IMG/VR virus record: IMGVR_UViG_3300025289_000025
Coordinates: 1-64,000 of that record
DNA from: a virus
Reading direction: 5' to 3' (one strand)
Length of the DNA: 64,000 nt
Every line of letters begins with the position of its first letter. The first letter of the stretch is position 1. Below the pieces are notes generated by a model that worked only from the letters and a program-made list of their open reading frames with translations, ran no database searches and was not told the DNA's origin. The translations under genes were made by a program, and so were the position numbers. Positions 1 through 64,000 of the stretch are shown one piece after another.

Positions 1-1
1 T

Positions 2-1405
2 GGAGATCCTGTTCCTCTTTGGAGTAAACAAAGGGAAATCATAAAAGCATTAGTAGATCATAGAAAAGTATCAGTCAAGTCTGGACATGGTGTCGGGAAG
101 ACCATGCTGTCTGCAGGAATTACTTTATATTTGGCTTATGTATGGCATGCAACAGGAATGACTACAGCACCTTCATTCAGGCAAGTCAGACGCGCCTTGT
201 GGGGAGAGATTCATTATCAATATTCTCGCGCTCGTACTCCTTTGGGTGGAAAGATGAATCAAGTTAGTTTGGATTTGGGTCCTAAGTGGTTCGTCGAAGG
301 ATTTGCTACAGATAAACCAATGGATAATATCACGGGTATTCACGAAGAGAACATTTTTGTTATTGTGGACGAAGCTGGGGGAGTAGCCCATAGTGTATTT
401 GAATCGTTAGACGCTCTTTTAACTTCTGAAAGCACATTTGTTCTTTATATAGGCAACCCCACTGATCCTACTAGTCCTTTTGCGGATACTTTTAAACCAG
501 GATCTGGATTTAAAACATTTACTCTTAGTTGTTATGATTGTCCCAATATTCGTCATGATATGATAATTTATCCTAAACTTACGGTTAAGAAATGGGTGGA
601 CGAAAAAGAAAAGAAATGGGGGAGAGATTCCAATCTCTTTCGAATTAGAGTTTTGGGGGAGTTTCCTCAAGAAAGTAAAGATACTCTCATTCCTATTCGA
701 TATATTGAGAAGGCATTAGAAAAAGGCAGGGAAAATTTATTACCGGCAGATTGGATTTATGCTTTTGGTTTGGACGTTGCTCGTCAAGGTTCTGATAGCA
801 CCACTTACGGAATACGTTATAAATCGGGGCTTTTCAAAATACATGAGGCTACCCAAAAGAAAAGGGAAACAGAAACGGCGGGTAAAATGATAGATATTTA
901 TAATGAATTTATCCCTGAATTTAAGTATAGGAATTTGAATGATTTGGAAAAGAGATTTCAGAAGGAAGGTAAAGAAGAGAAGGAAAAATCAGAGGAGGAA
1001 ATTTTCTTCCCCCCGATTAACGTAGATGACATCGGGGTTGGTGGTGGGGTTGTAGATATTTTGCTAGAAGAAGAATTCCCCACTAACGGAGTGAACGTGG
1101 CGGAACAGCCCGACCCTTCCGATCCAGATGAGGCAAAATTATTTCTTAATAAGCGTGCCCAATATTATTGGAATTTGAAAAAATTGTTTGAAAATGGCCT
1201 TGTGGCTATAGACGATGAAGAATTAGCCCATGAACTATCCAAAATAAAAATAGAATTTTTACGGAGTGGGAAGATTAAAATAGCAGATAAGGATACGATT
1301 AAGAAAGATTTGGGGGGTCGTAGTCCGGATAAGGCTGAGTGTATGATGTTGGCTTTTTCTATGGACTATGCAGATGTGGAGAGGGAGTTGGTAAGATTTT
1401 TATGA
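2..1405 (+). CDS. terL: Terminase large subunit (5' partial)
   Basis: This is the ATPase-nuclease motor that packages phage DNA into the prohead. The frame is open to the left edge. Translating upstream of the first ATG (104) gives a Walker A motif, SGHGVGKT, at about 80-106, so the true start lies before the window. A Walker B-like VIVDEAGG follows at about 360-383. The C-terminal half has RNase H-fold nuclease signatures: an acidic residue in FGLDVARQ (about 762), a middle block NVDDIGVGGG (about 1020), and a final acidic DKAE block near 1330. The downstream order portal, protease, capsid supports the assignment. The small subunit must lie to the left. Confidence 0.95.
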   Translation, partial: GDPVPLWSKQREIIKALVDHRKVSVKSGHGVGKTMLSAGITLYLAYVWHATGMTTAPSFRQVRRALWGEIHYQYSRARTPLGGKMNQVSLDLGPKWFVEGFATDKPMDNITGIHEENIFVIVDEAGGVAHSVFESLDALLTSESTFVLYIGNPTDPTSPFADTFKPGSGFKTFTLSCYDCPNIRHDMIIYPKLTVKKWVDEKEKKWGRDSNLFRIRVLGEFPQESKDTLIPIRYIEKALEKGRENLLPADWIYAFGLDVARQGSDSTTYGIRYKSGLFKIHEATQKKRETETAGKMIDIYNEFIPEFKYRNLNDLEKRFQKEGKEEKEKSEEEIFFPPINVDDIGVGGGVVDILLEEEFPTNGVNVAEQPDPSDPDEAKLFLNKRAQYYWNLKKLFENGLVAIDDEELAHELSKIKIEFLRSGKIKIADKDTIKKDLGGRSPDKAECMMLAFSMDYADVERELVRFL

Positions 1406-1415
1406 TGGAGGACAC

Positions 1416-1571
1416 ATGTTTAATGAAATGATGGCGGAGTCTATTGCTAAAGCAACTTTTTGGATTTTGATAATTTTTGCGGTGGGAATTACTGCTAGGT
1501 TTTTGATAAGAGATTATATAAATTTTCTTTTGGAGGATGTTGGTAAAAAGCCTTCGTCAGAGGACGAATGA
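1416..1571 (+). CDS. Small single-span membrane protein
   Basis: A 51-residue protein with a GGAGG site seven bases upstream of its ATG. Residues about 13-33 form one hydrophobic helix rich in I, L and F, followed by a charged tail. Its TGA overlaps the ATG of the next gene, which also encodes a membrane protein, so the two may be co-translated. Membrane proteins at this position could be a holin pair or a packaging-linked accessory, but nothing in the sequence decides this. Confidence 0.6.
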   Translation: MFNEMMAESIAKATFWILIIFAVGITARFLIRDYINFLLEDVGKKPSSEDE

Positions 1572-2089
1572 TGCCCCCTTCGAATAGTAGAGAATATGCT
1601 AGGAATACCGACGTAGGCCCTGAAGATCAAATAATAATCCCCAAGGGGGATCAAATGGATAGGGAGATCGCTAACCTTAGAGAATGGATGAGGGATTTAG
1701 ATACTAAAGTAGATGCCCTCATAACTGAAGGGTGTAGTCATAGGGGAAATGATTTAGCCAAATTATCTCGAATAGAAGCAGCAACTGATGGATTTCGAAT
1801 CGAAGCGGGGGCTATTAAAGATTCTATTTATCAATTATCCTTGTCTTTTGAACAACATAAAACTAAGGTGGTAGAGTCTACTAATTTTACTAATAATAAA
1901 ATAAGTAATTTAAAATTGGGTATTTTAGCCCAATGTACTCTTTTGTTATTAGTGATATTAGGTTTTTTATTTAAGGAGTTTGTGATTCCAGCTACTAAAA
2001 ATATTTCCTCCCCATCATTAATAACAGATAAGGATCATATAAATATTGACCAAGAGACTTGGGATAAATTGATAAAAAATAAAAAATAG
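1568..2089 (+). CDS. Coiled-coil protein with one transmembrane segment
   Basis: A 173-residue protein. Residues about 25-110 are charged and helical, with heptad-like spacing. They are followed by a hydrophobic span at about 118-140 and a short polar tail. It overlaps the preceding small membrane protein by four bases. No enzymatic motif is visible. The layout, cytoplasmic coiled coil then one membrane span, is also seen in phage holin or spanin-like proteins, but the family is not recognised. Confidence 0.6.
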   Translation: MMPPSNSREYARNTDVGPEDQIIIPKGDQMDREIANLREWMRDLDTKVDALITEGCSHRGNDLAKLSRIEAATDGFRIEAGAIKDSIYQLSLSFEQHKTKVVESTNFTNNKISNLKLGILAQCTLLLLVILGFLFKEFVIPATKNISSPSLITDKDHINIDQETWDKLIKNKK

Positions 2090-2152
2090 TAGTGAATATC
2101 TTTGATACATACTATAGTTAAACTCAAGCGTTTTATTGTATAGGGGAGAAGG

Positions 2153-4261
2153 ATGACAACGCGATTGGAATTACTTCGGAAAAGCCCAATCACTAAGAAC
2201 GCCATTGATGCCGTTTTCCTTCGTAATAAGCAAATGTTGGGGGTAACTGAAGATGATGTAATGCGAGAGCCTTATAAGAAATCGGATTTAGTTTATATTT
2301 GTATTTCTACCACTGCTAAGGCCATTTCTCAAGTTCCTTTGATAGTGGTTCGGAACTTTGGTCTTAGTGGGGAGTATAAACCCCTTCCGGATACTGATCC
2401 TTGGTCTCAGTTATTTATTAGACCCAATTATATTACTGATAGATATTCTTTTGTGGAGTCTATTATTACTTATCTATTGCACGATGGAGAAGTTTTCATT
2501 GTTCCTTATCCCCCCGGTTTGGGTCCCCCCGGCTCCCTTTGGGTGGTGAGAAATAAGTTTATCAGGCCGATGAAAGATCCCAAAACGAATCTTTTGTTAG
2601 GGTGGCTTTATAATCAATCAGGGCAATTCACCGAAGGTGGACTATCCTCCACTGCTGAAGGAATTCCTTTGCATGTAGATGAGGTTGCTAGGGTATATTT
2701 ATTCAACCCCTACGACCCGTTGAAAGGAATATCTCCTTTAGAAGCAGGAAAAATGAGTATAGTAGTTGATTATAAAGCATCTTTTTATACATCTGTATTC
2801 TTTGATGAAGGGGCTTCCCCTGGCGGGGTAATTTCTACTGAGCAAAAATTAGGAGATAAACAATTCAATCGTACTAGAGAACAATTCGAGTCTCGTCATC
2901 AAGGGTTTAAGAAAGCCCATCGTATTGCAGTATTGGAGCAAGGATTAAAGTATACTCAAACAGGTTTGAATCAAAGAGATATGGAATTTGGGGATTTAAG
3001 AAAACAAACAGCGGAAAGAATCTATCAGATTTTTGGTATGAAAAAGGCCATTGTTTCGGTTATGGAAGATGTGAATTACGCCACAGCACAGGCTGAGCGC
3101 AAGGAGTGGTGGGAAGGTACTAACCTTCCCTTAATGTCATTAACTACTTCGGCGTTGAATTTTATTCTGTTTCGTCAGAATTCCGATCTTCGGTTGATAT
3201 TTGATACCACCACCGTAGCAGCTTTGAAAGAAGCGTTGAAGGAAAAGGTAGAGACGGGATATAAACTTTGGCAAATGGGGTTCGCTGCCAATGAGATCAA
3301 TCAGCGACTCGATATGGGATTTGGTAATAAGCCTTGGCGTAACGTTGCGTTTGTCGCAGTTAATTTGCAACCGGTGGACCGTGCCCTCAATCCGCCAAAG
3401 CCAACCGTGCCAGAGTTGCCGCCACCCCCTGTATCACCCCCTGCGCTTCCCCCGCCAAAGCCTCCGAAGGCGTTGACGGAAGGGGGAGAGGAGAAATTAT
3501 CGGATAAAGACGAAGCTAGAGGAGAGCAAAGTTGGAATAATTTTATTCAAAAGACTGCCCCTTTGGAAGAGAAGTTCGAAAAGAAGGTGACAAGAGTATT
3601 TATGGATATGAGGAGTAGGTCTTTGGAGAGTTTGTATAAAAATACCAAGGCTCCCAAGGATTTGGATGATGAGCTTTTTTCAGAGGATTCTAAAAATATT
3701 TCTAAATTTACTGATCCCCTTTACGGGGATGCTATAATAGTGGGTTTTACTACTATGTTAGACGATATTGGTTCTTCCATTGTATTTAGTTTATCTGACC
3801 CCGAAGCATTAGCATTTTTAGCAACGAAAAATATTCAAATTAAGGGAATTATTCAAACTATTAAAGATCAGATACGGGTAGAATTAATGGAGGCGTATGA
3901 AAAAGGAGAAACGATTGATGAGATAGCGGCTCGCATTAGAAATGTTTTCAATATGTCTAATAGCAGAGCTAAAATCATTGCTCGTACTGAAATTCTCGGG
4001 GCAGCTGGAGAAGGCAGAAGTTTAGCGATAAACCGATCTGGATATAGAGAGAAAAGATGGTTTACTGCAATGGACGAAAGAGTACGGATGGCTCATAGAG
4101 CAATGCACGGAAAAACAGTTAAGGTGGGAAATATGTGGGTTTTGCCTGATGGGAGTTCTTTAAGATATCCAGGAGATCCCCAAGGACCAGCAAGACAAGT
4201 TGTGCAGTGTCGTTGCATTGAAACCGTAGTTTTTGAAAGTCATTTCCTTTTGGAAACTTGA
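2153..4261 (+). CDS. Portal protein fused to a MuF-like head morphogenesis domain
   Basis: The N-terminal 400 residues match the HK97-type portal, the dodecameric ring through which DNA enters the head; the stretch that ends DVNYATAQAERKEWW is typical. Residues about 412-441 form a proline-rich linker. The C-terminal 110 residues are a phage Mu gpF-like domain: SRAKIIARTE, then KRWFTAMDERVRMAHRAMHG, then a CRC motif near the end. In most phages these are two adjacent genes, and here they are one 702-residue frame. The ATG has a GGGGAGAAGG site. The copy number of the MuF part would be set by the portal ring if the fusion is not cleaved. Confidence 0.9.
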   Translation: MTTRLELLRKSPITKNAIDAVFLRNKQMLGVTEDDVMREPYKKSDLVYICISTTAKAISQVPLIVVRNFGLSGEYKPLPDTDPWSQLFIRPNYITDRYSFVESIITYLLHDGEVFIVPYPPGLGPPGSLWVVRNKFIRPMKDPKTNLLLGWLYNQSGQFTEGGLSSTAEGIPLHVDEVARVYLFNPYDPLKGISPLEAGKMSIVVDYKASFYTSVFFDEGASPGGVISTEQKLGDKQFNRTREQFESRHQGFKKAHRIAVLEQGLKYTQTGLNQRDMEFGDLRKQTAERIYQIFGMKKAIVSVMEDVNYATAQAERKEWWEGTNLPLMSLTTSALNFILFRQNSDLRLIFDTTTVAALKEALKEKVETGYKLWQMGFAANEINQRLDMGFGNKPWRNVAFVAVNLQPVDRALNPPKPTVPELPPPPVSPPALPPPKPPKALTEGGEEKLSDKDEARGEQSWNNFIQKTAPLEEKFEKKVTRVFMDMRSRSLESLYKNTKAPKDLDDELFSEDSKNISKFTDPLYGDAIIVGFTTMLDDIGSSIVFSLSDPEALAFLATKNIQIKGIIQTIKDQIRVELMEAYEKGETIDEIAARIRNVFNMSNSRAKIIARTEILGAAGEGRSLAINRSGYREKRWFTAMDERVRMAHRAMHGKTVKVGNMWVLPDGSSLRYPGDPQGPARQVVQCRCIETVVFESHFLLET

Positions 4262-4280
4262 TAATTAGAAGGAGGTTACA

Positions 4281-5810
4281 ATGGCTGCCAAATTAGTAGG
4301 TCAGGACGGAACCCCCGTAAAGTATCAAGGAAAAGAAGTTTTCAGTTCCGATTACTCGGGGGTGGTTAAATCTGTAGATATGATGAAACGAACCCTCGTT
4401 ATGACAGGGACAGATGAGACCAAGGATAGAGACGGTGATATTATCCGGTTGTCCGGTTGGAATATGGATAACTACAAGAAGAACCCCGTTTTCCTTTGGG
4501 CCCACAATTATGGGTCAGTCCCTCTTGCTAGGGCCGAAAAGGTTACAAAAAAGAAAGAACCCCCTAGGATGGAGTTTTTGCTTCAGTTCCCCACAAAGGG
4601 GATTTACCCCTTCGCTGATATGATTTTGGAATTGTACGAGGAAAAGATAATTAACGCTTCTTCAGTGGGATTTATTCCTATGAAGTGGAATCCTATTGAA
4701 GAGGATAAGAACGATGATAATCGTAGAAATCCATATGGAAGAGAGTATATTGGTCAGGAACTTTTGGAACTTTCAGGATGCGCAGTTCCGTCTAATCCTA
4801 GTGCGGTTCAGAATGCTTTGAAGGGAAAGAATTTTGGATTTAAAGATGATGATCTTTTGAAATATCTTACGGGGGCAACGCTAATCCCTCGTCCAGAGAA
4901 GGAAGATGATATCATTGATGAATTAGATAAATCAGAAACGGAGATCGTTGACGAGACTACTATTCAAGTTCAAGTGGCAGAGAATTTGAATAAGTCTGAA
5001 GATGACGTGACTCTCACTATTGCCCCAGAAGTTGTAGAAGAGGATACCAAAATTTCTCCCCCAGTAGAGGAAGTCGTAGAAGATCCTCCAGAGGGGGAAA
5101 AAGAGATGACGATGGATATGTGTGGGTCGGGGGATCTTCCCATCAACCCCGATTCATCTTGGGATGGGAAAGCGGCTATTGCTAGAATGAAAGAGCTTTG
5201 TGGGGGTCCAGATAAGGATAAGATGAATTGGGAGAAATATGGCAAGGGATTTGTAATGAGGGATGGGGCTAACAAGGAAAGTTTTGGGTCTTATAAACTT
5301 CCCTTTGCAGATGTAAAGGATGGAAAACTCACTGCGGTTTGGGGTGGAGTTATGCGAGCTATGAGTGCTGTTCATGGTGCTCGTGGCGGAATGAATGCTT
5401 CTGATGTAGATAAGAAGAAAGCCCATAATTTCTTGGCGGGGTACTATAAGAAATTTGATAAACCCGTTCCAGAAATGACTTCTGTTTTCGATGTAGAAGA
5501 ATTAATGGTAGATTTTTCTGAGGAAATCCGTAAGATTAAGGAAGAGTTATTTATTAGCAACCAGACTTTAGAGTCAATGGTTGCAGAGATAAAGGGTATC
5601 CAGGACTCTTTGGCGAAAGCCCTTGAAGAGATCCAGAGGAAACCCAAGTCTGGAAATGGAACGTCGGATTTTATTTTGAAAGAGGCTTTCAATCAGGGGA
5701 GGGGAAAGATAGAAAATCCTCCCACAGAGAAGTACAGCAAGGAATCGTTGAACAGTTTGAGATTAGCTTTAGTTGAAGTAGCGAAGGCGATGAAAAACAT
5801 AAAACTTTAA
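4281..5810 (+). CDS. Prohead maturation protease (S78 type) with C-terminal extension
   Basis: This is the HK97-family serine protease that cleaves the scaffold during head maturation. The likely catalytic histidine is in FLWAHNYGS and the likely serine in INASSVGF, both in the first 140 residues. Residues about 270-390 form a second domain with paired WxG and FGSYKLPFADV motifs, which is found attached to other phage capsid proteases. The last 110 residues are charged, with coiled-coil potential, and could act as scaffold. At 509 residues it is about twice the length of a bare protease. An AAGGAGGT site precedes the ATG, and the capsid gene follows directly. Confidence 0.88.
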   Translation: MAAKLVGQDGTPVKYQGKEVFSSDYSGVVKSVDMMKRTLVMTGTDETKDRDGDIIRLSGWNMDNYKKNPVFLWAHNYGSVPLARAEKVTKKKEPPRMEFLLQFPTKGIYPFADMILELYEEKIINASSVGFIPMKWNPIEEDKNDDNRRNPYGREYIGQELLELSGCAVPSNPSAVQNALKGKNFGFKDDDLLKYLTGATLIPRPEKEDDIIDELDKSETEIVDETTIQVQVAENLNKSEDDVTLTIAPEVVEEDTKISPPVEEVVEDPPEGEKEMTMDMCGSGDLPINPDSSWDGKAAIARMKELCGGPDKDKMNWEKYGKGFVMRDGANKESFGSYKLPFADVKDGKLTAVWGGVMRAMSAVHGARGGMNASDVDKKKAHNFLAGYYKKFDKPVPEMTSVFDVEELMVDFSEEIRKIKEELFISNQTLESMVAEIKGIQDSLAKALEEIQRKPKSGNGTSDFILKEAFNQGRGKIENPPTEKYSKESLNSLRLALVEVAKAMKNIKL

Positions 5811-5820
5811 GGAGGCAGTT

Positions 5821-7167
5821 ATGGTTAAGAAGTTCGTTAAGTCAGCTACTGGCGTTTTGGTTCTCGCAACCCCAGAGCAGGAAGCGGATGCGAGTATCGA
5901 GAAATTTGAGGTGGAGGATCGCACCAACGTCAACCCGCCTGATCCCATCGTGGAACTAACTGGGATTGTTCGTGAGATGGCCACCAGTCTTAGTGATATC
6001 AAGGAGAAGGCTGATCAGCAGGGCGATGCGTTGGAAGCCTACAGGAAGGCGGTGGATCGTGGGTTTCTTCCCCCGAATCCGAAGACAGGTCCCACAGTAG
6101 ATTCGGCCTCGGATGAACTGAAGAGTATCATGGGGCATTATGAACTTGCCTTCCAGGGCAAAGAACTCATGTCTCGAACGGTCCACCCGAACCATGTCAT
6201 TGATGAGCCTACTAGGTTGGAGATGGCAAAGTTTTATGCTCTTTTCCTTCGTCACACTCTTCAGCAGGATTGGAGAGCAAAAGATCAGTTTTGGAAGTAT
6301 TTTGGTCCCCAGATGAAGACAGCAGTCGGGGATTCCGGAAATACTTTCCCCCTCCCGGATATTGTGGATTCAGAAATCCTTGCGTTTGCCCGTGAGGTTT
6401 CTGTAGTTCTGCAGTACTCCCGGATTTGGCCTATGTCCTCGGATAAGCAGTCCTTCCCGTCTGAGACTGCATCTGCATCAGTTGCTTGGGGGAATACCAC
6501 CTCACAGTCCGAGCCGGGAATTACAGAAGTTGAGCTGGATGCCAACGAGCTTTCGGCATACAGTGTTGTGAAGAATGCCACCTTGATGGATGCCCGCTCG
6601 GACATCGTTTCTTGGCTGACGGCGGCTCTGGCAGAGGCGGCGGGACAGGAACTGGATAATCAGGCATTTAACGGTTCTGGCTCTCCGTTCTTCGGTATTC
6701 TGGATGCGACGGGTGCCGGGTATTCTGTTACGCTTGGTGGGTCTTCCTTCTCTGACGTCACCTTCACGGACTTCTCCAGTATGATTGCCAAGCTGGACGG
6801 TCTGCGGAAGCAGGGTGCCCGGTTCTGGATGCATGGACAGGGACTCCATCTGGTTCGGACGTTGAAGGATGACCAGAATCGCCCGATCTTCTACGATACT
6901 GTTGGTCAGCCCACTTCAGGGACCATTTTGGGGTTCCCGTACTCGGAAGTCATGAAGATGCCTTCCACTACGGGGGCTTCCACGGCTTTCTTGGCCTTCG
7001 GTAATCTTCGGTATCTTGGGGTTGGACGTAGGCTTGAAGTATCCACCCTTTCCGCAGATCCGTATGGCCTGTGGACTACCAACCGGATGCGGTATAAGTT
7101 GTACCAGCGTTGGGGCATGAAGATCGGACTTCGGAATGGCCTTGTCCGGATGCTGACCTCTTCGTAA
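5821..7167 (+). CDS. Major capsid protein, HK97 fold
   Basis: This 448-residue protein forms the head shell. Residues 1-105 are polar and helical, as expected for a delta domain that is removed by the upstream protease. From about residue 160 the sequence has HK97-type capsid features: GDSGNTFPLPDIVDSEI, then QELDNQAFNGSGSPFFGIL, and a C-terminal domain ending with GLRNGLVRM. Base composition is visibly more GC-rich than in neighbouring genes, which fits codon choice for very high expression. An AAGGAGG site sits seven bases before the ATG, and a strong hairpin follows the stop. Confidence 0.95.
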   Translation: MVKKFVKSATGVLVLATPEQEADASIEKFEVEDRTNVNPPDPIVELTGIVREMATSLSDIKEKADQQGDALEAYRKAVDRGFLPPNPKTGPTVDSASDELKSIMGHYELAFQGKELMSRTVHPNHVIDEPTRLEMAKFYALFLRHTLQQDWRAKDQFWKYFGPQMKTAVGDSGNTFPLPDIVDSEILAFAREVSVVLQYSRIWPMSSDKQSFPSETASASVAWGNTTSQSEPGITEVELDANELSAYSVVKNATLMDARSDIVSWLTAALAEAAGQELDNQAFNGSGSPFFGILDATGAGYSVTLGGSSFSDVTFTDFSSMIAKLDGLRKQGARFWMHGQGLHLVRTLKDDQNRPIFYDTVGQPTSGTILGFPYSEVMKMPSTTGASTAFLAFGNLRYLGVGRRLEVSTLSADPYGLWTTNRMRYKLYQRWGMKIGLRNGLVRMLTSS

Positions 7168-7191
7168 GTCGTAGTAAGGTACGTTGGTTAC

Positions 7192-7217
7192 AGGGGGGCG
7201 GGGCTTCCCGCCCCCCT
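7192..7217 (+). terminator. GC-rich hairpin after the capsid gene
   Basis: An 11-bp perfect stem (AGGGGGGCGGG pairing with its complement) with a GCTT loop starts 24 bases after the capsid stop. No T run follows, so it may be a partial terminator, an RNA-processing site or a 3' stabiliser that separates the abundant capsid transcript from the genes downstream. Confidence 0.6.
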
Positions 7218-7249
7218 TACGGTTGGAGGGCGATTCAAGCGGGGGTAAA

Positions 7250-7277
7250 ACATCTGGGTTCCTCCGTTCCCAGATGT
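7250..7277 (+). promoter_or_regulatory. Second hairpin in the capsid-cargo gap
   Basis: ACATCTGGG and CCCAGATGT form a perfect 9-bp stem with a 10-base loop. It lies in the 197-base gap between the capsid stop and the first zinc-ribbon gene. The gap contains no convincing reading frame. The hairpin has no T run and could be a regulatory or processing element. Confidence 0.45.
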
Positions 7278-7364
7278 GGGGTTATTGGAATATGGATTCA
7301 GGTGCCCTCCGTGAATCTAAAATAATCCCACCCCCACCCACAGGGGAAATTGCAGGAGGGCGAC

Positions 7365-7526
7365 ATGATACAAAATCCTACTCCCAAATCCACCAAGTAC
7401 GTTTGCGGAAAATGCAAGACTATATTTTCTCCTTGGGGAGAGGGTATGTATGCCAAATGTCCTAAGTGCGGAAGTAGAGATATCAAGGAAATGGTACAAA
7501 CCAAAACGGAGGTAATTCAGAAATGA
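7365..7526 (+). CDS. Small zinc-ribbon protein
   Basis: A 53-residue protein with CGKC then CPKC separated by 14 residues, the spacing of a treble-clef or rubredoxin-like zinc ribbon. It has a GGAGGG site before its ATG, and its TGA overlaps the ATG of the next gene. It is the first of four similar zinc ribbons spread over three consecutive genes. Function unknown. Confidence 0.65.
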   Translation: MIQNPTPKSTKYVCGKCKTIFSPWGEGMYAKCPKCGSRDIKEMVQTKTEVIQK

Positions 7527-7825
7527 AGGCTTCCTTCAAGTGTGAGAATTGTTTAGCAGAGACTATTATTTCTGGGGAAGGCCCTCGTCATTTAGGTTGT
7601 CAGTCTTGTGGTTGCGGGGATATTAAATTCGATGCTGATGTTATAGTGTCCCCTATTTCTAGTAAAGACCCGGGAGATGTCTTTCCCCCAGTTTTTGTGA
7701 AGAAAGGAGAGAGTTTTTTGGGTAGTCATTCCTCGGGATGTTCTTGGAAATTAACTTTTCCTGTCGTTGTCCCTGCTGTAGTCCCTGTACTGAAAATTAG
7801 AAAACCCCTTACTCCCAAGGGCTAA
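7523..7825 (+). CDS. Zinc-ribbon protein
   Basis: A 100-residue protein with CENC and CQSC separated by 15 residues near its start, so it resembles both its upstream neighbour and the N-terminus of the next gene. The rest is low in recognisable signal, with a hydrophobic VVVPAVVPV stretch. It is coupled to both neighbours: a four-base overlap upstream and ten bases downstream. Possibly an adaptor for the enzyme encoded next, by context only. Confidence 0.6.
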   Translation: MKASFKCENCLAETIISGEGPRHLGCQSCGCGDIKFDADVIVSPISSKDPGDVFPPVFVKKGESFLGSHSSGCSWKLTFPVVVPAVVPVLKIRKPLTPKG

Positions 7826-7835
7826 GGGGAGGGAA

Positions 7836-10800
7836 ATGCCGGATTTTACAATAATTTGTAGTAAGTGCAAAAAAACAAAAACCTTTAAGCATCCTACTAG
7901 GGCTACTTTAACTTGCCAATCTTGTGGTAATAAGAGTGGTTTTGTTTCCCACCCAGAAGATTTTGAGTATAATGCCTTAATCCTCCGTTGCCAGAAATGT
8001 GATGAATCTTTTTTAGTTAAATTTGGTTTGGATTCTTTATTGCGTTGCCCCTCTTCTAAATGTGGTGGTTTTCTTTTGGATTCTATCGAATTTGTTTCTA
8101 TATCTACTATACAGGATCAAATGGAGAATAAAAAATCAAATGTAGTTATGGATAATTTTCCTAAAAACTCTTCTTTTTTAAAACGCAACAAAATTATTTA
8201 TAAAACGTCTGATGAAGGTATGAGAATAGCTATTCCTTATTATTATGGTGGAAGTAGAATTCAACGGGCAATAGAAAGTTGGATTTATCCGGAAACCGTT
8301 TTTGTTTTAACAGATCTGGGGATCATCCCACCTGGGAATGGTATATGTAGCCAAATATTCACGGAAAAAAATTCTAAAACAGAAGGATTGAATAATAGAA
8401 CGCAGCCTTATTTAATAGATATTCTTTCTAGATTAATTAAACTTTTTCCTTATGAGAAGTATTACGGTTATTTTAATTCTGATGTTATCCTTCCCCCAGG
8501 ATCTATTATAAAAAGTTTGATTCCTTCTGAAGGAAAAAAGATATCTTTTCATCATAGAATGGATCATAAAGGATCTGCTCAAGATTCTATTTATAAATTG
8601 GAGAAGAAGAACCAAGTATTTTGTGGTAAAGATGGTTTTATAGGAGAAGCGCAAGTAATAAGAGATATAGTAGCAAATGTAAAAGATATGGTTTTGGGGG
8701 GGGCTTCTTGGGATGATGGTTTAGCTGTTTGGTGTTTCCAGAAATATGGCAGAGATAAAGTTGACCTTCGCTATGGGGAAATTTACCATGTTTTGCATCC
8801 TCAAGTTTGGAATGCTGATGATAAGGAATCTACGTTCAATCGTAAACAATTACAATCTATGGGTATATCTGATACCAAAAGGCAATCTTTTAATTGGTTT
8901 AAACAGTCAGAAGGTAGTATCGAAGATTCTTTAGAAGAAAAACATAAATCTTTAGGATTAATACAACCCGGTAGAATTGGTGATATAATAATCGTTCTTC
9001 CCATAGCTAAGTGGTTTCACGATTTGGGTTATAGAGTAATTTGGCCAGTAGTATCAGAATATATAAATTTGTTCGATTACGTAAATTATGTCGATGTTGT
9101 TGATTTGGGTTCTGGTTTAGGGGGTTCTTATAAAAAGTCTAAAGAGGTACTGAAAAATAAGGGTGTTTCTCAGATACTAGATTTAGGTATAGGATTTGGA
9201 AAAGATGAATCTGAGTGGGTTAATTCTGGTATGTCTTTTGATGAGTGGAAATATAAAGAAGCTTGCGTTCCTTTCGAGGAGCGATTTAATTTGGTTATAA
9301 ATAGAAATTTTCAAAAAGAATTGGATTTGGAAAAATCTTTATGTATATTGGGGGAATTCGTATTAACGCACTCCGTTGGATCTAAAGGAAGAATAAATTT
9401 TGGTAAAATAAATTCTATAGAAATTATGGCTAAGACTGGTTTCACTGTTTTTGATTGGATACGGGTGGTAGAGAAAGCAAAAGAAGTTTACTGTGTAGAT
9501 AGTTGTATAGCACATTTGGTTAATCAATTGGGTTTGGCAGTGGGTCGTAGAACGTTTTCTCCCTTGAAGGATTACCATGGCAGATCTCTTGCTATGGCTG
9601 TTCCTAAGATCAATTGGGAAGGTGAGAGGGTATCTACTGTAATTAGAAAGTCCCCCATCGTACCGGACAAATCAAGTGGGCTATTGTTGGCATCTTTACC
9701 GGGGCTTCATACGGGGAACTGGCCTTTGTATCCGTTAGGGATAGGTTATCTTCATTCTTCTTTGAGCAGAGATAGGGATGTTCGGTCTATACATTTTCAA
9801 AAACAATCCCATATGGAGAGTATTTTTCCTAAATTAATAAAAAAATTACTACCCGATATTGTGGGTTTCACTTGCACTACTTTTAATAGGGGAAATGTCA
9901 GGAGGGGAATTAAAACGGTGAGAAGTATTTCGCCCAAAACTAAAATAATTTTAGGGGGAGTTCATCCTACTTTTCTTCCCCATCAGATGATAGAAAATTA
10001 TGGTGCCGATTATGTGGTAATGGGGGAAGGAGAAAATACTCTTAGAGATTTATGTCATATAATTGATAATGGAAAATTACCCTCTGATCTTAGGGGGGTG
10101 GCATATAAAAATGAATCTGGAAATATTTTTGTAAATGATCCCGTAAGTCCCATAGATAATCTTGATTGTCTTCCTCACCCTGATTTTAGTTATGCAGAAC
10201 AAATGATAAAAAATAGTGGGATGGGAAGTATTATTACTTCTAGGGGTTGCCCAGCTAAATGCGGATATTGTTCTACCAGTCATTATTGGGGCCAAAAAGT
10301 TAGGGCACACTCCGTAGATTGGGTTTTGAATGAAATAGAAAGGCAGATTGAACTTTATGGAATAAATAAATTACTTTTCCACGACGATTCTTTTAATTTG
10401 TCTCCATCCAGAGTTCAAGAAATTTGTAAAGGAATGATAGAAAGGAAGTTTGATTTAGTTTGGGCAGCTCAAGGCAGAGTCCACCCCGTTTCTAGGGAAA
10501 TGTTAGATATTATGGTGGAGGCGGGGTGTCGTCATATTTGTTGGGGGGTAGAGTCTGGGTCTAAAACTATGCTTCAATCTATGAGTAAAAAAATTAGTTT
10601 AGAACAAATTAAAAGGACTTATGAATTATGTTCTAAATATGAGGGAGTATTAACTACTGGTGCTTTTACTATGGTGGGGTATCCAGGGGAGAGTTCTCAA
10701 ACTATTAAAGAAACATGTGAATTTTTAAATACGGTTCCTATGACGGATTCCCCCAGCACCGCTATTTTATATGTACTCCCCGGAACAGAGGTTTACAAAC

Positions 10801-11012
10801 AATTGGGAAATAAAATAAATGATGATTATTGGGTAAATACGGAGGATGTTTTTTATAATACCACTGAAAATAATATAAATATTCTTCAGGGTTGGGCTAA
10901 TAAAGTAAATTCAAGTGGGAAGAAAATCCCTGCTGATTCTACTAAACATTTTTGGAACAACATATTATTTGGTAGTATTGCAGAACCTATACCACCTAGT
11001 ATAGATATTTAA
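7836..11012 (+). CDS. Zinc ribbons + glycosyltransferase-like + GT9-like + B12-binding radical SAM fusion
   Basis: A 1058-residue multidomain enzyme. Residues about 5-75 hold two zinc ribbons (CSKC/CQSC and CQKC/CPSSKC). Residues about 125-360 look like a nucleotide-sugar glycosyltransferase of GT-A type, with YFNSDV as a possible metal-binding motif. Residues about 370-600 resemble ADP-heptose-type (GT9) transferases, starting QPGRIGDIIIVLP and ending with a VDSCIAHL block. Residues about 610-745 match a cobalamin-binding domain: GGVHPTFLP, then VMGEGE. From about 785 a radical SAM core carries RGCPAKCGYC (CxxxCxxC), followed by the WGVESGS and GYPGES blocks. B12 radical SAM enzymes methylate or rearrange unactivated carbons, so making and then alkylating a sugar is a reasonable inference. 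The substrate is unknown. Confidence 0.85.
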   Translation: MPDFTIICSKCKKTKTFKHPTRATLTCQSCGNKSGFVSHPEDFEYNALILRCQKCDESFLVKFGLDSLLRCPSSKCGGFLLDSIEFVSISTIQDQMENKKSNVVMDNFPKNSSFLKRNKIIYKTSDEGMRIAIPYYYGGSRIQRAIESWIYPETVFVLTDLGIIPPGNGICSQIFTEKNSKTEGLNNRTQPYLIDILSRLIKLFPYEKYYGYFNSDVILPPGSIIKSLIPSEGKKISFHHRMDHKGSAQDSIYKLEKKNQVFCGKDGFIGEAQVIRDIVANVKDMVLGGASWDDGLAVWCFQKYGRDKVDLRYGEIYHVLHPQVWNADDKESTFNRKQLQSMGISDTKRQSFNWFKQSEGSIEDSLEEKHKSLGLIQPGRIGDIIIVLPIAKWFHDLGYRVIWPVVSEYINLFDYVNYVDVVDLGSGLGGSYKKSKEVLKNKGVSQILDLGIGFGKDESEWVNSGMSFDEWKYKEACVPFEERFNLVINRNFQKELDLEKSLCILGEFVLTHSVGSKGRINFGKINSIEIMAKTGFTVFDWIRVVEKAKEVYCVDSCIAHLVNQLGLAVGRRTFSPLKDYHGRSLAMAVPKINWEGERVSTVIRKSPIVPDKSSGLLLASLPGLHTGNWPLYPLGIGYLHSSLSRDRDVRSIHFQKQSHMESIFPKLIKKLLPDIVGFTCTTFNRGNVRRGIKTVRSISPKTKIILGGVHPTFLPHQMIENYGADYVVMGEGENTLRDLCHIIDNGKLPSDLRGVAYKNESGNIFVNDPVSPIDNLDCLPHPDFSYAEQMIKNSGMGSIITSRGCPAKCGYCSTSHYWGQKVRAHSVDWVLNEIERQIELYGINKLLFHDDSFNLSPSRVQEICKGMIERKFDLVWAAQGRVHPVSREMLDIMVEAGCRHICWGVESGSKTMLQSMSKKISLEQIKRTYELCSKYEGVLTTGAFTMVGYPGESSQTIKETCEFLNTVPMTDSPSTAILYVLPGTEVYKQLGNKINDDYWVNTEDVFYNTTENNINILQGWANKVNSSGKKIPADSTKHFWNNILFGSIAEPIPPSIDI

Positions 11013-11022
11013 AGGAGATAAA

Positions 11023-11892
11023 TTGACTATTCATTTTTTTACCATAGTATTAAATGGAATGCCCTTTATAAAGTACCATATAAAGGTTCTGAAAAATCTC
11101 CCCTTCGATTGGCATTGGCATATTATAGAAGGAATTGCGGATTTAAAATACGATACTTCTTGGTCTTTAAAAACGGGGGGTATGATTACGGAAAAACTTC
11201 ATAGGAATGGATTAAGTAATGATGGAACAACCGAATATATAGATACTCTGAAAAAGGATTTTCCTAATAATATTTCTGTATATAGAAAAGATTTGGGTAA
11301 TTTTTGGGATGGAAAAGTAGAAATGGTAAATGCTCCTATTCCTTATCTCCCTGATCAGTGCCTTCTTTGGCAAATAGATGTAGATGAGCTTTGGGATTTA
11401 GATGGAATTTCTAAAATGGTGGATATGTTTAAAAATAATCCAAATAAAATGTCAGCTTTTGTATATTGCCATTATTTTGTAGGACCCACTAAATTTGTGG
11501 TTTCTATGAATACTTGGGCCACTTTACCGGAAGATTGGTTGAGAATATTTAGGTTTAATAAAGGAATGTATTGGAGCAAGCATGAACCGCCCACATTGGT
11601 AGATAAAGATGGTATTGATTGCGGAAGAAAAAGTTTTATAAGTAGGGATGATACTCTAGTAAAGGGAATAACTTTTCAACACTTTGCCTATGTAATTCCC
11701 CAACAAGTTTTATTCAAGGAAATATATTATGGATATAGGGATGCTTGTAGTTATTGGAGAAATTTGCAAAAAAGTAGGGGTGCGAGGATAGATGTCAGTA
11801 TGTATCTTCCTTGGGCAAATAACGCCATTATAGAAAATTGGGATGAAAAGAAACGTGGGAAGTTATTATATCCGGGAGAGTGCATAGAATGA
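11023..11892 (+). CDS. Glycosyltransferase, GT-A type
   Basis: A 289-residue protein. It opens with a hydrophobic strand, FFTIVLNGMPFI, typical of GT2-like enzymes, and has WQIDVDELWDL at about residues 119-129, where DVDE fits a metal-binding DxD. The start is TTG with AAAGGAGAT seven bases upstream. It sits ten bases after the radical SAM fusion and overlaps the following methyltransferase, so it is part of the same operon. It probably transfers a sugar to a protein or glycan; the acceptor is not visible. Confidence 0.75.
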   Translation: MTIHFFTIVLNGMPFIKYHIKVLKNLPFDWHWHIIEGIADLKYDTSWSLKTGGMITEKLHRNGLSNDGTTEYIDTLKKDFPNNISVYRKDLGNFWDGKVEMVNAPIPYLPDQCLLWQIDVDELWDLDGISKMVDMFKNNPNKMSAFVYCHYFVGPTKFVVSMNTWATLPEDWLRIFRFNKGMYWSKHEPPTLVDKDGIDCGRKSFISRDDTLVKGITFQHFAYVIPQQVLFKEIYYGYRDACSYWRNLQKSRGARIDVSMYLPWANNAIIENWDEKKRGKLLYPGECIE

Positions 11893-12689
11893 ATAATATA
11901 GACATTTTGCAGAAGGATTGGCATATAAAATGGTACCGGGATATATTAGAAGGTGGACCAGAAAAGTGGGATGGTTTTGTCAACCCTGATAGTATTTGGA
12001 GTTGGATGCATACTTATTGTATAGATCATATTAAAGAATTTTTTCAAAATATTCCCCCATCTACCATTATTACTTTGGGGGACGGATATTGTGGTAGAGA
12101 AGCAATTCATATAAAAAGAATAAATTCTAATCACAAAGTCCACGCTTCGGATTGGCAACCGTGTTTGATAGAAGTATCCCATAAATTGGGACTAGTAGAT
12201 GAATTTTCTAATCAAGATATAGGAAATTTAACTTTTGAAGACGATTCATTTGATTTTGTTTTTATAAAAGAATCCCTTCACCATATGTCCATGCCGTATA
12301 AAGGATTGTATGAAATGTTTAGGGTGGCAAAAAGGGGGGTTATTTTAATAGAACCTAGTGGGGATAATGATCCAAAATATCATTTTAATAAATATGAAAT
12401 CGTAGGTAACTATGTATTTGGTTTTTCTTCACATGAGTTAATTAAAATCGGGTTATCATACGGAATTAAAAACTTTGTTTGGACTTATTCCTCCGTTCAT
12501 TTTGGACGACATGATATTGATAATATTAATTTAGGAAAAATAGATGAAGAGAAAAAACGATTAATAGAATTAGATGATAAAATTCCTATAAAAGATAAGC
12601 CATTGATGATATTTTTCTTTTTGAAAGATAAAGAATTATTAAATCATTTTACTGATAAGGATAAATTTAGTAAATTCGAATTTATATAA
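11889..12689 (+). CDS. SAM-dependent methyltransferase, class I
   Basis: A 266-residue protein with a Rossmann-type methyltransferase pattern: motif I-like TLGDGYCGRE near residue 60, the acidic ASDW, then DDSFDFVFIKESLHHM as motif IV and a GVILIEPSGD strand. The ATG at 11889 is preferred over the GTG at 11880 because GGGAGAG lies about nine bases upstream of it. The ATG overlaps the stop of the upstream glycosyltransferase. Probably modifies a sugar or small molecule made by its neighbours. Confidence 0.8.
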   Translation: MNNIDILQKDWHIKWYRDILEGGPEKWDGFVNPDSIWSWMHTYCIDHIKEFFQNIPPSTIITLGDGYCGREAIHIKRINSNHKVHASDWQPCLIEVSHKLGLVDEFSNQDIGNLTFEDDSFDFVFIKESLHHMSMPYKGLYEMFRVAKRGVILIEPSGDNDPKYHFNKYEIVGNYVFGFSSHELIKIGLSYGIKNFVWTYSSVHFGRHDIDNINLGKIDEEKKRLIELDDKIPIKDKPLMIFFFLKDKELLNHFTDKDKFSKFEFI

Positions 12690-12691
12690 AT

Positions 12692-12817
12692 ATGGGGAAG
12701 GTGTTTAGTAAAATGCATATAAAAAAGGCTTTGGGCAGATGCCATTCCGAAGAGACCAAACAAAAAATGAGATTAGCTAGATTGAAATATTATTCGTTTA
12801 AAGGAGAGAATAAATGA
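12692..12817 (+). pseudogene. NUMOD3 remnant of a homing endonuclease
   Basis: A short frame (41 codons) containing CHSEETKQKMR, the NUMOD3 DNA-binding motif of GIY-YIG homing endonucleases. The DNA is nearly the same as part of the NUMOD3 array of the GIY-YIG gene at 14060-14729 (GAAGAGACCAA and CAAAAAATGAGA are shared). No nuclease domain is present. It is best read as the leftover 3' end of a second copy. Its TGA overlaps the ATG of the next gene and its 3' part supplies that gene's AAAGGAGAG site. Confidence 0.6.
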
Positions 12818-13383
12818 TTCCTCATTATTCAGATTTTAAAGATAGGATCGAATCTGTGGAGGGTCTTCTTCTTCCTGGAGAAGACGAGTTTTTATTTAAT
12901 ATGGCGGCCCAAATGCCAGAGGATGGCGCTATAGTCGAAATGGGGAGTTATTTGGGGAAATCTTCGGTGTCTTTAGGATTTCCCTGTTTAGGAACTAAAA
13001 GAAAATTATATTGTATTGATCTTTGGGGGACAGAATCTTGGTTTACTAGTTGGAAAGAAACTATAAATAAATTTGGACTTTCTGAAAATGTAATTCCGTT
13101 GAGAGGATTTGCTGGAGATGTTTTACGAAATTGGGAAAAGTTGACTGGAGGAGTAAAAATAGATATGGTATTTAATGATACTTCTCATTGTCTTCCTAGT
13201 ATTTTGAACGAATTTATTTTGGTTTATCCTTGGGTAAAGAACGAAGGTATAGTGGCTTTTCATGATTATACTCAGGCATCTTACCCCGACGTAGCTAAAA
13301 CTTGGGATGTAGTGAAAACAATGTTATTGAATCATAAAGCCATGGTATCTATCGTATTGGGAAGAAAGGTGGAAATCAAGTGA
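12814..13383 (+). CDS. Class I methyltransferase (MT24-like)
   Basis: A 189-residue protein with IVEMGSYLGKSS as the SAM-binding glycine motif, LYCIDLWG as the acidic second strand, and IDMVFNDTSH followed by GIVAFHDYTQ. This pattern is typical of the methyltransferase_24 group often found beside glycosyltransferases. An AAAGGAGAG site precedes the ATG. It overlaps the next gene by four bases. The substrate is likely a sugar or glycan, by context. Confidence 0.78.
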   Translation: MIPHYSDFKDRIESVEGLLLPGEDEFLFNMAAQMPEDGAIVEMGSYLGKSSVSLGFPCLGTKRKLYCIDLWGTESWFTSWKETINKFGLSENVIPLRGFAGDVLRNWEKLTGGVKIDMVFNDTSHCLPSILNEFILVYPWVKNEGIVAFHDYTQASYPDVAKTWDVVKTMLLNHKAMVSIVLGRKVEIK

Positions 13384-14063
13384 ATTTAATGATGGTAGAT
13401 TCCCTCTCCGTTTTTGGTAAAATCTTGAGAGAGATTATTAAAGAAACTAAGCCAAGGAAGATTATTGAAACAGGGACTTATTTGGGAGAGGGGACTACCA
13501 CAGTAATAGCATCTGCTGTAAGAGATTTTAATATTGATTTAGAAAAATTTTATTCTATAGAAGTTAACCCCCAATATTTTAGGTCTGCATATATTCATCT
13601 TAGAAATTTAGGGCTTTTGGAATTTGTAACTCTGGAGAATGGTTTATCTATTTATAGAAAACAGCTGCCAAATAGAGATAAAATAAGGGAGATGTTTTTA
13701 GATACTATTTGGCCTGACTATGTGTATATAGATCATAATAAAGATATTAGGGTAAATAAATATTTTGAAGAAACTAATTTTGGTGATGTTCCTGAGGGGT
13801 TGTTAATAACGTGTTTAGAAAAGTTGGAACAAACCCCTGATTTAGTATTGTTGGATAGTGGTGGTCACGTGGGGGAGCTAGAGTTTGATACTTTGATTCC
13901 TATGTTGAAGGGGCCTTGTATTATAGCACTTGACGATATTTATCATGTAAAGCATTATAATTCTCTTGTAAAAATAAAGGAAGATAAGCGATTCAAAATA
14001 ATGGAATTATCTAAAGAGAAGTTCGGATTTTGCATCACTAAGTTCATTCCGGAGGGAAATTGA
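13380..14063 (+). CDS. Class I methyltransferase-like protein
   Basis: A 227-residue protein with a related fold: IIETGTYLGEGTT (motif I), FYSIEVNPQ (acidic second strand), PDLVLLDSGGHVG and CIIALDDIYH. The GTG start at 13380 overlaps the previous stop and has AAAGGTGG upstream. It may methylate, or bind SAM in a related reaction, as part of the glycan cassette. The 3' end overlaps the TTG of a GIY-YIG homing gene, which suggests that element inserted just at its stop. Confidence 0.7.
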   Translation: MNLMMVDSLSVFGKILREIIKETKPRKIIETGTYLGEGTTTVIASAVRDFNIDLEKFYSIEVNPQYFRSAYIHLRNLGLLEFVTLENGLSIYRKQLPNRDKIREMFLDTIWPDYVYIDHNKDIRVNKYFEETNFGDVPEGLLITCLEKLEQTPDLVLLDSGGHVGELEFDTLIPMLKGPCIIALDDIYHVKHYNSLVKIKEDKRFKIMELSKEKFGFCITKFIPEGN

Positions 14064-14729
14064 GAAAATTAATTCCCCTCAAGTATAGTATTATTTACAA
14101 AACGACTAATAATATAAATGGTAAAATTTATATTGGTAGAAGTGGGAAAAGAGATTCTAAATATTTGGGATCTGGTAAATTTTTCCTTCGTTCTTTAAAA
14201 AAAATATGGCAAACAAAATTTTAAAAGGGTAGTGATAGATAAATCCGATAATAAAAATGAACTTTGCTTAAAAGAAATATTTTGGATTAAATTCTATGAT
14301 GCTAGAAATCCAAATGTTGGGTATAATATTGGTCTTGGGGGGGAAGGTACGGGGTCGGGGGAAGATCATCCTTTTTACAGGTTGTTTGGGGAAAAACACC
14401 ATCGTTATGGTAAACGGTATTGCCATAGTGAAGAGACTATACGTAAAATGAGTTTAGACCGTCGGGGGGAAAATAATAATAATTACGGTAAAATTACCCC
14501 CGAAGAGACTAAACAAAAAATAAGAAAATCATTGGTAGGAAAAAAACTTTCTGACGAACATAAACGAAAGATAAGGGAGTCGGCATCTGGGGAAAATTAT
14601 GGTATGCGAGGAAAGCATCATAGTGAAGAGACCAAGCAAAAAATGAGAAAACCAAAATCAGAAGAATCTAAAAGAAAAATGAAGGAAGCTTGGGTAAAAA
14701 GAAAAGAAAAGAAAGGATTGGTAGAATGA
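14060..14729 (+). pseudogene. GIY-YIG homing endonuclease with a one-base frameshift
   Basis: The first 45 codons from TTG 14060 give the GIY-YIG core (SIIYKTTN, KIYIGRSG). The second frame, from about 14199, gives the continuation YGKQNFKRVV, the catalytic glutamate in CLKEIFWIKF, GYNIGLGGEG, and at least four NUMOD3 repeats (HSEETxxKM and relatives). The frames meet at an A8 run at 14197-14204; removing one A restores a single protein of about 222 residues. It may be a true pseudogene, a sequencing error, or expressed by slippage on the A run. It is a selfish element inserted between a methyltransferase and a glycosyltransferase gene. Confidence 0.8.
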
Positions 14730-15733
14730 ATATTTTAAAACTTTTTTGGGGAACTGTTACCAACGATCAAAATATCGGGAATTTATTCGGCTATCGCGTT
14801 CATAATGAAATGTTAAAAAAATATATTAAAATGAGGGACGATGTTATATTGGTGGGTTCTGTAGAGGAAGCAGAGGCTTGTTTATATATTTCTACACCAG
14901 AGATATTCGATCATCGACCAAATAAACCGACTTTTCTTTTTACGATGTTCGAGGCCCTATCGTTGCATCCGTTGTATGCCGAGAAAATACAAAAGGCAGA
15001 TTTTATACTAGTGCCCAGTACTTTTGTGAAGGGTGTTTTTTCCCCCCATTTTCCAGAAAATAAAATTTGGGTAGTTCCCCATGGGGTAGAAGAAGATTTC
15101 AGATTTGTTCTTAGAAAAAAGAATCCAAAAAAGTTTCGGTATTTATGGATAGGTGCACCGAATCCAAGGAAAGGCTATCAAGAACTTATCTATGTTTGGG
15201 GGAAATTAGGTCTTTCTAATAATCCAGAAATAGAGTTATATATTAAGACAACGCGTGTCCCTAATGTCACAATACAGAGAAAGGGAAACGTGATTTTAGA
15301 CAGTAGAATCGCCACTAGAGAGGAAATGATCAAAATTTATCAAGATGCTCATTGTTTTGTTTGGCCTACTCGGGGTGAGGGGTGGGGCCTTCCTTTGGCA
15401 GAGGCCATGGCTACTGGGTTGCCTTGTATAGCAACTGGTTTTAGCGGAGTGCTGGACTTTTTCGATTCAAAAGTAGGCTACCCCTTAAAATATAGTTTGG
15501 GTTTGATGGATATGACTTCCCCTATTTTTGGAAATATGGGTAAGGTAGAAGCGGCCTTACCCGATGTTAAAGATTTAATAGAAAATATGATTTATGTTAA
15601 AAATAATTATAAGCATGCCTTGCAAAAAGGCAGATTAGCAAGCGCGAGGATAAAGGCAAGATTCACTTGGGAAAACTCCGCTGAAAATCTAGTTAATGCT
15701 ATTAGAGAAGGATTATCAATAAGAGGTAATTAA
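14726..15733 (+). CDS. Glycosyltransferase family 4 (GT-B fold)
   Basis: A 335-residue protein. The C-terminal half has the GT4 pattern: LWIGAPNPRKGYQELI, IYQDAHCFVWPTRGEGWGLP, and EAMATGLPCIATGFSG, where the glutamates hold the nucleotide-sugar phosphate. The N-terminal domain has VPSTFVKGVF and VVPHGVEE. The ATG at 14726 overlaps the stop of the GIY-YIG gene; an in-frame ATG 36 bases upstream is unlikely because it lies inside that gene. It closes the cargo island, and the head-tail connector starts next. Confidence 0.88.
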   Translation: MNILKLFWGTVTNDQNIGNLFGYRVHNEMLKKYIKMRDDVILVGSVEEAEACLYISTPEIFDHRPNKPTFLFTMFEALSLHPLYAEKIQKADFILVPSTFVKGVFSPHFPENKIWVVPHGVEEDFRFVLRKKNPKKFRYLWIGAPNPRKGYQELIYVWGKLGLSNNPEIELYIKTTRVPNVTIQRKGNVILDSRIATREEMIKIYQDAHCFVWPTRGEGWGLPLAEAMATGLPCIATGFSGVLDFFDSKVGYPLKYSLGLMDMTSPIFGNMGKVEAALPDVKDLIENMIYVKNNYKHALQKGRLASARIKARFTWENSAENLVNAIREGLSIRGN

Positions 15734-15734
15734 T

Positions 15735-16307
15735 ATGGCCTATTGCACGAAAGCAGAAGTAAAGTTATATTTAGATATTAGGGAAACTGAGGTTGAAAAG
15801 GATGCTTTGATAGAAGCTTTGATTATTTCTTCCCAGGCTTTTATTGATGAGTATTGTAATAGAGTTTTTGAGCAAGCAGCGGTAACTGAATACCACGATG
15901 GAGGATCTAACCGGATATTTCTTGATAGATACCCTATAGCATCTTCCCCTGCTGTTCAGATTTGGGATAGTTGGGATAGGGCTTACGCAAGCACCGATTT
16001 AATTGATACGGATGATTACTTTGTCGATTCTGAGAATGGTATTATCAAATTTGACTATGACGTTGGTGGATCTCCCGGAGCGGTGAAGATTGTATATACA
16101 GGGGGATTTACTGTTATTCCGACTCCTATTTCTCAAGCTTGTATTGAGTTGGTTGCTAGGAAGATCAAGGAGGGGCCTAGTGGAGGATTGGGGGTTCCCA
16201 GTAGGGCACTCCCCGGTGGCGGAAATGTAACATATGTGATTGATGCTCTCTTTCCCCAAACCAAGGTTGCTTTGGATGCTTATCGAAAGATGGGGAGTTT
16301 GGGATGA
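15735..16307 (+). CDS. Head-tail connector protein (gp6-like)
   Basis: A 190-residue protein matching phage head-tail connector proteins that form a ring below the portal. It starts with a helical CTKAEVKLYLDI and a LIEALIISSQAFIDEYCNR helix, then ends in beta strands with VKIVYTGGFTVIP and a final helix. It is separated from the capsid gene by the 8.5 kb cargo island, although these genes are normally neighbours. It overlaps the next gene by four bases. Confidence 0.85.
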   Translation: MAYCTKAEVKLYLDIRETEVEKDALIEALIISSQAFIDEYCNRVFEQAAVTEYHDGGSNRIFLDRYPIASSPAVQIWDSWDRAYASTDLIDTDDYFVDSENGIIKFDYDVGGSPGAVKIVYTGGFTVIPTPISQACIELVARKIKEGPSGGLGVPSRALPGGGNVTYVIDALFPQTKVALDAYRKMGSLG

Positions 16308-16816
16308 CTTCTTTTGAATTAAAATGGGAGCCTTCTTTAAGTGGGAGTATTTCTAAACTTCCCCCACTTATTCAATCTAATGTACTTCGTGCTCTTCATG
16401 ATGGGGCTTTGTTAATGGAATCTGTTTCCCAAATGAAATATCTGTCTGGCCCTAGACCAGATATATTGGCAGTAAAAACGGGGTTACTGAGAAAAAGAGT
16501 TTTGGGGATCATGTCCGGTACTGGGGGAGACCCAACTGTATTTGGTTCTATTACTCTTGGCGTATCTGGTATAAAGTATGCGGCTATTCATGAATTAGGG
16601 GGAACTATTCACCATCCAGGATCGCAAGCTAGGAATTTTCCTTATATGGTTTTCTTTTGGAAGAAGCGGGGGTTTTGGGCTAGATTTAGGAAAACAGGCC
16701 CCCACGATATACCAATTCCGCAGAGAGCTTATTTACAACCGGCTTTTGAGGCATCCCTTCCTCGTGTAAAATTGTTAATTCAGGCCGCAGTTGACAGAGC
16801 CTATAGGGATTCATAA
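16304..16816 (+). CDS. Neck or virion morphogenesis protein (HK97 gp10-like)
   Basis: A 170-residue protein with KTGLLRKRV and GIKYAAIHELGGTIHHPG, a signature of the HK97 gp10/virion morphogenesis group, plus a PQRAYLQPAFE block near the end. These proteins join head and tail. It is followed by the right end of a TnpB element, which separates it from the tail terminator-like gene. Confidence 0.8.
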   Translation: MTSFELKWEPSLSGSISKLPPLIQSNVLRALHDGALLMESVSQMKYLSGPRPDILAVKTGLLRKRVLGIMSGTGGDPTVFGSITLGVSGIKYAAIHELGGTIHHPGSQARNFPYMVFFWKKRGFWARFRKTGPHDIPIPQRAYLQPAFEASLPRVKLLIQAAVDRAYRDS

Positions 16817-16830
16817 TGTCAAAAAGAAAC

Positions 16831-16860
16831 CAACTACCCCGTATTAAACAACGGAGTTTG
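16831..16860 (-). repeat. Right-end hairpin of the TnpB element
   Basis: On the minus strand, ACUCCGU and ACGGGGU pair (with one G-U), flanked by CAA/TTG pairing and a two-base bulge. It lies 18 bases after the tnpB stop, where IS605-type elements have the right-end hairpin and the 3' end of the guide (omega) RNA. The exact element ends are not defined. Confidence 0.5.
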
Positions 16861-16877
16861 TAACTAGGAGAAATATG

Positions 16878-17963
16878 TTAAACAACCACACATCCACCCG
16901 TTACCATCGGCACGTTGACAAGTGCCCTGGCTCTAATATTTTGAGCCGCGATTGTATCTGCTGGCCCAGCGAGGCCGCATTTAACGCAAACAAAATCGTC
17001 CCTTGTCTTCCTATTCGCTTTGTCGATATGTCCACAAACAGGGCACTCCCGAGAAGTATTTCGGGGATCGACAAGATACAAGGGGATTCCCGAGAGAACT
17101 GCTTTGTAAGTAATGAAAGCCCTCAGTTGAGAGAACCCCCAATTAGACAATCGCGCTCGCTGGTGCCTTCTGGCCGTTGCCCGCTTTCGGATACCGCTAA
17201 GATCCTCTATGGCGATAGCCGATTCGGTGCGTTTGGCATCTGCAACGATTGCCTTCGAAATGCAATGATTCACGTCTTTTTGAAATCTAGCTTGTTGCCC
17301 GGAAATCTTCTTGAGTTTTCTTTTCGCAGAAGAGGTTTGCTTCTTTTGAAGATTGCACCTCCTATGTTCAAATTTACACCGATTTATATTAATTTCCCCC
17401 CCGCTATAAGTCTTCCCTTGAGAATCTACTGCGATATTGACTATACCAAGATCTACTCCAAGAACATCAGTGGTCTTGATCAACTCAGGATCATCAATAT
17501 TACAAACGACGGCGAGATAGAACTTTCCATTAATTCTTATCAAGTCAATTTCGCCCTTTCGGAAGGGAAACAAACTTCTTTGACGCTCCCCCATAACAAA
17601 GGGAATCTTTTGTCGGCCCCCCAAAACCCAAATAGAAACAACGTCATTTTTGGTAAATCGAATAATAGCAGAATCGTAGGGTTGTGCAGAGTCTTTTCGA
17701 AATTTTCGTTGAATCTTTCGTCCCAATTTGTAGGCATCTGCAACTTTAGCGATGGAGCGAATAACCATCTCCGAAGTGATAGGAAAACATTTCCTTGTAT
17801 CATAATACGCAAGTTTGTGAATATTGTATTGGCCAAAAATCTTTGCTTCCCAAGCTCTCTCAGAGAGATAATTGCAGGCATCGTTAGCCATCTCAAGAGT
17901 AGCCTTCAAGAGAGACAATTGCTCTTCTGTAGGCTTCAATTTCAGATTTACAACCAGCTTCAT
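16878..17963 (-). CDS. tnpB: TnpB RNA-guided nuclease (IS605-type, standalone)
   Basis: A 361-residue TnpB. The RuvC catalytic triad appears intact: D171 (GVDLGIVN), E253 (AIEDLSG) and D336 (PADTIAAQNI). A zinc finger lies between the last two (CPVC at 307-310, CVKC at 326-329). No tnpA lies next to it, so mobilisation would need a transposase in trans. It is oriented against the structural genes and sits in the gap between two neck and tail genes without breaking either. It may be kept as a guide-RNA nuclease that favours inheritance of the locus. It is only distantly similar to the TnpB at 48585. Confidence 0.9.
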   Translation of the reverse strand: MKLVVNLKLKPTEEQLSLLKATLEMANDACNYLSERAWEAKIFGQYNIHKLAYYDTRKCFPITSEMVIRSIAKVADAYKLGRKIQRKFRKDSAQPYDSAIIRFTKNDVVSIWVLGGRQKIPFVMGERQRSLFPFRKGEIDLIRINGKFYLAVVCNIDDPELIKTTDVLGVDLGIVNIAVDSQGKTYSGGEININRCKFEHRRCNLQKKQTSSAKRKLKKISGQQARFQKDVNHCISKAIVADAKRTESAIAIEDLSGIRKRATARRHQRARLSNWGFSQLRAFITYKAVLSGIPLYLVDPRNTSRECPVCGHIDKANRKTRDDFVCVKCGLAGPADTIAAQNIRARALVNVPMVTGGCVVV

Positions 17964-18062
17964 ATATTCAAGTATAGAAGTTTTTGTACAATTAGTCTAC
18001 TATTAAATTGGCGCTCTTCCTCGGCTTGAGTATTTGGGGATATTTGTACTAAGGAAGGTGTT

Positions 18063-18503
18063 ATGAGCACTAGAAACGACATATTGGAAGGGTTGAAGGA
18101 TTGTTTGAAAAATATTTCTACGGAGAGGAATTTCAAAACATCTCCTAGAGATGTAGTTAGAAAATTTGTTTTCTTTGATCAAGTCCATACTTTCCCATAT
18201 CTGATGGTGTTAGGGGGAGATGAGCCTTTTGAAGACGAATTGGGAAATAAAACATTAAGTCGTATGCGAGCGAGGGTGGTGGGGTACGCCAAGAGCGCGG
18301 AGAAGCCCGAGGAAGCTCAATGTAATCTGATCGAAGATGTTCTGATTTGTTTAGATAGCGACGAATACAATTTTCAAAAGAAATATATGCGAATTTTAGG
18401 GATCGAAACGGATGAGGGGGTATTGCATATAGCGGGGGATGGTATCTCAATGTTCATTGCAAATCTAGAATTGGTCTTTGTATGGGAGAGGGCGAATCCA
18501 TAA
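18063..18503 (+). CDS. Tail terminator-like protein
   Basis: A 146-residue protein placed where the tail terminator or tail completion protein is expected, between neck and tail tube genes. FPYLMVLGGDEPFEDE and a central RMRARVVGYAK strand resemble small alpha/beta tail terminators, which cap the tail tube. A GGAAGG site precedes the ATG. The assignment rests on position and general form more than on a specific motif. Confidence 0.6.
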   Translation: MSTRNDILEGLKDCLKNISTERNFKTSPRDVVRKFVFFDQVHTFPYLMVLGGDEPFEDELGNKTLSRMRARVVGYAKSAEKPEEAQCNLIEDVLICLDSDEYNFQKKYMRILGIETDEGVLHIAGDGISMFIANLELVFVWERANP

Positions 18504-18526
18504 CATAAAACGGAGGAGGGAAACTT

Positions 18527-19291
18527 TTGAATCCTAATTTAAAGCCATGGCCTGATGACGTTCGTTTAGGTATTGCATGCCCACTTTCGTGGCCCTATGT
18601 CAATAGCCATACGCATATTTCTATGTTAGCCATGGATCGCCCTGACTTTGTTTTATTGGAAGCATCTAGGGGAGGGGATATAGCTGAGAAGAGAGAATCT
18701 CAAGCAGCAGAGGGTCTACGTTTAGGCTGTACCCATATTTTGCTTATGGATGCAGATATGGTCTACCCCCAATCTACGATCAACGATTTATTTCAAGTTC
18801 TTCGGGATCATAGCGCTGATATGGTGGGGGGACTTTGTTATCGGGGATATGAGCCATATGATCCTTTGATATGGGGATTGGAAAAAGAGGATTTACTTAA
18901 ACCCTTTGAGGATTATAAATTCGGAGATATAGTAAACGCAGGGGCCACGGGTGCTGCTTGTCTTTTGATCAAGCGGGAGGTCTTTGAAAAACTGGAACGA
19001 CCATGGTTTCGAATCCAGACGGAAGAGAAAACGGCGGATGGAAAGATAGTGGTGATTAGAAGGGGGGAAGACACTTATTTTACTAGAAATGCAACGGCGG
19101 CGGGATTCAAACTTTTGGTTAACACCGCTTATGATATTGGCCATCTTCGGGAGTTTGCAATAGATAGGCATTTTTGGATTACTTTTGGAATACTCAATGC
19201 CATGGGAAGTTGGAAAGCTGCTTTTAATCTTTTTAAGAGACTGAAAGATAAGGAGTGGGTCGAACGGGAATTAGGAGAAGTGGATAAATAA
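18527..19291 (+). CDS. Glycosyltransferase, GT-A type, inside the tail operon
   Basis: A 254-residue protein with LGCTHILLMDADMVYP, a clear DxD metal and sugar-nucleotide motif, then VGGLCYRGYEP and NAGATGAACLLIKREVFEKL, all typical of GT2-like enzymes. The start is TTG, eight bases after CGGAGGAGGG. It sits between the tail terminator-like and tail tube genes, so it would be made together with virion proteins and may glycosylate one of them. Confidence 0.78.
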   Translation: MNPNLKPWPDDVRLGIACPLSWPYVNSHTHISMLAMDRPDFVLLEASRGGDIAEKRESQAAEGLRLGCTHILLMDADMVYPQSTINDLFQVLRDHSADMVGGLCYRGYEPYDPLIWGLEKEDLLKPFEDYKFGDIVNAGATGAACLLIKREVFEKLERPWFRIQTEEKTADGKIVVIRRGEDTYFTRNATAAGFKLLVNTAYDIGHLREFAIDRHFWITFGILNAMGSWKAAFNLFKRLKDKEWVERELGEVDK

Positions 19292-19316
19292 CCAGTAGTA
19301 AGAAAGGAGAATTGCT

Positions 19317-19730
19317 ATGGGCGATGTATTAATGGGGCGGTATGCTTCCATTAAAAAGGGAAGCGTGTTGGTAGAGAATTTGGGTAAATGGACCATGGAT
19401 ATCAAGATGGACGAGATCGACACATCTGTCTTCGGGTCCGTTTGGGGAAAGAAAATTCCAGGGATGCAGGCTTGGACGGCTTCCATCGAGGGTTTCTATG
19501 ACCCTGCCGATACGACTGGCCAGAAGGCTCTGCATGATGCGGCGTTGGCGGCTACCAAGCTGACCGACATTCGGCTTTATATCGACTCGACCAGTTATTG
19601 GACCCCGGACGTTACGGGGGAGACTGGCGCCGGGGCTTACATCTCCTCTATCAACGTGGTTCATGATAAGGCGGGGGTGGCCTCTATCACTATGAACGTG
19701 ATTGGGTATGGCAAGATTGCCTTGGTTTAA
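19317..19730 (+). CDS. Major tail tube protein
   Basis: A 137-residue protein that builds the tail tube. It has the short length and beta-rich form of siphovirus tail tube proteins, with a WTMDIKMDEIDTS strand near the start and VASITMNVIGYG at the end. Codon use is GC-rich like the capsid gene and unlike its neighbours, consistent with high expression. An AAGGAG site precedes the ATG. The tail chaperones and tape measure follow, as expected. Confidence 0.82.
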   Translation: MGDVLMGRYASIKKGSVLVENLGKWTMDIKMDEIDTSVFGSVWGKKIPGMQAWTASIEGFYDPADTTGQKALHDAALAATKLTDIRLYIDSTSYWTPDVTGETGAGAYISSINVVHDKAGVASITMNVIGYGKIALV

Positions 19731-19758
19731 CGGAGAATAAAAATAGGGGGGTGTTCCA

Positions 19759-20166
19759 ATGGCTTTAAAGCTGAAGCGTTTTCAAGAAGGAAAATGGTTT
19801 GATTATCCGGGAGCGGAGGGGGTCCGATTTCTGATTCGACCCCTTCCGCTTTCGGAAGGTTTGGCAATTCGTTCTAGAATTCGGGAACGGGTTCCCACAG
19901 AAATTGATTTGCAGCAAGGGAAAAACAAGGGGAAAATTACTACTCTCTTGGAAGATATAGATACGGGGAAGTACACATGGGAGATTTTCAATTTCATTCT
20001 TCAAGATATTGAGGGGATTGATTTAGAAGACGCCCCTAGTGCCTCCTTGGACGAAAAGAAGAAGGCCATCTTTGATGATATAGCCCTTCGAGAGTTTATT
20101 TCAGAACAGTCAGAGTTAGTTCGTCAAGATGGTGAACGAAAACTGGATTCAGAAATAAAAAACTGA
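19759..20166 (+). CDS. Tail assembly chaperone, short form (gpG analogue)
   Basis: A 135-residue acidic helical protein directly before the tape measure, in the place of lambda gpG. It ends K-N-stop at an A_AAA_AAC heptamer, so a share of ribosomes would shift back one base and make the longer form. Together the two forms are expected to coat the tape measure protein during tail assembly. A GGGGGGTG site lies upstream. Confidence 0.85.
   Translation: MALKLKRFQEGKWFDYPGAEGVRFLIRPLPLSEGLAIRSRIRERVPTEIDLQQGKNKGKITTLLEDIDTGKYTWEIFNFILQDIEGIDLEDAPSASLDEKKKAIFDDIALREFISEQSELVRQDGERKLDSEIKN
20157..20163 (+). promoter_or_regulatory. Programmed -1 frameshift site A_AAA_AAC
   Basis: A canonical slippery heptamer in the correct phase (codons ATA AAA AAC), followed at once by the TGA stop of the chaperone. 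A -1 slip continues in frame for 117 more codons to 20516. Position, phase and gene order all match the conserved frameshift in long-tailed phage tail genes. Confidence 0.88.
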
Positions 20167-20516
20167 CCCTGCTCGCTGAATGGATTAAAGGAAAGCGGGA
20201 GACTAAATTCTATTGCGATGTTTGTATAGCGCATTATGAATTTAGAAGTGAGCGGGCAGGTAAGGAAATTTCTCCCCCGTGTTTAGAGTGTTTTCCGGGG
20301 GTGGACCCTGAGAATTCTGAGGCATGGGAAGTATTTCAACTAGCAAGTTCTGATCCTTGGGGGATAGGTCCAACGGGGGTGATAGAAGTTTGTAGGGTTT
20401 TAGAAGTGGGGGATATTCAAGAGTGTTTGTTTAAGGTTCTTAGGATGGCTTCAGTTTTAGTAGCCGAATCCTCCACCAAAACCCCCTCCTCTAAGGAGGA
20501 ACCCAGAGTTGGCTGA
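20163..20516 (+). CDS. Tail assembly chaperone extension (gpGT-like, by -1 frameshift)
   Basis: This frame has no good start of its own and is reached by the -1 shift at 20157-20163, giving a fusion of about 252 residues. The extension carries two cysteine pairs (CDVC and CLEC, 25 residues apart), which suggests a small zinc finger. Its stop overlaps the TTG of the tape measure gene. In lambda the T part of gpGT recruits the tail tube protein; the same role is inferred here. Confidence 0.82.
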   Translation: MTLLAEWIKGKRETKFYCDVCIAHYEFRSERAGKEISPPCLECFPGVDPENSEAWEVFQLASSDPWGIGPTGVIEVCRVLEVGDIQECLFKVLRMASVLVAESSTKTPSSKEEPRVG

Positions 20517-23500
20517 CAAAGATCTAACTTATAGGTTAGTAATTAAAGATGATGGAACTCCCACTCTTAGAAGAGTAGCTGCCGAGGCAGAGAGTACGGG
20601 GGCTGCAGTTACTTCTGCCCAAGCTAAAGAAGTAGCCAACAGACTTCGTGAAGAATCCCGTTTAGTAGAAGATCAAATTACAAATGCCCGAAAAGTAGAA
20701 AAAGTTGCCAAAGAAGCAGCCGATACTCAATCCCAAAATTTAAAGTCTGCTCAAAGTGAATTAAGAACGGCTAATGCTCAAGCATTATCCGATGAAAAAG
20801 TAGCTGTCAAATTAAAAGAAACTGCAGAAAAGGCTGTTGGGGACGAAATTAAGAAAACGACTATGGCGCAATCCCAAGCAGCTAGTGAGGTAGCAAAAAA
20901 TTCTAGGGAAATAGCCAACGTCGCCGCAACTAGAGTAAATTTAGAAAAACGATTATCTGCCTCTGTTCAAGAAGAGTTAAAAAGTGCTAAAAATGTTCGA
21001 TCCTCCCATCAAGAAAAATATAGGGATTTAAAGAAAGAAGAGGCCGCAGCTAGAGATGCCTCTGCTACTATAGTTGCTGGGGACAGAGCTGTTGAGAAAG
21101 CAAAAAAGGACGCATCTAAAGCATCTAAAGATGCAGCTAAATATACCAAACAACACGTAGAAGAAGTATCTAAATTACAGAGGACAATGGAACGCATTCA
21201 ACGCACTATTGCTGCTTTCGTAGGTGTTTGGGTTTTTCAGAAGATTGCTAGTGGCTTTTCTCAAATGATAGATATGGGAATAGAATATAATGCTACTTTA
21301 GAACAATCTAAATTGGGAATGTCGGCTATCTTCACTGCTCAGGGGCAGTTTGTAGATTCTAGTGGAAAGGCTTTAACGGGGACCGAGGCATTGAATGCTG
21401 CAATGGAAATGTCCTCTGATATAACTAAAAAATTACAATTAGATAATCTTCAAACTGCAGCTACATACCAACAATTGGTTAAGGCATACCAACAAACAGT
21501 GGCCCCTGGTTTAGCTGTGGGATTTGGCCCCAACCAAATTAGGCAGTATACATTAGCTATGGTTCAAGCTGCTAGTGCTATGGGTTTGAATTTAGATATG
21601 TTGGCTGAAGAAACTAGGTCTATGTTGAGGGGGACAATTACTCCTAGAAATACTTTAATTGCTACTGCTTTGGGCCTTAGAAATGAAGATATTCGTAAAT
21701 ATAAAAATGATGCCGAAGGATTATATGCATTTATTATGGGTAGACTTAGTGCATTTGGAGTAGCAGGGGATCTTGCTCAAAAAACTTGGATGGGCGTTAC
21801 ATCTAACGTTAAAGATGCTATTAGTATGGTTTTGGGGGAATCTTTTAGACCAATGTTTGAATATTTAAAGGCAGAAATGATTAATATTCAAAATAATTTG
21901 GTTAAGCAGACAGAAGGGGGCCTAAAAGTAGATGAAAGTGTTGTAGCAAGTTTTAGAGAAGTTAATGATTTATTGGTAAATATATTAAAACTGTCCAAAG
22001 AAATTGTTCTTGCTTTTACTCCACTACAATCTGCTTTAACCCCCGTAGCTGATATTATTAATTTTGCGATGGAAAAAATGACTAAAATGATAAATATTTA
22101 TTATGAATATAAAAAGATAACTGATGATTTATTGTCTAGAATAGGCAGTAAAATTAAATCTGGTTTCGTTGAAAAAGGAGTTCCTAAAGAACTTGGTGGG
22201 TCTATTGATATGCCTTTTGGAGACGTAAGCTATAATTTAAAATATATAGCTAATAAAACTGGTCCTGGTAGAGAAGAAGCAGAAATAGAGGAAAAAATAG
22301 CCAAGATTAATCTTCAAATTGCTACACAAAATAAGGAATATGAAAAACAAATATATTTGGTAGATTCTCTCACCCAAGCAGAAATCGTAAAGGCATCTGC
22401 AGAGGGAAAGTCTAGTGTAGAATTGGAAAATGCTCTTAAACGTCAAGGAGAGCAAAGAAAAAAGCATATATTAATTCAACAAGATATGGAAAAGTTGGGT
22501 TGGGTGGGGGAAATATTGAGTGCCGAAGCAGCTATAGCGGGGATGAGTGGGAATCTTAAAACTCAACTTCAATTGGAAAGAGAATCCCTGGATATTACCA
22601 TATTGAAAAATAGGGTTGGATTAGGGGCCAGAGATGATACACAAATAGAAGCGGAAAATTATGCCAGGATGAAATTTAATCTTGAAGCTATGCAAAAATT
22701 AAATGTAGATCGTCTTGCTAAGGAATCTGCGATTATTTCTGCCCAATCTTCCATAGCAGATTTAACTGATAATTATGAACAGCAGGCATACTTGATACAA
22801 GAAGCATATCTTATTAAAGCAGAGGAATTAAAGGTAACGGGTAAGTTAAACACAGCAGAGGAAAAAAGGGTTGATTTATTAAATAGTATTTTCACTAGAT
22901 ATAAAGCTGAGGACGTAATAGCTACGGGATTGTTAAAGCATAAGCAGGATGCTTTGGAATTAGAATCCCGTTTGGCTGTAGCTGTTGGTGATACTGCCGC
23001 TGGATTGGAGTTGAAGATTAAAAAGGCGGAATTGATTACTAAGGAATACCAAAGAATATTGGATAGGGCTATGGAAGATAAGGAAGGAAATGCAATTAAG
23101 ATTCTTCAATTAGAGGAAATATTGAGTATCCTTGGTAAGGTAAACGAAGCGGAAGCAAAGAGAAGGGCATTAGAATTAGGATTTACTCAAAAGAAGGAAA
23201 CATTTACTTTTCAATCTAATATAGCAGAACTGACCGGAGATTGGAATGCATCTAAAGTGATTGAGGGGGAGTTGCTAAAATTAGAAAAGGATAGGGCTAT
23301 AGCGATTGGAGGACTTTCTGACGAAGGCAAAAAGTATGCAGAACAAGCTTACCAAGGGAAGATGGCGGAGATAGAAGCTCAACGAACACTCAATACGGCA
23401 AAATTGGAAGAAATAGGAATGACCAAATATGCTTCTAAATTGCATCAAGATTTAGCAGATCAATATACCAATTTGATTCCCAGTGCTATAGATACTACCA

Positions 23501-24090
23501 TAGGAGCTTTTGGTAACTTTATAGATAATATTGGGGAGGGAACCAAATCCCTTGGAGATGCCTTCCGTGCATTCTTTGATGATTTGAGAAAGAGTTTCCT
23601 TCGGCTTTGGATTGATATAGCAATGACAGCTTTGAAGATGCAAATAATGAAATCTATGGGATTTGGGGCAGGGCTAGGCATGAATTTAGTCGCCGCTGCT
23701 GTAGGGGGTGCTGCGGGAGGTGCCGGTTCTGCTACGGCATCTTGGGGGGGTAGCTACACTCTTGCTGGGGCTAGCGCGGGGGCTGGGGGGGTATATACAT
23801 TCCCTCGGGCGGGGGGAGGCCCTGTTTCTGCTGGAGGAGCTTATTGGGTAGGGGAGAGAGGCCCAGAGGTATTTAGACCTAGCGCATCTGGAAGCATCTC
23901 ACCAAATACGGGATCGGGCGGTCCTTCAAAGGTAACAGTTCAGATTATAAATGAAAGTGGGGGGGATAAATTGGAAGCTACTAAATCTGATATTCAATTT
24001 AAGCCTGATGAGTATATTATTTCTGTGGTATTGGACGCCGCTCAAAGGAATAAAATGGGCATGAGGGATGCCTTTGGTGGGGGTAGGTAA
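20509..24090 (+). CDS. Tail tape measure protein
   Basis: A 1193-residue protein that sets tail length. The first 240 residues are long charged alpha-helices, rich in K, E and A, with coiled-coil character. A hydrophobic stretch follows near residue 235 (IQRTIAAFVGVWVFQ). Further helical repeats fill the middle. The C-terminus is Gly/Ala-rich, with GGAYWVGERGPEVFRPS, a signature found at the end of many tape measure proteins. The start is TTG with AAGGAGGA upstream. The tail would be about 180 nm if the usual 0.15 nm per residue holds. Confidence 0.93.
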   Translation: MADKDLTYRLVIKDDGTPTLRRVAAEAESTGAAVTSAQAKEVANRLREESRLVEDQITNARKVEKVAKEAADTQSQNLKSAQSELRTANAQALSDEKVAVKLKETAEKAVGDEIKKTTMAQSQAASEVAKNSREIANVAATRVNLEKRLSASVQEELKSAKNVRSSHQEKYRDLKKEEAAARDASATIVAGDRAVEKAKKDASKASKDAAKYTKQHVEEVSKLQRTMERIQRTIAAFVGVWVFQKIASGFSQMIDMGIEYNATLEQSKLGMSAIFTAQGQFVDSSGKALTGTEALNAAMEMSSDITKKLQLDNLQTAATYQQLVKAYQQTVAPGLAVGFGPNQIRQYTLAMVQAASAMGLNLDMLAEETRSMLRGTITPRNTLIATALGLRNEDIRKYKNDAEGLYAFIMGRLSAFGVAGDLAQKTWMGVTSNVKDAISMVLGESFRPMFEYLKAEMINIQNNLVKQTEGGLKVDESVVASFREVNDLLVNILKLSKEIVLAFTPLQSALTPVADIINFAMEKMTKMINIYYEYKKITDDLLSRIGSKIKSGFVEKGVPKELGGSIDMPFGDVSYNLKYIANKTGPGREEAEIEEKIAKINLQIATQNKEYEKQIYLVDSLTQAEIVKASAEGKSSVELENALKRQGEQRKKHILIQQDMEKLGWVGEILSAEAAIAGMSGNLKTQLQLERESLDITILKNRVGLGARDDTQIEAENYARMKFNLEAMQKLNVDRLAKESAIISAQSSIADLTDNYEQQAYLIQEAYLIKAEELKVTGKLNTAEEKRVDLLNSIFTRYKAEDVIATGLLKHKQDALELESRLAVAVGDTAAGLELKIKKAELITKEYQRILDRAMEDKEGNAIKILQLEEILSILGKVNEAEAKRRALELGFTQKKETFTFQSNIAELTGDWNASKVIEGELLKLEKDRAIAIGGLSDEGKKYAEQAYQGKMAEIEAQRTLNTAKLEEIGMTKYASKLHQDLADQYTNLIPSAIDTTIGAFGNFIDNIGEGTKSLGDAFRAFFDDLRKSFLRLWIDIAMTALKMQIMKSMGFGAGLGMNLVAAAVGGAAGGAGSATASWGGSYTLAGASAGAGGVYTFPRAGGGPVSAGGAYWVGERGPEVFRPSASGSISPNTGSGGPSKVTVQIINESGGDKLEATKSDIQFKPDEYIISVVLDAAQRNKMGMRDAFGGGR

Positions 24091-24437
24091 TGGCAACTTG
24101 GCCAGATATTGGTCTTCCTTCTAAGATCGAAGAAGAATTATACAAACCCCAAGTTGAAACAGAGTTTGAAGCAAATTATTCCGCTGCTCGTGCCATTAGT
24201 TCTAGGGCCATACGCCGTTGGGGATTAAATTGGAAATCTATGTCTCAAACAGATTTAGATGCTCTGCAGGCTTTTTTCATAGCAAATATAGGGCTTTCTT
24301 TCGTTTGGACGAATCCAAGAAATTCCATCAATTATAATAATTGCAGATTTATTGGAAATAGTATTAAAGCTAGTAGCATAGGAATTAGTGGGGGAATTTA
24401 CTATTGGGAAGTATCTTGTATTATCATGGAGTTATAA
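24090..24437 (+). CDS. Minor tail protein, lambda gpM-like
   Basis: A 115-residue beta-rich protein directly after the tape measure. WGLNWKSMSQTDLDALQAFF followed by SFVWTNP is typical of the gpM and distal tail protein group. It overlaps both neighbours: TAATG upstream and an adjacent TTG downstream. It forms part of the tail tip ring. Confidence 0.82.
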   Translation: MATWPDIGLPSKIEEELYKPQVETEFEANYSAARAISSRAIRRWGLNWKSMSQTDLDALQAFFIANIGLSFVWTNPRNSINYNNCRFIGNSIKASSIGISGGIYYWEVSCIIMEL

Positions 24438-25424
24438 TTGGCTCTTACTATCTCATCGGTAGCATTAGAGGAGAAGAATAAACTTTCTTCTGATGGTGTT
24501 TGGTATTTAGCTTTAAAAATTACTATCCCAGGTTTAGTTGATCCTATTCGATTAATTCGTAACAATGAAAATATAGAATGGCCTACTGGAAGTGGTATTA
24601 ATTGGATAGCCTTCCCTTTTGAATTGGATGAAATAGGAGAGGAAAGCAAGGGAGAAGTTCCCCAAGTTGAATTAAAAGTTTCAAATATATCTAGAGTGAT
24701 GGAACAATATTTACAAGATTATGATGCTTATATTAAACGTTATGGTTTTTCCCCCGTAGAAGTAAATATTTACGTTATCAATTCCAAAAATTTGGCTAGT
24801 GCGACCCCAGAAGTAGAATATTTGTTTGAATTAAAACAGCCCAAGACAAACTATCGGTGGGCAACGTTTGTTCTTGGTGCTTCTAATCCATTTAATAAAA
24901 GATTTCCCCAAAATAGAATATTGAAAAATCATTGTAGATTTAAGTTCAATACCCCAACGGGGTTGACACTATCTGGAAATCCTTATGTAGCAACCACTAT
25001 CGCCATGACTGTGCCAAATAATGGAGTTTTAGTAGACTCAACTGGTGGATTCCTCGTAGCCGGTTTTACTTCCGGTCAATGGGTGTTCATATCTGGTTTT
25101 TCAAATCCGTATAATAATTTATGGTTCAAGATACTTACTATTGATGCTAGTAATATGGAGTTGGGCCAACCAGGAGGCGTAGATTCTCTTAGGCCTGTAT
25201 CGGCTGTTGCGGAATCTGCCGGACCGACGATAAGCGTGCAGGGATACTCTGGTTCGCTTTCAAACGAAACAGTTAACCAATTATGTTATTACCAAGGTGG
25301 TACGAACGAATATCCATATATGACTTGTAATAAAACACTATCAGATTGTAGGTTGCGAAATAATTCTAGTAGATTTGGTGGATTTCCTGGAGTCGGATTA
25401 GGAGGAATTAGGCTTGGAATATAA
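24438..25424 (+). CDS. Minor tail protein, lambda gpL-like, with an inserted domain
   Basis: A 328-residue protein. The N-terminal half has the gpL pattern of beta strands with NIEWPTGSGINWIAFPF. Four cysteines (in NHCRF, LCYYQ, MTCNK and SDCRL) match the four that bind an iron-sulfur cluster in lambda gpL. Between the first and second, about 100 residues (about 175-275) form an extra beta domain that resembles the insert near the end of the first J-like gene. The start is TTG next to the gpM stop. Confidence 0.83.
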   Translation: MALTISSVALEEKNKLSSDGVWYLALKITIPGLVDPIRLIRNNENIEWPTGSGINWIAFPFELDEIGEESKGEVPQVELKVSNISRVMEQYLQDYDAYIKRYGFSPVEVNIYVINSKNLASATPEVEYLFELKQPKTNYRWATFVLGASNPFNKRFPQNRILKNHCRFKFNTPTGLTLSGNPYVATTIAMTVPNNGVLVDSTGGFLVAGFTSGQWVFISGFSNPYNNLWFKILTIDASNMELGQPGGVDSLRPVSAVAESAGPTISVQGYSGSLSNETVNQLCYYQGGTNEYPYMTCNKTLSDCRLRNNSSRFGGFPGVGLGGIRLGI

Positions 25425-25833
25425 TATGGTAGAACTATCAAAATTTAGAGATCTGGTAGGAATTCCTTTTGTAGATGGAGGCAGAGATCCCAAGATAGGG
25501 TTGGATTGCTGGGGGCTTTGTATGGCAGTTCATCGTAAGTTGGGAAGAGAGTTTCCGGATTTTCCTATAGCTTGTAATGCTAGTCTTGCTATAGCTTCTA
25601 CAGTATCTGACGAGATAAAATCTAGATGGAAACCAGTGAAATACCCGTCTCAGGGAGATTTGATAGGATTTTCCCTAGATCCAGAACTTCCCGAGGGAGT
25701 GCAGCATTTGGGGGTATATCTTGGAAATGGGGTAGTAATTCATACCCTTCGCAAAAGAAATTCCCATTTGATTAGGCTATCTGATTCTTTTTACGCTAAG
25801 AAAATCAGGGGGTTTTACTCTTGGATAAGTTGA
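25414..25833 (+). CDS. NlpC/P60 tail-tip peptidase, lambda gpK-like
   Basis: A 139-residue cysteine peptidase. GLDCWGLCMAVHR holds the catalytic cysteine, and QHLGVYLGNGVVIHT the histidines. Such proteins sit at the tail tip and cut cell-wall peptide links during infection; the JAB domain of lambda gpK is absent. The TTG at 25414 has GGAGGA seven bases upstream and is preferred over the ATG at 25426. Confidence 0.9.
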   Translation: MEYNMVELSKFRDLVGIPFVDGGRDPKIGLDCWGLCMAVHRKLGREFPDFPIACNASLAIASTVSDEIKSRWKPVKYPSQGDLIGFSLDPELPEGVQHLGVYLGNGVVIHTLRKRNSHLIRLSDSFYAKKIRGFYSWIS

Positions 25834-27965
25834 CTTTAACATTTGTAAAGAATCCTTTTGACCCCCTAAACTCTCGTGAGATTATGTTGATAGAAGAGGG
25901 ACTTTCCATTCGGGAAATGGTAAAAGAGTATTATCCAGTAATTTATGAGGGATATGATATAGCTGTATCTTTGGACGGTAATATAATTTCCGATGAAAAT
26001 AAATTGGATTTAATTCCAAAGGTGGGAACTTCTGTAGCTATATGTGCTGTTCCTAGGGGGGGTGATGGGAAGAATCCATTAGCTATTGTGGCTATGATTG
26101 CTTTAATGGTAGTAGCAATAGTTACGGTGCAACCGGAGTTAGCTGGATATGCCACATCTTTGGGTATGGTGGGAGCAACAGCAGGTTCATTATCTACTGG
26201 TGGATTACTTATGGTAGGTATAGGTACCGCAGCTTTTATGACCGTAGGAGGAATGCTAATAAACTCAGTTTTCCCCGCTTCTATGCCAGATTTGTCAATG
26301 GGTGATATTAATTCTTCCGCAACATATAGTTGGATTCCTGGGGCTAATGCTTTATATGAGGGAGGTGCACTCCCTGAAATGTTTGGGACTCATAGAGTTG
26401 TCCCCCCACTTATTTCTCATTTTATTGAAATTGTTGGAAATAAACAATATTTAAATTTATTATTCGCCGTAGCAGGTCATCAGGTAGATAGTATTTCTGA
26501 TGTTCGAATAAATGAAATAGACTCTAATAATTTCGTGGGAATTTTAATAGAAACTAGATTAGGAACGATTTTTCAAGGCGTTATCCCTTTTTTCGGGGAT
26601 TCTCGTTATGATCACTCTGTAAGCGTAAGGTTACAAGACCCCGTTACAATTAATATTACTGGTTGTTCTGGTGATGGAAATACCATGACTATTACAGCTG
26701 CGAATCATGGATTTTTTAATGGACAATTTGTCGATATAGTTGACGTTGGAGGAATTGATAATATTAATAATTTTACTTTTCAAATTAGTAATGTAACTAA
26801 TGATACTTTTGATATATTTTGGGAAGATAATGGTTATCTATCAATGACCGGTTCTTATTCTGGTGGCGGAACGGCTACTAATGGCTGGATTGTTCGGACT
26901 ACTGATGGAAATGTGGTTGAAGGTTTGGGAGTAGGAATTGTTTTTCCTGCAGGATTATTTTATGCTAATGATGGGGGTGGATTATCTCCTCAAACAATTA
27001 GGTTATTTATAGAATACAGGGTAAGTGGTGCCGGCAATGCTTGGAATAGATTACAAACTGCAGAATATGCCACCACTGTAATTGATACTGGTGCAAGATG
27101 GTCTGCCGGACGTTGGGATACTGTAGAGGGCATGATAGGTCTTCAATGGTTTGAAATAGAGGCTGGATCAAATGTTATAACAGACCATTATGACGGAGAG
27201 CCGTATCCATTTGATGTATGGGCAGAATATGGGGAAGGAACGCATTTTATAGGAGAATGGCGGTGGATAATTTTCGGCAATTTTATAAATGTTGTTAGTT
27301 TAATCTATCAAAATTATGTGGAAATAACGGGGGGCCAAATAGAACCCCTACGAAAAATGTTTTTTAAGGATCTACTAGATGCAAATTCATATGATGTTAG
27401 GATGCGTCTAGCAGTCGCCTCTCCGTCTGGTTCTAGATATGGTAATGATATTATGTTCGAATCAATACAAGAGATAACATACGATGCTTTTAAATATCCA
27501 GGTACGGCTTTATTAGCAATTCGTGCTCTTGCTACTGATCAGCTTTCTGGCGGAATGCCTAAGATTGATTGTTTGGTGACTAGGAGCACTGTTCCTGTAT
27601 GGACTGGGGCGGCATATGTTTTGAAATCGGCCTCAAACCCTGCTTGGGTATCTTATCATTCGCTTCATAGGGCAATGCCGATAGAGGAGCCTCCTGTTGG
27701 AGCATGGGTCACCGTAAGCATGGTTGCCGGATTGGAGGGATCCAATAGTCTGCTCGACTCTGCTTCCCAGTTTCTTATTCGTTTGCCGAATTTGGTTGCC
27801 GGGCATTCCATCCAAGTGTCGGGTTTCACGAATTCAGTGAATAACGACACTTTCTTTGTGCTAAGCGTAAGCGCAGGGACCATCACGGTAGATTATCCTC
27901 CTTATGGAATAGTAGATGAGGCTGCGGGGAATGACATAACAATAATTGATTTGGGAGTTATTTAG
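25821..27965 (+). CDS. Tail tip protein: gpI-like N-terminus plus first part of J (central fibre)
   Basis: A 714-residue protein. Residues 1-85 resemble the beta-grasp part of gpI. Two hydrophobic segments follow at about 87-110 and 130-155. From about residue 165 the sequence matches the first hub domains of lambda J (GDINSSATYSWIPGA, then PEMFGTHRVVPP). Residues about 275-355 resemble an E1_FCCH-type insert (ANHGFFNGQFVDI). The end, after SASNPAWVSYHSLHRA, is another beta insert, and then a TAG stop. The expected continuation of J starts in the same frame 36 bases later at 28002. The start is TTG. Confidence 0.85.
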   Translation: MDKLTLTFVKNPFDPLNSREIMLIEEGLSIREMVKEYYPVIYEGYDIAVSLDGNIISDENKLDLIPKVGTSVAICAVPRGGDGKNPLAIVAMIALMVVAIVTVQPELAGYATSLGMVGATAGSLSTGGLLMVGIGTAAFMTVGGMLINSVFPASMPDLSMGDINSSATYSWIPGANALYEGGALPEMFGTHRVVPPLISHFIEIVGNKQYLNLLFAVAGHQVDSISDVRINEIDSNNFVGILIETRLGTIFQGVIPFFGDSRYDHSVSVRLQDPVTINITGCSGDGNTMTITAANHGFFNGQFVDIVDVGGIDNINNFTFQISNVTNDTFDIFWEDNGYLSMTGSYSGGGTATNGWIVRTTDGNVVEGLGVGIVFPAGLFYANDGGGLSPQTIRLFIEYRVSGAGNAWNRLQTAEYATTVIDTGARWSAGRWDTVEGMIGLQWFEIEAGSNVITDHYDGEPYPFDVWAEYGEGTHFIGEWRWIIFGNFINVVSLIYQNYVEITGGQIEPLRKMFFKDLLDANSYDVRMRLAVASPSGSRYGNDIMFESIQEITYDAFKYPGTALLAIRALATDQLSGGMPKIDCLVTRSTVPVWTGAAYVLKSASNPAWVSYHSLHRAMPIEEPPVGAWVTVSMVAGLEGSNSLLDSASQFLIRLPNLVAGHSIQVSGFTNSVNNDTFFVLSVSAGTITVDYPPYGIVDEAAGNDITIIDLGVI

Positions 27966-28001
27966 CATGACTATTAAAGATATAAGGCGGGTTTCATCAT
28001 A

Positions 28002-29690
28002 ATGGCAATCACGGGGTATAAGAGTGAAGGTGTTCCAGCATCTAGAATTGATCTGGCTGCGTTTCAAGCATGGGCAGATTGGTGTATTGATATTTCAGAG
28101 GGAGCAGCACCTACTCCAATTCCTTTAGAATCTCATATTTATTTTGATACTGCATTCTCTCTTCGTAAAGCATTGGATATGGTTTCCTTGAATGGAAGGG
28201 GGACTATCGTTCAATTAGGTTCCAAGTTTACGGTGATTATTGATAAAGTAGAAGAAATAGCTGTTCAGAGATTTTTATTTACTATGGGAAATATCAAAAA
28301 AGATTCTTTTGCGGAAGAATTTTTACCGATGGGCGATAGGGCAAATGCTGTAGCTATAACTTATTTTGATAGAGAAATGGATTATATTCGTCAAACAGTA
28401 GAAGTTTATTCCGACGATTTTGATACTTCTGATAAAGAAATTAATAAAACGTCAATAATTCTTTATGGTTGTACGAGCAGATACCAAGCAACAGACCATG
28501 GTTCATTTTTAATAAAGTGTAACCGTTATGTCACGGTGACAGTCTCTTTCGATGCAGATGTAGATGCCATCGCTTGTCGTCCAGGGGATATAATAGATGT
28601 TGCTCATGACGTTCCCAATTGGGGTCAAAGTGGTAGGGTAGTATCCGCCACTGTAAATACAATTACTCTGGATAAAGAAGTAGCAATTGATTCTTCTTTT
28701 CAATATATGGTAGGTATAAAACATATTGACGATGATTCTAGAGAAGAGATTGAAGTTGATGCTGCTACGATGGGAACAGGAAATTACTCTGTATTACAAA
28801 TTCTAACAAATTGGGTCAAAACCCCCGCATCTAACGCTTTATATTATTTTGGGAAAATTGATCAATTAACTAAGGCTGTTAGAATATTGAGGATTTCTAG
28901 ATCATCTGATCAACGTAGGAAACTTTCTGGAGTAGAATACGTCCCAGAGGTTTATACAAGATCAGGATCTGTAGTTACTCCTGTTCTTCCGGCAGCGCAA
29001 TCTCAAGCATGTGTTGGATTGTCTGCTACAGAAATATGGAGTGGAGGAACAATTTCTTCAGTTTCTCTTTTATGGAGAGGTTTCGCATTAACTTGGTATG
29101 TATATAGAAGTAGTGGCGTTTCTTGGATTTTATTAGGAACTACCAATGGATTGAATTACACCGACTCTGGTTTATCTTATGGTATGAATTACACTTTCTC
29201 CGTTTCTCCTACGGCGAATCCAAATGATGCTAATGCAGATCAAGTAACCGTAAATGTTTCTGGAGCTAACGTAAAAATTGAAGTTGTAGATTCCATAGGA
29301 ATGGTAGATGGTACTATTAAAGTTCAGAATTATAATAGAAGAATAATGGAATTACTGGAAGCTGACGATTATGGGAAGGGGGGTACGCATAAGAGGAGAC
29401 TTTCAGAATCTATAGGAATTACTGATGCTATTATTAAAGTTCAGAATTATAATAGAAGAATTTCTGAATCCCCTGGTGTATTGGATTCCTCAGTATCTGG
29501 ATTCGTTCTATTTATCGTTACTAGTGATATAGCAGGAGTAACGGATTCGCTAGCAATTAAAATAATACAAGGTAGAATAATAAGTGAATCATTGGGTATA
29601 CCAGATTCCTTGGTTTCTGGGCTGGTTCCGTCTACTGTCGTAGGAGATTCTATAGGAGTATCAGATTCTTTAGCAATCGTAATAATTTAG
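28002..29690 (+). CDS. Second part of J-like central fibre, with C-terminal repeats
   Basis: A 562-residue protein that starts where lambda J continues: GVPASRIDLAAFQAWADWCID. It contains the later hub domains, including RPGDIIDVAHDVPNWGQSGR, and then a fibronectin-like segment at about 335-425. The last 140 residues begin the ESIGITDS-type repeats of the next gene. Two nearly identical 30-base segments (about 29314-29343 and 29431-29460) both encode KVQNYNRR. It probably works together with the upstream half as one baseplate hub. Confidence 0.82.
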   Translation: MAITGYKSEGVPASRIDLAAFQAWADWCIDISEGAAPTPIPLESHIYFDTAFSLRKALDMVSLNGRGTIVQLGSKFTVIIDKVEEIAVQRFLFTMGNIKKDSFAEEFLPMGDRANAVAITYFDREMDYIRQTVEVYSDDFDTSDKEINKTSIILYGCTSRYQATDHGSFLIKCNRYVTVTVSFDADVDAIACRPGDIIDVAHDVPNWGQSGRVVSATVNTITLDKEVAIDSSFQYMVGIKHIDDDSREEIEVDAATMGTGNYSVLQILTNWVKTPASNALYYFGKIDQLTKAVRILRISRSSDQRRKLSGVEYVPEVYTRSGSVVTPVLPAAQSQACVGLSATEIWSGGTISSVSLLWRGFALTWYVYRSSGVSWILLGTTNGLNYTDSGLSYGMNYTFSVSPTANPNDANADQVTVNVSGANVKIEVVDSIGMVDGTIKVQNYNRRIMELLEADDYGKGGTHKRRLSESIGITDAIIKVQNYNRRISESPGVLDSSVSGFVLFIVTSDIAGVTDSLAIKIIQGRIISESLGIPDSLVSGLVPSTVVGDSIGVSDSLAIVII

Positions 29691-29796
29691 GATAGAAATA
29701 TTAGTGATCTCTTGTTGCTGAAGAATAAATTTCAGTGATGACCCCGGAGGTTTCTATGACCCTGTCCCTTAATGCCGCCCGTGGGGGGTAAGGTAG

Positions 29797-32700
29797 ATGG
29801 CTACCGAGCGTATCTATCCTGCAAGTGATGTAACAACCAACTGGAATGGATGGTCTGCCCCTCCGCATTGGTCGCGTGTAGACGATGCTTATGGATCGGA
29901 AACGGAGGCGGATGGAGGGCTTGCCGGGGACAACAACTCCGTAGAAGAATTCACCATGGCGAATGTATCCGTCATGGGGGCATCAGATACCGCAACCGGG
30001 ATAGGTATTTATATATGGTCGAAAAGCGAAAGCAGCACAGAGTCGATAGATGTTCAATATTCCATCGACAACGGGTCTAACTGGTCCTCCGTTGTAAACG
30101 TAGTAGTTAATCAAACGAGTTACGCCTATGGAATAGCGTCGTGGTCCGGCCTGTCTCTGACTCAATCGCAGATCAACGCGATGAACATACGGCTTACATG
30201 CCCGAATGAGAATGTCGATTGGGTCTATACCTCCGCAGTTTCGGTTCTGGTGACTTATACGGCGGGCGGAACTAATTTTACCAGAGAATTAGCAAATAGT
30301 TTGGGGATCTCTGATGTTCTATATAGACAGTTAGTACGGAGATATGAAAATATAGAATCCATCGGAGTTCCAGACTCTATCCTTTGTTCCCTGTCCTTTA
30401 TTCGTCCGATTGGGGATAGTTTTGGATTAGTAGACTCCAGAGATATTGTAAAGTCAATGATTCGTAGGCCCACGGAAGTGTTGGAATTGGGAGATTACGA
30501 AAGAATTATTAGACAAATAGTCAGATACATATCTGATAGTGAGAATATCTCAGATTCTTCTATTCTTGTTCATCTTATCAATCGTTATCTTTCTGATTCA
30601 TTAGGTTTGGCAGATTCTAATAATCGTTATATCACCCTTCGTAAATATCTTACTGATACTGTTGGAATAACGGATGCTGAAATAGTTATTAATTCCATCG
30701 TTCGTTATCTTTCTGATATTTTGGGATTATCTGATATACAAAGTAAAATGATTGGCAAGATAGTTGCAGAATCAACTGGTATTATGGATACTTTGAGTAA
30801 GATTGGTAATATGGTTAGAGTTCTATCTGAATCAGAGGGAATGACAGATTCAATAAACCGTATTCTTCAGAAAGTTGCCCAACTATCTGATTCTATTGGA
30901 ATAGTAGATTATCAATTAATAATTAAATCCCTATCTCGAATTATTTCTGAAAATGAAGAAATAGGCGATTCTTCCCTTCGGTATTTAAACATGATTCGTG
31001 ACTCTTTTGATTCTATGGGGATTTCCGATCATTCTATTACAGTAATTGCATTAATTAGGACCCTATCAGAATCTTTGGGAATAACTGATTCAGAAGTTTG
31101 GGCACTCCTTCGTAGTAGGGTTATTTCTGATACCACTAGTGCATTTGATTTTCAAGCAAAAACTATTGGTAAGGTTCTTTCAGATATTTTGGGGGTTTCT
31201 GATTCTATAGCAAGGGCCTCTTTAGCAAGCAGATATATTTCAGATATTCTTGGATTATCTGATGTTGTTTCTAGGATATTGGTAAAACGGCTGACTCAAC
31301 CAGATGTTATTGGGTTAGTAGATGTATTTTATGAAACAGAAATAAATCTATTTGTTGCAATAGTGGCAGAGGCGATTGGTATTACTGACGCCCAAGTTAA
31401 ATCCTCTACTTTGGGAAGAATAGTTTCTGATGCTTTTAATCTTTATGATGTATCTTTCCGAACGGTTTTGTATAGTCGTGCTTTCTTGGAAATAGAGGGA
31501 ATTAGTGATTATAGCTCTAGATTAATGGAGGCGGTGCGTTATTTATCTGATTCTGGAGGAACGTCTGATTATTTGAATAGAGTAATGGGGCACATTCGGT
31601 TGGAGTCTGATTCTATAGCAATGACAGATAATTTAACACATATTAAGTCCCTTTTAAAAAATATATCTGATTCTATTGGACTTACTGATTCCCAATCAAA
31701 TATTATTCATTTGGTCCGTGCGGTTTATGATTCTTTGACTATAAACGATACGTTGGATCGTCATATATCTTTTGTTCGTTCCTATTCAGAATCGATTGAA
31801 ATTTTAGACATTTTCTATGGTATAGAAGTTAATTTGCTAGTTTCTGAAATTTCAGATGTTATTGGATTAGTAGACGATAAATCTCAAGCCTTCATTAAAA
31901 CTATATTGATTAGTAATTTATTAGGAATTTCTGATTCTAACATTAAATCTTTTTTAAAACAAATTTCCGATACAATGGGATTGTCAGATACCATTCAACG
32001 TCATTTGACGATTCAACGAATTCTTTTTGATACTGAGGGTCTTTCGGATACTCTGATCAAATCAATTGCTAAGACTCTATCGGAAGCATTGGGAATAATT
32101 GATTCGACTGTTCGTTATCGTACTCTTCAGAAAATTCTTTCTGAATCTCTGGATTTGTCAGATTCTCAGTATAGGATAATTGTAAAAATATTTTCCTTAT
32201 ATGAAAATTTAGGGTTGACAGATGCAAGAGTAAAATTATTGGCTAAGACGATTGGGGAATCCTTAAATTTAAATGATTACCAGTTACGATCCTTAAGTTT
32301 CATTAGAGCTATGATGGAAGGATTAGAATTATCCGATTCCTATGTAAGAGCATTGAAGGTAAAAAGAGAGTCATTGGAAGAAGTTGGTCTTGTAGATATA
32401 AATATTCAATATCTTGCATTAATTGTATCTAGAATTCTGTCTGAGCCTGTTGGAATTACGGATTCCTACCAAGCCATATTTTATGTTGCTAGGATCATAG
32501 CCGAATCCTTAGATTTGTCTGACGAGCAACTTAGGATTTTGGATGTTAACAGAATAGTATCAGAATCTTTATCTTTTGTAGACATAGCTCCTAGAACGGT
32601 TAATTTGACTAGAATGTCCGTAGACTCTGTTGCCTTAGCCGATTCTCTATTATCTTTGGTTATGAAATTACGTTATTTATCAGAATCCTTCGAATTGACG

Positions 32701-33228
32701 GATTCTCAATATTATCAGTTGGAAATGATAAGGGAATTGGCAGAAACGGAGGGGATTTCTGATTTCCTTCTTAGATCTATTTCTGTTAATAGATTTGTGG
32801 CAGATTCTACTGGAGTTACAGATAGTTTGAGAAGAGTTCTTGAAATACTTCGTAGTCAAACGGATTCTGTTGGAATTACGGATACTGCGGAGTGGAAAAA
32901 GATTCTTGTTTTGATATTAACGGAATCTATTTCTCTAAATGATTCTGAATTTAGAACGATGCTTTATTGGATTCATCAGTATGACGTAGTAGGACTCGCT
33001 GATGGTCAATTCCGGTCAGTTAGTTATCAAAGATTTTTATCTGATTTGCTTAATGTACTAGATAGGTTAGGATTAGACCAAGTAATAGCAAAAATAATTC
33101 GTGAAAAGTTGTATGTTTCACTTGCAGTTTATAAACGGTTCTTGATGGAGATTGATGCTCTTAATCCCCAAGTAAGTATAAACGTTCAGGATAGGAGAGT
33201 TGAATTAAATATCCTCAGAATGAAGTAA
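29797..33228 (+). CDS. Long repeat-built tail fibre protein
   Basis: A 1143-residue protein. Residues about 1-160 form a beta-rich head domain with GC-rich codons (WNGWSAPPHW, SIDNGSNWSSVV). From about residue 163 to 1100 it consists of about 47 tandem copies of a roughly 20-residue unit with consensus LSDSLGLSDSxxRxxxxxRx, where D is most constant. The last 45 residues leave the pattern and end KVSLAVYK-like then VELNILRMK. Units are helical with a short acidic turn, so the chain may form a long solenoid or trimeric stalk reaching to the host surface. It follows the J-like hub. Confidence 0.85.
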   Translation: MATERIYPASDVTTNWNGWSAPPHWSRVDDAYGSETEADGGLAGDNNSVEEFTMANVSVMGASDTATGIGIYIWSKSESSTESIDVQYSIDNGSNWSSVVNVVVNQTSYAYGIASWSGLSLTQSQINAMNIRLTCPNENVDWVYTSAVSVLVTYTAGGTNFTRELANSLGISDVLYRQLVRRYENIESIGVPDSILCSLSFIRPIGDSFGLVDSRDIVKSMIRRPTEVLELGDYERIIRQIVRYISDSENISDSSILVHLINRYLSDSLGLADSNNRYITLRKYLTDTVGITDAEIVINSIVRYLSDILGLSDIQSKMIGKIVAESTGIMDTLSKIGNMVRVLSESEGMTDSINRILQKVAQLSDSIGIVDYQLIIKSLSRIISENEEIGDSSLRYLNMIRDSFDSMGISDHSITVIALIRTLSESLGITDSEVWALLRSRVISDTTSAFDFQAKTIGKVLSDILGVSDSIARASLASRYISDILGLSDVVSRILVKRLTQPDVIGLVDVFYETEINLFVAIVAEAIGITDAQVKSSTLGRIVSDAFNLYDVSFRTVLYSRAFLEIEGISDYSSRLMEAVRYLSDSGGTSDYLNRVMGHIRLESDSIAMTDNLTHIKSLLKNISDSIGLTDSQSNIIHLVRAVYDSLTINDTLDRHISFVRSYSESIEILDIFYGIEVNLLVSEISDVIGLVDDKSQAFIKTILISNLLGISDSNIKSFLKQISDTMGLSDTIQRHLTIQRILFDTEGLSDTLIKSIAKTLSEALGIIDSTVRYRTLQKILSESLDLSDSQYRIIVKIFSLYENLGLTDARVKLLAKTIGESLNLNDYQLRSLSFIRAMMEGLELSDSYVRALKVKRESLEEVGLVDINIQYLALIVSRILSEPVGITDSYQAIFYVARIIAESLDLSDEQLRILDVNRIVSESLSFVDIAPRTVNLTRMSVDSVALADSLLSLVMKLRYLSESFELTDSQYYQLEMIRELAETEGISDFLLRSISVNRFVADSTGVTDSLRRVLEILRSQTDSVGITDTAEWKKILVLILTESISLNDSEFRTMLYWIHQYDVVGLADGQFRSVSYQRFLSDLLNVLDRLGLDQVIAKIIREKLYVSLAVYKRFLMEIDALNPQVSINVQDRRVELNILRMK
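30286..33095 (+). repeat. Array of about 47 protein repeats, period near 60 bases
   Basis: The array can be followed by eye as one unit per 54-69 bases, mostly 60. Units are diverged in DNA but keep the pattern S-[DE]-x(2)-G-[IL]-x-D-[SA] followed by helix residues and an arginine or lysine. There is no near-identical core, so it is an old protein repeat and not a recent expansion or a CRISPR array. Confidence 0.85.
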
Positions 33229-33238
33229 GGAGGGAAAT

Positions 33239-33526
33239 ATGAGCATAAAAGAGTTTACAAATGGGGATACAGTTTGGCTTCAAGCTACCTTTAGAACAAA
33301 CTCAAAAGTTTTATTTGATCCTACTTCTACTTGGGGAAATATTTGGGATTCCTCCTCTAATCATATAGGTATATCTGCTTTCACCAAAAGTGTCACAGGA
33401 GTTTACGTTTATGGTTGGCAAACAGATCCTAGCAGTCATGCCAATGGGGATGTTGTATTTGATGCTTACGGATATTACGGAGGGAAGATATATGTCCATC
33501 GTGGAACCCTTTTCCGTTTGGTGTAA
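33239..33526 (+). CDS. Small beta-rich putative virion protein
   Basis: A 95-residue protein with aromatic residues spread over predicted beta strands (TVWLQATFRT, VYVYGWQTDP, YGGKIYVHRG). It has a GGAGGG site and directly follows the fibre gene, so it may be a fibre tip, chaperone or accessory domain. No family is recognised. Confidence 0.55.
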   Translation: MSIKEFTNGDTVWLQATFRTNSKVLFDPTSTWGNIWDSSSNHIGISAFTKSVTGVYVYGWQTDPSSHANGDVVFDAYGYYGGKIYVHRGTLFRLV

Positions 33527-33627
33527 TTTTTCATAGAAAGGGAGAACCATAAACGATATAATAAAAAGGATTCTAACTGGGAACCAAAATGTTCCGAACA
33601 CCCCATGTAGAGAAGGAGGAAGGGAAA

Positions 33628-34179
33628 ATGAATGAGCAATTAAGAAGGGATTTAGATGCAAAACTGGCGGCGTTTCTCAAAGAAACTGAAGGAGATCTTC
33701 CCATTGAGAAAATGGGAATTCTCGGGTGTGTTCGTCACCGTTTGTATGGCCCTGATGGTACACTGAAGCAGGAAGGTCATAAGTTTAACCTAGTAAACTC
33801 TATTGGGGATAAGTATCTCTCTGTCTATTTGTCGGGGGCAGGGGTGTTGCCGGGATCTATGTGGGCAGAGCTTGGTGTTAATACCACCGCTCCGGTGAAG
33901 GCTGGAACTGGTTTGGGGACTTTAATTGCTACTTCGTCCCTAGCAACTTCCGCTTCCTATCCGCAGAATGTCAACTCATTCGGTACGGGTTCCGGTGAGT
34001 GGACAATTTGGCGGTTCTCTTGGGGCGCGGGCGTAGCAACCAACGGGTCTATCGGAGAAGTGGGAATGCGGACTCAGGCTGGTTCCTTTGTAGCCCATGC
34101 GTTGGTGGCTCCGAACGTGAACAAGGCTGCTGGCGATACGCTGCAGATCGACTGGGGCTGGAAATTTTTAGGGGCATAA
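33628..34179 (+). CDS. Putative tail or fibre-associated protein
   Basis: A 183-residue protein. Residues 1-35 are helical and charged; the rest is Gly/Ser/Thr-rich and beta-like (GSMWAELGVNTTAPVKAG, GEWTIWRFSW, LQIDWGWKFLGA at the end). The ATG at 33628, nine bases after AAGGAGGA, is preferred to an in-frame ATG 39 bases upstream. The C-terminal part is GC-rich like other virion genes. It probably forms a virion surface domain, by context. Confidence 0.55.
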   Translation: MNEQLRRDLDAKLAAFLKETEGDLPIEKMGILGCVRHRLYGPDGTLKQEGHKFNLVNSIGDKYLSVYLSGAGVLPGSMWAELGVNTTAPVKAGTGLGTLIATSSLATSASYPQNVNSFGTGSGEWTIWRFSWGAGVATNGSIGEVGMRTQAGSFVAHALVAPNVNKAAGDTLQIDWGWKFLGA

Positions 34180-34235
34180 TACCCAATAGAATCAGGTACT
34201 TAGGCGTGCTACAAAGTTCTTTCCTTCTTGTTCAT

Positions 34236-34261
34236 GGGGCATCTCCGAAAGGGGGTGCCTC
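34236..34261 (+). promoter_or_regulatory. Hairpin covering the ribosome site of the HNH-type gene
   Basis: GGGGCATC and GGTGCCTC pair over 8 bp (two G-U) with a 10-base loop. The 3' arm ends at the base before the ATG and contains the G-rich ribosome site. Phage homing endonuclease genes often keep translation low in this way. Confidence 0.5.
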
Positions 34262-34942
34262 ATGATTCTTGTTCCCCCTAGAACAACCGATATGACTGGG
34301 ACCCAATTCTTTCGTTTGACTGTATTAGGTCTTTCTAGAATTGATAAAGACAAACGGGGGACTACTTCTTTTTGGGAATGCCTCTGCGAATGCGGAAATT
34401 ATCATATTGTTGCTAAAGATAAACTCAAACTAACAAAAAGTTGTGGATGTTTGAAAAGGGAGATTATCAAAGCCGGGGCAAATTTCAAACATGGTTTTTG
34501 TAAGGATGGTCAGATAACTCCGGAATATAGTTGTTGGTCAGGAATGAAGGATCGTTGCTATTGTGAAACCAATCGCAAGTATCCTCGTTACGGTGGAAGA
34601 GGAATTACCATTTGCGATGAATGGAGATATAATTTTGAGGCTTTTCTTGCATATATGGGACCCTGTAATGGGAAAATAATTGATAGAATTGAAGCAGACG
34701 GTAACTATGAACCGGGTAATTGCCGTTGGGTAACTCCTGCAATATCCAATAGAAATTATTCAACTAGAAATCGTAATTATACCCATAATGGCGAAACAAA
34801 GTGTTTGAAGGATTGGGCAGCTCATTTTGGCATAAACTATGCTACCCTCTGGCAACGAATTAAAGATGGCCTAAGTTTTGAGGAAGCCATAGCCCATCGC
34901 CTTAGAGAAAAAATTGTCGTTAGTCAGGTTATTTCTATTTAA
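34262..34942 (+). CDS. HNH/AP2-type homing endonuclease
   Basis: A 226-residue protein of a family common as free-standing endonucleases in phages. A zinc-binding part has CLCECG and SCGCLK. The core is YGGRGITICDEW, then DRIEADGNYEPGNCRWVT, where the asparagine and histidine-like residues form the HNH-type site. The C-terminal 45 residues are a helix-turn-helix (LKDWAAHFGINYATLWQRI) that may bind target DNA. It is the last gene of the plus-strand arm, and its stop overlaps the stop of the convergent gene. Confidence 0.82.
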   Translation: MILVPPRTTDMTGTQFFRLTVLGLSRIDKDKRGTTSFWECLCECGNYHIVAKDKLKLTKSCGCLKREIIKAGANFKHGFCKDGQITPEYSCWSGMKDRCYCETNRKYPRYGGRGITICDEWRYNFEAFLAYMGPCNGKIIDRIEADGNYEPGNCRWVTPAISNRNYSTRNRNYTHNGETKCLKDWAAHFGINYATLWQRIKDGLSFEEAIAHRLREKIVVSQVISI

Positions 34943-37908
34943 ACGTATTTCCCTTCTCTCAAAGACATTTGATGTTTAAGAATTCCACCAACAATTTGAG
35001 AAGCTATTTCAGAATTAGGGAATCTAGTTTTAACATCTCGTAATTGAATTCCATCTAGAATAAAAGTAAATATCATATCTTGCCCCAATCCTAGTAAAGC
35101 GTTAGCAGTTGAATATAATTCAATCGCATCTAACATAATAGGATCAGCGGGATTTGGTAAAAATTTAGTTTCAAATATATGCTTAGCCCTCATAGCCCAC
35201 TCCCGACAGAAATCATCTGGAGGAGTCCCAGGGGGAAAACGATTCATTCTATCTTTTATGATATGAATACAATCCCTCATGAATAGGAATTTCATCAAAT
35301 CCCGATCAGGGCATTCTTTGTAATCTCGAAGAAGCAAATCAATATTTCTGAGGAATCTTTCATTTCTGATTTTATCTGTTAAATACCCGTCATGACCAAT
35401 CCAAAAGTCTGGCATAATAATTCCCAAACCAAATCCCTTGTTCAATTCTAATTCGGGATGTTCATGAATCAAGCCAAAGAATTTGGCCCCCGTATTGTTT
35501 CTAAATAAGCGTGTAGGTAGGTCGGGCTTAAAAGGATTGGGGGGGTCTACGGACAAATGATGTTGTTGTATGCCATATCCGTTAAAGGGGTTCGCCCGAA
35601 GATATTTATTAACGTTTTCTGGATTGAGTAGAACTTCATCAGAGTCAATCCAAAGTATCCAATCTCCCTTTGCATCTTTGATGCTTAGGTTTCTGGCGGC
35701 TCCGAATCCTTCCTTGAGAGGGTCAATTCCTTTTAAAATCTTGGCCCCATATTTTTGAGCAATTTCTTTGGTGCTATCATTAGTTTTCGGATCTACTGCA
35801 ATAATGATTTCGTCGGCTATTTTAGAAACAGATTTCAAACATCTATGAAGCATATCTTCTGCATTATATGCTATCATACAAACTGAGAGAGTTTCCTTTG
35901 GAGCTTGCCATACCATCTTTCTTTCAAAATTAACACGGTTAGTCGGAATGCTAGAATCCTTAGTATATGAGATAAAGTGGTGCCCAATAACTTCTCCAGA
36001 ATTGATTCTTCCCGTAGATCTAAAGAAAACTTTGATATCTTTTTTCTCACTAAACATATCCAAAATGTCGTTCATTTCGTAATGGCGAACGTGGCATCTA
36101 TGGGGGAAGGTATAGTATGATAAATATTCCCAAGGTCCATATGGAACTGTCAAGTAAATAGTTCCCCCTTCTTTGCATAAAGTTTCTAATTGATCAATAA
36201 GATGATAGGGGTCAATAACATGTTCTAATACTTCATTGCAAAATACTAAGTCAAAAGTCCCCCCGCCTATTTCTAATATTTTTTCTATAGGATGAGAGGT
36301 CATTTCATCTGTAGATATGAATTTAATATTTTTATGCTCAGAATATTTTTCTTTGCATTTGTTAGCAGTATCAATAGTTTTTCTAGTTATATCTAGCCCC
36401 AAAAATTGACTATCTGGGAAAAGATTTGCCATTCTAATGGTTTGATGCCCAATCCAGCAGCCGTAATCAAGGACTTTTTCATACGGACCAGAAGTTTCCA
36501 AAAACTCTTTCATAATCAACCATCGTGGCTCACTTCCGCTAGTTTCAAAGTGACTAACTTTGGCCCCTTCATGCTTTGTTCCCTCTATAGGAGCATCTAC
36601 TTTTTTATATTGTTCTCTATATGTTTCAGGAGATTCCATAAAAGAGAAATTATCATGGATATATTTAACATCATTCTTTACCAAATTGAGATTATGGCAT
36701 TCTCTTTCAAAATGTACGGCAACCCCATTTTCTTTTGCTTCTATAATATTACACATTTCAATATCAGAATTTTTAAAGAAATGCTTATACAATCTAGCGG
36801 GGTTACTTGATTTTTTTCTCATAATTTTATCAGATATATTTAACAATCGATCTGCTACAGGCCCCCAAATCAATGTTTTCCCGTGTTCCATACCCGCTAT
36901 GGACATGTTTTTAGTAATAGAGGGCTTATTTAAAAGTTCTTCAATAACTTTAATAAATTCATTTTGGCAAGCCTCCGTAGAAGCTAGTCCAAAATCAGTA
37001 GTATTGATAAATTTAGTGGCACCAGGATGAAGAGTTTCTACCAATGCGGCGGTTGGAGTCGTAATGAAAGGAAGTCCGCAAGCTTGGGCTTCGATAGCAC
37101 TAATGCAAGAAATCTCATCAAACTCTGTGGGGTAAACGTAAGCCCAAGAACGAGAATATAAATCATATAATTGAGCTTTTGTTAAAGATCCCAGTAATTG
37201 AACGTTGGGAAGTGCTTTGCACCTTTCCCAAAGATGTTCGTAATATGCTCTTATCCCCGGAACGGTATTGTCATAGTGGGCTACCATAAGTTTTACAGAG
37301 ATTTCTTTCTTGAGAAATTTTTCCATAATTCCATTTTCTTTGACAAGATTTTCCAGACCTCGTTCTGGTCTAGCACAGTAGACCATTTGCCCTAAACTTC
37401 TGACGGAATTGAGTCCGTCAGGAATCAAGGAAACGTCTATCCCATTTCTGATCACTTCAATTGCTTCTTCGGGGATTTCATAAATTTCTTTATATTGATT
37501 CTTTTGAAATTGAGACATAAGAAGAACGCGATCAACTTGAGTTAAAATTCCCCTCATATTTGGGGCAGTTCTTTTGAGAGCGAGGTCATGGCACCATAAA
37601 TAACAAGTTTTAGCATTATGGGGGGTTTGAAGAATACCAAAATCTCTGGATACGATGAGCATATCTATATCTGAATGAGACATTAATTCTTGACCTTGTT
37701 GTAGGGGGATGTACATTACCCCCCTGATTCCCATTGGAGCATCGCAAGGACTCAGAACTACCACCCTATTTCTTCCGCCAAAAGCATCTTTTTTAGAAGC
37801 AAAGGATTCTGCTAATTGAATAGCGGCGGTTTCTGATCCCCCTAATGAGCTTTTGGCCAAGGTGTTGCCATCGTGTTTCATTCCGGGGGAAACAATGATA
37901 ATATTCAT
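34939..37908 (-). CDS. GT4 glycosyltransferase - methyltransferase - GT2 glycosyltransferase fusion
   Basis: A 989-residue enzyme with three parts. Residues about 1-370 are a GT-B (GT4) transferase: NGIDVSLIPDG, WAYVYPTEFDEISCISAIEAQACGLP. Residues about 465-620 are a class I methyltransferase: VLDYGCWIGHQTIRMA and DLVFCNEVLEHV. From about residue 670 a GT2 domain follows: LSVCMIAYNAEDMLHRCLKS, then WILWIDSDEVL as the DxD site. The ATG at 37908 has AGGAG seven bases upstream and overlaps the previous stop as TGATG. It could build and methylate a two-sugar unit. Acceptor unknown. Confidence 0.87.
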   Translation of the reverse strand: MNIIIVSPGMKHDGNTLAKSSLGGSETAAIQLAESFASKKDAFGGRNRVVVLSPCDAPMGIRGVMYIPLQQGQELMSHSDIDMLIVSRDFGILQTPHNAKTCYLWCHDLALKRTAPNMRGILTQVDRVLLMSQFQKNQYKEIYEIPEEAIEVIRNGIDVSLIPDGLNSVRSLGQMVYCARPERGLENLVKENGIMEKFLKKEISVKLMVAHYDNTVPGIRAYYEHLWERCKALPNVQLLGSLTKAQLYDLYSRSWAYVYPTEFDEISCISAIEAQACGLPFITTPTAALVETLHPGATKFINTTDFGLASTEACQNEFIKVIEELLNKPSITKNMSIAGMEHGKTLIWGPVADRLLNISDKIMRKKSSNPARLYKHFFKNSDIEMCNIIEAKENGVAVHFERECHNLNLVKNDVKYIHDNFSFMESPETYREQYKKVDAPIEGTKHEGAKVSHFETSGSEPRWLIMKEFLETSGPYEKVLDYGCWIGHQTIRMANLFPDSQFLGLDITRKTIDTANKCKEKYSEHKNIKFISTDEMTSHPIEKILEIGGGTFDLVFCNEVLEHVIDPYHLIDQLETLCKEGGTIYLTVPYGPWEYLSYYTFPHRCHVRHYEMNDILDMFSEKKDIKVFFRSTGRINSGEVIGHHFISYTKDSSIPTNRVNFERKMVWQAPKETLSVCMIAYNAEDMLHRCLKSVSKIADEIIIAVDPKTNDSTKEIAQKYGAKILKGIDPLKEGFGAARNLSIKDAKGDWILWIDSDEVLLNPENVNKYLRANPFNGYGIQQHHLSVDPPNPFKPDLPTRLFRNNTGAKFFGLIHEHPELELNKGFGLGIIMPDFWIGHDGYLTDKIRNERFLRNIDLLLRDYKECPDRDLMKFLFMRDCIHIIKDRMNRFPPGTPPDDFCREWAMRAKHIFETKFLPNPADPIMLDAIELYSTANALLGLGQDMIFTFILDGIQLRDVKTRFPNSEIASQIVGGILKHQMSLREGKYV

Positions 37909-38144
37909 CAGCAATCTCCTATGATAGTACGAATATTCTTTTTATTTGTTCGAATAATCTCAATAAGAGCATCTATTATGAAATATGGACTAGCAACCAT
38001 TGGTTTGGCGGTATCTTGGGGAACTGCCGAATGTATAGGGCATTTATACCATCTGGTTCGGGGACAAGTACATTTTATTTTACTCTCATTGCAAACACAA
38101 GAAAGATTTCTACAAATTGAGCACTCGCTATCAGGAGTTTTCAT
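37908..38144 (-). CDS. Cysteine-rich small protein
   Basis: A 78-residue protein with nine cysteines, eight of them within its first 35 residues (CSIC, CVC, CTC, CPIH), probably binding one or two zinc ions. The C-terminal half is a helix. It is translationally coupled on both sides, to a small basic protein upstream and the glycosyltransferase fusion downstream. Function unknown. Confidence 0.6.
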   Translation of the reverse strand: MKTPDSECSICRNLSCVCNESKIKCTCPRTRWYKCPIHSAVPQDTAKPMVASPYFIIDALIEIIRTNKKNIRTIIGDC

Positions 38145-38287
38145 TTTGTCTCTTTCTTACTATCTTGGTATGCCTTTCTTGTTCCCTGCCAATACATTGA
38201 TCCATCCGCTCGTCTAGTTCTATGAGAGCCTCCAGGAAAATCTTTAGCTGCTTGTTTACGAAGTCTTTTTGCAACTGTTCTTCTCAT
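38141..38287 (-). CDS. Small basic protein
   Basis: A 48-residue, strongly basic protein (MRRTVAKRLRKQAAKD start). AAGGGAT lies before the ATG, and its TGA overlaps the next ATG. Overlaps of this kind suggest real translation. It overlaps the end of the gene upstream by 32 bases in another frame. Could be a nucleic-acid-binding protein; no family is recognised. Confidence 0.5.
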   Translation of the reverse strand: MRRTVAKRLRKQAAKDFPGGSHRTRRADGSMYWQGTRKAYQDSKKETK

Positions 38288-38435
38288 TTTTATCCCTTTC
38301 ATTTATTAGATGTTTCCCACTACAACCTCGTAATTTATAAACATCTGGATCTATTTCTATACAAATTGGTTTATAGTCGATACAGCCTAGAATAATCTTA
38401 CAATAACAATTATCTCCATAGCATATATATTCCAT
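38256..38435 (-). CDS. Small cysteine-rich protein
   Basis: A 59-residue protein with several cysteines near the start (CYGDNCYCK, then GCIDYKPIC). The ATG overlaps the TAA of the upstream radical SAM gene. The coupling supports it; the overlap with the following basic protein weakens the case slightly. Function unknown. Confidence 0.45.
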   Translation of the reverse strand: MEYICYGDNCYCKIILGCIDYKPICIEIDPDVYKLRGCSGKHLINERDKNEKNSCKKTS

Positions 38436-39157
38436 TATTTTACCCTGGCCATTCCTTCAGGAACATCTTCATGGCAAGTATTGCATTGAATATATGGTGT
38501 ATGAATAATCTCTAAAGAATCGTCCCATACTGTTCCCAAAATCCCCCTAGAGTAGGCATCTTGGCAACAACGTGTTATATCTCCATTACTCATAACCATT
38601 ACTTGCCCATTTTTAAGCCATGGGCAAAGGACTCTAGATCTGTAATCTTCTGGAGTCCAGTTTATCAGTCCCCCCCAATTATTCGGTCTTATGATAGCAT
38701 CTCGGGAATACCCAAATTGGACTTTAGGATATTCTAAACGCAATTTATTAAATAGTCCTACTGTTTTCATAGCTATAAACGCATCATGATCCGTAACATC
38801 TATTGCATCTATTCCCGCATCAAGAATTTTACGGATTAATTCTTCGTCTGCCAAAATTCCATTTGTATTGGTACGGAGGCAGAGATACCGAGGCATTATG
38901 GTTCGACAACGTTTAACCATTTCAATATATCGGGGGTGTAGAAAAGGCTCCCCCACCCCAAATAAATTGAGTTCTCTTTGGGTTCCTTTTTTAACAAATA
39001 TTTCAAGTAATTTGAGAGTTTGTTCAAAGGTGGGCCATTCCATCAATCCAACTGGCCTATGCTCCCCTTGACCAGAACAGGGACAATATGGACAAGATAG
39101 GTTACAAATTGAAGAAACTTCTAAATTTTTGATACATCCTATTTTTTGATAAATCAA
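38435..39157 (-). CDS. Radical SAM protein with SPASM-like C-terminus
   Basis: A 240-residue enzyme. SICNLSCPYCPC gives the CxxxCxxC that holds the 4Fe-4S cluster and SAM. GVGEPFLHPR and LRTNTNGIL are typical core motifs. The C-terminus has extra cysteines (VLCPW, TRCCQDAY, QCNTC), as in SPASM domains that hold a second cluster. SPASM enzymes often modify peptides, or act in cofactor or sugar chemistry. It lies between a DNA-binding protein gene and the glycosyltransferase fusion, so a link to surface modification is possible. Confidence 0.85.
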   Translation of the reverse strand: MIYQKIGCIKNLEVSSICNLSCPYCPCSGQGEHRPVGLMEWPTFEQTLKLLEIFVKKGTQRELNLFGVGEPFLHPRYIEMVKRCRTIMPRYLCLRTNTNGILADEELIRKILDAGIDAIDVTDHDAFIAMKTVGLFNKLRLEYPKVQFGYSRDAIIRPNNWGGLINWTPEDYRSRVLCPWLKNGQVMVMSNGDITRCCQDAYSRGILGTVWDDSLEIIHTPYIQCNTCHEDVPEGMARVK

Positions 39158-39846
39158 AGTAGTCCTAACGAATCTTCAGTATTGTTTGCAGCATAATTTT
39201 CTTTACTAATCAAAATTCCGGCTTTCTCCATTCGGATTTTGAGTGCTCTCTCTGTCACCCCCAATTCATTTGCCATTGCTTCTGGAGACATTTTCTTTTT
39301 TATATAATATGCAGCAGCTTCCCTCAAATTTTTAAATCCTTTTTCAGTTAAAATTTTATTCCATTTTTCTTTAACGTCTGTTTTGGTAAAACCATCTTCA
39401 TCTCGGTGGGAGGGTCTTTTCCCCTTTATTAATTCCCTCATCGGAAGACTTCTATCCCCATCCATTCTTATTCTTAGATACTCTATGGTTCTAGTAGTTA
39501 CCCCCAACTCCATTGCCATTTCCGTATTTGTATATTTTTTCTTATATGTTTCCATTAAATCATCTATATCTTTAAACCCTTTAATTTGAGCAACAGAACC
39601 CCATTTATTCCAAAAGGAAGTGGGCATATCGTATGGGACGGTCAAATATGGTCTTAGAGATGCATAAACTGTGTTGGACTCCACTTCTATATCTTTTAAC
39701 AACAACCATTGGTGGAGCGTTCGAAACGTACCCCCTTTGGTAATCCAGTCATTTACGAAGATGGATATGCCTTCGTGCCCTTCTTTTAAAATTAATTCTT
39801 CAAATTTGCGAATGAATGGACGATGTTTAGATTTTATTCTAGACAT
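39154..39846 (-). CDS. Protein with two helix-turn-helix motifs
   Basis: A 230-residue protein with two similar segments, TNTEMAMELGVTTRTIEYLR (about 107-126) and SPEAMANELGVTERALKIRM (about 192-211), each a helix-turn-helix. It is likely a DNA-binding regulator or a recruited replication accessory. It overlaps the genes on both sides by four to eight bases and so is part of the recombination operon. Family not recognised. Confidence 0.6.
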   Translation of the reverse strand: MSRIKSKHRPFIRKFEELILKEGHEGISIFVNDWITKGGTFRTLHQWLLLKDIEVESNTVYASLRPYLTVPYDMPTSFWNKWGSVAQIKGFKDIDDLMETYKKKYTNTEMAMELGVTTRTIEYLRIRMDGDRSLPMRELIKGKRPSHRDEDGFTKTDVKEKWNKILTEKGFKNLREAAAYYIKKKMSPEAMANELGVTERALKIRMEKAGILISKENYAANNTEDSLGLL

Positions 39847-41758
39847 GGATTATACTTTCTCCCCCTTCTTTTATTACCAATATTCTACAATCGAAACGAT
39901 CTCTAAGTAAAGCATCATGATCGGTAACTAAAACTGCTTTTCCGTCATTTTCTGCTAAATAAGTAAATGTATCGAAGTTCGACTCTTTGCCCAAGTCATC
40001 GAGGGAATCATTCGGTTCATCGAAAGCGATGAAAGAAAAGTCTACGGAACACCCTTCTTTTATAAATTGAGAAAGTGCTCGGGAGATAGACAACCTAATT
40101 TTCTGTCTTTCTCCACCACTATACATTTCATAGGAAACTTCATCTCCGTTACTATCTACAATAGCAATATGAAATTCATCTTTAATGGTTCCTGATCTAG
40201 TTTCCCTTTCTGTGGCCATAATAATATTTAATTCGGAACTGTACTCTGATAGGTGGTGCTGGGCCAGGGATTCCAATTGGGATATCATAGAATCAAACAA
40301 CATCATTCGAATCTTCTTGAACCCGTCTACCCAGAAATCAAAATATTTCTTTTTATCAAGTAAACCATTTTTAGTTTCATTCATTCCACGGATCTTTGAC
40401 CCTAATTCCCTTATTTGCTTTTTCCTATTTTCCTCCATTTCTAGATAAGGATTAATTTCTTCAGATTTTTTTAGCATATCATTTTTCAAATTAGTTATTG
40501 TAATTACTGAAGCGGATATAGTAGATTCCCCATCAGCTTGGGCATGGGATAATTCTACTTTCAAATCTCGTATGGAATCTTTAATCGTATCCAATTCCCT
40601 AATTTTTTTATCAATTTCATCTACCAATGATTTACTAACTTTTAGTTGATCTCTTAAACTTCTTTCCTTATCGGGAATAGTATCCCACTCTGATTTTATT
40701 CCCATTGCCTCTAATCCTAATTGATTTATTCGGGATTGGAGATATGACCCTGTAATGGTTTGGGCACAAAATGGACAAGGGCCTTCTCCCTGTTTTGTAA
40801 GAGTTTGAATTTCATTATTTATTTCATTCATATCTATTTTCAAATTATCTCTACGAAATACAAGAGCATTTAAATCTGACTGAATATTGTTAGTTCTATC
40901 GGATGCCTCTTGTTTAGTGCCGGTTTCTTTTATCAAAATATTTTTACTATTTTCAAAATGGGCTATCTTCAATTTAATTTTATTTGTTTTTTCGTCTATT
41001 CTAAGTTGAATGCTATTTAATTCATTCTCTTCTTCAACTAAACTTTCTTTCCAAGATGAAATACTGGCCACTCTTTCGGATTCAAAAGTATCTATATTGA
41101 TTTTGTATGAGGTAGATCGGACCCCAGTTAACTCTCCTTCTTTATTTCCAATAGATTTATCTAATTCAAGCACCAAGGACTGTAATGATTTTGCCGATTC
41201 CCCCGCCTTCAGACTACTGGACACATATTTGTCTAGACCCCTAACATCTGTTAAAATTTTGGCACGTTCTGCAGGTTTTAGATCTGGGAAATTATTGAAA
41301 TCCCTTCCGAACATTACAGCGCATTGAAAAGAAATGAAATTTATTTGTAATACTTTTTCTAATTCATTTTGCTTAACTTGGTATGTTGCATTTTTAAATA
41401 ATTCTGTTTCTTCTTTCCAAATTTTCAAATTGGGTGTTTTCTTTCGTTCAATAGTTCTCTCTGTTTTATACATAACGGAATCTGCTGTAAATACAGTTTG
41501 AATCAGGGCTTGTTTTTCTTTTTTATGTATAATTTCATCCTTATACCGATTTTTTCGGCAAAGTTCCCCAAACCACCCATAACAAAAACTTTCTAGTAAC
41601 GTCGATTTTCCACTTCCATTTGATTGACTCTTCTCGTCATCCAAATTCCTTCCGTCTATTTGGATGGTTTTTCCTTCATAATTGGCCATGGAAAATTCGA
41701 ATGTTTTACGGAAAGACATGAATCCTTTTCCACTTATAGATATTAATCGAATTAGCAT
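39839..41758 (-). CDS. SbcC/Rad50-like ATPase (T4 gp46-like)
   Basis: A 639-residue SMC-type subunit of a nuclease complex that trims DNA ends for recombination. Walker A is SNGSGKSTL near residue 46. Two long coiled coils flank a zinc hook, CPFC, at about residue 328. The ABC signature YSGGERQKIRLSIS and Walker B FIAFDEPNDSLDD lie near the C-terminus. Its SbcD partner is encoded just upstream, with one small gene between. Confidence 0.93.
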   Translation of the reverse strand: MLIRLISISGKGFMSFRKTFEFSMANYEGKTIQIDGRNLDDEKSQSNGSGKSTLLESFCYGWFGELCRKNRYKDEIIHKKEKQALIQTVFTADSVMYKTERTIERKKTPNLKIWKEETELFKNATYQVKQNELEKVLQINFISFQCAVMFGRDFNNFPDLKPAERAKILTDVRGLDKYVSSSLKAGESAKSLQSLVLELDKSIGNKEGELTGVRSTSYKINIDTFESERVASISSWKESLVEEENELNSIQLRIDEKTNKIKLKIAHFENSKNILIKETGTKQEASDRTNNIQSDLNALVFRRDNLKIDMNEINNEIQTLTKQGEGPCPFCAQTITGSYLQSRINQLGLEAMGIKSEWDTIPDKERSLRDQLKVSKSLVDEIDKKIRELDTIKDSIRDLKVELSHAQADGESTISASVITITNLKNDMLKKSEEINPYLEMEENRKKQIRELGSKIRGMNETKNGLLDKKKYFDFWVDGFKKIRMMLFDSMISQLESLAQHHLSEYSSELNIIMATERETRSGTIKDEFHIAIVDSNGDEVSYEMYSGGERQKIRLSISRALSQFIKEGCSVDFSFIAFDEPNDSLDDLGKESNFDTFTYLAENDGKAVLVTDHDALLRDRFDCRILVIKEGGESIIHV

Positions 41759-41759
41759 A

Positions 41760-42020
41760 TCATCTCCGTCTTTTTGGGTTTGCAGAGGGAATCAAACTCC
41801 ATAAAAACTTTTGCGAATGAACTTTACAAGAAAAAACAATCATTTCACTTTCCATTTTTTTCCTCACTTCATTTTCATATTCATCAATACGTTTTGACAT
41901 TAAAATTATGGATGTAATTTCCTTTTTGTGGTTTTCATTTACTTTCACTTTTTTGAAAGGCACTGGGGATACTTCAACAATGATTTCCCTTTTTCTCTTT
42001 ATTAAAAGAGGCCGTCTCAT
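41760..42020 (-). CDS. Small basic hypothetical protein
   Basis: An 86-residue basic protein between the SbcD and SbcC genes. It overlaps the end of SbcD by four bases and ends one base before SbcC, so it is in the same operon. Ends PKRRR. No domain recognised. Confidence 0.55.
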   Translation of the reverse strand: MRRPLLIKRKREIIVEVSPVPFKKVKVNENHKKEITSIILMSKRIDEYENEVRKKMESEMIVFSCKVHSQKFLWSLIPSANPKRRR

Positions 42021-43102
42021 TTGAATAATTCAATGCCCACCCGGATAAGATCCACTTGGTTTAGCCCAGATCCTTCAATGTTATTTTGAACATATAAATT
42101 TATGATAGAATCATCATCCTCTACCATTTCAGGAGGAATTTGAGATTGATGATGACGAATAATATTTACTTGGAAGGAAATTCCCCTAGCACCCGCACCT
42201 TGTAATTTAAATCGAATATCATTTTTGATTTCTGGACCCCATTGGGAGGTTGGAACATCCCCGACCACTCTGATATAATTGCCTTCCAAGTTGGTTGCTT
42301 TATCCCACTGGTCAGGAAACGATCTAACATCCAATGATTTGAACTCTGGGTATTTAAGTTTAATTGGGGCAAGTTTTTTGGTTTTAGAATTGAGTAACCA
42401 AATAAATCGGTTCTGCCCTTCGTCAGAAAATCGTATTTGATAAGGGCTTCCAACATATTGGACTTGCCCAATTGCCTGGCACTTATGAACATGGCCCGAG
42501 ATGTAGAGTGTTTTGGGGTTGAAAAAATATGAATCCATTCTTCCGGGTATTTCTCTTCCAGTTTCATAAGTTACTCCGGGGATTTCTTGATGAAAAAATA
42601 CTATGTCGGGATTTTGAGAATTTATTCCTTTCAAATCTGTTAGGAAATCTTCAAATTTTCTTTCATAAGGAATAAATCCAATTTTTACTCCGTCTATTCT
42701 AGTAATCATTTGAGTTAACGTTATCAAACAAAGATCAAATAATTTAGCAATTGGATATTTGGGCAAGTTGAAATCGTGATTACCGAGTAACGCTGTATGT
42801 AGAACTTCTCCTTTTTCTATTTCTGATAACATTTTGTTACATTCAATAAGTAAGTGGGAGGGAACTTTATCTTTAAGCTCAAATAAATCTCCGAGGGAAT
42901 AAACCCATTTAATTTCAGGATGACTTCGTAAAATATCTATGATTTGTTGAAGAATATTTAGTCCTTCTACTAAACGAGAATTTAGTCCTGTTTTTTTATC
43001 AACTTGTTCGAACTCTTTACGTTCATGAAGATGAAGATCAGAAAATATGAGCGAGTCTGGTTGAATGTCGAATGGGGAATGTGGTCTAAGTAGTTTTCTC
43101 AA
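42017..43102 (-). CDS. SbcD/Mre11-like nuclease (T4 gp47-like)
   Basis: A 361-residue metallophosphoesterase. The metal-binding motifs appear in order: FSDLHLH, SLGDLFE, LLGNHDF, FFHQE, and SGHVHK. This is the nuclease partner of SbcC. The C-terminal third is the cap and partner-binding region. It overlaps the resolvase upstream by four bases. Confidence 0.93.
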   Translation of the reverse strand: MRKLLRPHSPFDIQPDSLIFSDLHLHERKEFEQVDKKTGLNSRLVEGLNILQQIIDILRSHPEIKWVYSLGDLFELKDKVPSHLLIECNKMLSEIEKGEVLHTALLGNHDFNLPKYPIAKLFDLCLITLTQMITRIDGVKIGFIPYERKFEDFLTDLKGINSQNPDIVFFHQEIPGVTYETGREIPGRMDSYFFNPKTLYISGHVHKCQAIGQVQYVGSPYQIRFSDEGQNRFIWLLNSKTKKLAPIKLKYPEFKSLDVRSFPDQWDKATNLEGNYIRVVGDVPTSQWGPEIKNDIRFKLQGAGARGISFQVNIIRHHQSQIPPEMVEDDDSIINLYVQNNIEGSGLNQVDLIRVGIELFK

Positions 43103-43587
43103 TTTCTGACCCTCTGTTTAATTTTTGGATTCAAAAATTGAAATCCATATCTTGCTAAGACGTATGCATCGCATAAATTATCATCATCGAAATCTACCCC
43201 AAATTTCTTGTGCACTGATAAAAGCATAAGGTCTTTTTTTGAATTTCCTTTTCCAGTTACAAATTTTTTTAATACAGTTGGAGGAACGATGATAAAAGGA
43301 TAATTCGCCATAAATAAATCTCGTTTTATTATTCCTGCAAGCTCTCCTAATTGAAATATACTGATTGTTTTGGTGATACCAAAAGCAGGACCTTCTATCA
43401 TTATTAGATCAGGTTTAATCTTACCGACGGATAATCCAATACTAATTGCTATTTTTGTTAATCTTGGTGTATTTTCCTCTTTGGAAGAAGATGTTATGAG
43501 TCGTTGTTCTACTATTCTCCAATTATTATCTACGGCTACCAATCCAGTTGCACATAATGATAAATCTAGCCCCATCACTATACTCAT
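43099..43587 (-). CDS. RuvC-like Holliday junction resolvase
   Basis: A 162-residue protein from the chosen ATG. MGLDLSLCATG (first acidic residue), LIMIEGPAFG (glutamate) and DDDNLCDAYVLAR (C-terminal acidic pair) are the RuvC-fold catalytic motifs. It would cut branched DNA before packaging. A frame extending 18 codons upstream overlaps the previous gene, so the ATG eight bases after that gene's stop is preferred. Confidence 0.85.
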   Translation of the reverse strand: MSIVMGLDLSLCATGLVAVDNNWRIVEQRLITSSSKEENTPRLTKIAISIGLSVGKIKPDLIMIEGPAFGITKTISIFQLGELAGIIKRDLFMANYPFIIVPPTVLKKFVTGKGNSKKDLMLLSVHKKFGVDFDDDNLCDAYVLARYGFQFLNPKIKQRVRN

Positions 43588-43594
43588 GGGTTTT

Positions 43595-44035
43595 TCATCC
43601 TCTCTGACTTCCAAAGAATTCAACCAAAACAACTTCACCATCCAATGATTTAGCCGTTAGTTCTTTTCCGGGGAAATATTTCAATTTAATTATAGACCAA
43701 AATAATCCCCGTATAGATTTCAAAGCCTCCGTTTTCCATCTTACTTCTTCTTCTCTTCTTTTTGATTCTGTTACGGTATGACTAGTTATATCTAATTTTA
43801 TCGTATTAATTTGATCTACTATTATATCTGATATGGAAAACATCAGTTTTTTCCAACCAGATAATTGCAATAAAATTATTTCTTGAGGTTGAACGGGGGT
43901 TCCTTTATATTTCCAATTTGGTAATTGTAAAAGTATGGCTGATCCGAATAGCTCTTTAGTCAAATGGGTTAAAAATAATTCCCATCGTTTTTCTTCAACG
44001 TTAGGACTTAAATTGACGACCTTATTTTCATTCAT
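43595..44035 (-). CDS. Hypothetical protein between RecA and RuvC
   Basis: A 146-residue protein, alpha/beta in appearance, with WELFLTHLTKELFGSAILLQ and VQPQEIILLQLSGWKKL segments. The ATG at 44035 has TAGGAATT upstream and overlaps the RecA stop. Its place among recombination genes suggests a role there, but no family is recognised. Confidence 0.6.
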   Translation of the reverse strand: MNENKVVNLSPNVEEKRWELFLTHLTKELFGSAILLQLPNWKYKGTPVQPQEIILLQLSGWKKLMFSISDIIVDQINTIKLDITSHTVTESKRREEEVRWKTEALKSIRGLFWSIIKLKYFPGKELTAKSLDGEVVLVEFFGSQRG

Positions 44036-44036
44036 A

Positions 44037-45080
44037 TTAATTCCTACTTTTTGGTGAACGTTCTGTTCTAAACTGAGAATCAATTTCTTCCCACATATTT
44101 ATAACAGCTTCTTTGAGTTGAGATTGAAGATTATTCTCTTCTATATGTTTAATAGATTTTTCAAGACTAATGAATTCCTCCGTTACGGCCCAATATTTTT
44201 TGTTACCAGACATTTCTTTAATGTACACTAAATTTCCCCATAGATCGTCAAGCCCATAATCAAAAATTATGAATATATCGGCTTCTCTATATGGGGCGTC
44301 TATAGAACTTTTTATTACCGTTACTTTGGATTTTACTCCAATTACTTTTTCAACCTCTACTGCTCCTATTTTTACTTTTTTCTTGATTTTAGATCCTAAT
44401 GTAGGTGTTACTTCTAAACGTAGAGATGCTAAAAATGGGATAGCATTTCCACCACCAGTTTTAGTTCTTTTTTGCCCAGGTAATGCATCTTGGATATCTT
44501 GTACTTGATTTGTTAGTACGACCAAACGATTTTTCTTGGATATTTCTGCTTTTGCCTTTCGGCATAATTGATGGAATTCTTTCGCTCTTGAACTACCTCT
44601 TTTATCCCCCTTTTCATCTTCTAATGAAGACATTAAAACAGCAACGCTATCTATGGCTGTCAAACTAACTCCCCCATTTTCAGATTCAGGGGTTTCCATA
44701 ATTAAATTTTCTACTTCTTTAACAGTAGTAGGATTTGATAAATCTTCTTTATTAATTTTGATCCCCATATATTTTAACCAATCTGGAGTCATTCGACGTT
44801 CGGCATCTCCTATTTTGGTTATACCACCAGTATTTTGGACATAGGCTACCATCTCTCCAAGAACGGAGGTTTTTCCACTAGAAGGGGGTCCAGAAATTTC
44901 CATAAGTATACCGGAGGGAACTCCTCCCCCACGTATGCGTCTACCACTGATCGCCAAATCTAGTAACGTGGACCCCGTAGAAACCATGCGACTTTTATCT
45001 ATAAGTACTTCTTCCTCTTCTTCATGTATAGCCACTAACCCTTTTGCTACATCTTGTATTTTGCGTTTAATCAATGGCAT
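44037..45080 (-). CDS. RecA/UvsX-like recombinase
   Basis: A 347-residue strand-exchange ATPase. Walker A is SGPPSSGKTSVLGE near residue 64. LTAIDSVAVLMS is Walker B. RLVVLTNQVQDI and the KTGGGNAIPFLASLRLEV region match the L1/L2 DNA-binding part of RecA. It overlaps the 5' nuclease gene upstream by 14 bases. Unlike several other genes here it has no intein. Confidence 0.92.
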   Translation of the reverse strand: MPLIKRKIQDVAKGLVAIHEEEEEVLIDKSRMVSTGSTLLDLAISGRRIRGGGVPSGILMEISGPPSSGKTSVLGEMVAYVQNTGGITKIGDAERRMTPDWLKYMGIKINKEDLSNPTTVKEVENLIMETPESENGGVSLTAIDSVAVLMSSLEDEKGDKRGSSRAKEFHQLCRKAKAEISKKNRLVVLTNQVQDIQDALPGQKRTKTGGGNAIPFLASLRLEVTPTLGSKIKKKVKIGAVEVEKVIGVKSKVTVIKSSIDAPYREADIFIIFDYGLDDLWGNLVYIKEMSGNKKYWAVTEEFISLEKSIKHIEENNLQSQLKEAVINMWEEIDSQFRTERSPKSRN

Positions 45081-45933
45081 TCTGATCTCCTTTTAATAAA
45101 ACTCTCCATTTGTTGTATAAATCCCTCTTTAAAAAACTAGAAAATCCATAATCCATGCATATTCCCTCAAATATATTGAAATCTAATTTATCTGGTACTA
45201 AATCTACCGAAGTGGATCTTTTATGAGGAAGTTTCACTAAGGAATAATTAAAAGTAGGATCAAAAGCATGTATATCTTGATATTTTTTTGAACTAACTCC
45301 TAATTCTGATTTTAAATATTTTATAGCAGTTTTCTCGCCAACTCCAACTACTCCTTTTATATTATCAGATGAACACCCTGCGACCGATTTAACGTAGTAC
45401 CACATATTAGGGTCTATCCCTTTTTCTTCTATGAAATCATCTTTAGAGTAAATTTTCTTTTCTCTTGGATTATAAATAGATACTTTTGAATTTAATAATT
45501 GGTATAAATCTTCGTCCGACGTTACAATATAAGTATGATCAAATTCCCAAGCATGGTCATTAGCTATATGAGCAATAATATCGTCTGCTTCTAATCCAGT
45601 TTGAATAAAATTATTTTGAAATCCTAATTTAGGAAGAATCTTTGTACGAATTTCCGTAAATTGGGGTTTACCAGAACGAATTATATCTTCCATCTCGGGA
45701 TCTTCAATTTGAGGGCGTTTTTTATAATCAGGGTAAACATCTCTACGATATGATTTTCTAGAATCCCAAGCAAATGTAAATCGAGGTTGTTCAAAATCCT
45801 CCGATAACTTTAAAATTTCTCTCATGAAACCAAATATAACTCCAGTGGAATGTTCCTCATAAGAGAGTCCCATCATTGATAGCATGGCTCTGTATGCTAT
45901 GAAATTAGAATCAATTATTAAAAGATTGCTCAA
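45067..45933 (-). CDS. 5'-3' exonuclease (FEN / Pol I 5' nuclease family)
   Basis: A 288-residue nuclease that removes RNA primers and flaps. LLIIDSNFIAYRA, FAWDSRKSYRRDVYPDYKKR, GLEADDIIAH, VTSDEDLYQLL and SVAGCSSDNIKGVVGVGEKTA give the full acidic metal-site set and the helix-hairpin-helix. The family A polymerase in this window lacks this domain, so it is supplied as a separate protein. Confidence 0.92.
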   Translation of the reverse strand: MSNLLIIDSNFIAYRAMLSMMGLSYEEHSTGVIFGFMREILKLSEDFEQPRFTFAWDSRKSYRRDVYPDYKKRPQIEDPEMEDIIRSGKPQFTEIRTKILPKLGFQNNFIQTGLEADDIIAHIANDHAWEFDHTYIVTSDEDLYQLLNSKVSIYNPREKKIYSKDDFIEEKGIDPNMWYYVKSVAGCSSDNIKGVVGVGEKTAIKYLKSELGVSSKKYQDIHAFDPTFNYSLVKLPHKRSTSVDLVPDKLDFNIFEGICMDYGFSSFLKRDLYNKWRVLLKGDQNAID

Positions 45934-46217
45934 ATTTTTTCCTTAATTTTTAACTTAGGATGGTGACGATAATGACGTAACGGGTCTTTGATAGATCTTC
46001 CAGTTTTATCTGTAAGTAGAACTTTGTATTGAGATAATTCCGGCATAAGATCATCTGGATAAAAAGTTTCTTTCATTTCTTCTAAAAGTTTGACCATTTT
46101 CTTTTGCCAATTATATGGCATTGAAATTAATCCTACTCTAGGAAGAACTAAGTATGATGCATAAGTTAATCCAAACCATTCGTGCATAGGATCTTCTTTG
46201 ATAACTTCTTTTTTCAT
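45930..46217 (-). CDS. Hypothetical protein
   Basis: A 95-residue protein with a conserved-looking MHEWFGLTYASYLVLPR opening. It overlaps the 5' nuclease gene by four bases. Directly upstream is a strongly structured non-coding segment, so its translation could be controlled by that RNA. No family is recognised. Confidence 0.55.
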   Translation of the reverse strand: MKKEVIKEDPMHEWFGLTYASYLVLPRVGLISMPYNWQKKMVKLLEEMKETFYPDDLMPELSQYKVLLTDKTGRSIKDPLRHYRHHPKLKIKEKI

Positions 46218-46226
46218 TTTATAGTC

Positions 46227-46340
46227 CTTGGGAAGTGGGATATAAGCCTCAAGAGAGGCAGTCCCTTATCCGGCTGGTAGCTCCCACTCCCCAAGTCTGG
46301 ATGACGCAGTTTGAATATGGTATAGGGCACCCCATCATCC
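46227..46340 (-). ncRNA. Structured RNA element, double stem (candidate)
   Basis: Two adjacent stems fill the 124-base gap between two minus-strand genes. The larger, 46227-46295, has 14 bp (CTTGGG...GGGA arms). On the minus strand the only imperfection is a G-U pair, on the plus strand an A-C mismatch, so the minus strand is the likely RNA. A GCCTC/GAGGC hairpin lies inside it. The second, 46299-46340, closes with GGATGA/TCATCC and has an inner GGG/CCC hairpin. A tRNA fold is not possible. It may be a leader element or a small RNA. Confidence 0.5.
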
Positions 46341-46341
46341 A

Positions 46342-46599
46342 TTATTTAACAACCCATTTTCTAACTTCTTCCATTTCAAATAATTCTTCTCGTAAACAAT
46401 TTTGACATTTCCTAATATGGGTGGTTTGTTTCATAATAAGGGGAAGTAGTTTTTCTCTAATAGGAGTTTCAGTAGGAGGAAAGGAACTACCATTTACTAA
46501 TTTGCGCCCATCCCCCCATTTTTGATGTAACTCAAAAACTTTCCAAGAATATTGAAGGCCGTGATTTTCACAATTATCTAATTTCTGTTTTACTATCAT
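46342..46599 (-). CDS. Small cysteine-containing hypothetical protein
   Basis: An 85-residue protein with CENH and CQNC, possibly one zinc site. Its ATG has AGGAGGG upstream. It is flanked on both sides by structured non-coding DNA, which isolates it from the SSB and nuclease genes. Function unknown. Confidence 0.55.
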   Translation of the reverse strand: MIVKQKLDNCENHGLQYSWKVFELHQKWGDGRKLVNGSSFPPTETPIREKLLPLIMKQTTHIRKCQNCLREELFEMEEVRKWVVK

Positions 46600-46620
46600 T
46601 TTCCCTCCTAATTAATTTGG

Positions 46621-46725
46621 TGGTTAGGGGTGCCATCGTCCCAAGACATTCGCTTGGTCAGCACGGTTACCATCCGTGTCCGTACCGGAAAATCTAACCA
46701 GACATACGGAACACCCCCCCAACCA
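46621..46725 (-). ncRNA. Cloverleaf-like structured RNA (candidate)
   Basis: An outer helix (TGGTT/AACCA, then a bulge, then GGGGTG/CACCCC) encloses three hairpins: CCAAG/CTTGG with a 7-base loop, CACGG/CCGTG with a 7-base loop, and TCCGTA/TACGGA with a large loop. It ends about 20 bases before the start of the 85-residue gene. It looks like a cloverleaf but has no T-loop or D-loop sequence, so it is not called a tRNA. A riboswitch-like leader or independent RNA are both possible. Confidence 0.45.
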
Positions 46726-46776
46726 ATGCACCAGTTTCAGCCCCCTACACAAGGCTTAACGCTCCCTGGAGCAATC

Positions 46777-46853
46777 AAAAAGGGGACGGACAGTTGGGAA
46801 GAAGTGATAGGCTATCCCGAACCAATACACCCCGACCGTCTGTGACCGTCCCC
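46777..46853 (-). terminator. Terminator after the SSB gene
   Basis: On the minus strand, GGGGACGG pairs with CCGTCCCC across a long insert, with an additional ACAG/CTGT helix, and is followed directly by TTTTT. It lies eight bases after the SSB stop and fits an intrinsic terminator. The duplicated GACGGTC in one arm is notable. Confidence 0.6.
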
Positions 46854-46860
46854 ATATGTA

Positions 46861-48069
46861 TTACCCTCTTGGTCTTAAACCACGTCTGGGTCCTGCAGTG
46901 GCAGGAGCCGCAGTGGTTGCTACCGGAGCCGCTGCTGCAGGAGCCGCAGGTCTAGGAGTTGGTCTAGGAGTTGCCGGGGCTGCAGGAGTAGGACGAGTAG
47001 CAGAGGGTGCAGAAGTCTCTGCGCCAGCCGCATCAATCTTATCCTTCTCAGCCGAGCAGTCATCCCAAATGGGGCAAGTAGCGCACTCGTTATACTTTTC
47101 ACAATCTGCCCCAAATACTCCCCCAACAGGACAGATCTGGGCACCAGCCGTTACTGGAGTAGCGGCGGGGCGTTGACGGGGGGTGGGGGTTGGATTAACA
47201 GCCGGGGCAGGTATCGGAGGTTCCGCAGCAGGAGCAGGAGTTGCTCTGGTACGAAGTCGGGATTCTGCGGGAGCCGCTGTCGGTTGGGGTGCTGGGGATT
47301 CCTCTGTTGGGGGAGCTACATCCCCTCCCCCTCCTTGAAAAGCCAGATTAATTTCATCATAAGAAGAATAGTTGACGCAATCGTCCAAAATGAAAGCCGC
47401 ATCCAAAACTTCATCAGGAATTTGGTAATTTCTGTCCACAAACTTATGGGCTAGAAATTCCGAATTCCTCTTGGTTCCCTTACGAGTAAAGGAGATGGAT
47501 TTCCCTGTATCTGGGTCTGAGAATGCCACGTACATATCAGTGGATTTTCCAGCCCCCCGAACGGGGGTCTTAGCCAAAGGTGCAATATGCTTCTCCATAA
47601 ACCAGTGGGCGGCATCGAAGATCTGAACCCCCTTGTTCTCTTCCTTATCATTATCGTAGCACAGGATATTGTAGATACTCCGACGTTTGGGGGTGAGTTC
47701 CTTTACCAGATCCTCATCATAATCCTCCTGCCGGCGAACCTCTTCACGATATTCGCAAATGGGGCAGGACTTATTATAATTGCGAGCGGGGCAAACATAA
47801 GCATCTTGATTTACCCCTACCTGATAATGAACCCAAAGAATCAATACATAATTGGGTTCCCCAGGCTTGGTATTAGGATCATGGTCTCCAGCAAGGAAGG
47901 GAATAATATCGATAAGATGTTCCCCCTCCCCACATTTCCAAAGTTTGCTAACGTATTCATCTTTGAAAATGTTTTTAAACTGCCCAGAGTCATCCCGCTT
48001 TTCGTATGACTCTTGGGTTTTCTTTGCCAGAGATTCTTTCATCGCCGCACGTCTGTCAAGCGTGGCCAT
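46861..48069 (-). CDS. gp32-like single-stranded DNA-binding protein with extended tail
   Basis: A 402-residue protein. The first 250 residues resemble T4 gp32: LIDIIPFLAG, a zinc finger built around CPARNYNKSCPIC, and an aromatic-rich core. From about residue 255 a Pro/Ala/Thr-rich tail follows, with codons far more GC-rich. A second cysteine cluster sits inside it (CPVGG, DCEKYNECATCPIWDDC). The end is basic (RRGLRPRG), whereas usual SSB tails are acidic. A strong AAAGGAGG site precedes the ATG, as expected for an abundant protein. Confidence 0.85.
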   Translation of the reverse strand: MATLDRRAAMKESLAKKTQESYEKRDDSGQFKNIFKDEYVSKLWKCGEGEHLIDIIPFLAGDHDPNTKPGEPNYVLILWVHYQVGVNQDAYVCPARNYNKSCPICEYREEVRRQEDYDEDLVKELTPKRRSIYNILCYDNDKEENKGVQIFDAAHWFMEKHIAPLAKTPVRGAGKSTDMYVAFSDPDTGKSISFTRKGTKRNSEFLAHKFVDRNYQIPDEVLDAAFILDDCVNYSSYDEINLAFQGGGGDVAPPTEESPAPQPTAAPAESRLRTRATPAPAAEPPIPAPAVNPTPTPRQRPAATPVTAGAQICPVGGVFGADCEKYNECATCPIWDDCSAEKDKIDAAGAETSAPSATRPTPAAPATPRPTPRPAAPAAAAPVATTAAPATAGPRRGLRPRG

Positions 48070-48188
48070 TTCTTTTTCCTCCTTCTTTTATTTTATTAAA
48101 TTAGTAACTGCTGCCTTTAGGTGGCAGAGGAAACTCCCTCCTTTCGATTAACTTGACTTATATACTCGCCGAACTTATAATAATTTAC

Positions 48189-48584
48189 ATGGCAAGATAT
48201 GTTCGAAATGTTAAGGCAATTTTTAATCTTAAATTGCATTTGATATGGTGCACCAAATACCGCCGCCCTGTGCTTGTAGAGGATATTGAAAAGAGGCTTA
48301 GGATATTGCTTTATACCAAGACAAAAGAATTGGAAATGGTAATTTACTCTTTGGATATAAATCCAGATTATGTCCATATATTTATAGAATTTGACCCTCG
48401 TCAAGGGATTGCTGAAATTGTAAATCGACTGAAGGGTTTCACTAGTCGAATATTGCGTCGGGAGTTTTCTTCGTTGCGTTCTCGATTGCCTACTCTTTGG
48501 AGTCGTAGTTATTATGCTGGAACTGTAGGGCAAGTTTTGGGAGTAACAATACGAATGTATATAGACTCGCAAAAGGGAAAGTAG
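48189..48584 (+). CDS. tnpA: TnpA Y1 transposase, with altered HUH motif
   Basis: A 131-residue IS200/IS605-type transposase that moves single-stranded DNA. FNLKLHLIWCTKYRRPVL and the IVNRLKGFTSR helix are typical. The tyrosine nucleophile fits Y124 (TIRMYIDSQ). The metal-binding HUH motif reads D-Y-V-H-I-F at residues 60-65, so the first histidine is tyrosine (TAT, one base from CAT). This may make it inactive. The ATG at 48189 is preferred over a TTG 36 bases upstream. It abuts tnpB with no gap. Confidence 0.88.
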   Translation: MARYVRNVKAIFNLKLHLIWCTKYRRPVLVEDIEKRLRILLYTKTKELEMVIYSLDINPDYVHIFIEFDPRQGIAEIVNRLKGFTSRILRREFSSLRSRLPTLWSRSYYAGTVGQVLGVTIRMYIDSQKGK

Positions 48585-49712
48585 ATGTTCAAAGCTTTCA
48601 AATATCGACTTGAACCAAATGTGAATCAAACTAGGGAACTTGAAACATCCCTTGAAACCCACAGAAGACTTTACAATGCCTGTTTGAGGTGGCGAAAGGA
48701 ATCTTATGAAACAAATAAACATGGCGTTAATTATGTGGAACAATCGGCCCAATTTACCCTTGATCGAAAGATAAACCCATACTATGCTAGAATCAATTTT
48801 TCCTCTGCTCAAGCAACAATGCGCAATTTGGATAAGGCTTTCAAAGCGTTCTTTCGCCGTGTTAAATCTGGCGGAAAGCCGGGCTACCCGAGATTCAAAG
48901 CAAGAAATCAATTTCATTCGATAACGTTTCCATCTGGTGGCGGAGATGGTGCCCGGATAATAGGTAATAAACTGAGGCTTCAACATATTGGACTGGTACG
49001 AATCAATTTGCATCGCCTCATTGAAGGTACAGTTAAAACTATTAATATTAAAAGAGAATTGGATAAATGGTATGTGACGGCGGTTTGCAAATTCCCCCTG
49101 GTGCCTCAAATAATTACATGTAAGCCTATTATTGGTATTGACGTTGGGTTGGAAAGTTTCTTGACTACTAGTGATGGAGAGCATATCTATCCTCTTCAAC
49201 CGATGAAGCCAAATCTTGGCAAACTTCGAATCTCCCAACGCAGTTTGAGTAGAAAGAAAAAAGGATCGAATAGTAGAGAAAAACAACGAAGGATTGTTTC
49301 CAAATTGTACTTGAAAATATCGAATGTACGAAAGGATGCTCATCATAAAATTGCGGTGAATTTGATCAATCGCTACGGAGCTTTTGTGGTGGAGAGCTTG
49401 AACGTCCAAGGGATGGTCAAGAACCACCGATTGGCACGAGCGGTGTTGGATGCTGGCTGGGCTAGCTTCCTTATGATATTGAAGAACAAGGCTGAAAGCG
49501 CCGGTCTTCGATACGAAGAGGTGAGTGCGCGTTATACTTCGCAGATATGTCCTGAGTGCGGCAAGGTTAAAAAGAAAACCTTGAGTGAGCGGAGGCATGA
49601 TTGTGATTGTGGGTATAGTGCGCACAGAGATCATGCGGCGGCGCGAGTAATTCTCGCCCGTGGTATACAGGCTGGGACGCAGCCTGAAGGACTTAATGTT
49701 AGTGTTAGCTAA
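48585..49712 (+). CDS. tnpB: TnpB RNA-guided nuclease of the IS605 element
   Basis: A 375-residue TnpB. The catalytic residues appear intact: D186 (GIDVGLES), E270 (VVESLNVQGM) and D349 (HRDHAAARVI). The zinc finger has CPEC and CDCG. N-terminal FKYRLEPNVNQ and RRLYNACL are typical. Its sequence is well separated from the TnpB at 16878. The 3' end runs into a TGTTAGCTAACA palindrome (49703-49714) and the right-end hairpin, where the guide RNA scaffold would lie. Confidence 0.92.
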   Translation: MFKAFKYRLEPNVNQTRELETSLETHRRLYNACLRWRKESYETNKHGVNYVEQSAQFTLDRKINPYYARINFSSAQATMRNLDKAFKAFFRRVKSGGKPGYPRFKARNQFHSITFPSGGGDGARIIGNKLRLQHIGLVRINLHRLIEGTVKTINIKRELDKWYVTAVCKFPLVPQIITCKPIIGIDVGLESFLTTSDGEHIYPLQPMKPNLGKLRISQRSLSRKKKGSNSREKQRRIVSKLYLKISNVRKDAHHKIAVNLINRYGAFVVESLNVQGMVKNHRLARAVLDAGWASFLMILKNKAESAGLRYEEVSARYTSQICPECGKVKKKTLSERRHDCDCGYSAHRDHAAARVILARGIQAGTQPEGLNVSVS

Positions 49713-49731
49713 CATGTTCTTAGAAGCCGCC

Positions 49732-49950
49732 TCATTTATGTGGCGGAGCGTCACTTTTGCCCTCCGGTCCCTTTTGGGGGTTATCCTTGAACACGTCAAG
49801 GAGTTTTTTGGTGTGACTAATTTTAGTGTCCCACCAACTGTTCATACACGCTGTGGCTATTACCCTAACCACCATATATATAGCCATTAGTGATAAGGGT
49901 ATTCCAACTACAGCTATTAATATTTGTTCCCACAGTTTTAAATCATTCAT
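49732..49950 (-). CDS. Small membrane protein
   Basis: A 72-residue protein with one hydrophobic span at about residues 9-33 (ILIAVVGIPLSLMAIYMVVRVIA would be its core), then a polar, charged tail ending DAPPHK. It overlaps the UvsY-like gene upstream by four bases. The last codons lie in the right-end hairpin of the IS element, so the present tail may come from the element. Confidence 0.55.
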   Translation of the reverse strand: MNDLKLWEQILIAVVGIPLSLMAIYMVVRVIATACMNSWWDTKISHTKKLLDVFKDNPQKGPEGKSDAPPHK

Positions 49951-50447
49951 TCGGTCCTCTTTCTGGCCTTGAGGAGAGATCGTTGGTGGGCGGTGGCGTC
50001 ATCTGCTAATTTTCCTACCTCTGTGGTATCCAACCGAACTTGAGAAAAGTAACCAGAGATGTACAGAGCCACCAATCTCTCCAACATGGACCGGCGTTGA
50101 TCTAGTGCTTCTTTTGCGGCGGAATAAATATTCACCGCATATTGTGCATCTGATATTTCTTTCTCGGCTTTATTCACCTCCTCGTTGGATTCTAAAGCTG
50201 CATTTATGGAACCCTCCGTTACTTTATCTATTTTATACTCCGCAGGGCGAGCACGTACATCCATATTTATATTAGATTTAATTACCATTGCCCTCCTTTT
50301 TGCTTCGTCTCTGACTCGGATGGCTTCTGAGTATTCTATTGACCACTTTAGGAAACGTCTTGGCTGGTCGAGGCATGCAATATCGAGGTTGTCTTTATCA
50401 ATTTCTAAGTCTTTTTCAATTTCTGAAATTTCTAATTCGTCGCTCAT
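49947..50447 (-). CDS. Helical protein, possible UvsY-like recombination mediator
   Basis: A 166-residue all-helical protein. The layout resembles T4 UvsY and its relatives: an N-terminal FLKWSIEYSEAIRVRDEAKRRA helix, a KVTEGSINAALE segment, then AQYAVNIYSAAKEALDQRRSMLERLVAL. UvsY loads the RecA-like protein onto SSB-coated DNA. RecA and a gp32-like SSB are encoded nearby, which supports the idea, but the similarity is judged by eye only. Confidence 0.5.
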   Translation of the reverse strand: MSDELEISEIEKDLEIDKDNLDIACLDQPRRFLKWSIEYSEAIRVRDEAKRRAMVIKSNINMDVRARPAEYKIDKVTEGSINAALESNEEVNKAEKEISDAQYAVNIYSAAKEALDQRRSMLERLVALYISGYFSQVRLDTTEVGKLADDATAHQRSLLKARKRTE

Positions 50448-50450
50448 TTC

Positions 50451-50642
50451 TTATTTCCCCCCTAACATTTTATCGAACACATTTTTATAAATTTCTTTAA
50501 TTCCCTCCGCTGCTAGAGTATTTTGTAGTAAAGAAGCAGCGGATTGGAGCACCGCTATCTTTTCTGCTATATCAAAACCATTTAGCTCTTTGATGCCTGT
50601 AAGCACTTTCGCAACTCCTTCATTTATTTTATTAACGTCCAT
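50451..50642 (-). CDS. Small helical hypothetical protein
   Basis: A 63-residue helical protein (VAKVLTGIKELNGFDIAEKIAVLQ) between the clamp loader and UvsY-like genes. An AGGGGAAAAT site lies upstream of its ATG. No family recognised. Confidence 0.5.
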   Translation of the reverse strand: MDVNKINEGVAKVLTGIKELNGFDIAEKIAVLQSAASLLQNTLAAEGIKEIYKNVFDKMLGGK

Positions 50643-50651
50643 ATTTTCCCC

Positions 50652-51581
50652 TTATATTAGAGTAGACATGTAACAACTTGCAATTAATCCGGCTTTTCCA
50701 GAATCATAAAAATTGTTTGAGAATTCAGCCATCAATCTAACTACTCTCTCTCCATTCTTATGGTCCCCATTTAAAAGTACGGAGGCAAGATACCCAAGAA
50801 CCGCTCTGCGAACTGATTCAGCTTCCTGATCCACTCCCTTCAACATTATGGATAATTCTTTCCAACGATTTTCGCCCTTCTCTTTAGCCATAATTTTGCG
50901 GCACAAGTCAATAATGACAGTCTCACTAGGTAAATTTTCATTGATAGCTTCAAGTTGTTTCTCTTCCTCTTGGATATCAATGATTTGATCCAAAATGACC
51001 AATGCTTTTCTAGCACACCCTTCTGCGGAGAATAGAATGTCACTTTTCACCTTTTCCGATAATTGAACGTTCTCTGAGGTTAAAATCCAATTTATCAAGG
51101 AAATCATATCGTGTTTTCGTAGAGTTGAAACGTTATATGTGGTGGATCTAGTTTTAATTGTTTTCAACAATTTCTCTGGTTCTGTAGTACAAAGAATGAA
51201 ATAGACTCCCTTTGGGGGTTCTTCTAGAATTTCTAACATTGCATTCTGAAAATCGGCGGTAGATTTGTGACATTCGTTCAGAATGATTACTCTTATGTCC
51301 CCATACAATGGCTCAAACTGGCAACTAGCTATAATTTCTCTAGCAGTATCAATCCCCCGCATATCAGATATATTATATTGAGCTAAATCCATTTCAGAAC
51401 ATTTCAACATGTTAGCGATTATTCTTGCGAGGGTTGTTTTTCCGCATCCACTTGGACCAGATAGTAAAATGGTATGTGGTTTATCTTCTCTTGATAAAAT
51501 TGATTTTAGGCTTTCCTTAATATTTTCATTTCCAAAAAACTCCTCTAGATTTTTTGGGCGATACGACAATTGCAAAGGCAT
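50652..51581 (-). CDS. Clamp loader ATPase (gp44 / DnaX / RFC-like)
   Basis: A 309-residue AAA+ protein that loads the sliding clamp. It opens LSYRPKNLEEFFGNENI, as in RFC and T4 gp44. Walker A is SGPSGCGKTTLAR. Walker B reads VIILNECHK, so the usual first acidic residue of the D-E pair is asparagine. The SRC-like arginine motif is TIKTRSTTYN. It sits between the polymerase gene and the mediator gene. A gp62-like partner was not seen. Confidence 0.87.
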   Translation of the reverse strand: MPLQLSYRPKNLEEFFGNENIKESLKSILSREDKPHTILLSGPSGCGKTTLARIIANMLKCSEMDLAQYNISDMRGIDTAREIIASCQFEPLYGDIRVIILNECHKSTADFQNAMLEILEEPPKGVYFILCTTEPEKLLKTIKTRSTTYNVSTLRKHDMISLINWILTSENVQLSEKVKSDILFSAEGCARKALVILDQIIDIQEEEKQLEAINENLPSETVIIDLCRKIMAKEKGENRWKELSIMLKGVDQEAESVRRAVLGYLASVLLNGDHKNGERVVRLMAEFSNNFYDSGKAGLIASCYMSTLI

Positions 51582-51638
51582 AGGTTCTCTCCTTACCTTA
51601 TACTACAGGATTTCCTACATTTTCAACTTTTAACTCCC

Positions 51639-54600
51639 TCATACTAAAAAATCCCAGGATTGGTTAATTTTTCCTATTTTTATATCAGATATTAATGGGA
51701 CAATGATCCAAGGATTGTTCGCTAAAACATCTTTAGTCATCACTTTTTTAGTGGTTTCTATTACATGATCTATTTCGTTTGGGTTAGTATCTATAATTAT
51801 AGAATCATGGATTTGTCCTATTAATTTAGATTTCCATTTTTCTTCTTTTGATATTTCATTTATTTTAATTATTGATTCTAAAAGTACGTGGAATGCTGTG
51901 CCTTGAATTACGGAATTTATAATTTCATTTTTGGTTAAAAATCCCCTTCGTCGGAAGCCATGCATCATTTCAACATATCCGTTTTGTTGGTATGATTTTA
52001 TTAGTCCATCTTGAAATTTTTTAATCCCACGATATTTTAGCCAAAATTCTCGCTCTGCTTTTTGAACTCTCATTATAGGTAGATCATGGTATCCTCTGCT
52101 AATTAAATCTGCATGAATATTTTTATAATAACTGCCGTAAAAGAGGGCAAAAACCATGGCGTTCTTGGCATCGAATCTCATTATTTTTGCATCGAATCCC
52201 TTTAGTTGTAAAAAATCTGCCCACTCTTGATGAATATCCGCTCCATCTATACGTTCTTTCATTAATACAGGGTCTTTGGAATAGCAAGCTAAAATGCCGA
52301 CTTCATGCCCCCCATAATCAGCCTCAGCTAATAGGTTTCCTGGAGAGGGAATTATTCCATTTCTTACCATAGTCATAGATTCTTTATCTCTTTTGGGAAT
52401 GTTTTGCATATTGGGGGAGTCCATAGAACTTCTGCCTGTTCTTACTAAATGTAAATTAGAATTAGGATGTAATTTTTTATTGACTTGTAAACCTAAAATT
52501 CCATCAATATAAGTAGTCTTCAATTTATCCAATTTTCTTTTTTTAACCAAATCTTTTGCGAAGGGTATATCCAAACTTTCCACAACGTCTTTATCTACGG
52601 AGTCCCCACCACCCTCCGTTTTTTTGATGGATTTTACTCCTAAGAATTCAAACAAAAGTTTTTTCATATCATCAGAAGAAGTTAATTTTATTTCTCTTCC
52701 TGTTTTAGATTTAAATAATTTTGCTTCTGGAGAGCGAAGTAATTGTTTTTCTAGGAAATCTAGTCTTTTTTCTAATTTTATTTGGGTATCTTGATAATAT
52801 TCTACGTTTACTGAGATCCCTTCCATTTCCATATCAGAAAAAGCAAGAACTCCTTTATGAAATAAATCGTAGGCTTTAGAAGCGGCGAGGGATTCCTTAT
52901 TCCCCTTATCCATGAAATCCCATTGCCGTTCCGCCAATCTCATCGTGAAATAAGCATCTAATCCGTTATATTTCAATAGCTCATTTAATGGGCACTTCTG
53001 CATAGTATTAAATTTAGTTCCCGGAAGGGCCTTTTTGAATTTAGAAATATCCCCTCCGTATTCATACCCCCAATTTATAAACGTTTGAAAATCTAGCCCT
53101 GTAAATCCTGCTCGTTCATCTACGATATGAGAACAAACCATTGTATCCCAATACCATCCTTTTGGCTCTTCTCCAATTATGATTTTACTCCACGGATGCT
53201 CCATCTGAATATTCTGGGCTACTTTTAATATTTCTGGGTCGGAGAGTACCCCTCGCCATGCCTTATTCAACGCTTCTAACTGTCCTGATTGCCACGCTCC
53301 GGGGTAGGAGTAGGGCCAGGCATAGGCTATGTCCTCCCCGTAGATAGCGACAGCCGTAGACACAATAGAGTGGCCGGGATAGTAGGGACGGAGGCCAGTA
53401 GTTTCATAATCAAATGCTATCGTTGGTTTTTGTTCTTTAATCGTTTTGAGAATATCTAAAATTTCATCTGTATTGGTTAGACATTTTATCTTTTGGGAAT
53501 AATCAATTTCTTCTATTTCTGGTAAATTTGAAGTTATTTGTTCCATTGCCCATTGGAGGTCTAATTTGAAAATGTTCTCTGCGTCAGGATTTCTGATAAC
53601 GAAAGAGGGATGGTATAGTGGGATAACCCAAGCCTTCGTTTGAACATCAGGAATGCAAAGTTTTCTCCATCTCCCAATAGATAAATTTGTTGAAATAGGT
53701 TGAGTCCTATTCATGAAAAACGCCTCTACTGCTTTTGCGCCAAAAAGTAGTATATACTTCGGTTGAAATTGTTGTATCGCTGCTCGCCAGTTAGGTTCGC
53801 AAGCTTTGATTTCCCGTGTAGTCGGAGTTCGGTTGCTCCCCTTCTCGTTGGTTGGCCGGCAATTATGATGAATTACTCTATTTGCTATAAAACTATTGTC
53901 CTCTTCTACTTCTATGCAAGTTAAAGACATTCTTTTTCCTATAGGAATTTTTTCTATAGAAACTATTTCTACTTCGGTGAATTGATATTCTTGATTATGA
54001 TTCTTTATTAATCTTTCTATTGGGGAAATAGGATTTTTAGAGGAAACTCGGAGTAATTCATAATTATAATTTTTAGCTAGTATGTTTTTTTTCGTTTGAT
54101 CATTTTTAACTGATTTTTGTCCGTTCCTATCCGGATTATCTACTTCCACTAGCAAATTATACTTTGGCAAAAAGAAATCATAATTTAATGTTTCAATGGC
54201 AAATTGAGAAATGAATTGTATTTTTTTATCGGATAAATAATTTGCTAAAGACCCCTCTCCAAATCCTATTGTGATAGGAGATATACTAGATAATTTATTT
54301 TCAGATTCTTTAATTTTGGCCCATTTTATTCTGCCTTTTAGCTTAGCTTCCTTAGTTACTTTCCCCCCCGTCATCTTCCCCCAAACGCCCAGTTTAGCCG
54401 ATCTTCTTACTTTTTCATGGGCTTTCTCCCTAAGTTTTTCTCCATATTTATCCTCTAAGTATTTACTTTCGCAGATTAAAGAACAAATATTTTCCCCATA
54501 AGAATTAGTTTTAAAAAAAATACCCCCACAAATTATACATTTTTCTCCTATGGCTATTATTCTATCTCCTTTATTTAATTGACGTGCATAAACCCAATTT

Positions 54601-55163
54601 TCTTTATTGTCTATTTTAGATAAAAATCTATGTGAAGAGGTAACAACAAATTCTTTCAAACTTCTATTTTTATAAGGAGAATTGATCCTCCCCACTTTAA
54701 TTTTGTAAACTTCTTCAGTAATTCTTTTAAGGTGCTTGGGAAGATCTTGAATTCTAGATATTACCTTTCTAAATCTTCCTTTATGGGTTAATACTAAATC
54801 CCCCACCTTAACTTTAGATACAGGTTTATACCCATCTATAGTAAATATAGGAACTTGATGATAAACAAAACACGCTACGGCATTAGTTTTTCTGAAATCT
54901 CTATCTAGATCGTACCCCATAATCCTAAAGCATTTTCTAAGAAAATGGCCAGTTTCTCCTATAAATTGATTGTTCAGTTGATCTTCTCGCTCACCACTAG
55001 CTTCCCCCAATATGAAGGTTTTAAGTTTTCCTTCACCAGTGGGGGGAATATTTGGGGATAGGGTACGATTTTTCAGCCCACATGCGTCACAACCTACGGC
55101 CCCTCGGGGGGTTTTTGGTTGGGCTGCTTTAGCAGGAGTTGGTATATCAAAGAACCCTCGCAT
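51639..55163 (-). CDS. UDG (family 4-like) - 3'-5' exonuclease - family A DNA polymerase, containing an intein
   Basis: A 1174-residue precursor, 837 after intein removal. The N-terminus is a uracil-DNA-glycosylase-like domain: CDACGL, FILGEASGEREDQ, TNAVA+CRPTN, KYILLFGAKAVEAF. The exonuclease domain has AFDYETTGLRP, VAQNIQMEHP and YNGLDAYFTMRLAE. The polymerase has LLAEADYGGHEVGILA (motif A), FDAKNAMVFALFYGSYY (motif B region) and IGQIHDSIIID (motif C). A UDG-polymerase fusion is known from SPO1-like phages. The 5' nuclease domain is absent and encoded separately. The ATG follows directly after the stop of a small gene. Confidence 0.92.
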   Translation of the reverse strand: MRGFFDIPTPAKAAQPKTPRGAVGCDACGLKNRTLSPNIPPTGEGKLKTFILGEASGEREDQLNNQFIGETGHFLRKCFRIMGYDLDRDFRKTNAVACFVYHQVPIFTIDGYKPVSKVKVGDLVLTHKGRFRKVISRIQDLPKHLKRITEEVYKIKVGRINSPYKNRSLKEFVVTSSHRFLSKIDNKENWVYARQLNKGDRIIAIGEKCIICGGIFFKTNSYGENICSLICESKYLEDKYGEKLREKAHEKVRRSAKLGVWGKMTGGKVTKEAKLKGRIKWAKIKESENKLSSISPITIGFGEGSLANYLSDKKIQFISQFAIETLNYDFFLPKYNLLVEVDNPDRNGQKSVKNDQTKKNILAKNYNYELLRVSSKNPISPIERLIKNHNQEYQFTEVEIVSIEKIPIGKRMSLTCIEVEEDNSFIANRVIHHNCRPTNEKGSNRTPTTREIKACEPNWRAAIQQFQPKYILLFGAKAVEAFFMNRTQPISTNLSIGRWRKLCIPDVQTKAWVIPLYHPSFVIRNPDAENIFKLDLQWAMEQITSNLPEIEEIDYSQKIKCLTNTDEILDILKTIKEQKPTIAFDYETTGLRPYYPGHSIVSTAVAIYGEDIAYAWPYSYPGAWQSGQLEALNKAWRGVLSDPEILKVAQNIQMEHPWSKIIIGEEPKGWYWDTMVCSHIVDERAGFTGLDFQTFINWGYEYGGDISKFKKALPGTKFNTMQKCPLNELLKYNGLDAYFTMRLAERQWDFMDKGNKESLAASKAYDLFHKGVLAFSDMEMEGISVNVEYYQDTQIKLEKRLDFLEKQLLRSPEAKLFKSKTGREIKLTSSDDMKKLLFEFLGVKSIKKTEGGGDSVDKDVVESLDIPFAKDLVKKRKLDKLKTTYIDGILGLQVNKKLHPNSNLHLVRTGRSSMDSPNMQNIPKRDKESMTMVRNGIIPSPGNLLAEADYGGHEVGILACYSKDPVLMKERIDGADIHQEWADFLQLKGFDAKIMRFDAKNAMVFALFYGSYYKNIHADLISRGYHDLPIMRVQKAEREFWLKYRGIKKFQDGLIKSYQQNGYVEMMHGFRRRGFLTKNEIINSVIQGTAFHVLLESIIKINEISKEEKWKSKLIGQIHDSIIIDTNPNEIDHVIETTKKVMTKDVLANNPWIIVPLISDIKIGKINQSWDFLV
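53862..54872 (-). mobile_element. Intein with Vsr/DUF559-like homing nuclease in the UDG domain
   Basis: A 337-residue intein (precursor residues 98-434). It starts at Cys (CFVYHQVPIFTIDGYKPV, block A), has VVTSSHRFLSK (block B), and ends VIHHN before Cys (block G). In the middle lie a cysteine zinc finger (CIICGG, ICSLIC) and YDFFLPKYNLLVEVD with a later NDQTKKNILAKNYNYELLRV, the pattern of Vsr/DUF559 PD-(D/E)xK nucleases. No LAGLIDADG motif is seen. It interrupts NAVA|CRPTN, where the +1 cysteine is probably an iron-sulfur ligand of the glycosylase. Confidence 0.87.
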
Positions 55164-55334
55164 TTATATTTTTTCCAACCCCACTTCCACATGTCCCACT
55201 ACGAATCGGGGTTTGGTATCTCCTAGACTAGTCACATCTATCATGGCTATAGTTATATTCTCAACTCTTACTTCAGTTTGGTCTATAAATAATCCTACCA
55301 TTTGTGATATTATTCTTTGCATATTATTTTCCAT
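55164..55334 (-). CDS. Small hypothetical protein before the polymerase
   Basis: A 56-residue protein (VGLFIDQTEVRVENITIAM, then KPRFVVGHVEVGLEKI). Its TAA is directly followed by the ATG of the polymerase gene, which supports translation. The upstream site is weak, with a run of nine A. No family recognised. Confidence 0.5.
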   Translation of the reverse strand: MENNMQRIISQMVGLFIDQTEVRVENITIAMIDVTSLGDTKPRFVVGHVEVGLEKI

Positions 55335-55370
55335 CTTTTTTTTTCAATCCTAATTTGATTAATGTCCATA

Positions 55371-55553
55371 TTAATGCTCCCTCCAGCACATAGGATCGAA
55401 GCCCTTTTTCTTGGCAATTTCATCAGCTATCCATTCGAATTGAGGAAACTTTTCAATAAAGAATCTTGTCATTTCCCCAGTACAAAAAGCACAATCCCCT
55501 CCGTCAGCCAACCAAAATAAATTTAATATGAATCTAGCAGTCTCTTCATCCAT
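55371..55553 (-). CDS. Small hypothetical protein
   Basis: A 60-residue protein with CAFC and a later cysteine. The ATG at 55553 overlaps the TAA of the upstream gene and has GGGAAAG before it, so it is preferred to an in-frame ATG 45 bases upstream. Mostly helical. No family recognised. Confidence 0.5.
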   Translation of the reverse strand: MDEETARFILNLFWLADGGDCAFCTGEMTRFFIEKFPQFEWIADEIAKKKGFDPMCWREH

Positions 55554-55774
55554 TAATCTTTCCCTTCCCAAGGATCTTGGGGGTGCGCCCCGTGGCATTT
55601 TACCATTATGGTAGGTGGTTTCTCCCTTTTCCCTGCAGAATATTCTGGATCTTTGAAATCCAACACTGGAATTTTACCCGCATAATAACTTTTGCAGCGA
55701 GGACAAACTGATTTTGACTCATCAGAAGGAGTAAGAATAATACTTGTCTTAATCTTTTTGTCTTTCTTTTTCAT
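55553..55774 (-). CDS. Small zinc-binding hypothetical protein
   Basis: A 73-residue protein, lysine-rich at the start, with CPRC and a later KCHGAHP, possibly one metal site. The ATG at 55774 lies just after the stop of the signal-peptide gene. Coupled by overlap to the following gene. Function unknown. Confidence 0.5.
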   Translation of the reverse strand: MKKKDKKIKTSIILTPSDESKSVCPRCKSYYAGKIPVLDFKDPEYSAGKREKPPTIMVKCHGAHPQDPWEGKD

Positions 55775-55776
55775 TT

Positions 55777-56025
55777 TTATTTGCAACTTTTTGGTTGAGG
55801 ACTACCATGAGCATAATCACTCTTATCATACACTTGAATCACCGATGTGGGGGCCTTAGCAGGTAAGATATTTCCCATTGACCATTTAAGTGGATAGGCT
55901 ACTACAAATTCAAGTCCATCTATACACACTGTTTTTACTATTATTCCAGGAGAAAATTGAACTTCAGAAAGAATAATAATTCCTATAAAAATTGCCCCAA
56001 CTAATTTACTAAAATAATTTCTCAT
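55777..56025 (-). CDS. Small exported or membrane-anchored protein
   Basis: An 82-residue protein with a short basic start and a hydrophobic segment at residues 8-21 (LVGAIFIGIIILSE), followed by a polar domain with two cysteines. This looks like a signal peptide or anchor. It could act in the envelope, for example in superinfection exclusion or lysis, but no family is recognised. Confidence 0.5.
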   Translation of the reverse strand: MRNYFSKLVGAIFIGIIILSEVQFSPGIIVKTVCIDGLEFVVAYPLKWSMGNILPAKAPTSVIQVYDKSDYAHGSPQPKSCK

Positions 56026-56033
56026 ACAATCTC

Positions 56034-57098
56034 CTATTTTCCTACTGATGCAACCATAATATGACTAAATTTCTCCGAAGAGAACAACAATGATTTCTTA
56101 ACTCCGCTCATACGGAATTGACGGGTGATTCCTAAAATTTTTTTGAAAAAGTCAGGTTGTACTTTAAGTTCAATTCCTTCTTCAAAATGACCTTTTTTCC
56201 AATCAACTCCGTCAACAATTTCCCCTGCTTCTTTCCCCGCCCGAATTTCTAAAACTCCCTTGGAATAGGAAAGAGAAACTTTTGATAAAGCATCCCATCC
56301 ATCTCCACTAGCACCAGCCAGGATTTTAGCCCTTTCCAACGGAGCCTCCAATCCCTTGGGAAACTCAAGAGGATCAGCAGTCATATCAAATTTCATAACT
56401 TCGAACAGTCCCACAATCTTCTTGGAAGGGTAATCCCCTGCTAGTACCCTTGAACTATAGATAGCTCCCCTTTCGTTAGAGAAATGAGCCCATGCCTTTG
56501 ATAAAGCAATAATTTCAAAGTTCTCTTCTAATTTCATAAGCCCTTCCACCGTTTTGGTTGGGAGGGTAAATGCGCTAGTGACTGCTTCCAACATGGTATA
56601 GATGGACACCCGGTAATTGTCTGTAGAAACTGCTTTATTTTCGAAGAAATGAACCCCTGCCAAAGGTCCCAAAGCTGGCCCCGTCCCTGCGCTGAATGAA
56701 CAAAGTTCCATTCCCACTTGGAAGTCTTTGGGGAGATAGAACCATTCCAATCCATCTGTTTGAACAGCCCAAGCCCTCTCTAGAGAACTGGTAATCTGTT
56801 CTTTTTGAAGAGGGTTCATTTTGAGAGTAGTCTTCCCCCCCTTAACTTGAAATTTACCGTCGTCATTCATCTTGATATCAATTTCTTCGGCTTCCATTTT
56901 GGATAAAACCTTGTACAATTCTTCTGCTCTAACAGCTGTTCTGATTCCCGTTTCAAGGGGGAAGGAGCAACTGATATCCTCCTTGTACGACCGGACCCAG
57001 TTTTCATCGAATAGAATAAAATCTGATCCGATGGCACTGGATTTGTCAATCCCCATCATTACAGATTTGATAGCATTTAACAGATCAACTTTTTTCAT
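56034..57098 (-). CDS. Sliding clamp, DNA polymerase III beta-like
   Basis: A 354-residue protein with the weak three-domain pattern of bacterial beta clamps. VSTDNYRVSIYTM corresponds to the TDGHRLA region, and ALSKAWAHFSNERGAIYSSRVLAGDYPSKKIV corresponds, in parts, to the GxxxSRLIEGxYPxY block. Position just upstream of the polymerase and clamp loader supports it. It overlaps the next upstream gene by four bases. Confidence 0.75.
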   Translation of the reverse strand: MKKVDLLNAIKSVMMGIDKSSAIGSDFILFDENWVRSYKEDISCSFPLETGIRTAVRAEELYKVLSKMEAEEIDIKMNDDGKFQVKGGKTTLKMNPLQKEQITSSLERAWAVQTDGLEWFYLPKDFQVGMELCSFSAGTGPALGPLAGVHFFENKAVSTDNYRVSIYTMLEAVTSAFTLPTKTVEGLMKLEENFEIIALSKAWAHFSNERGAIYSSRVLAGDYPSKKIVGLFEVMKFDMTADPLEFPKGLEAPLERAKILAGASGDGWDALSKVSLSYSKGVLEIRAGKEAGEIVDGVDWKKGHFEEGIELKVQPDFFKKILGITRQFRMSGVKKSLLFSSEKFSHIMVASVGK

Positions 57099-57403
57099 TT
57101 TTCCCTCCCCATAAAAGTTTTATTCCAGGCATCTTTTAACTTTTTAACATTTAATATCATAGGAGTAGCAAATGGTGTTTTTGTTCCTTCTAAATATATA
57201 GGTGGTTGAGTTACCCCTGAATAAACTCGGATCCAAATTTTTCCGAAAAATAAAATAGATAATCTTTCTTTCCAATCTGCTTTCCAACAAGATATACAAA
57301 TTTGTCCGTCATTCCAAATGGGAAGTGGGGAACATTCTTTATCTGTCATTTCTGCTGGTTTTTGTAAATCTTTTGTTTTCTCAGAAAAATCTATAGGTTT
57401 CAT
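57095..57403 (-). CDS. Conserved phage protein of unknown function (CISCW type)
   Basis: A 102-residue protein with WNDGQICISCWKADWKERLS, then GKIWIRVYSGVTQPP. This pattern is common in phage hypothetical proteins with the same spacing of C-x2-CW and QPP. The ATG at 57403 follows GGAGG and overlaps the upstream stop. Role unknown; it lies among replication genes. Confidence 0.65.
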   Translation of the reverse strand: MKPIDFSEKTKDLQKPAEMTDKECSPLPIWNDGQICISCWKADWKERLSILFFGKIWIRVYSGVTQPPIYLEGTKTPFATPMILNVKKLKDAWNKTFMGREK

Positions 57404-58206
57404 ATTTCCTCCATTTTGATATAAGAAAAAATTTCCCTTTTTTCCAAAGGGCAAAGTTTGTCCTTAAATGCCTCAAGATTTTTGTTATCTAGAGATCCCC
57501 CATCATTAACCAATTTATTTTGGTTCAATATGATAGGATCTGTATAGAAAATATATCTCAAATATTCGTTTAAAAATTTGATATTTCGGGAGAAATTGAA
57601 CCGGAAATAAATTTGGGAGTACCCCAAATCCCATATATTTACCCCCAAAATATAATTATTTTTATCTACCAAAATTTTTCTATTATTACCATGAAAAAGG
57701 TAATTTAGCATAACTTCATCATCATGTATTTCTTGATCTTCCCCCTTGGTACCAACCCATTCCAGAAATAACTTTTTCAAATCCTCCTCATGATCAGAGG
57801 TTGCTTCAATATATCGTAGGGGGGCATTCCCATATCGGCCAGGGAATTTGCGAATATTTTTCCTAAAGATAGACCAACGACCCCCTTCCATTTTCAAAAA
57901 GTTTTTGGGATCATAGATATACTCAAAGGATAAAAATTCCTTCTTATAATCTGAGGACATTTCCCAATTATGAAAACAAGCCCAAATTTTGTTCATGGGA
58001 ATAATCCAATCTGAAGGAGGGCTTTTAACTAACTCCCCCGTTAGTGAATTTATTGGCGGCCCTATGAACCACTCGTGTTGTTTCCAATATACATAATCTC
58101 CACAAGTTTGCTCTTCAATTCCAGATCGTTCAAAATATTCTTGACTGCATGGAAAAGTTGGAGTAATTTTATATTTCTCAAGCAATTTTAAGTAATTACT
58201 TTTCAC
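57400..58206 (-). CDS. GNAT-like acyltransferase-type protein (DUF2156-like, tentative)
   Basis: A 268-residue protein. SDHEEDLKKLFLEWVG, LGVNIWDLGYSQIYFRFNFS, and LVNDGGSLDNKNLEAFKDKLCP resemble the lysyltransferase/DUF2156 version of the GNAT fold, where NDGxSL and FK near the end are typical. The substrate is not known. It is coupled to both neighbours by short overlaps. A role in modifying a lipid, amino acid or protein is only inference. Confidence 0.5.
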   Translation of the reverse strand: MKSNYLKLLEKYKITPTFPCSQEYFERSGIEEQTCGDYVYWKQHEWFIGPPINSLTGELVKSPPSDWIIPMNKIWACFHNWEMSSDYKKEFLSFEYIYDPKNFLKMEGGRWSIFRKNIRKFPGRYGNAPLRYIEATSDHEEDLKKLFLEWVGTKGEDQEIHDDEVMLNYLFHGNNRKILVDKNNYILGVNIWDLGYSQIYFRFNFSRNIKFLNEYLRYIFYTDPIILNQNKLVNDGGSLDNKNLEAFKDKLCPLEKREIFSYIKMEEI

Positions 58207-58394
58207 CGACTTTTCCTTTCAACAGCCTCAACGATATTCTCCACCGCTTCTTTTTGCCTATCCGTTACATGACTATTTTCTTCTACAGTATTTGCAATCC
58301 CCGACAGCGTTTCTTCGGCCCAATCGTAATCTGGGTCTGATAAATAATCATTTATTTCTTCTATGAAATTTTCCCAACTACATTCTTGACACAT
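58203..58394 (-). CDS. Small acidic hypothetical protein
   Basis: A 63-residue acidic, helical protein (MCQECSWENFIEEIND start). It overlaps the upstream gene by 34 bases in another frame and the downstream one by four. Function unknown. Confidence 0.5.
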   Translation of the reverse strand: MCQECSWENFIEEINDYLSDPDYDWAEETLSGIANTVEENSHVTDRQKEAVENIVEAVERKSR

Positions 58395-58618
58395 TTATGG
58401 TTATCCTCCTCTGCTCGTATAATTCCTATATCAACCCCTTCTTCAAGGATGAATATTTTTACTTTTCCTTTCATTCCTATAGGCAAATTATCTTCTGCTA
58501 GTTTTCTAATTTTTTCAGAATTTTCTGGTTTAATTTTGTAAGGAATCTTGATAATCATTAGATCGTTTTCTCTAACTTCTAGCGTTTGAACACTTTTAAC
58601 AAACTCAATTTCGTTCAT
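58361..58618 (-). CDS. Small hypothetical protein
   Basis: An 85-residue protein with beta-like VRENDLMIIKIPYKI, then a helix and KGKVKIFILEEGVDIGII. It overlaps its neighbours on both sides. Function unknown. Confidence 0.5.
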   Translation of the reverse strand: MNEIEFVKSVQTLEVRENDLMIIKIPYKIKPENSEKIRKLAEDNLPIGMKGKVKIFILEEGVDIGIIRAEEDNHKCVKNVVGKIS

Positions 58619-58827
58619 ATTTTTTCCTCTACAGTTTTAAACGAGGCGGACCATCCACATCCAGACCAATGTTTGCAGGGACCATTTACTTTGCAATAGG
58701 GGCATGGGCCATCTAACTTTCCCCATAGTCGATTTATCTCTTTAAGTATTGACTTCAATTCCTCTGGTTCGCATATCCCACATAGGGCAAAGGGAGGTAC
58801 TTCGTGGGTACAATTAGAAAGTCTCAT
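58615..58827 (-). CDS. Small zinc-finger protein
   Basis: A 70-residue protein with CGIC near the start, then CPYC and CKHW, so at least one zinc site is likely. It overlaps the ABA-sandwich gene by 14 bases and the next by four. Function unknown. Confidence 0.55.
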   Translation of the reverse strand: MRLSNCTHEVPPFALCGICEPEELKSILKEINRLWGKLDGPCPYCKVNGPCKHWSGCGWSASFKTVEEKI

Positions 58828-59257
58828 TTTTTCCCACCGTCTTCAGCGCGGCGCGGCAGATGGCGAGAGGGGCGGACGGTTCATCCCATCCCTGCTTACC
58901 ATCAACGACAGTACATGACTTTTTGTCGATCCCGGTTCCCCTCTCTTCGCCTATCGCGTCTCTCATAACACAAATCCACGACGCTCCGTCATACCATTCA
59001 TTACCAATAACGCTTACTTTCCATTGGTTTTGTCTGAAATGCTCCATGACCTGCCACGCAGCGGAAATGGAGGTGGAATACATCGGAGGCCCAGCTTTCT
59101 TTGGGAAACACTTGCCCATTTCATGCTCACACTTCATGTCATTCATCATCTCGCCTATATGAAAGCGACTCCATCCGTCGCATGGCACAGACCCCATGAT
59201 CTTCTCCGCCACCAGCGCGTCCATCTCGCGTCCTGTGAGCATATCGTCGGGATTCAT
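58814..59257 (-). CDS. Phage ABA sandwich domain protein
   Basis: A 147-residue protein that opens with DMLTGREMDALVAEKIMG and ends APLAICRAALKTVG, with YSTSISAAWQVMEHF in the middle. This is the pattern of the phage ABA sandwich domain, common in phage small proteins and of unknown function. Base composition is more GC-rich than its neighbours, suggesting recent acquisition. Confidence 0.78.
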   Translation of the reverse strand: MNPDDMLTGREMDALVAEKIMGSVPCDGWSRFHIGEMMNDMKCEHEMGKCFPKKAGPPMYSTSISAAWQVMEHFRQNQWKVSVIGNEWYDGASWICVMRDAIGEERGTGIDKKSCTVVDGKQGWDEPSAPLAICRAALKTVGKNETF

Positions 59258-59460
59258 TTATTTCCCCCTCCCTCGGCTTCGCGTTTCTTTCTTTCCTCAT
59301 CCCCAGGAAAATCCTTCGTCCAATCAAGTCCCCCCTTATCCAATAATCCCTTTGGAGAAACCCCCGACTTAGATGATTTTCCTCCTTTTGAGGATTGGCT
59401 CAGCAACCGTTCGACTAACTTTTTGGATATACTCCCCGTTTTCCGACTTTTTCCGCCCAT
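59254..59460 (-). CDS. Small basic Gly/Ser/Lys-rich protein
   Basis: A 68-residue basic, low-complexity protein. It overlaps the previous gene's 3' end by 92 bases in another frame and the next gene by four. The overlap makes one of the two frames doubtful in that part, though both have suitable starts. Function unknown. Confidence 0.4.
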   Translation of the reverse strand: MGGKSRKTGSISKKLVERLLSQSSKGGKSSKSGVSPKGLLDKGGLDWTKDFPGDEERKKREAEGGGNK

Positions 59461-60199
59461 GCATAACCTCCCCTAAATCAGCTATTGTCCCGCAGTCGTC
59501 ATAAATGCACCCCGCAATAACCCCTGATATATTATTATGCAATCCCTCAATTATAAAGTATTGCAGTTCTTCTGGAAAATAAATGTCTACCTTCTCATTG
59601 AAATTAAATAGTGCCAAGAAATCACCAGTCCTCATTCCCATGGGGGAAAGAGAATCTGGAAGAACATCTTCTGGTTCTGTTAGGCCGAGGCCCTCCATTT
59701 CCATTTTTCTTTCGAGTTGGATTAGAGATCCGACATAGATATCTCGTTGGAGTATTTTTAGTTCCCCCCCTTTAGTTACAAATTCAATATGCGATAAATT
59801 CTCGTCCAAGAGATCCAACGAAGATTTGCTAAAGGAAATTTTCCATTTCATTTTATCAGGACTATAAAATTTATAAAACAATTCTTCAACTTCTTGAAAA
59901 GTTTGATTGGGGATTCGGCATCTCTTGCTACGTATGAATTCCTCCCCTTTTTGAAGGAAAGTTATATTACTTCCGTCCGCAGTAAAATTTGGGGAATCAT
60001 AATCGCTCAAGAAAAATCTAATGGGGTCTTTGAATTCATTAACCGATGTTTCAAACCGAAGTAGTATAGTCTTATCGGAGTTCATAATATAAATGATATT
60101 TTCCCAACAGAATACAGCGTTTTTTTGAGTACCCCCCTGTTCCAAAGCAACTCCGTAAGTGAATACCCTTTCAACCTCTAATTCATTTCGAAGTCCCAA
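59369..60199 (-). CDS. Hypothetical protein
   Basis: A 276-residue alpha/beta protein with repeated beta-like blocks (NAVFCWENIIYIMN, KMKWKISFSKSSLDLL, LQYFIIEGLHNN). The general form may recall a clamp-type protein, but there is no clear signature and the assignment is not made. It follows a small membrane protein gene by one base. The last 92 bases overlap the next gene. Confidence 0.55.
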   Translation of the reverse strand: MGLRNELEVERVFTYGVALEQGGTQKNAVFCWENIIYIMNSDKTILLRFETSVNEFKDPIRFFLSDYDSPNFTADGSNITFLQKGEEFIRSKRCRIPNQTFQEVEELFYKFYSPDKMKWKISFSKSSLDLLDENLSHIEFVTKGGELKILQRDIYVGSLIQLERKMEMEGLGLTEPEDVLPDSLSPMGMRTGDFLALFNFNEKVDIYFPEELQYFIIEGLHNNISGVIAGCIYDDCGTIADLGEVMHGRKKSENGEYIQKVSRTVAEPILKRRKII

Positions 60200-60200
60200 T

Positions 60201-60440
60201 TCAATTCCCCCTTGGAAATAGAGTCATAGGAACTGTAGATCCCTTGGATATCTCAAATGTTTTTCTATCTGCAATTTCCTTCCCCTTGGTAAATACGGTT
60301 ATCCATACAGTAAAGAATAGTATACAAACTTGAATGGCCAATTGCAATAATAATATAATTGTTAATACAAAAGATTTCCCCAATTTAACCCCCCGTTGGA
60401 CTAAATCTTTTCCTTCTTTTTTAAGATTCATTTGTAACAT
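60201..60440 (-). CDS. Small membrane protein
   Basis: A 79-residue protein with a hydrophobic span at about residues 24-50 (LTIILLLQLAIQVCILFFTVW as core). It may start at the ATG 60440 or the in-frame ATG 60431. Its first codons overlap, in another frame, the displaced 3' end of the gene at 60707, so the present start may be a product of that rearrangement. Confidence 0.5.
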   Translation of the reverse strand: MLQMNLKKEGKDLVQRGVKLGKSFVLTIILLLQLAIQVCILFFTVWITVFTKGKEIADRKTFEISKGSTVPMTLFPRGN

Positions 60441-60483
60441 CCTGTAGATTGAATAATCCTTGTGTGTCCGATTGGAAATGACC
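60421..60483 (-). pseudogene. Displaced 3' end of the gene at 60707-61378
   Basis: This segment reads GHFQSDTQGLFNL then a diverged tail and TAA. The intact gene 220 bases upstream ends GHFQSGAEGFFNL then its own tail. The two DNA stretches can be aligned by eye over about 45 bases. It has no start and follows a stop codon in frame. It is best read as the original 3' end, cut off when a homing element and a replacement 3' end were inserted. Confidence 0.6.
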
Positions 60484-60497
60484 TCTCTATTTTTAGT

Positions 60498-60701
60498 TCA
60501 TTTTTCAATTTTTTTCTCCCTCATTTTTCTATGATATTCTATTTTAGCTTCTGACATTTTTTGTCTAGTTTCTTTGCTCATAGGATGTTCTTGATAATAT
60601 TTTATTTTGAATTCCGATAATTTGGTCTTTCTTTCTTTGCTCCAAGGTTCGTGCATCATTCTATTTATTTTATTAACTATTACATATATCCCAGAAGCCA
60701 T
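60498..60701 (-). pseudogene. Deleted GIY-YIG / NUMOD3 homing endonuclease remnant
   Basis: A 67-residue frame. It begins with the start of a GIY-YIG domain (ASGIYVIVNKIN), then jumps to NUMOD3-like repeats (WSKERKTKLSE, MSKETRQKMSE). The YIG part and the catalytic glutamate are missing, so about 100 residues have been deleted. It lies five bases after the stop of the 223-residue gene. Confidence 0.65.
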
Positions 60702-60706
60702 TATTT

Positions 60707-61378
60707 TTATTCCTTTATTTCCAATAGATTAAAAAACCCCTCTGCTCCCGATTGAAAATGGCCTTTCATATATTTATTCCCTTGTAAAAACCACTCTAAC
60801 CCCCTTCTTTTTACGGAGTTGGAGAAAGTATAAAAGCATTCATCTGATTTTTTATGTTTATTTAATAGTCCAATGAAACAAAATTTATTTATGCAATGAT
60901 TTGCAGTCGTCCTGTCAAACTTAAATTCAATTGCTGATTGATCTGGCCCAAATTCTCTTCTAATGAAATCTACAATATCTGGAACTTTTATTTTAGTTAA
61001 TTTATTTTCAGAATATATTTTGATAAAATATCGCCACATATACCAACTGAGGCGATCATTAGGATTCACCCCATGATTTTCCACGTAGTCTAAATCAACT
61101 CTCCCCTCCCCATCCATAACTGTTTTTTTGTTGGCCTCTATACAACTTTTAGAATATGCAGTAGAGTCAGGATATTTGGGTTTCTTTGTTCTTTTCTTTT
61201 TTTCCGCAGTTACTTCAAAAGCTAAACGAGAAAATTTAATTGAAACTTCTACTAATCCCATATTGGATTTGGCATGGATGGTAAATTCCTTAACATCATC
61301 AAGCATTTCGTTGGTTTCTGCATTAACCACTTTAACATCTTTGACCAATCCTGTAGGACTAACAATTTTCAGTTTCAT
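60707..61378 (-). CDS. Hypothetical protein
   Basis: A 223-residue protein. The first 65 residues are beta-like (KIVSPTGLVKDVKVV, VEVSIKFSRLAFEV). The rest is basic and helical, with KVPDIVDFIRREFGPDQSAIEF and LNKHKKSDECFYTF, which may be a winged-helix-like part. The C-terminal 18 residues were probably supplied by the neighbouring homing element. It overlaps the previous small gene by four bases. Function unknown. Confidence 0.55.
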   Translation of the reverse strand: MKLKIVSPTGLVKDVKVVNAETNEMLDDVKEFTIHAKSNMGLVEVSIKFSRLAFEVTAEKKKRTKKPKYPDSTAYSKSCIEANKKTVMDGEGRVDLDYVENHGVNPNDRLSWYMWRYFIKIYSENKLTKIKVPDIVDFIRREFGPDQSAIEFKFDRTTANHCINKFCFIGLLNKHKKSDECFYTFSNSVKRRGLEWFLQGNKYMKGHFQSGAEGFFNLLEIKE

Positions 61379-61542
61379 TTGGAACCTTTCTTTTTCTTGG
61401 TAGGAATAATTAGAGGAGGTTTATATTCATCTATTAAAGATTGCAAAACTTCTTGTGGGCAACCGCCATTATATTTACAATTGCAAGTAGATGCCCTTAA
61501 ATAATCTTTAGCAGCCTTGATCAATTTTTTTGTATAATCCAT
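61375..61542 (-). CDS. Small hypothetical protein
   Basis: A 55-residue protein with CNCKYNGGC and a lysine-rich end. Its ATG directly follows the stop of the upstream gene, and its TGA overlaps the next ATG. The tight packing supports it. Function unknown. Confidence 0.5.
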   Translation of the reverse strand: MDYTKKLIKAAKDYLRASTCNCKYNGGCPQEVLQSLIDEYKPPLIIPTKKKKGSK

Positions 61543-61923
61543 TTATTCGCCTTCCGTTAATTCGGCATCTATGGCTGTTTTTTCCACCCACTTATATTTA
61601 CAAGAACAACTACGATGGAGATGCCCTTTTTCTCCGTAGGGGCATTTTAAATTTTCATTTGGTATATAATACGGATATTTTGTTTCTAAATCCCAACGTA
61701 TTCCTAAGCAAAAATAGGTATATATAGGGCTAGAATGACATATAGGGCATTTAGAGTTTTCACAAAAAGGTTGAATAGTTTGCGAAGGAAGGGGGTTAGG
61801 CCATTCTATGGGATTAGTTAGAATACTCCCACATCTTTTACAATGGGTTCCCCCTATTAATATCCCCCTTTTAGGATTGGTAGCAACAGGCTTATGAATT
61901 CCCCAAAAACAACGTAAATTCAT
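61543..61923 (-). CDS. Cysteine-rich zinc-binding hypothetical protein
   Basis: A 126-residue protein with at least three cysteine pairs (CKRC, CPIC after a distant C, CSCK), probably several zinc sites. It overlaps the nuclease-like gene by four bases. Function unknown. Confidence 0.55.
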   Translation of the reverse strand: MNLRCFWGIHKPVATNPKRGILIGGTHCKRCGSILTNPIEWPNPLPSQTIQPFCENSKCPICHSSPIYTYFCLGIRWDLETKYPYYIPNENLKCPYGEKGHLHRSCSCKYKWVEKTAIDAELTEGE

Positions 61924-62303
61924 ATCCTCGCCTCTGTAAATACTTTATTCCATAATATCGTTATAGGTATTTTCAATTTCCGTACTCCATATTGTTCTGG
62001 AAATCGGATAGCAAATTCCAACTCCCCCGATTCTTTGACTAATACAAATAAAATCATATCGGCCTCTGTTCCCTTATCAAAGTGGAATCTCCCTCTTCTT
62101 CTCTTCCATTTTCCCTTAACACTTTCTGAATGTATCCATTCTTGGCACGATTTTATTTCTATCTTTGCATCTCCCACCGTAACGTCGTATCCAGCTTTAT
62201 AATCTGGTTTAATCGGAGGATCTTTGAAAAAGTCCCCCAAATATTTGAGTACTCTTTCGTCAGATTCGCTCCAGTGTCTTGAAAAGAATCCTTTATTTTT
62301 CAC
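61920..62303 (-). CDS. PD-(D/E)xK-like nuclease candidate
   Basis: A 127-residue protein with GYDVTVGDAKIEIKSCQEW, where D, then E-I-K, fits the core of PD-(D/E)xK nucleases, followed by a beta strand MILFVLVKES. Small phage nucleases of this type act as resolvases or restriction-like enzymes. It overlaps both neighbours by four bases. The call rests on the short motif only. Confidence 0.55.
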   Translation of the reverse strand: MKNKGFFSRHWSESDERVLKYLGDFFKDPPIKPDYKAGYDVTVGDAKIEIKSCQEWIHSESVKGKWKRRRGRFHFDKGTEADMILFVLVKESGELEFAIRFPEQYGVRKLKIPITILWNKVFTEARI

Positions 62304-64000
62304 CGGACCAAATTTTCTAACATTTCTAAGCGGAAGTCAGAACTTTCAATATATCTCCAAACTATATTTCCTTCTCGATCTCTTCCATAAGGTTCAATTC
62401 CCTGGGCCCAATCCACCTGATATGCTTGATGTCCCCCAAGATTCCACGAATTCTTTACTTCTTGCATTAAGGTTTCTGATAACCACCCCCCACGTTCCTC
62501 TACGAAAGCGTTATATTTCCCCCACGTTACTGGGTGGGGTCCGTTATCCCGAACAAACCTAGCAGCAATCATGTTGTTCCCGTAGGAGAACCCTCCACCC
62601 AGGGGTAAGTAAACATCTGATACGGAGCAGCAGATTTCATCATTATTGATCGGGGAATTCCCGAAATCGAAGGTGGAAGTTGAAAATCCCTCGGATTTCA
62701 TCATTTTCATAAATTCTCCTAAAATCAAAGAACCCAACCACTGACTATCTGACATTAGCAAAAACATTCTACGAAAATCTATTCCTTCCATTTCCATTTG
62801 GCGTTCAACTCCAGGGGCAGAAGCGGAGTAGCTATATGTATCAAAAGTGATATGTTTAATCCCTGCTTCCCTGACTCCCTGTATCCATTTTTGAACATAA
62901 TAAGGATCATCGTTCACAAAGACCATGAATGGCTCGATCCTTGCGACAACCCTAACCCCTGCATCCGTAAGGGCTTTTACAGCAAGCATGCGTTTCTCAA
63001 AAGACGGGGCGCCAGGTTCCAACTTTTTATTTAGAATACCATCTGAAGATATCGCCGTCATATGAACAGCAGCACCACCTTTATTATCTGCTAGTGCCCT
63101 AACGTAATCTTCTCTTCCGATTAACGCAGACTTAGTGTTCACCATTATGGGATATGCAATATCAGATAAATATTGCATAAAATTCAAACTGATTCCTTTT
63201 TGAGCTTCGATAGGAAGAAAATCTTCAAATCGAATTCCTAGACGGATGGGAATTTGTAGACTGATTGCTTTATTTAATTCTGGGCCATCTATTTTCTTTC
63301 CCCTATATGGCATTAATTTATCCATCTCTGCTCGAAAGTATTCTGGACGGCAGTGGCGTATTCCAATTTCCTTGGGGTTATCAAAGAATGAAGTATAAAG
63401 AGAACTGCGAAAAGAGTCCGCAAAACAATTATGTACAAGAATTCCCTCTGCAAAATAATTATTATTAGGTTGACACTCAAAATTATAGACTATTTTTTTA
63501 CCACTAGTTTTTGCTCTAGATATAGATTCAATTCTACTCCATTCCCATTTAGAAACACTATTAGATTTAGAATAATATGGGGATATCATCATATCATGCA
63601 TATTTAATTTATTTGCTTCTATCCAACCCCTAGTAGTAAATATTGTATGCTCTGGGGTTAACTTTAGAATATTATTTTTAGTTTTGATAACTATTAAGTC
63701 TTCGGTAGCTCTGCTCATTATTTTTTGAACGATTGATTTTTCTTCTATCAATAAACTATTATAAGTATTTAGAGAAACAACCTCATCTCCCTCTTTAATT
63801 TTTTCTATATTCTTTTTTATACCATTCCACATTTGTATTTTGGTTTTAGGAGGTAAACAATATTTGCATGCGTAGCTGCAATTATGAACTAATTGGGAAG
63901 ATGCAAAGAAATTGCTATTTCTATCTACAGTTAAATCAAATACAGCAGTAGGTTTACTAATTTTCCGTAGACTTTTTATTTTCTTAAATCTAGTTTGCAT
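62300..64000 (-). CDS. Radical SAM protein (SPL / Rv2578c-like) with two inteins, 5' partial
   Basis: The frame is open at the right edge. Visible exteins join to ...CSYACKY + CFADSF..., which restores the CxxxCxxC cluster motif. The rest (375 residues) has NTKSALIGREDYVRALADN, KLEPGAPSFEKRMLAVKALTDAGVRV and RIEPFMV, typical of spore photoproduct lyase-like radical SAM proteins. Such enzymes act on DNA damage or unknown substrates. Two inteins flank the seven-residue piece CSYACKY, so the unspliced protein cannot form its cluster. Confidence 0.85.
   Translation of the reverse strand: MQTRFKKIKSLRKISKPTAVFDLTVDRNSNFFASSQLVHNCSYACKYCLPPKTKIQMWNGIKKNIEKIKEGDEVVSLNTYNSLLIEEKSIVQKIMSRATEDLIVIKTKNNILKLTPEHTIFTTRGWIEANKLNMHDMMISPYYSKSNSVSKWEWSRIESISRAKTSGKKIVYNFECQPNNNYFAEGILVHNCFADSFRSSLYTSFFDNPKEIGIRHCRPEYFRAEMDKLMPYRGKKIDGPELNKAISLQIPIRLGIRFEDFLPIEAQKGISLNFMQYLSDIAYPIMVNTKSALIGREDYVRALADNKGGAAVHMTAISSDGILNKKLEPGAPSFEKRMLAVKALTDAGVRVVARIEPFMVFVNDDPYYVQKWIQGVREAGIKHITFDTYSYSASAPGVERQMEMEGIDFRRMFLLMSDSQWLGSLILGEFMKMMKSEGFSTSTFDFGNSPINNDEICCSVSDVYLPLGGGFSYGNNMIAARFVRDNGPHPVTWGKYNAFVEERGGWLSETLMQEVKNSWNLGGHQAYQVDWAQGIEPYGRDREGNIVWRYIESSDFRLEMLENLVR
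63428..63859 (-). mobile_element. Mini-intein at the third cysteine of CxxxCxxC
   Basis: A 144-residue intein with no nuclease domain. It starts at Cys (CLPPKTKIQMWNG, block A), has KLTPEHTIFTTRGW (block B with T-x2-H), and ends YFAEGILVHN (blocks F and G) before the extein Cys. Splicing would join CSYACKY to CFADSF. Confidence 0.87.
63881..64000 (-). mobile_element. C-terminal part of a second intein, before the first cysteine of CxxxCxxC
   Basis: Forty residues up to the right edge, with VFDLTVDRNSNFFASSQLVHN as blocks F and G, then the extein Cys of CSYAC. The rest of this intein, and any nuclease in it, lies outside the window. Confidence 0.8.

Follow-up and report, generated by a model that had tools for sequence, protein, structure and literature searches.

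What would a tailed phage do with a protein that joins zinc ribbons and glycosyltransferase (GT)-like domains to a B12-binding radical SAM (B12-rSAM) module, and which molecule would such a protein act on? The gene in question was found in the window analysed here, a stretch of 64,000 nucleotides that represents bases 1-64000 of the 90,296-base IMG/VR virus record IMGVR_UViG_3300025289_000025 of an uncultured bacterial virus, and that contains a tailed-phage head and tail operon. All features described below lie on the + strand and are numbered according to the window. A first-pass annotation had proposed a new glycan-modifying system of the virion, in which the radical SAM domain alters the sugar that the other parts transfer. 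From our analysis, we read the protein as a soluble tailed-phage polyenzyme for the assembly of a glycan, in which the B12-rSAM would alter a sugar and a virion component would serve as acceptor. We assign this reading a probability of roughly 0.55.

Domain architecture of the fusion protein

The fusion gene (7836..11012) starts with an ATG at 7836, ends with a TAA at 11012 and forms one intact frame with no internal stop. It thus encodes, as annotated, a single protein (1058 aa) comprising two zinc ribbons, a GT-A-like domain, a GT9-like domain and a B12-binding radical SAM module. The same architecture occurs in L003/L004/L005 and L011, and other samples also yielded the fusion: two contigs encode it at 100% identity, three at 64% and one at 59%. 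Since independent contigs carry the same architecture, an assembly join as the origin of the fusion, an objection raised in the initial annotation, was ruled out. When the window was compared with L003, all modules of the fusion proved to be under purifying selection (dN 0.21-0.49, dS near or above 1).

The two zinc ribbons are located at residues 1-85 (7836..8090). Their eight cysteines (C8/C11/C27/C30 and C52/C55/C71/C76) are all invariant among six aligned homologues, which bears out the earlier assignment, and Pfam zinc-ribbon families match them weakly (best E 1.4e-4, in one member). A further small zinc-ribbon ORF with CxxC pairs lies in the interval between the capsid gene and the fusion (7523..7825). 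It is 39-76% identical in relatives, and L133 has a zinc-ribbon ORF at the equivalent position.

The GT-A-like domain spans residues 130-350 (8223..8885) and is followed by a compact GT9 (heptosyltransferase)-like GT-B domain at residues 370-600 (8943..9635) with the motif QPGRIGDIII..LP. Sequence profiles did not recover either assignment. Residues 120-610 are recognised by no family of Pfam or PHROGs, either in the window protein or in its near relatives, an HMM of the GT parts found no GT among PDB sequences, Pfam Glyco_transf_9 matched neither the window protein nor any of 27 aligned rows, and hhalign gave no significant alignment between the GT9-like domain and a genuine phage GT9. We therefore rest these assignments on fold comparison, using an AF2 model of residues 125-605 that was built with 27 sequences including distant relatives (pLDDT 84.8); an AF2 model of the full 1058 residues with seven close homologues (pLDDT 45) was left uninterpreted. 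A Foldseek search of the PDB with the former returned, on the GT-A side, the bacterial GT6 enzyme 4ayl (BoGT6a, E 2.1e-5), KfiA and 2p6w/2p73, which is described as a GT with a part in glycosylating the major capsid of the chlorovirus PBCV-1 (2p6w, E 2e-4). On the GT9 side, the matches were 3tov, WaaC (2gt1/2h1h) and WaaF (1psw), with E-values of 2e-4 to 9e-4; the matches on both sides have a probability of about 1.00. The better matches reach target-normalised TM scores of about 0.4-0.5, modest values as one expects when single domains are compared with a two-domain query, and the model also matches some nucleotidyltransferases of the RmlA type, whose fold is GT-A-like. A DxD-like motif, NSD at residues 214-216, is invariant in the fused set; members of the wider set have either NSD or NDD. 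The predicted structure supports GT-A and GT9 folds for residues 125-605, in line with the two GT-like domains of the first-pass annotation, but not the exact family. The GT-A and GT9-like domains define two phage GT families that are unrecognised by Pfam and PHROGs.

The annotated span omits the adjacent ORF (11023..11892), which encodes a GT2-like glycosyltransferase. This ORF is separate in the window and fused to the C-terminus of the preceding protein in L003 and L011. Glycos_transf_2 matches the window ORF itself weakly (E 0.02), and it matches the homologous part of L154 above cut-off (E 6.9e-10). Read directly from the sequence, a Shine-Dalgarno-like AGGAG (11013..11017) lies 3' of the fusion stop and 5' of the TTG start of this ORF. 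Since the ORF thus has its own AGGAG and start codon, two genes are the simpler reading for the window, and a frameshift between 11012 and 11023 is disfavoured, though the relatives are fused.

For the C-terminal module, Pfam confirmed the initial domain calls outright. The B12-binding domain (residues 631-739, 9726..10052; PF02310, E 3.5e-19) and the radical SAM domain (residues 799-964, 10230..10727; PF04055, E 3.9e-19) both score far above cut-off, and by profile the 446-aa module certainly has the class B radical SAM layout, with the B12-binding domain at its N-terminus and the radical SAM domain after it. The Cx3Cx2C motif CPAKCGYC at residue 805 (10248-10271) is intact and conserved in L003 and L011. 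Across three lineages with 62-66% identity, the cluster cysteines and most motif residues are invariant, and between the window and L003 the module shows a dN of 0.27 against a saturated dS. Relatives in the PDB are OxsB, AprD4 and 9ccb. None of the named B12-rSAM families in NCBIfam (PhpK, HpnJ, BchE, ApyD and others) reached its cut-off, the best being PhpK with 156/600 bits, and by profile the module is closer to PhpK, HpnJ and the RiPP enzyme ApyD than to GenD1/GenK. Because NCBIfam names AprD4 a diol-dehydratase, homology alone leaves cobalamin binding and methyl transfer unsettled. B12-rSAM enzymes are also known to catalyse ring contraction, dehydration, cyclisation and P-methylation.

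A variable slot between glycosyltransferases

Comparison with relatives revealed that the radical SAM module sits exactly at the junction between the GT9-like and GT2-like parts. This slot is occupied by the B12-rSAM in the window, L003-L005 and L011; in L003/L004 and L011 the GT2-like part is joined to the fusion, giving proteins of 1350-1354 aa. In L007/L008, L014, L016 and L154 the slot is empty, i.e. zinc ribbons, GT-A and GT9-like domains lead directly into the GT2-like domain. L133 has a ribbon-GTA-GT9 protein in which a C-terminal SAM-methyltransferase domain (Methyltransf_11, 24.8 bits, cut-off 21.2) directly follows the GT9-like domain. Since some relatives do without the radical part and another carries an ordinary methyltransferase domain there, the radical part resembles an exchangeable module that decorates a sugar coat, probably that of the virion, and the occupant of the L133 slot argues for a methylating role. 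In a tree of the GT core, the three lineages that bear the radical SAM module group together (84/93) and are nested among lineages that lack it. This topology is consistent with a single gain of the module by an existing fusion; the support is moderate, and L133 and L156 form long branches.

Many other phage contigs (L038, L039, L056, L062, L097 and others) encode the three GT modules in separate neighbouring genes. These triads share homologous modules in identical order with the fusion, but the genes are separate and no B12-rSAM lies between them at the inspected loci. Some triads have extra genes interposed, such as a methyltransferase gene between the GT9-like and GT2-like genes in L044 and a GT25 gene between the GTA and GT9-like genes in L041. 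Since GT-A, GT9-like and GT2-like are same-order neighbours in many phages and fused in the window's group, they probably act together.

L156 encodes a 1068-aa GT9-GTA-GT9like-GT2 fusion, and behind it lie genes for an FrhB-like protein, a pyruvyl transferase, a Methyltransf_24 enzyme and, after these, a stand-alone B12-rSAM. The latter matches PF02310 and PF04055 above cut-off, is 26% identical to the window module and probably represents an independent association with a GT cluster. The same contig contains tape-measure-like and tail-tip-like ORFs, recognised by reading, not by profile. Taken together, the slot variants and this second B12-rSAM gene lend support to the earlier suggestion that the radical SAM part alters a sugar, with the particular reaction still a matter of inference. 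More tentatively, one might propose that a GTA-GT9-GT2 module for capsid glycans has acquired an exchangeable B12-rSAM on at least two occasions, and that this enzyme C-methylates a sugar of the virion glycan.

Capsid linkage and the likely acceptor

The cassette is embedded in the head morphogenesis operon, with the capsid gene on one side and the head-tail connector gene on the other. Its conserved upstream neighbour (5821..7167) encodes an HK97-type major capsid protein (Pfam Phage_capsid, E 2.3e-34), the proposed acceptor. Downstream of the GT2-like gene follow a SAM-dependent methyltransferase gene (11880..12689; Methyltransf_11, E 8.2e-10), a gene of the Methyltransf_24 type (12814..13383; Pfam E 2e-14) and one for a probable Methyltransf_24-like enzyme (13380..14063; Pfam E 1.1e-4, below cut-off), which has homologues in the L003 and L011 cassettes. 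The last cassette gene before the connector (14690..15733) encodes a GT4 glycosyltransferase (Glyco_trans_1_4, E 6.5e-13; PHROG glycosyltransferase, E 5e-37). No membrane-spanning stretch was detected in any cassette enzyme. Elsewhere, the phage encodes an intein-containing enzyme of the nucleotide-sugar epimerase family, an FkbM methyltransferase and a 991-aa GT4-methyltransferase-GT2 fusion.

Across five lineages, the capsid protein is 82-88% identical and the GT fusion 55-65%; thus, the cassette diverges faster than the adjoining capsid gene. The GT module is nevertheless found directly or about 1 kb 3' of the capsid gene in phages with divergent capsids, L133 (52% identical) and L122 (22%), and also behind the capsid gene in L154. 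The contigs with separate-gene triads and L156 gave no capsid gene of this Pfam family, and the capsid linkage therefore holds for the ribbon-GTA-GT9 branch only. Because the cassette lies behind the capsid gene and its enzymes are soluble, a virion target is favoured. This much of the first-pass annotation is retained.

According to the proposed scheme, the GT-A and GT9-like domains would add successive sugars to the acceptor, and the adjacent GT2-like enzyme would add one further sugar. The B12-rSAM, inserted between the GTs, would act at this stage of the chain and C-methylate one of these sugars, or alter it radically in another way, with the help of SAM, methylcobalamin and a [4Fe-4S] cluster, and the neighbouring methyltransferases and the GT4 enzyme may complete the glycan. 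The acceptor would be a virion protein, foremost the major capsid protein encoded just upstream. We infer the sugar transfer, the methylation chemistry and the role of the capsid; judging from gene position, the capsid protein is the most likely acceptor, with a tail protein or a host molecule as alternatives.

The most serious competitor, to which we accord perhaps a minor share of the probability, is that the glycan is built on a host surface molecule (LPS, capsule or glycolipid), in the manner of serotype conversion or superinfection exclusion. GT9 enzymes classically make the LPS core, WaaC and WaaF are among the Foldseek matches, O-antigen-modifying GTs are common in phages, and related clusters include genes for a pyruvyl transferase and an epimerase. 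However, the cassette enzymes are devoid of membrane segments, and the location of the cassette inside a head morphogenesis operon has been kept in divergent phages. It is rather unlikely that the radical SAM module instead modifies the acceptor protein itself, for example by C-methylating a residue in the manner of RiPP enzymes, and that the GTs then glycosylate this residue. ApyD and RiPP C-methyltransferase families do figure among the NCBIfam relatives, but a Pfam search gave no precursor-peptide recognition domain, the slot in L133 holds an ordinary SAM-methyltransferase, and the rest of the cassette is directed at sugars.

That the GTs hypermodify bases of the phage DNA seems improbable. 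GTs with modified DNA bases as their target have been described from phages (discussed in PMC12619734). Zinc ribbons often bind nucleic acid. Yet the fold matches are GTs for proteins, lipids and oligosaccharides, the genes lie among capsid genes, and the thymidylate-synthase family (PF00303), in which a companion enzyme for base hydroxymethylation would be expected, is absent from the 90-kb record, which may be incomplete; the lack of such an enzyme there disfavours DNA hypermodification. Finally, the presence of the radical SAM module in some lineages only might indicate a neutral or decaying insertion without function. We regard this as very improbable in view of the low dN relative to saturated dS and the cysteines that are invariant in three lineages. 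Glycan assembly on the virion, with a sugar-modifying B12-rSAM, is the reading we prefer.

Comparison with known systems

The nearest analogue in working is A064R of PBCV-1, in which two GTs and a methyltransferase in one chain assemble the methylated terminus of the glycan on the capsid (PMC7826918). Both are virus-encoded chains of two GTs with a modifying domain, methylating in A064R. PBCV-1, however, is a eukaryotic virus and A064R performs O-methylation with an ordinary SAM-methyltransferase, whereas the window protein has a GT9-like second GT, a B12-rSAM as modifier and additional zinc ribbons. Given this precedent of GT-GT-methyltransferase capsid-glycan proteins in viruses, the phrase "new system" was too strong; the new part is the radical B12 module. 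Its proposed chemistry has a counterpart in gentamicin biosynthesis, where sugar C-methylation by the B12-rSAM enzyme GenD1 is established (PMC4340712). GenD1 and GenK belong to the same B12 and radical SAM class and target a sugar carbon, but they are bacterial stand-alone antibiotic enzymes. Phage-encoded GTs with virion protein targets are exemplified by the mycobacteriophages Che8/Rita, whose GTs glycosylate phage structural proteins (Freeman et al. 2023, cited in PMC11256854 and PMC12619734). The accessible text of these sources does not mention a radical SAM enzyme and places the GT genes of a related phage near the 3' end of the genome.

The GT part matched none of 50,697 named phage records; in this set, the B12-rSAM part matched only Streptomyces phage SF3 (two records) and one faecal contig. 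SF3 gp36, the sole annotated match in a named phage, is likewise annotated as a B12-binding radical SAM protein, but it stands alone, has no GT in its annotated surroundings and is 26% identical over 298 residues. Among the matches listed for a plasmid collection, the radical SAM part alone was covered. Neither the GT part nor the capsid protein gave a match in cellular genomes, a search in which short peptide patterns can miss relatives. Viral contigs queried with the radical SAM part alone yielded the same family only, the patterns being too specific to gauge the frequency of B12-rSAM proteins in viruses. The mainly open-access literature yielded no account of glycan synthesis that involves a phage B12-rSAM, which argues only weakly for absence.

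Glycans on phage virions have come under study recently, and for mycobacteriophages a role in antibody recognition has been reported. The viral enzymes known to us that build virion glycans are ordinary glycosyltransferases and methyltransferases; we know of no earlier B12-dependent enzyme in virion glycosylation, and the phage case would be the first. The relatives, whose slot is empty or holds either an ordinary methyltransferase or a B12-rSAM, represent a natural comparison series, in which the function is testable by swapping and deletion. If an exchangeable B12-rSAM indeed C-methylates a sugar of the virion glycan, the chemistry of the virion coat would depend on host cobalamin and an oxygen-sensitive step. 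Through a B12-rSAM within the protein that makes the glycan, radical C-methylation would reach virus coats and be linked to host vitamin B12.

Inteins and mobile genes

The nucleotide-sugar epimerase-family gene in the remainder of the record (L108:3423-5690, i.e. record 67423-69690, minus strand), which by eye resembles a UDP-glucuronate decarboxylase, is split by an intein that contains a LAGLIDADG domain. Intein-like insertions also occur in a window ORF that resembles a DNA polymerase (51639-55163, minus strand) and, in the related phage contig L003, in the genes for terminase and portal (L003 63-2639 and 3422-6667); the counterparts of these two genes in the window lack them.

TnpB-like transposon ORFs lie at 16878-17963 (minus strand) and 48153-49712 (plus strand) of the window and at L003 17654-18973 (minus strand). 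One resides among the head-tail connector genes of the window, and a different one is found near the equivalent place in L003. A NUMOD3-motif protein of the homing-endonuclease type (14232-14729, plus strand), encoded between the methyltransferase and GT4 genes of the sugar cassette, is absent from L003.

Repeat protein and further enzymes

The ORF at 29797-33228 (plus strand; 1143 aa) comprises dozens of degenerate repeats centred on 'SDSxGISDS' and probably encodes a tail fibre. Outside the window, the same phage encodes a PAPS-reductase-type PP-loop protein (L108:11373-12203) and a DUF362 protein (L108:8664-9506, minus strand). The glycan cluster of another phage contig, L156, includes a gene (L156:5168-6022) resembling that for the beta subunit of coenzyme F420 hydrogenase (FrhB); it adjoins a pyruvyl transferase gene.

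A second radical SAM protein and a second multidomain glycan protein

Besides the fusion, the window encodes a second, short radical SAM protein without a B12 domain (38435-39157, minus strand; 240 aa, PF04055). A second multidomain glycan protein (34939-37914, minus strand; 991 aa) combines GT4, SAM-methyltransferase and GT2 domains, each assigned by Pfam, in an architecture similar to that of the chlorovirus protein PBCV-1 A064R.
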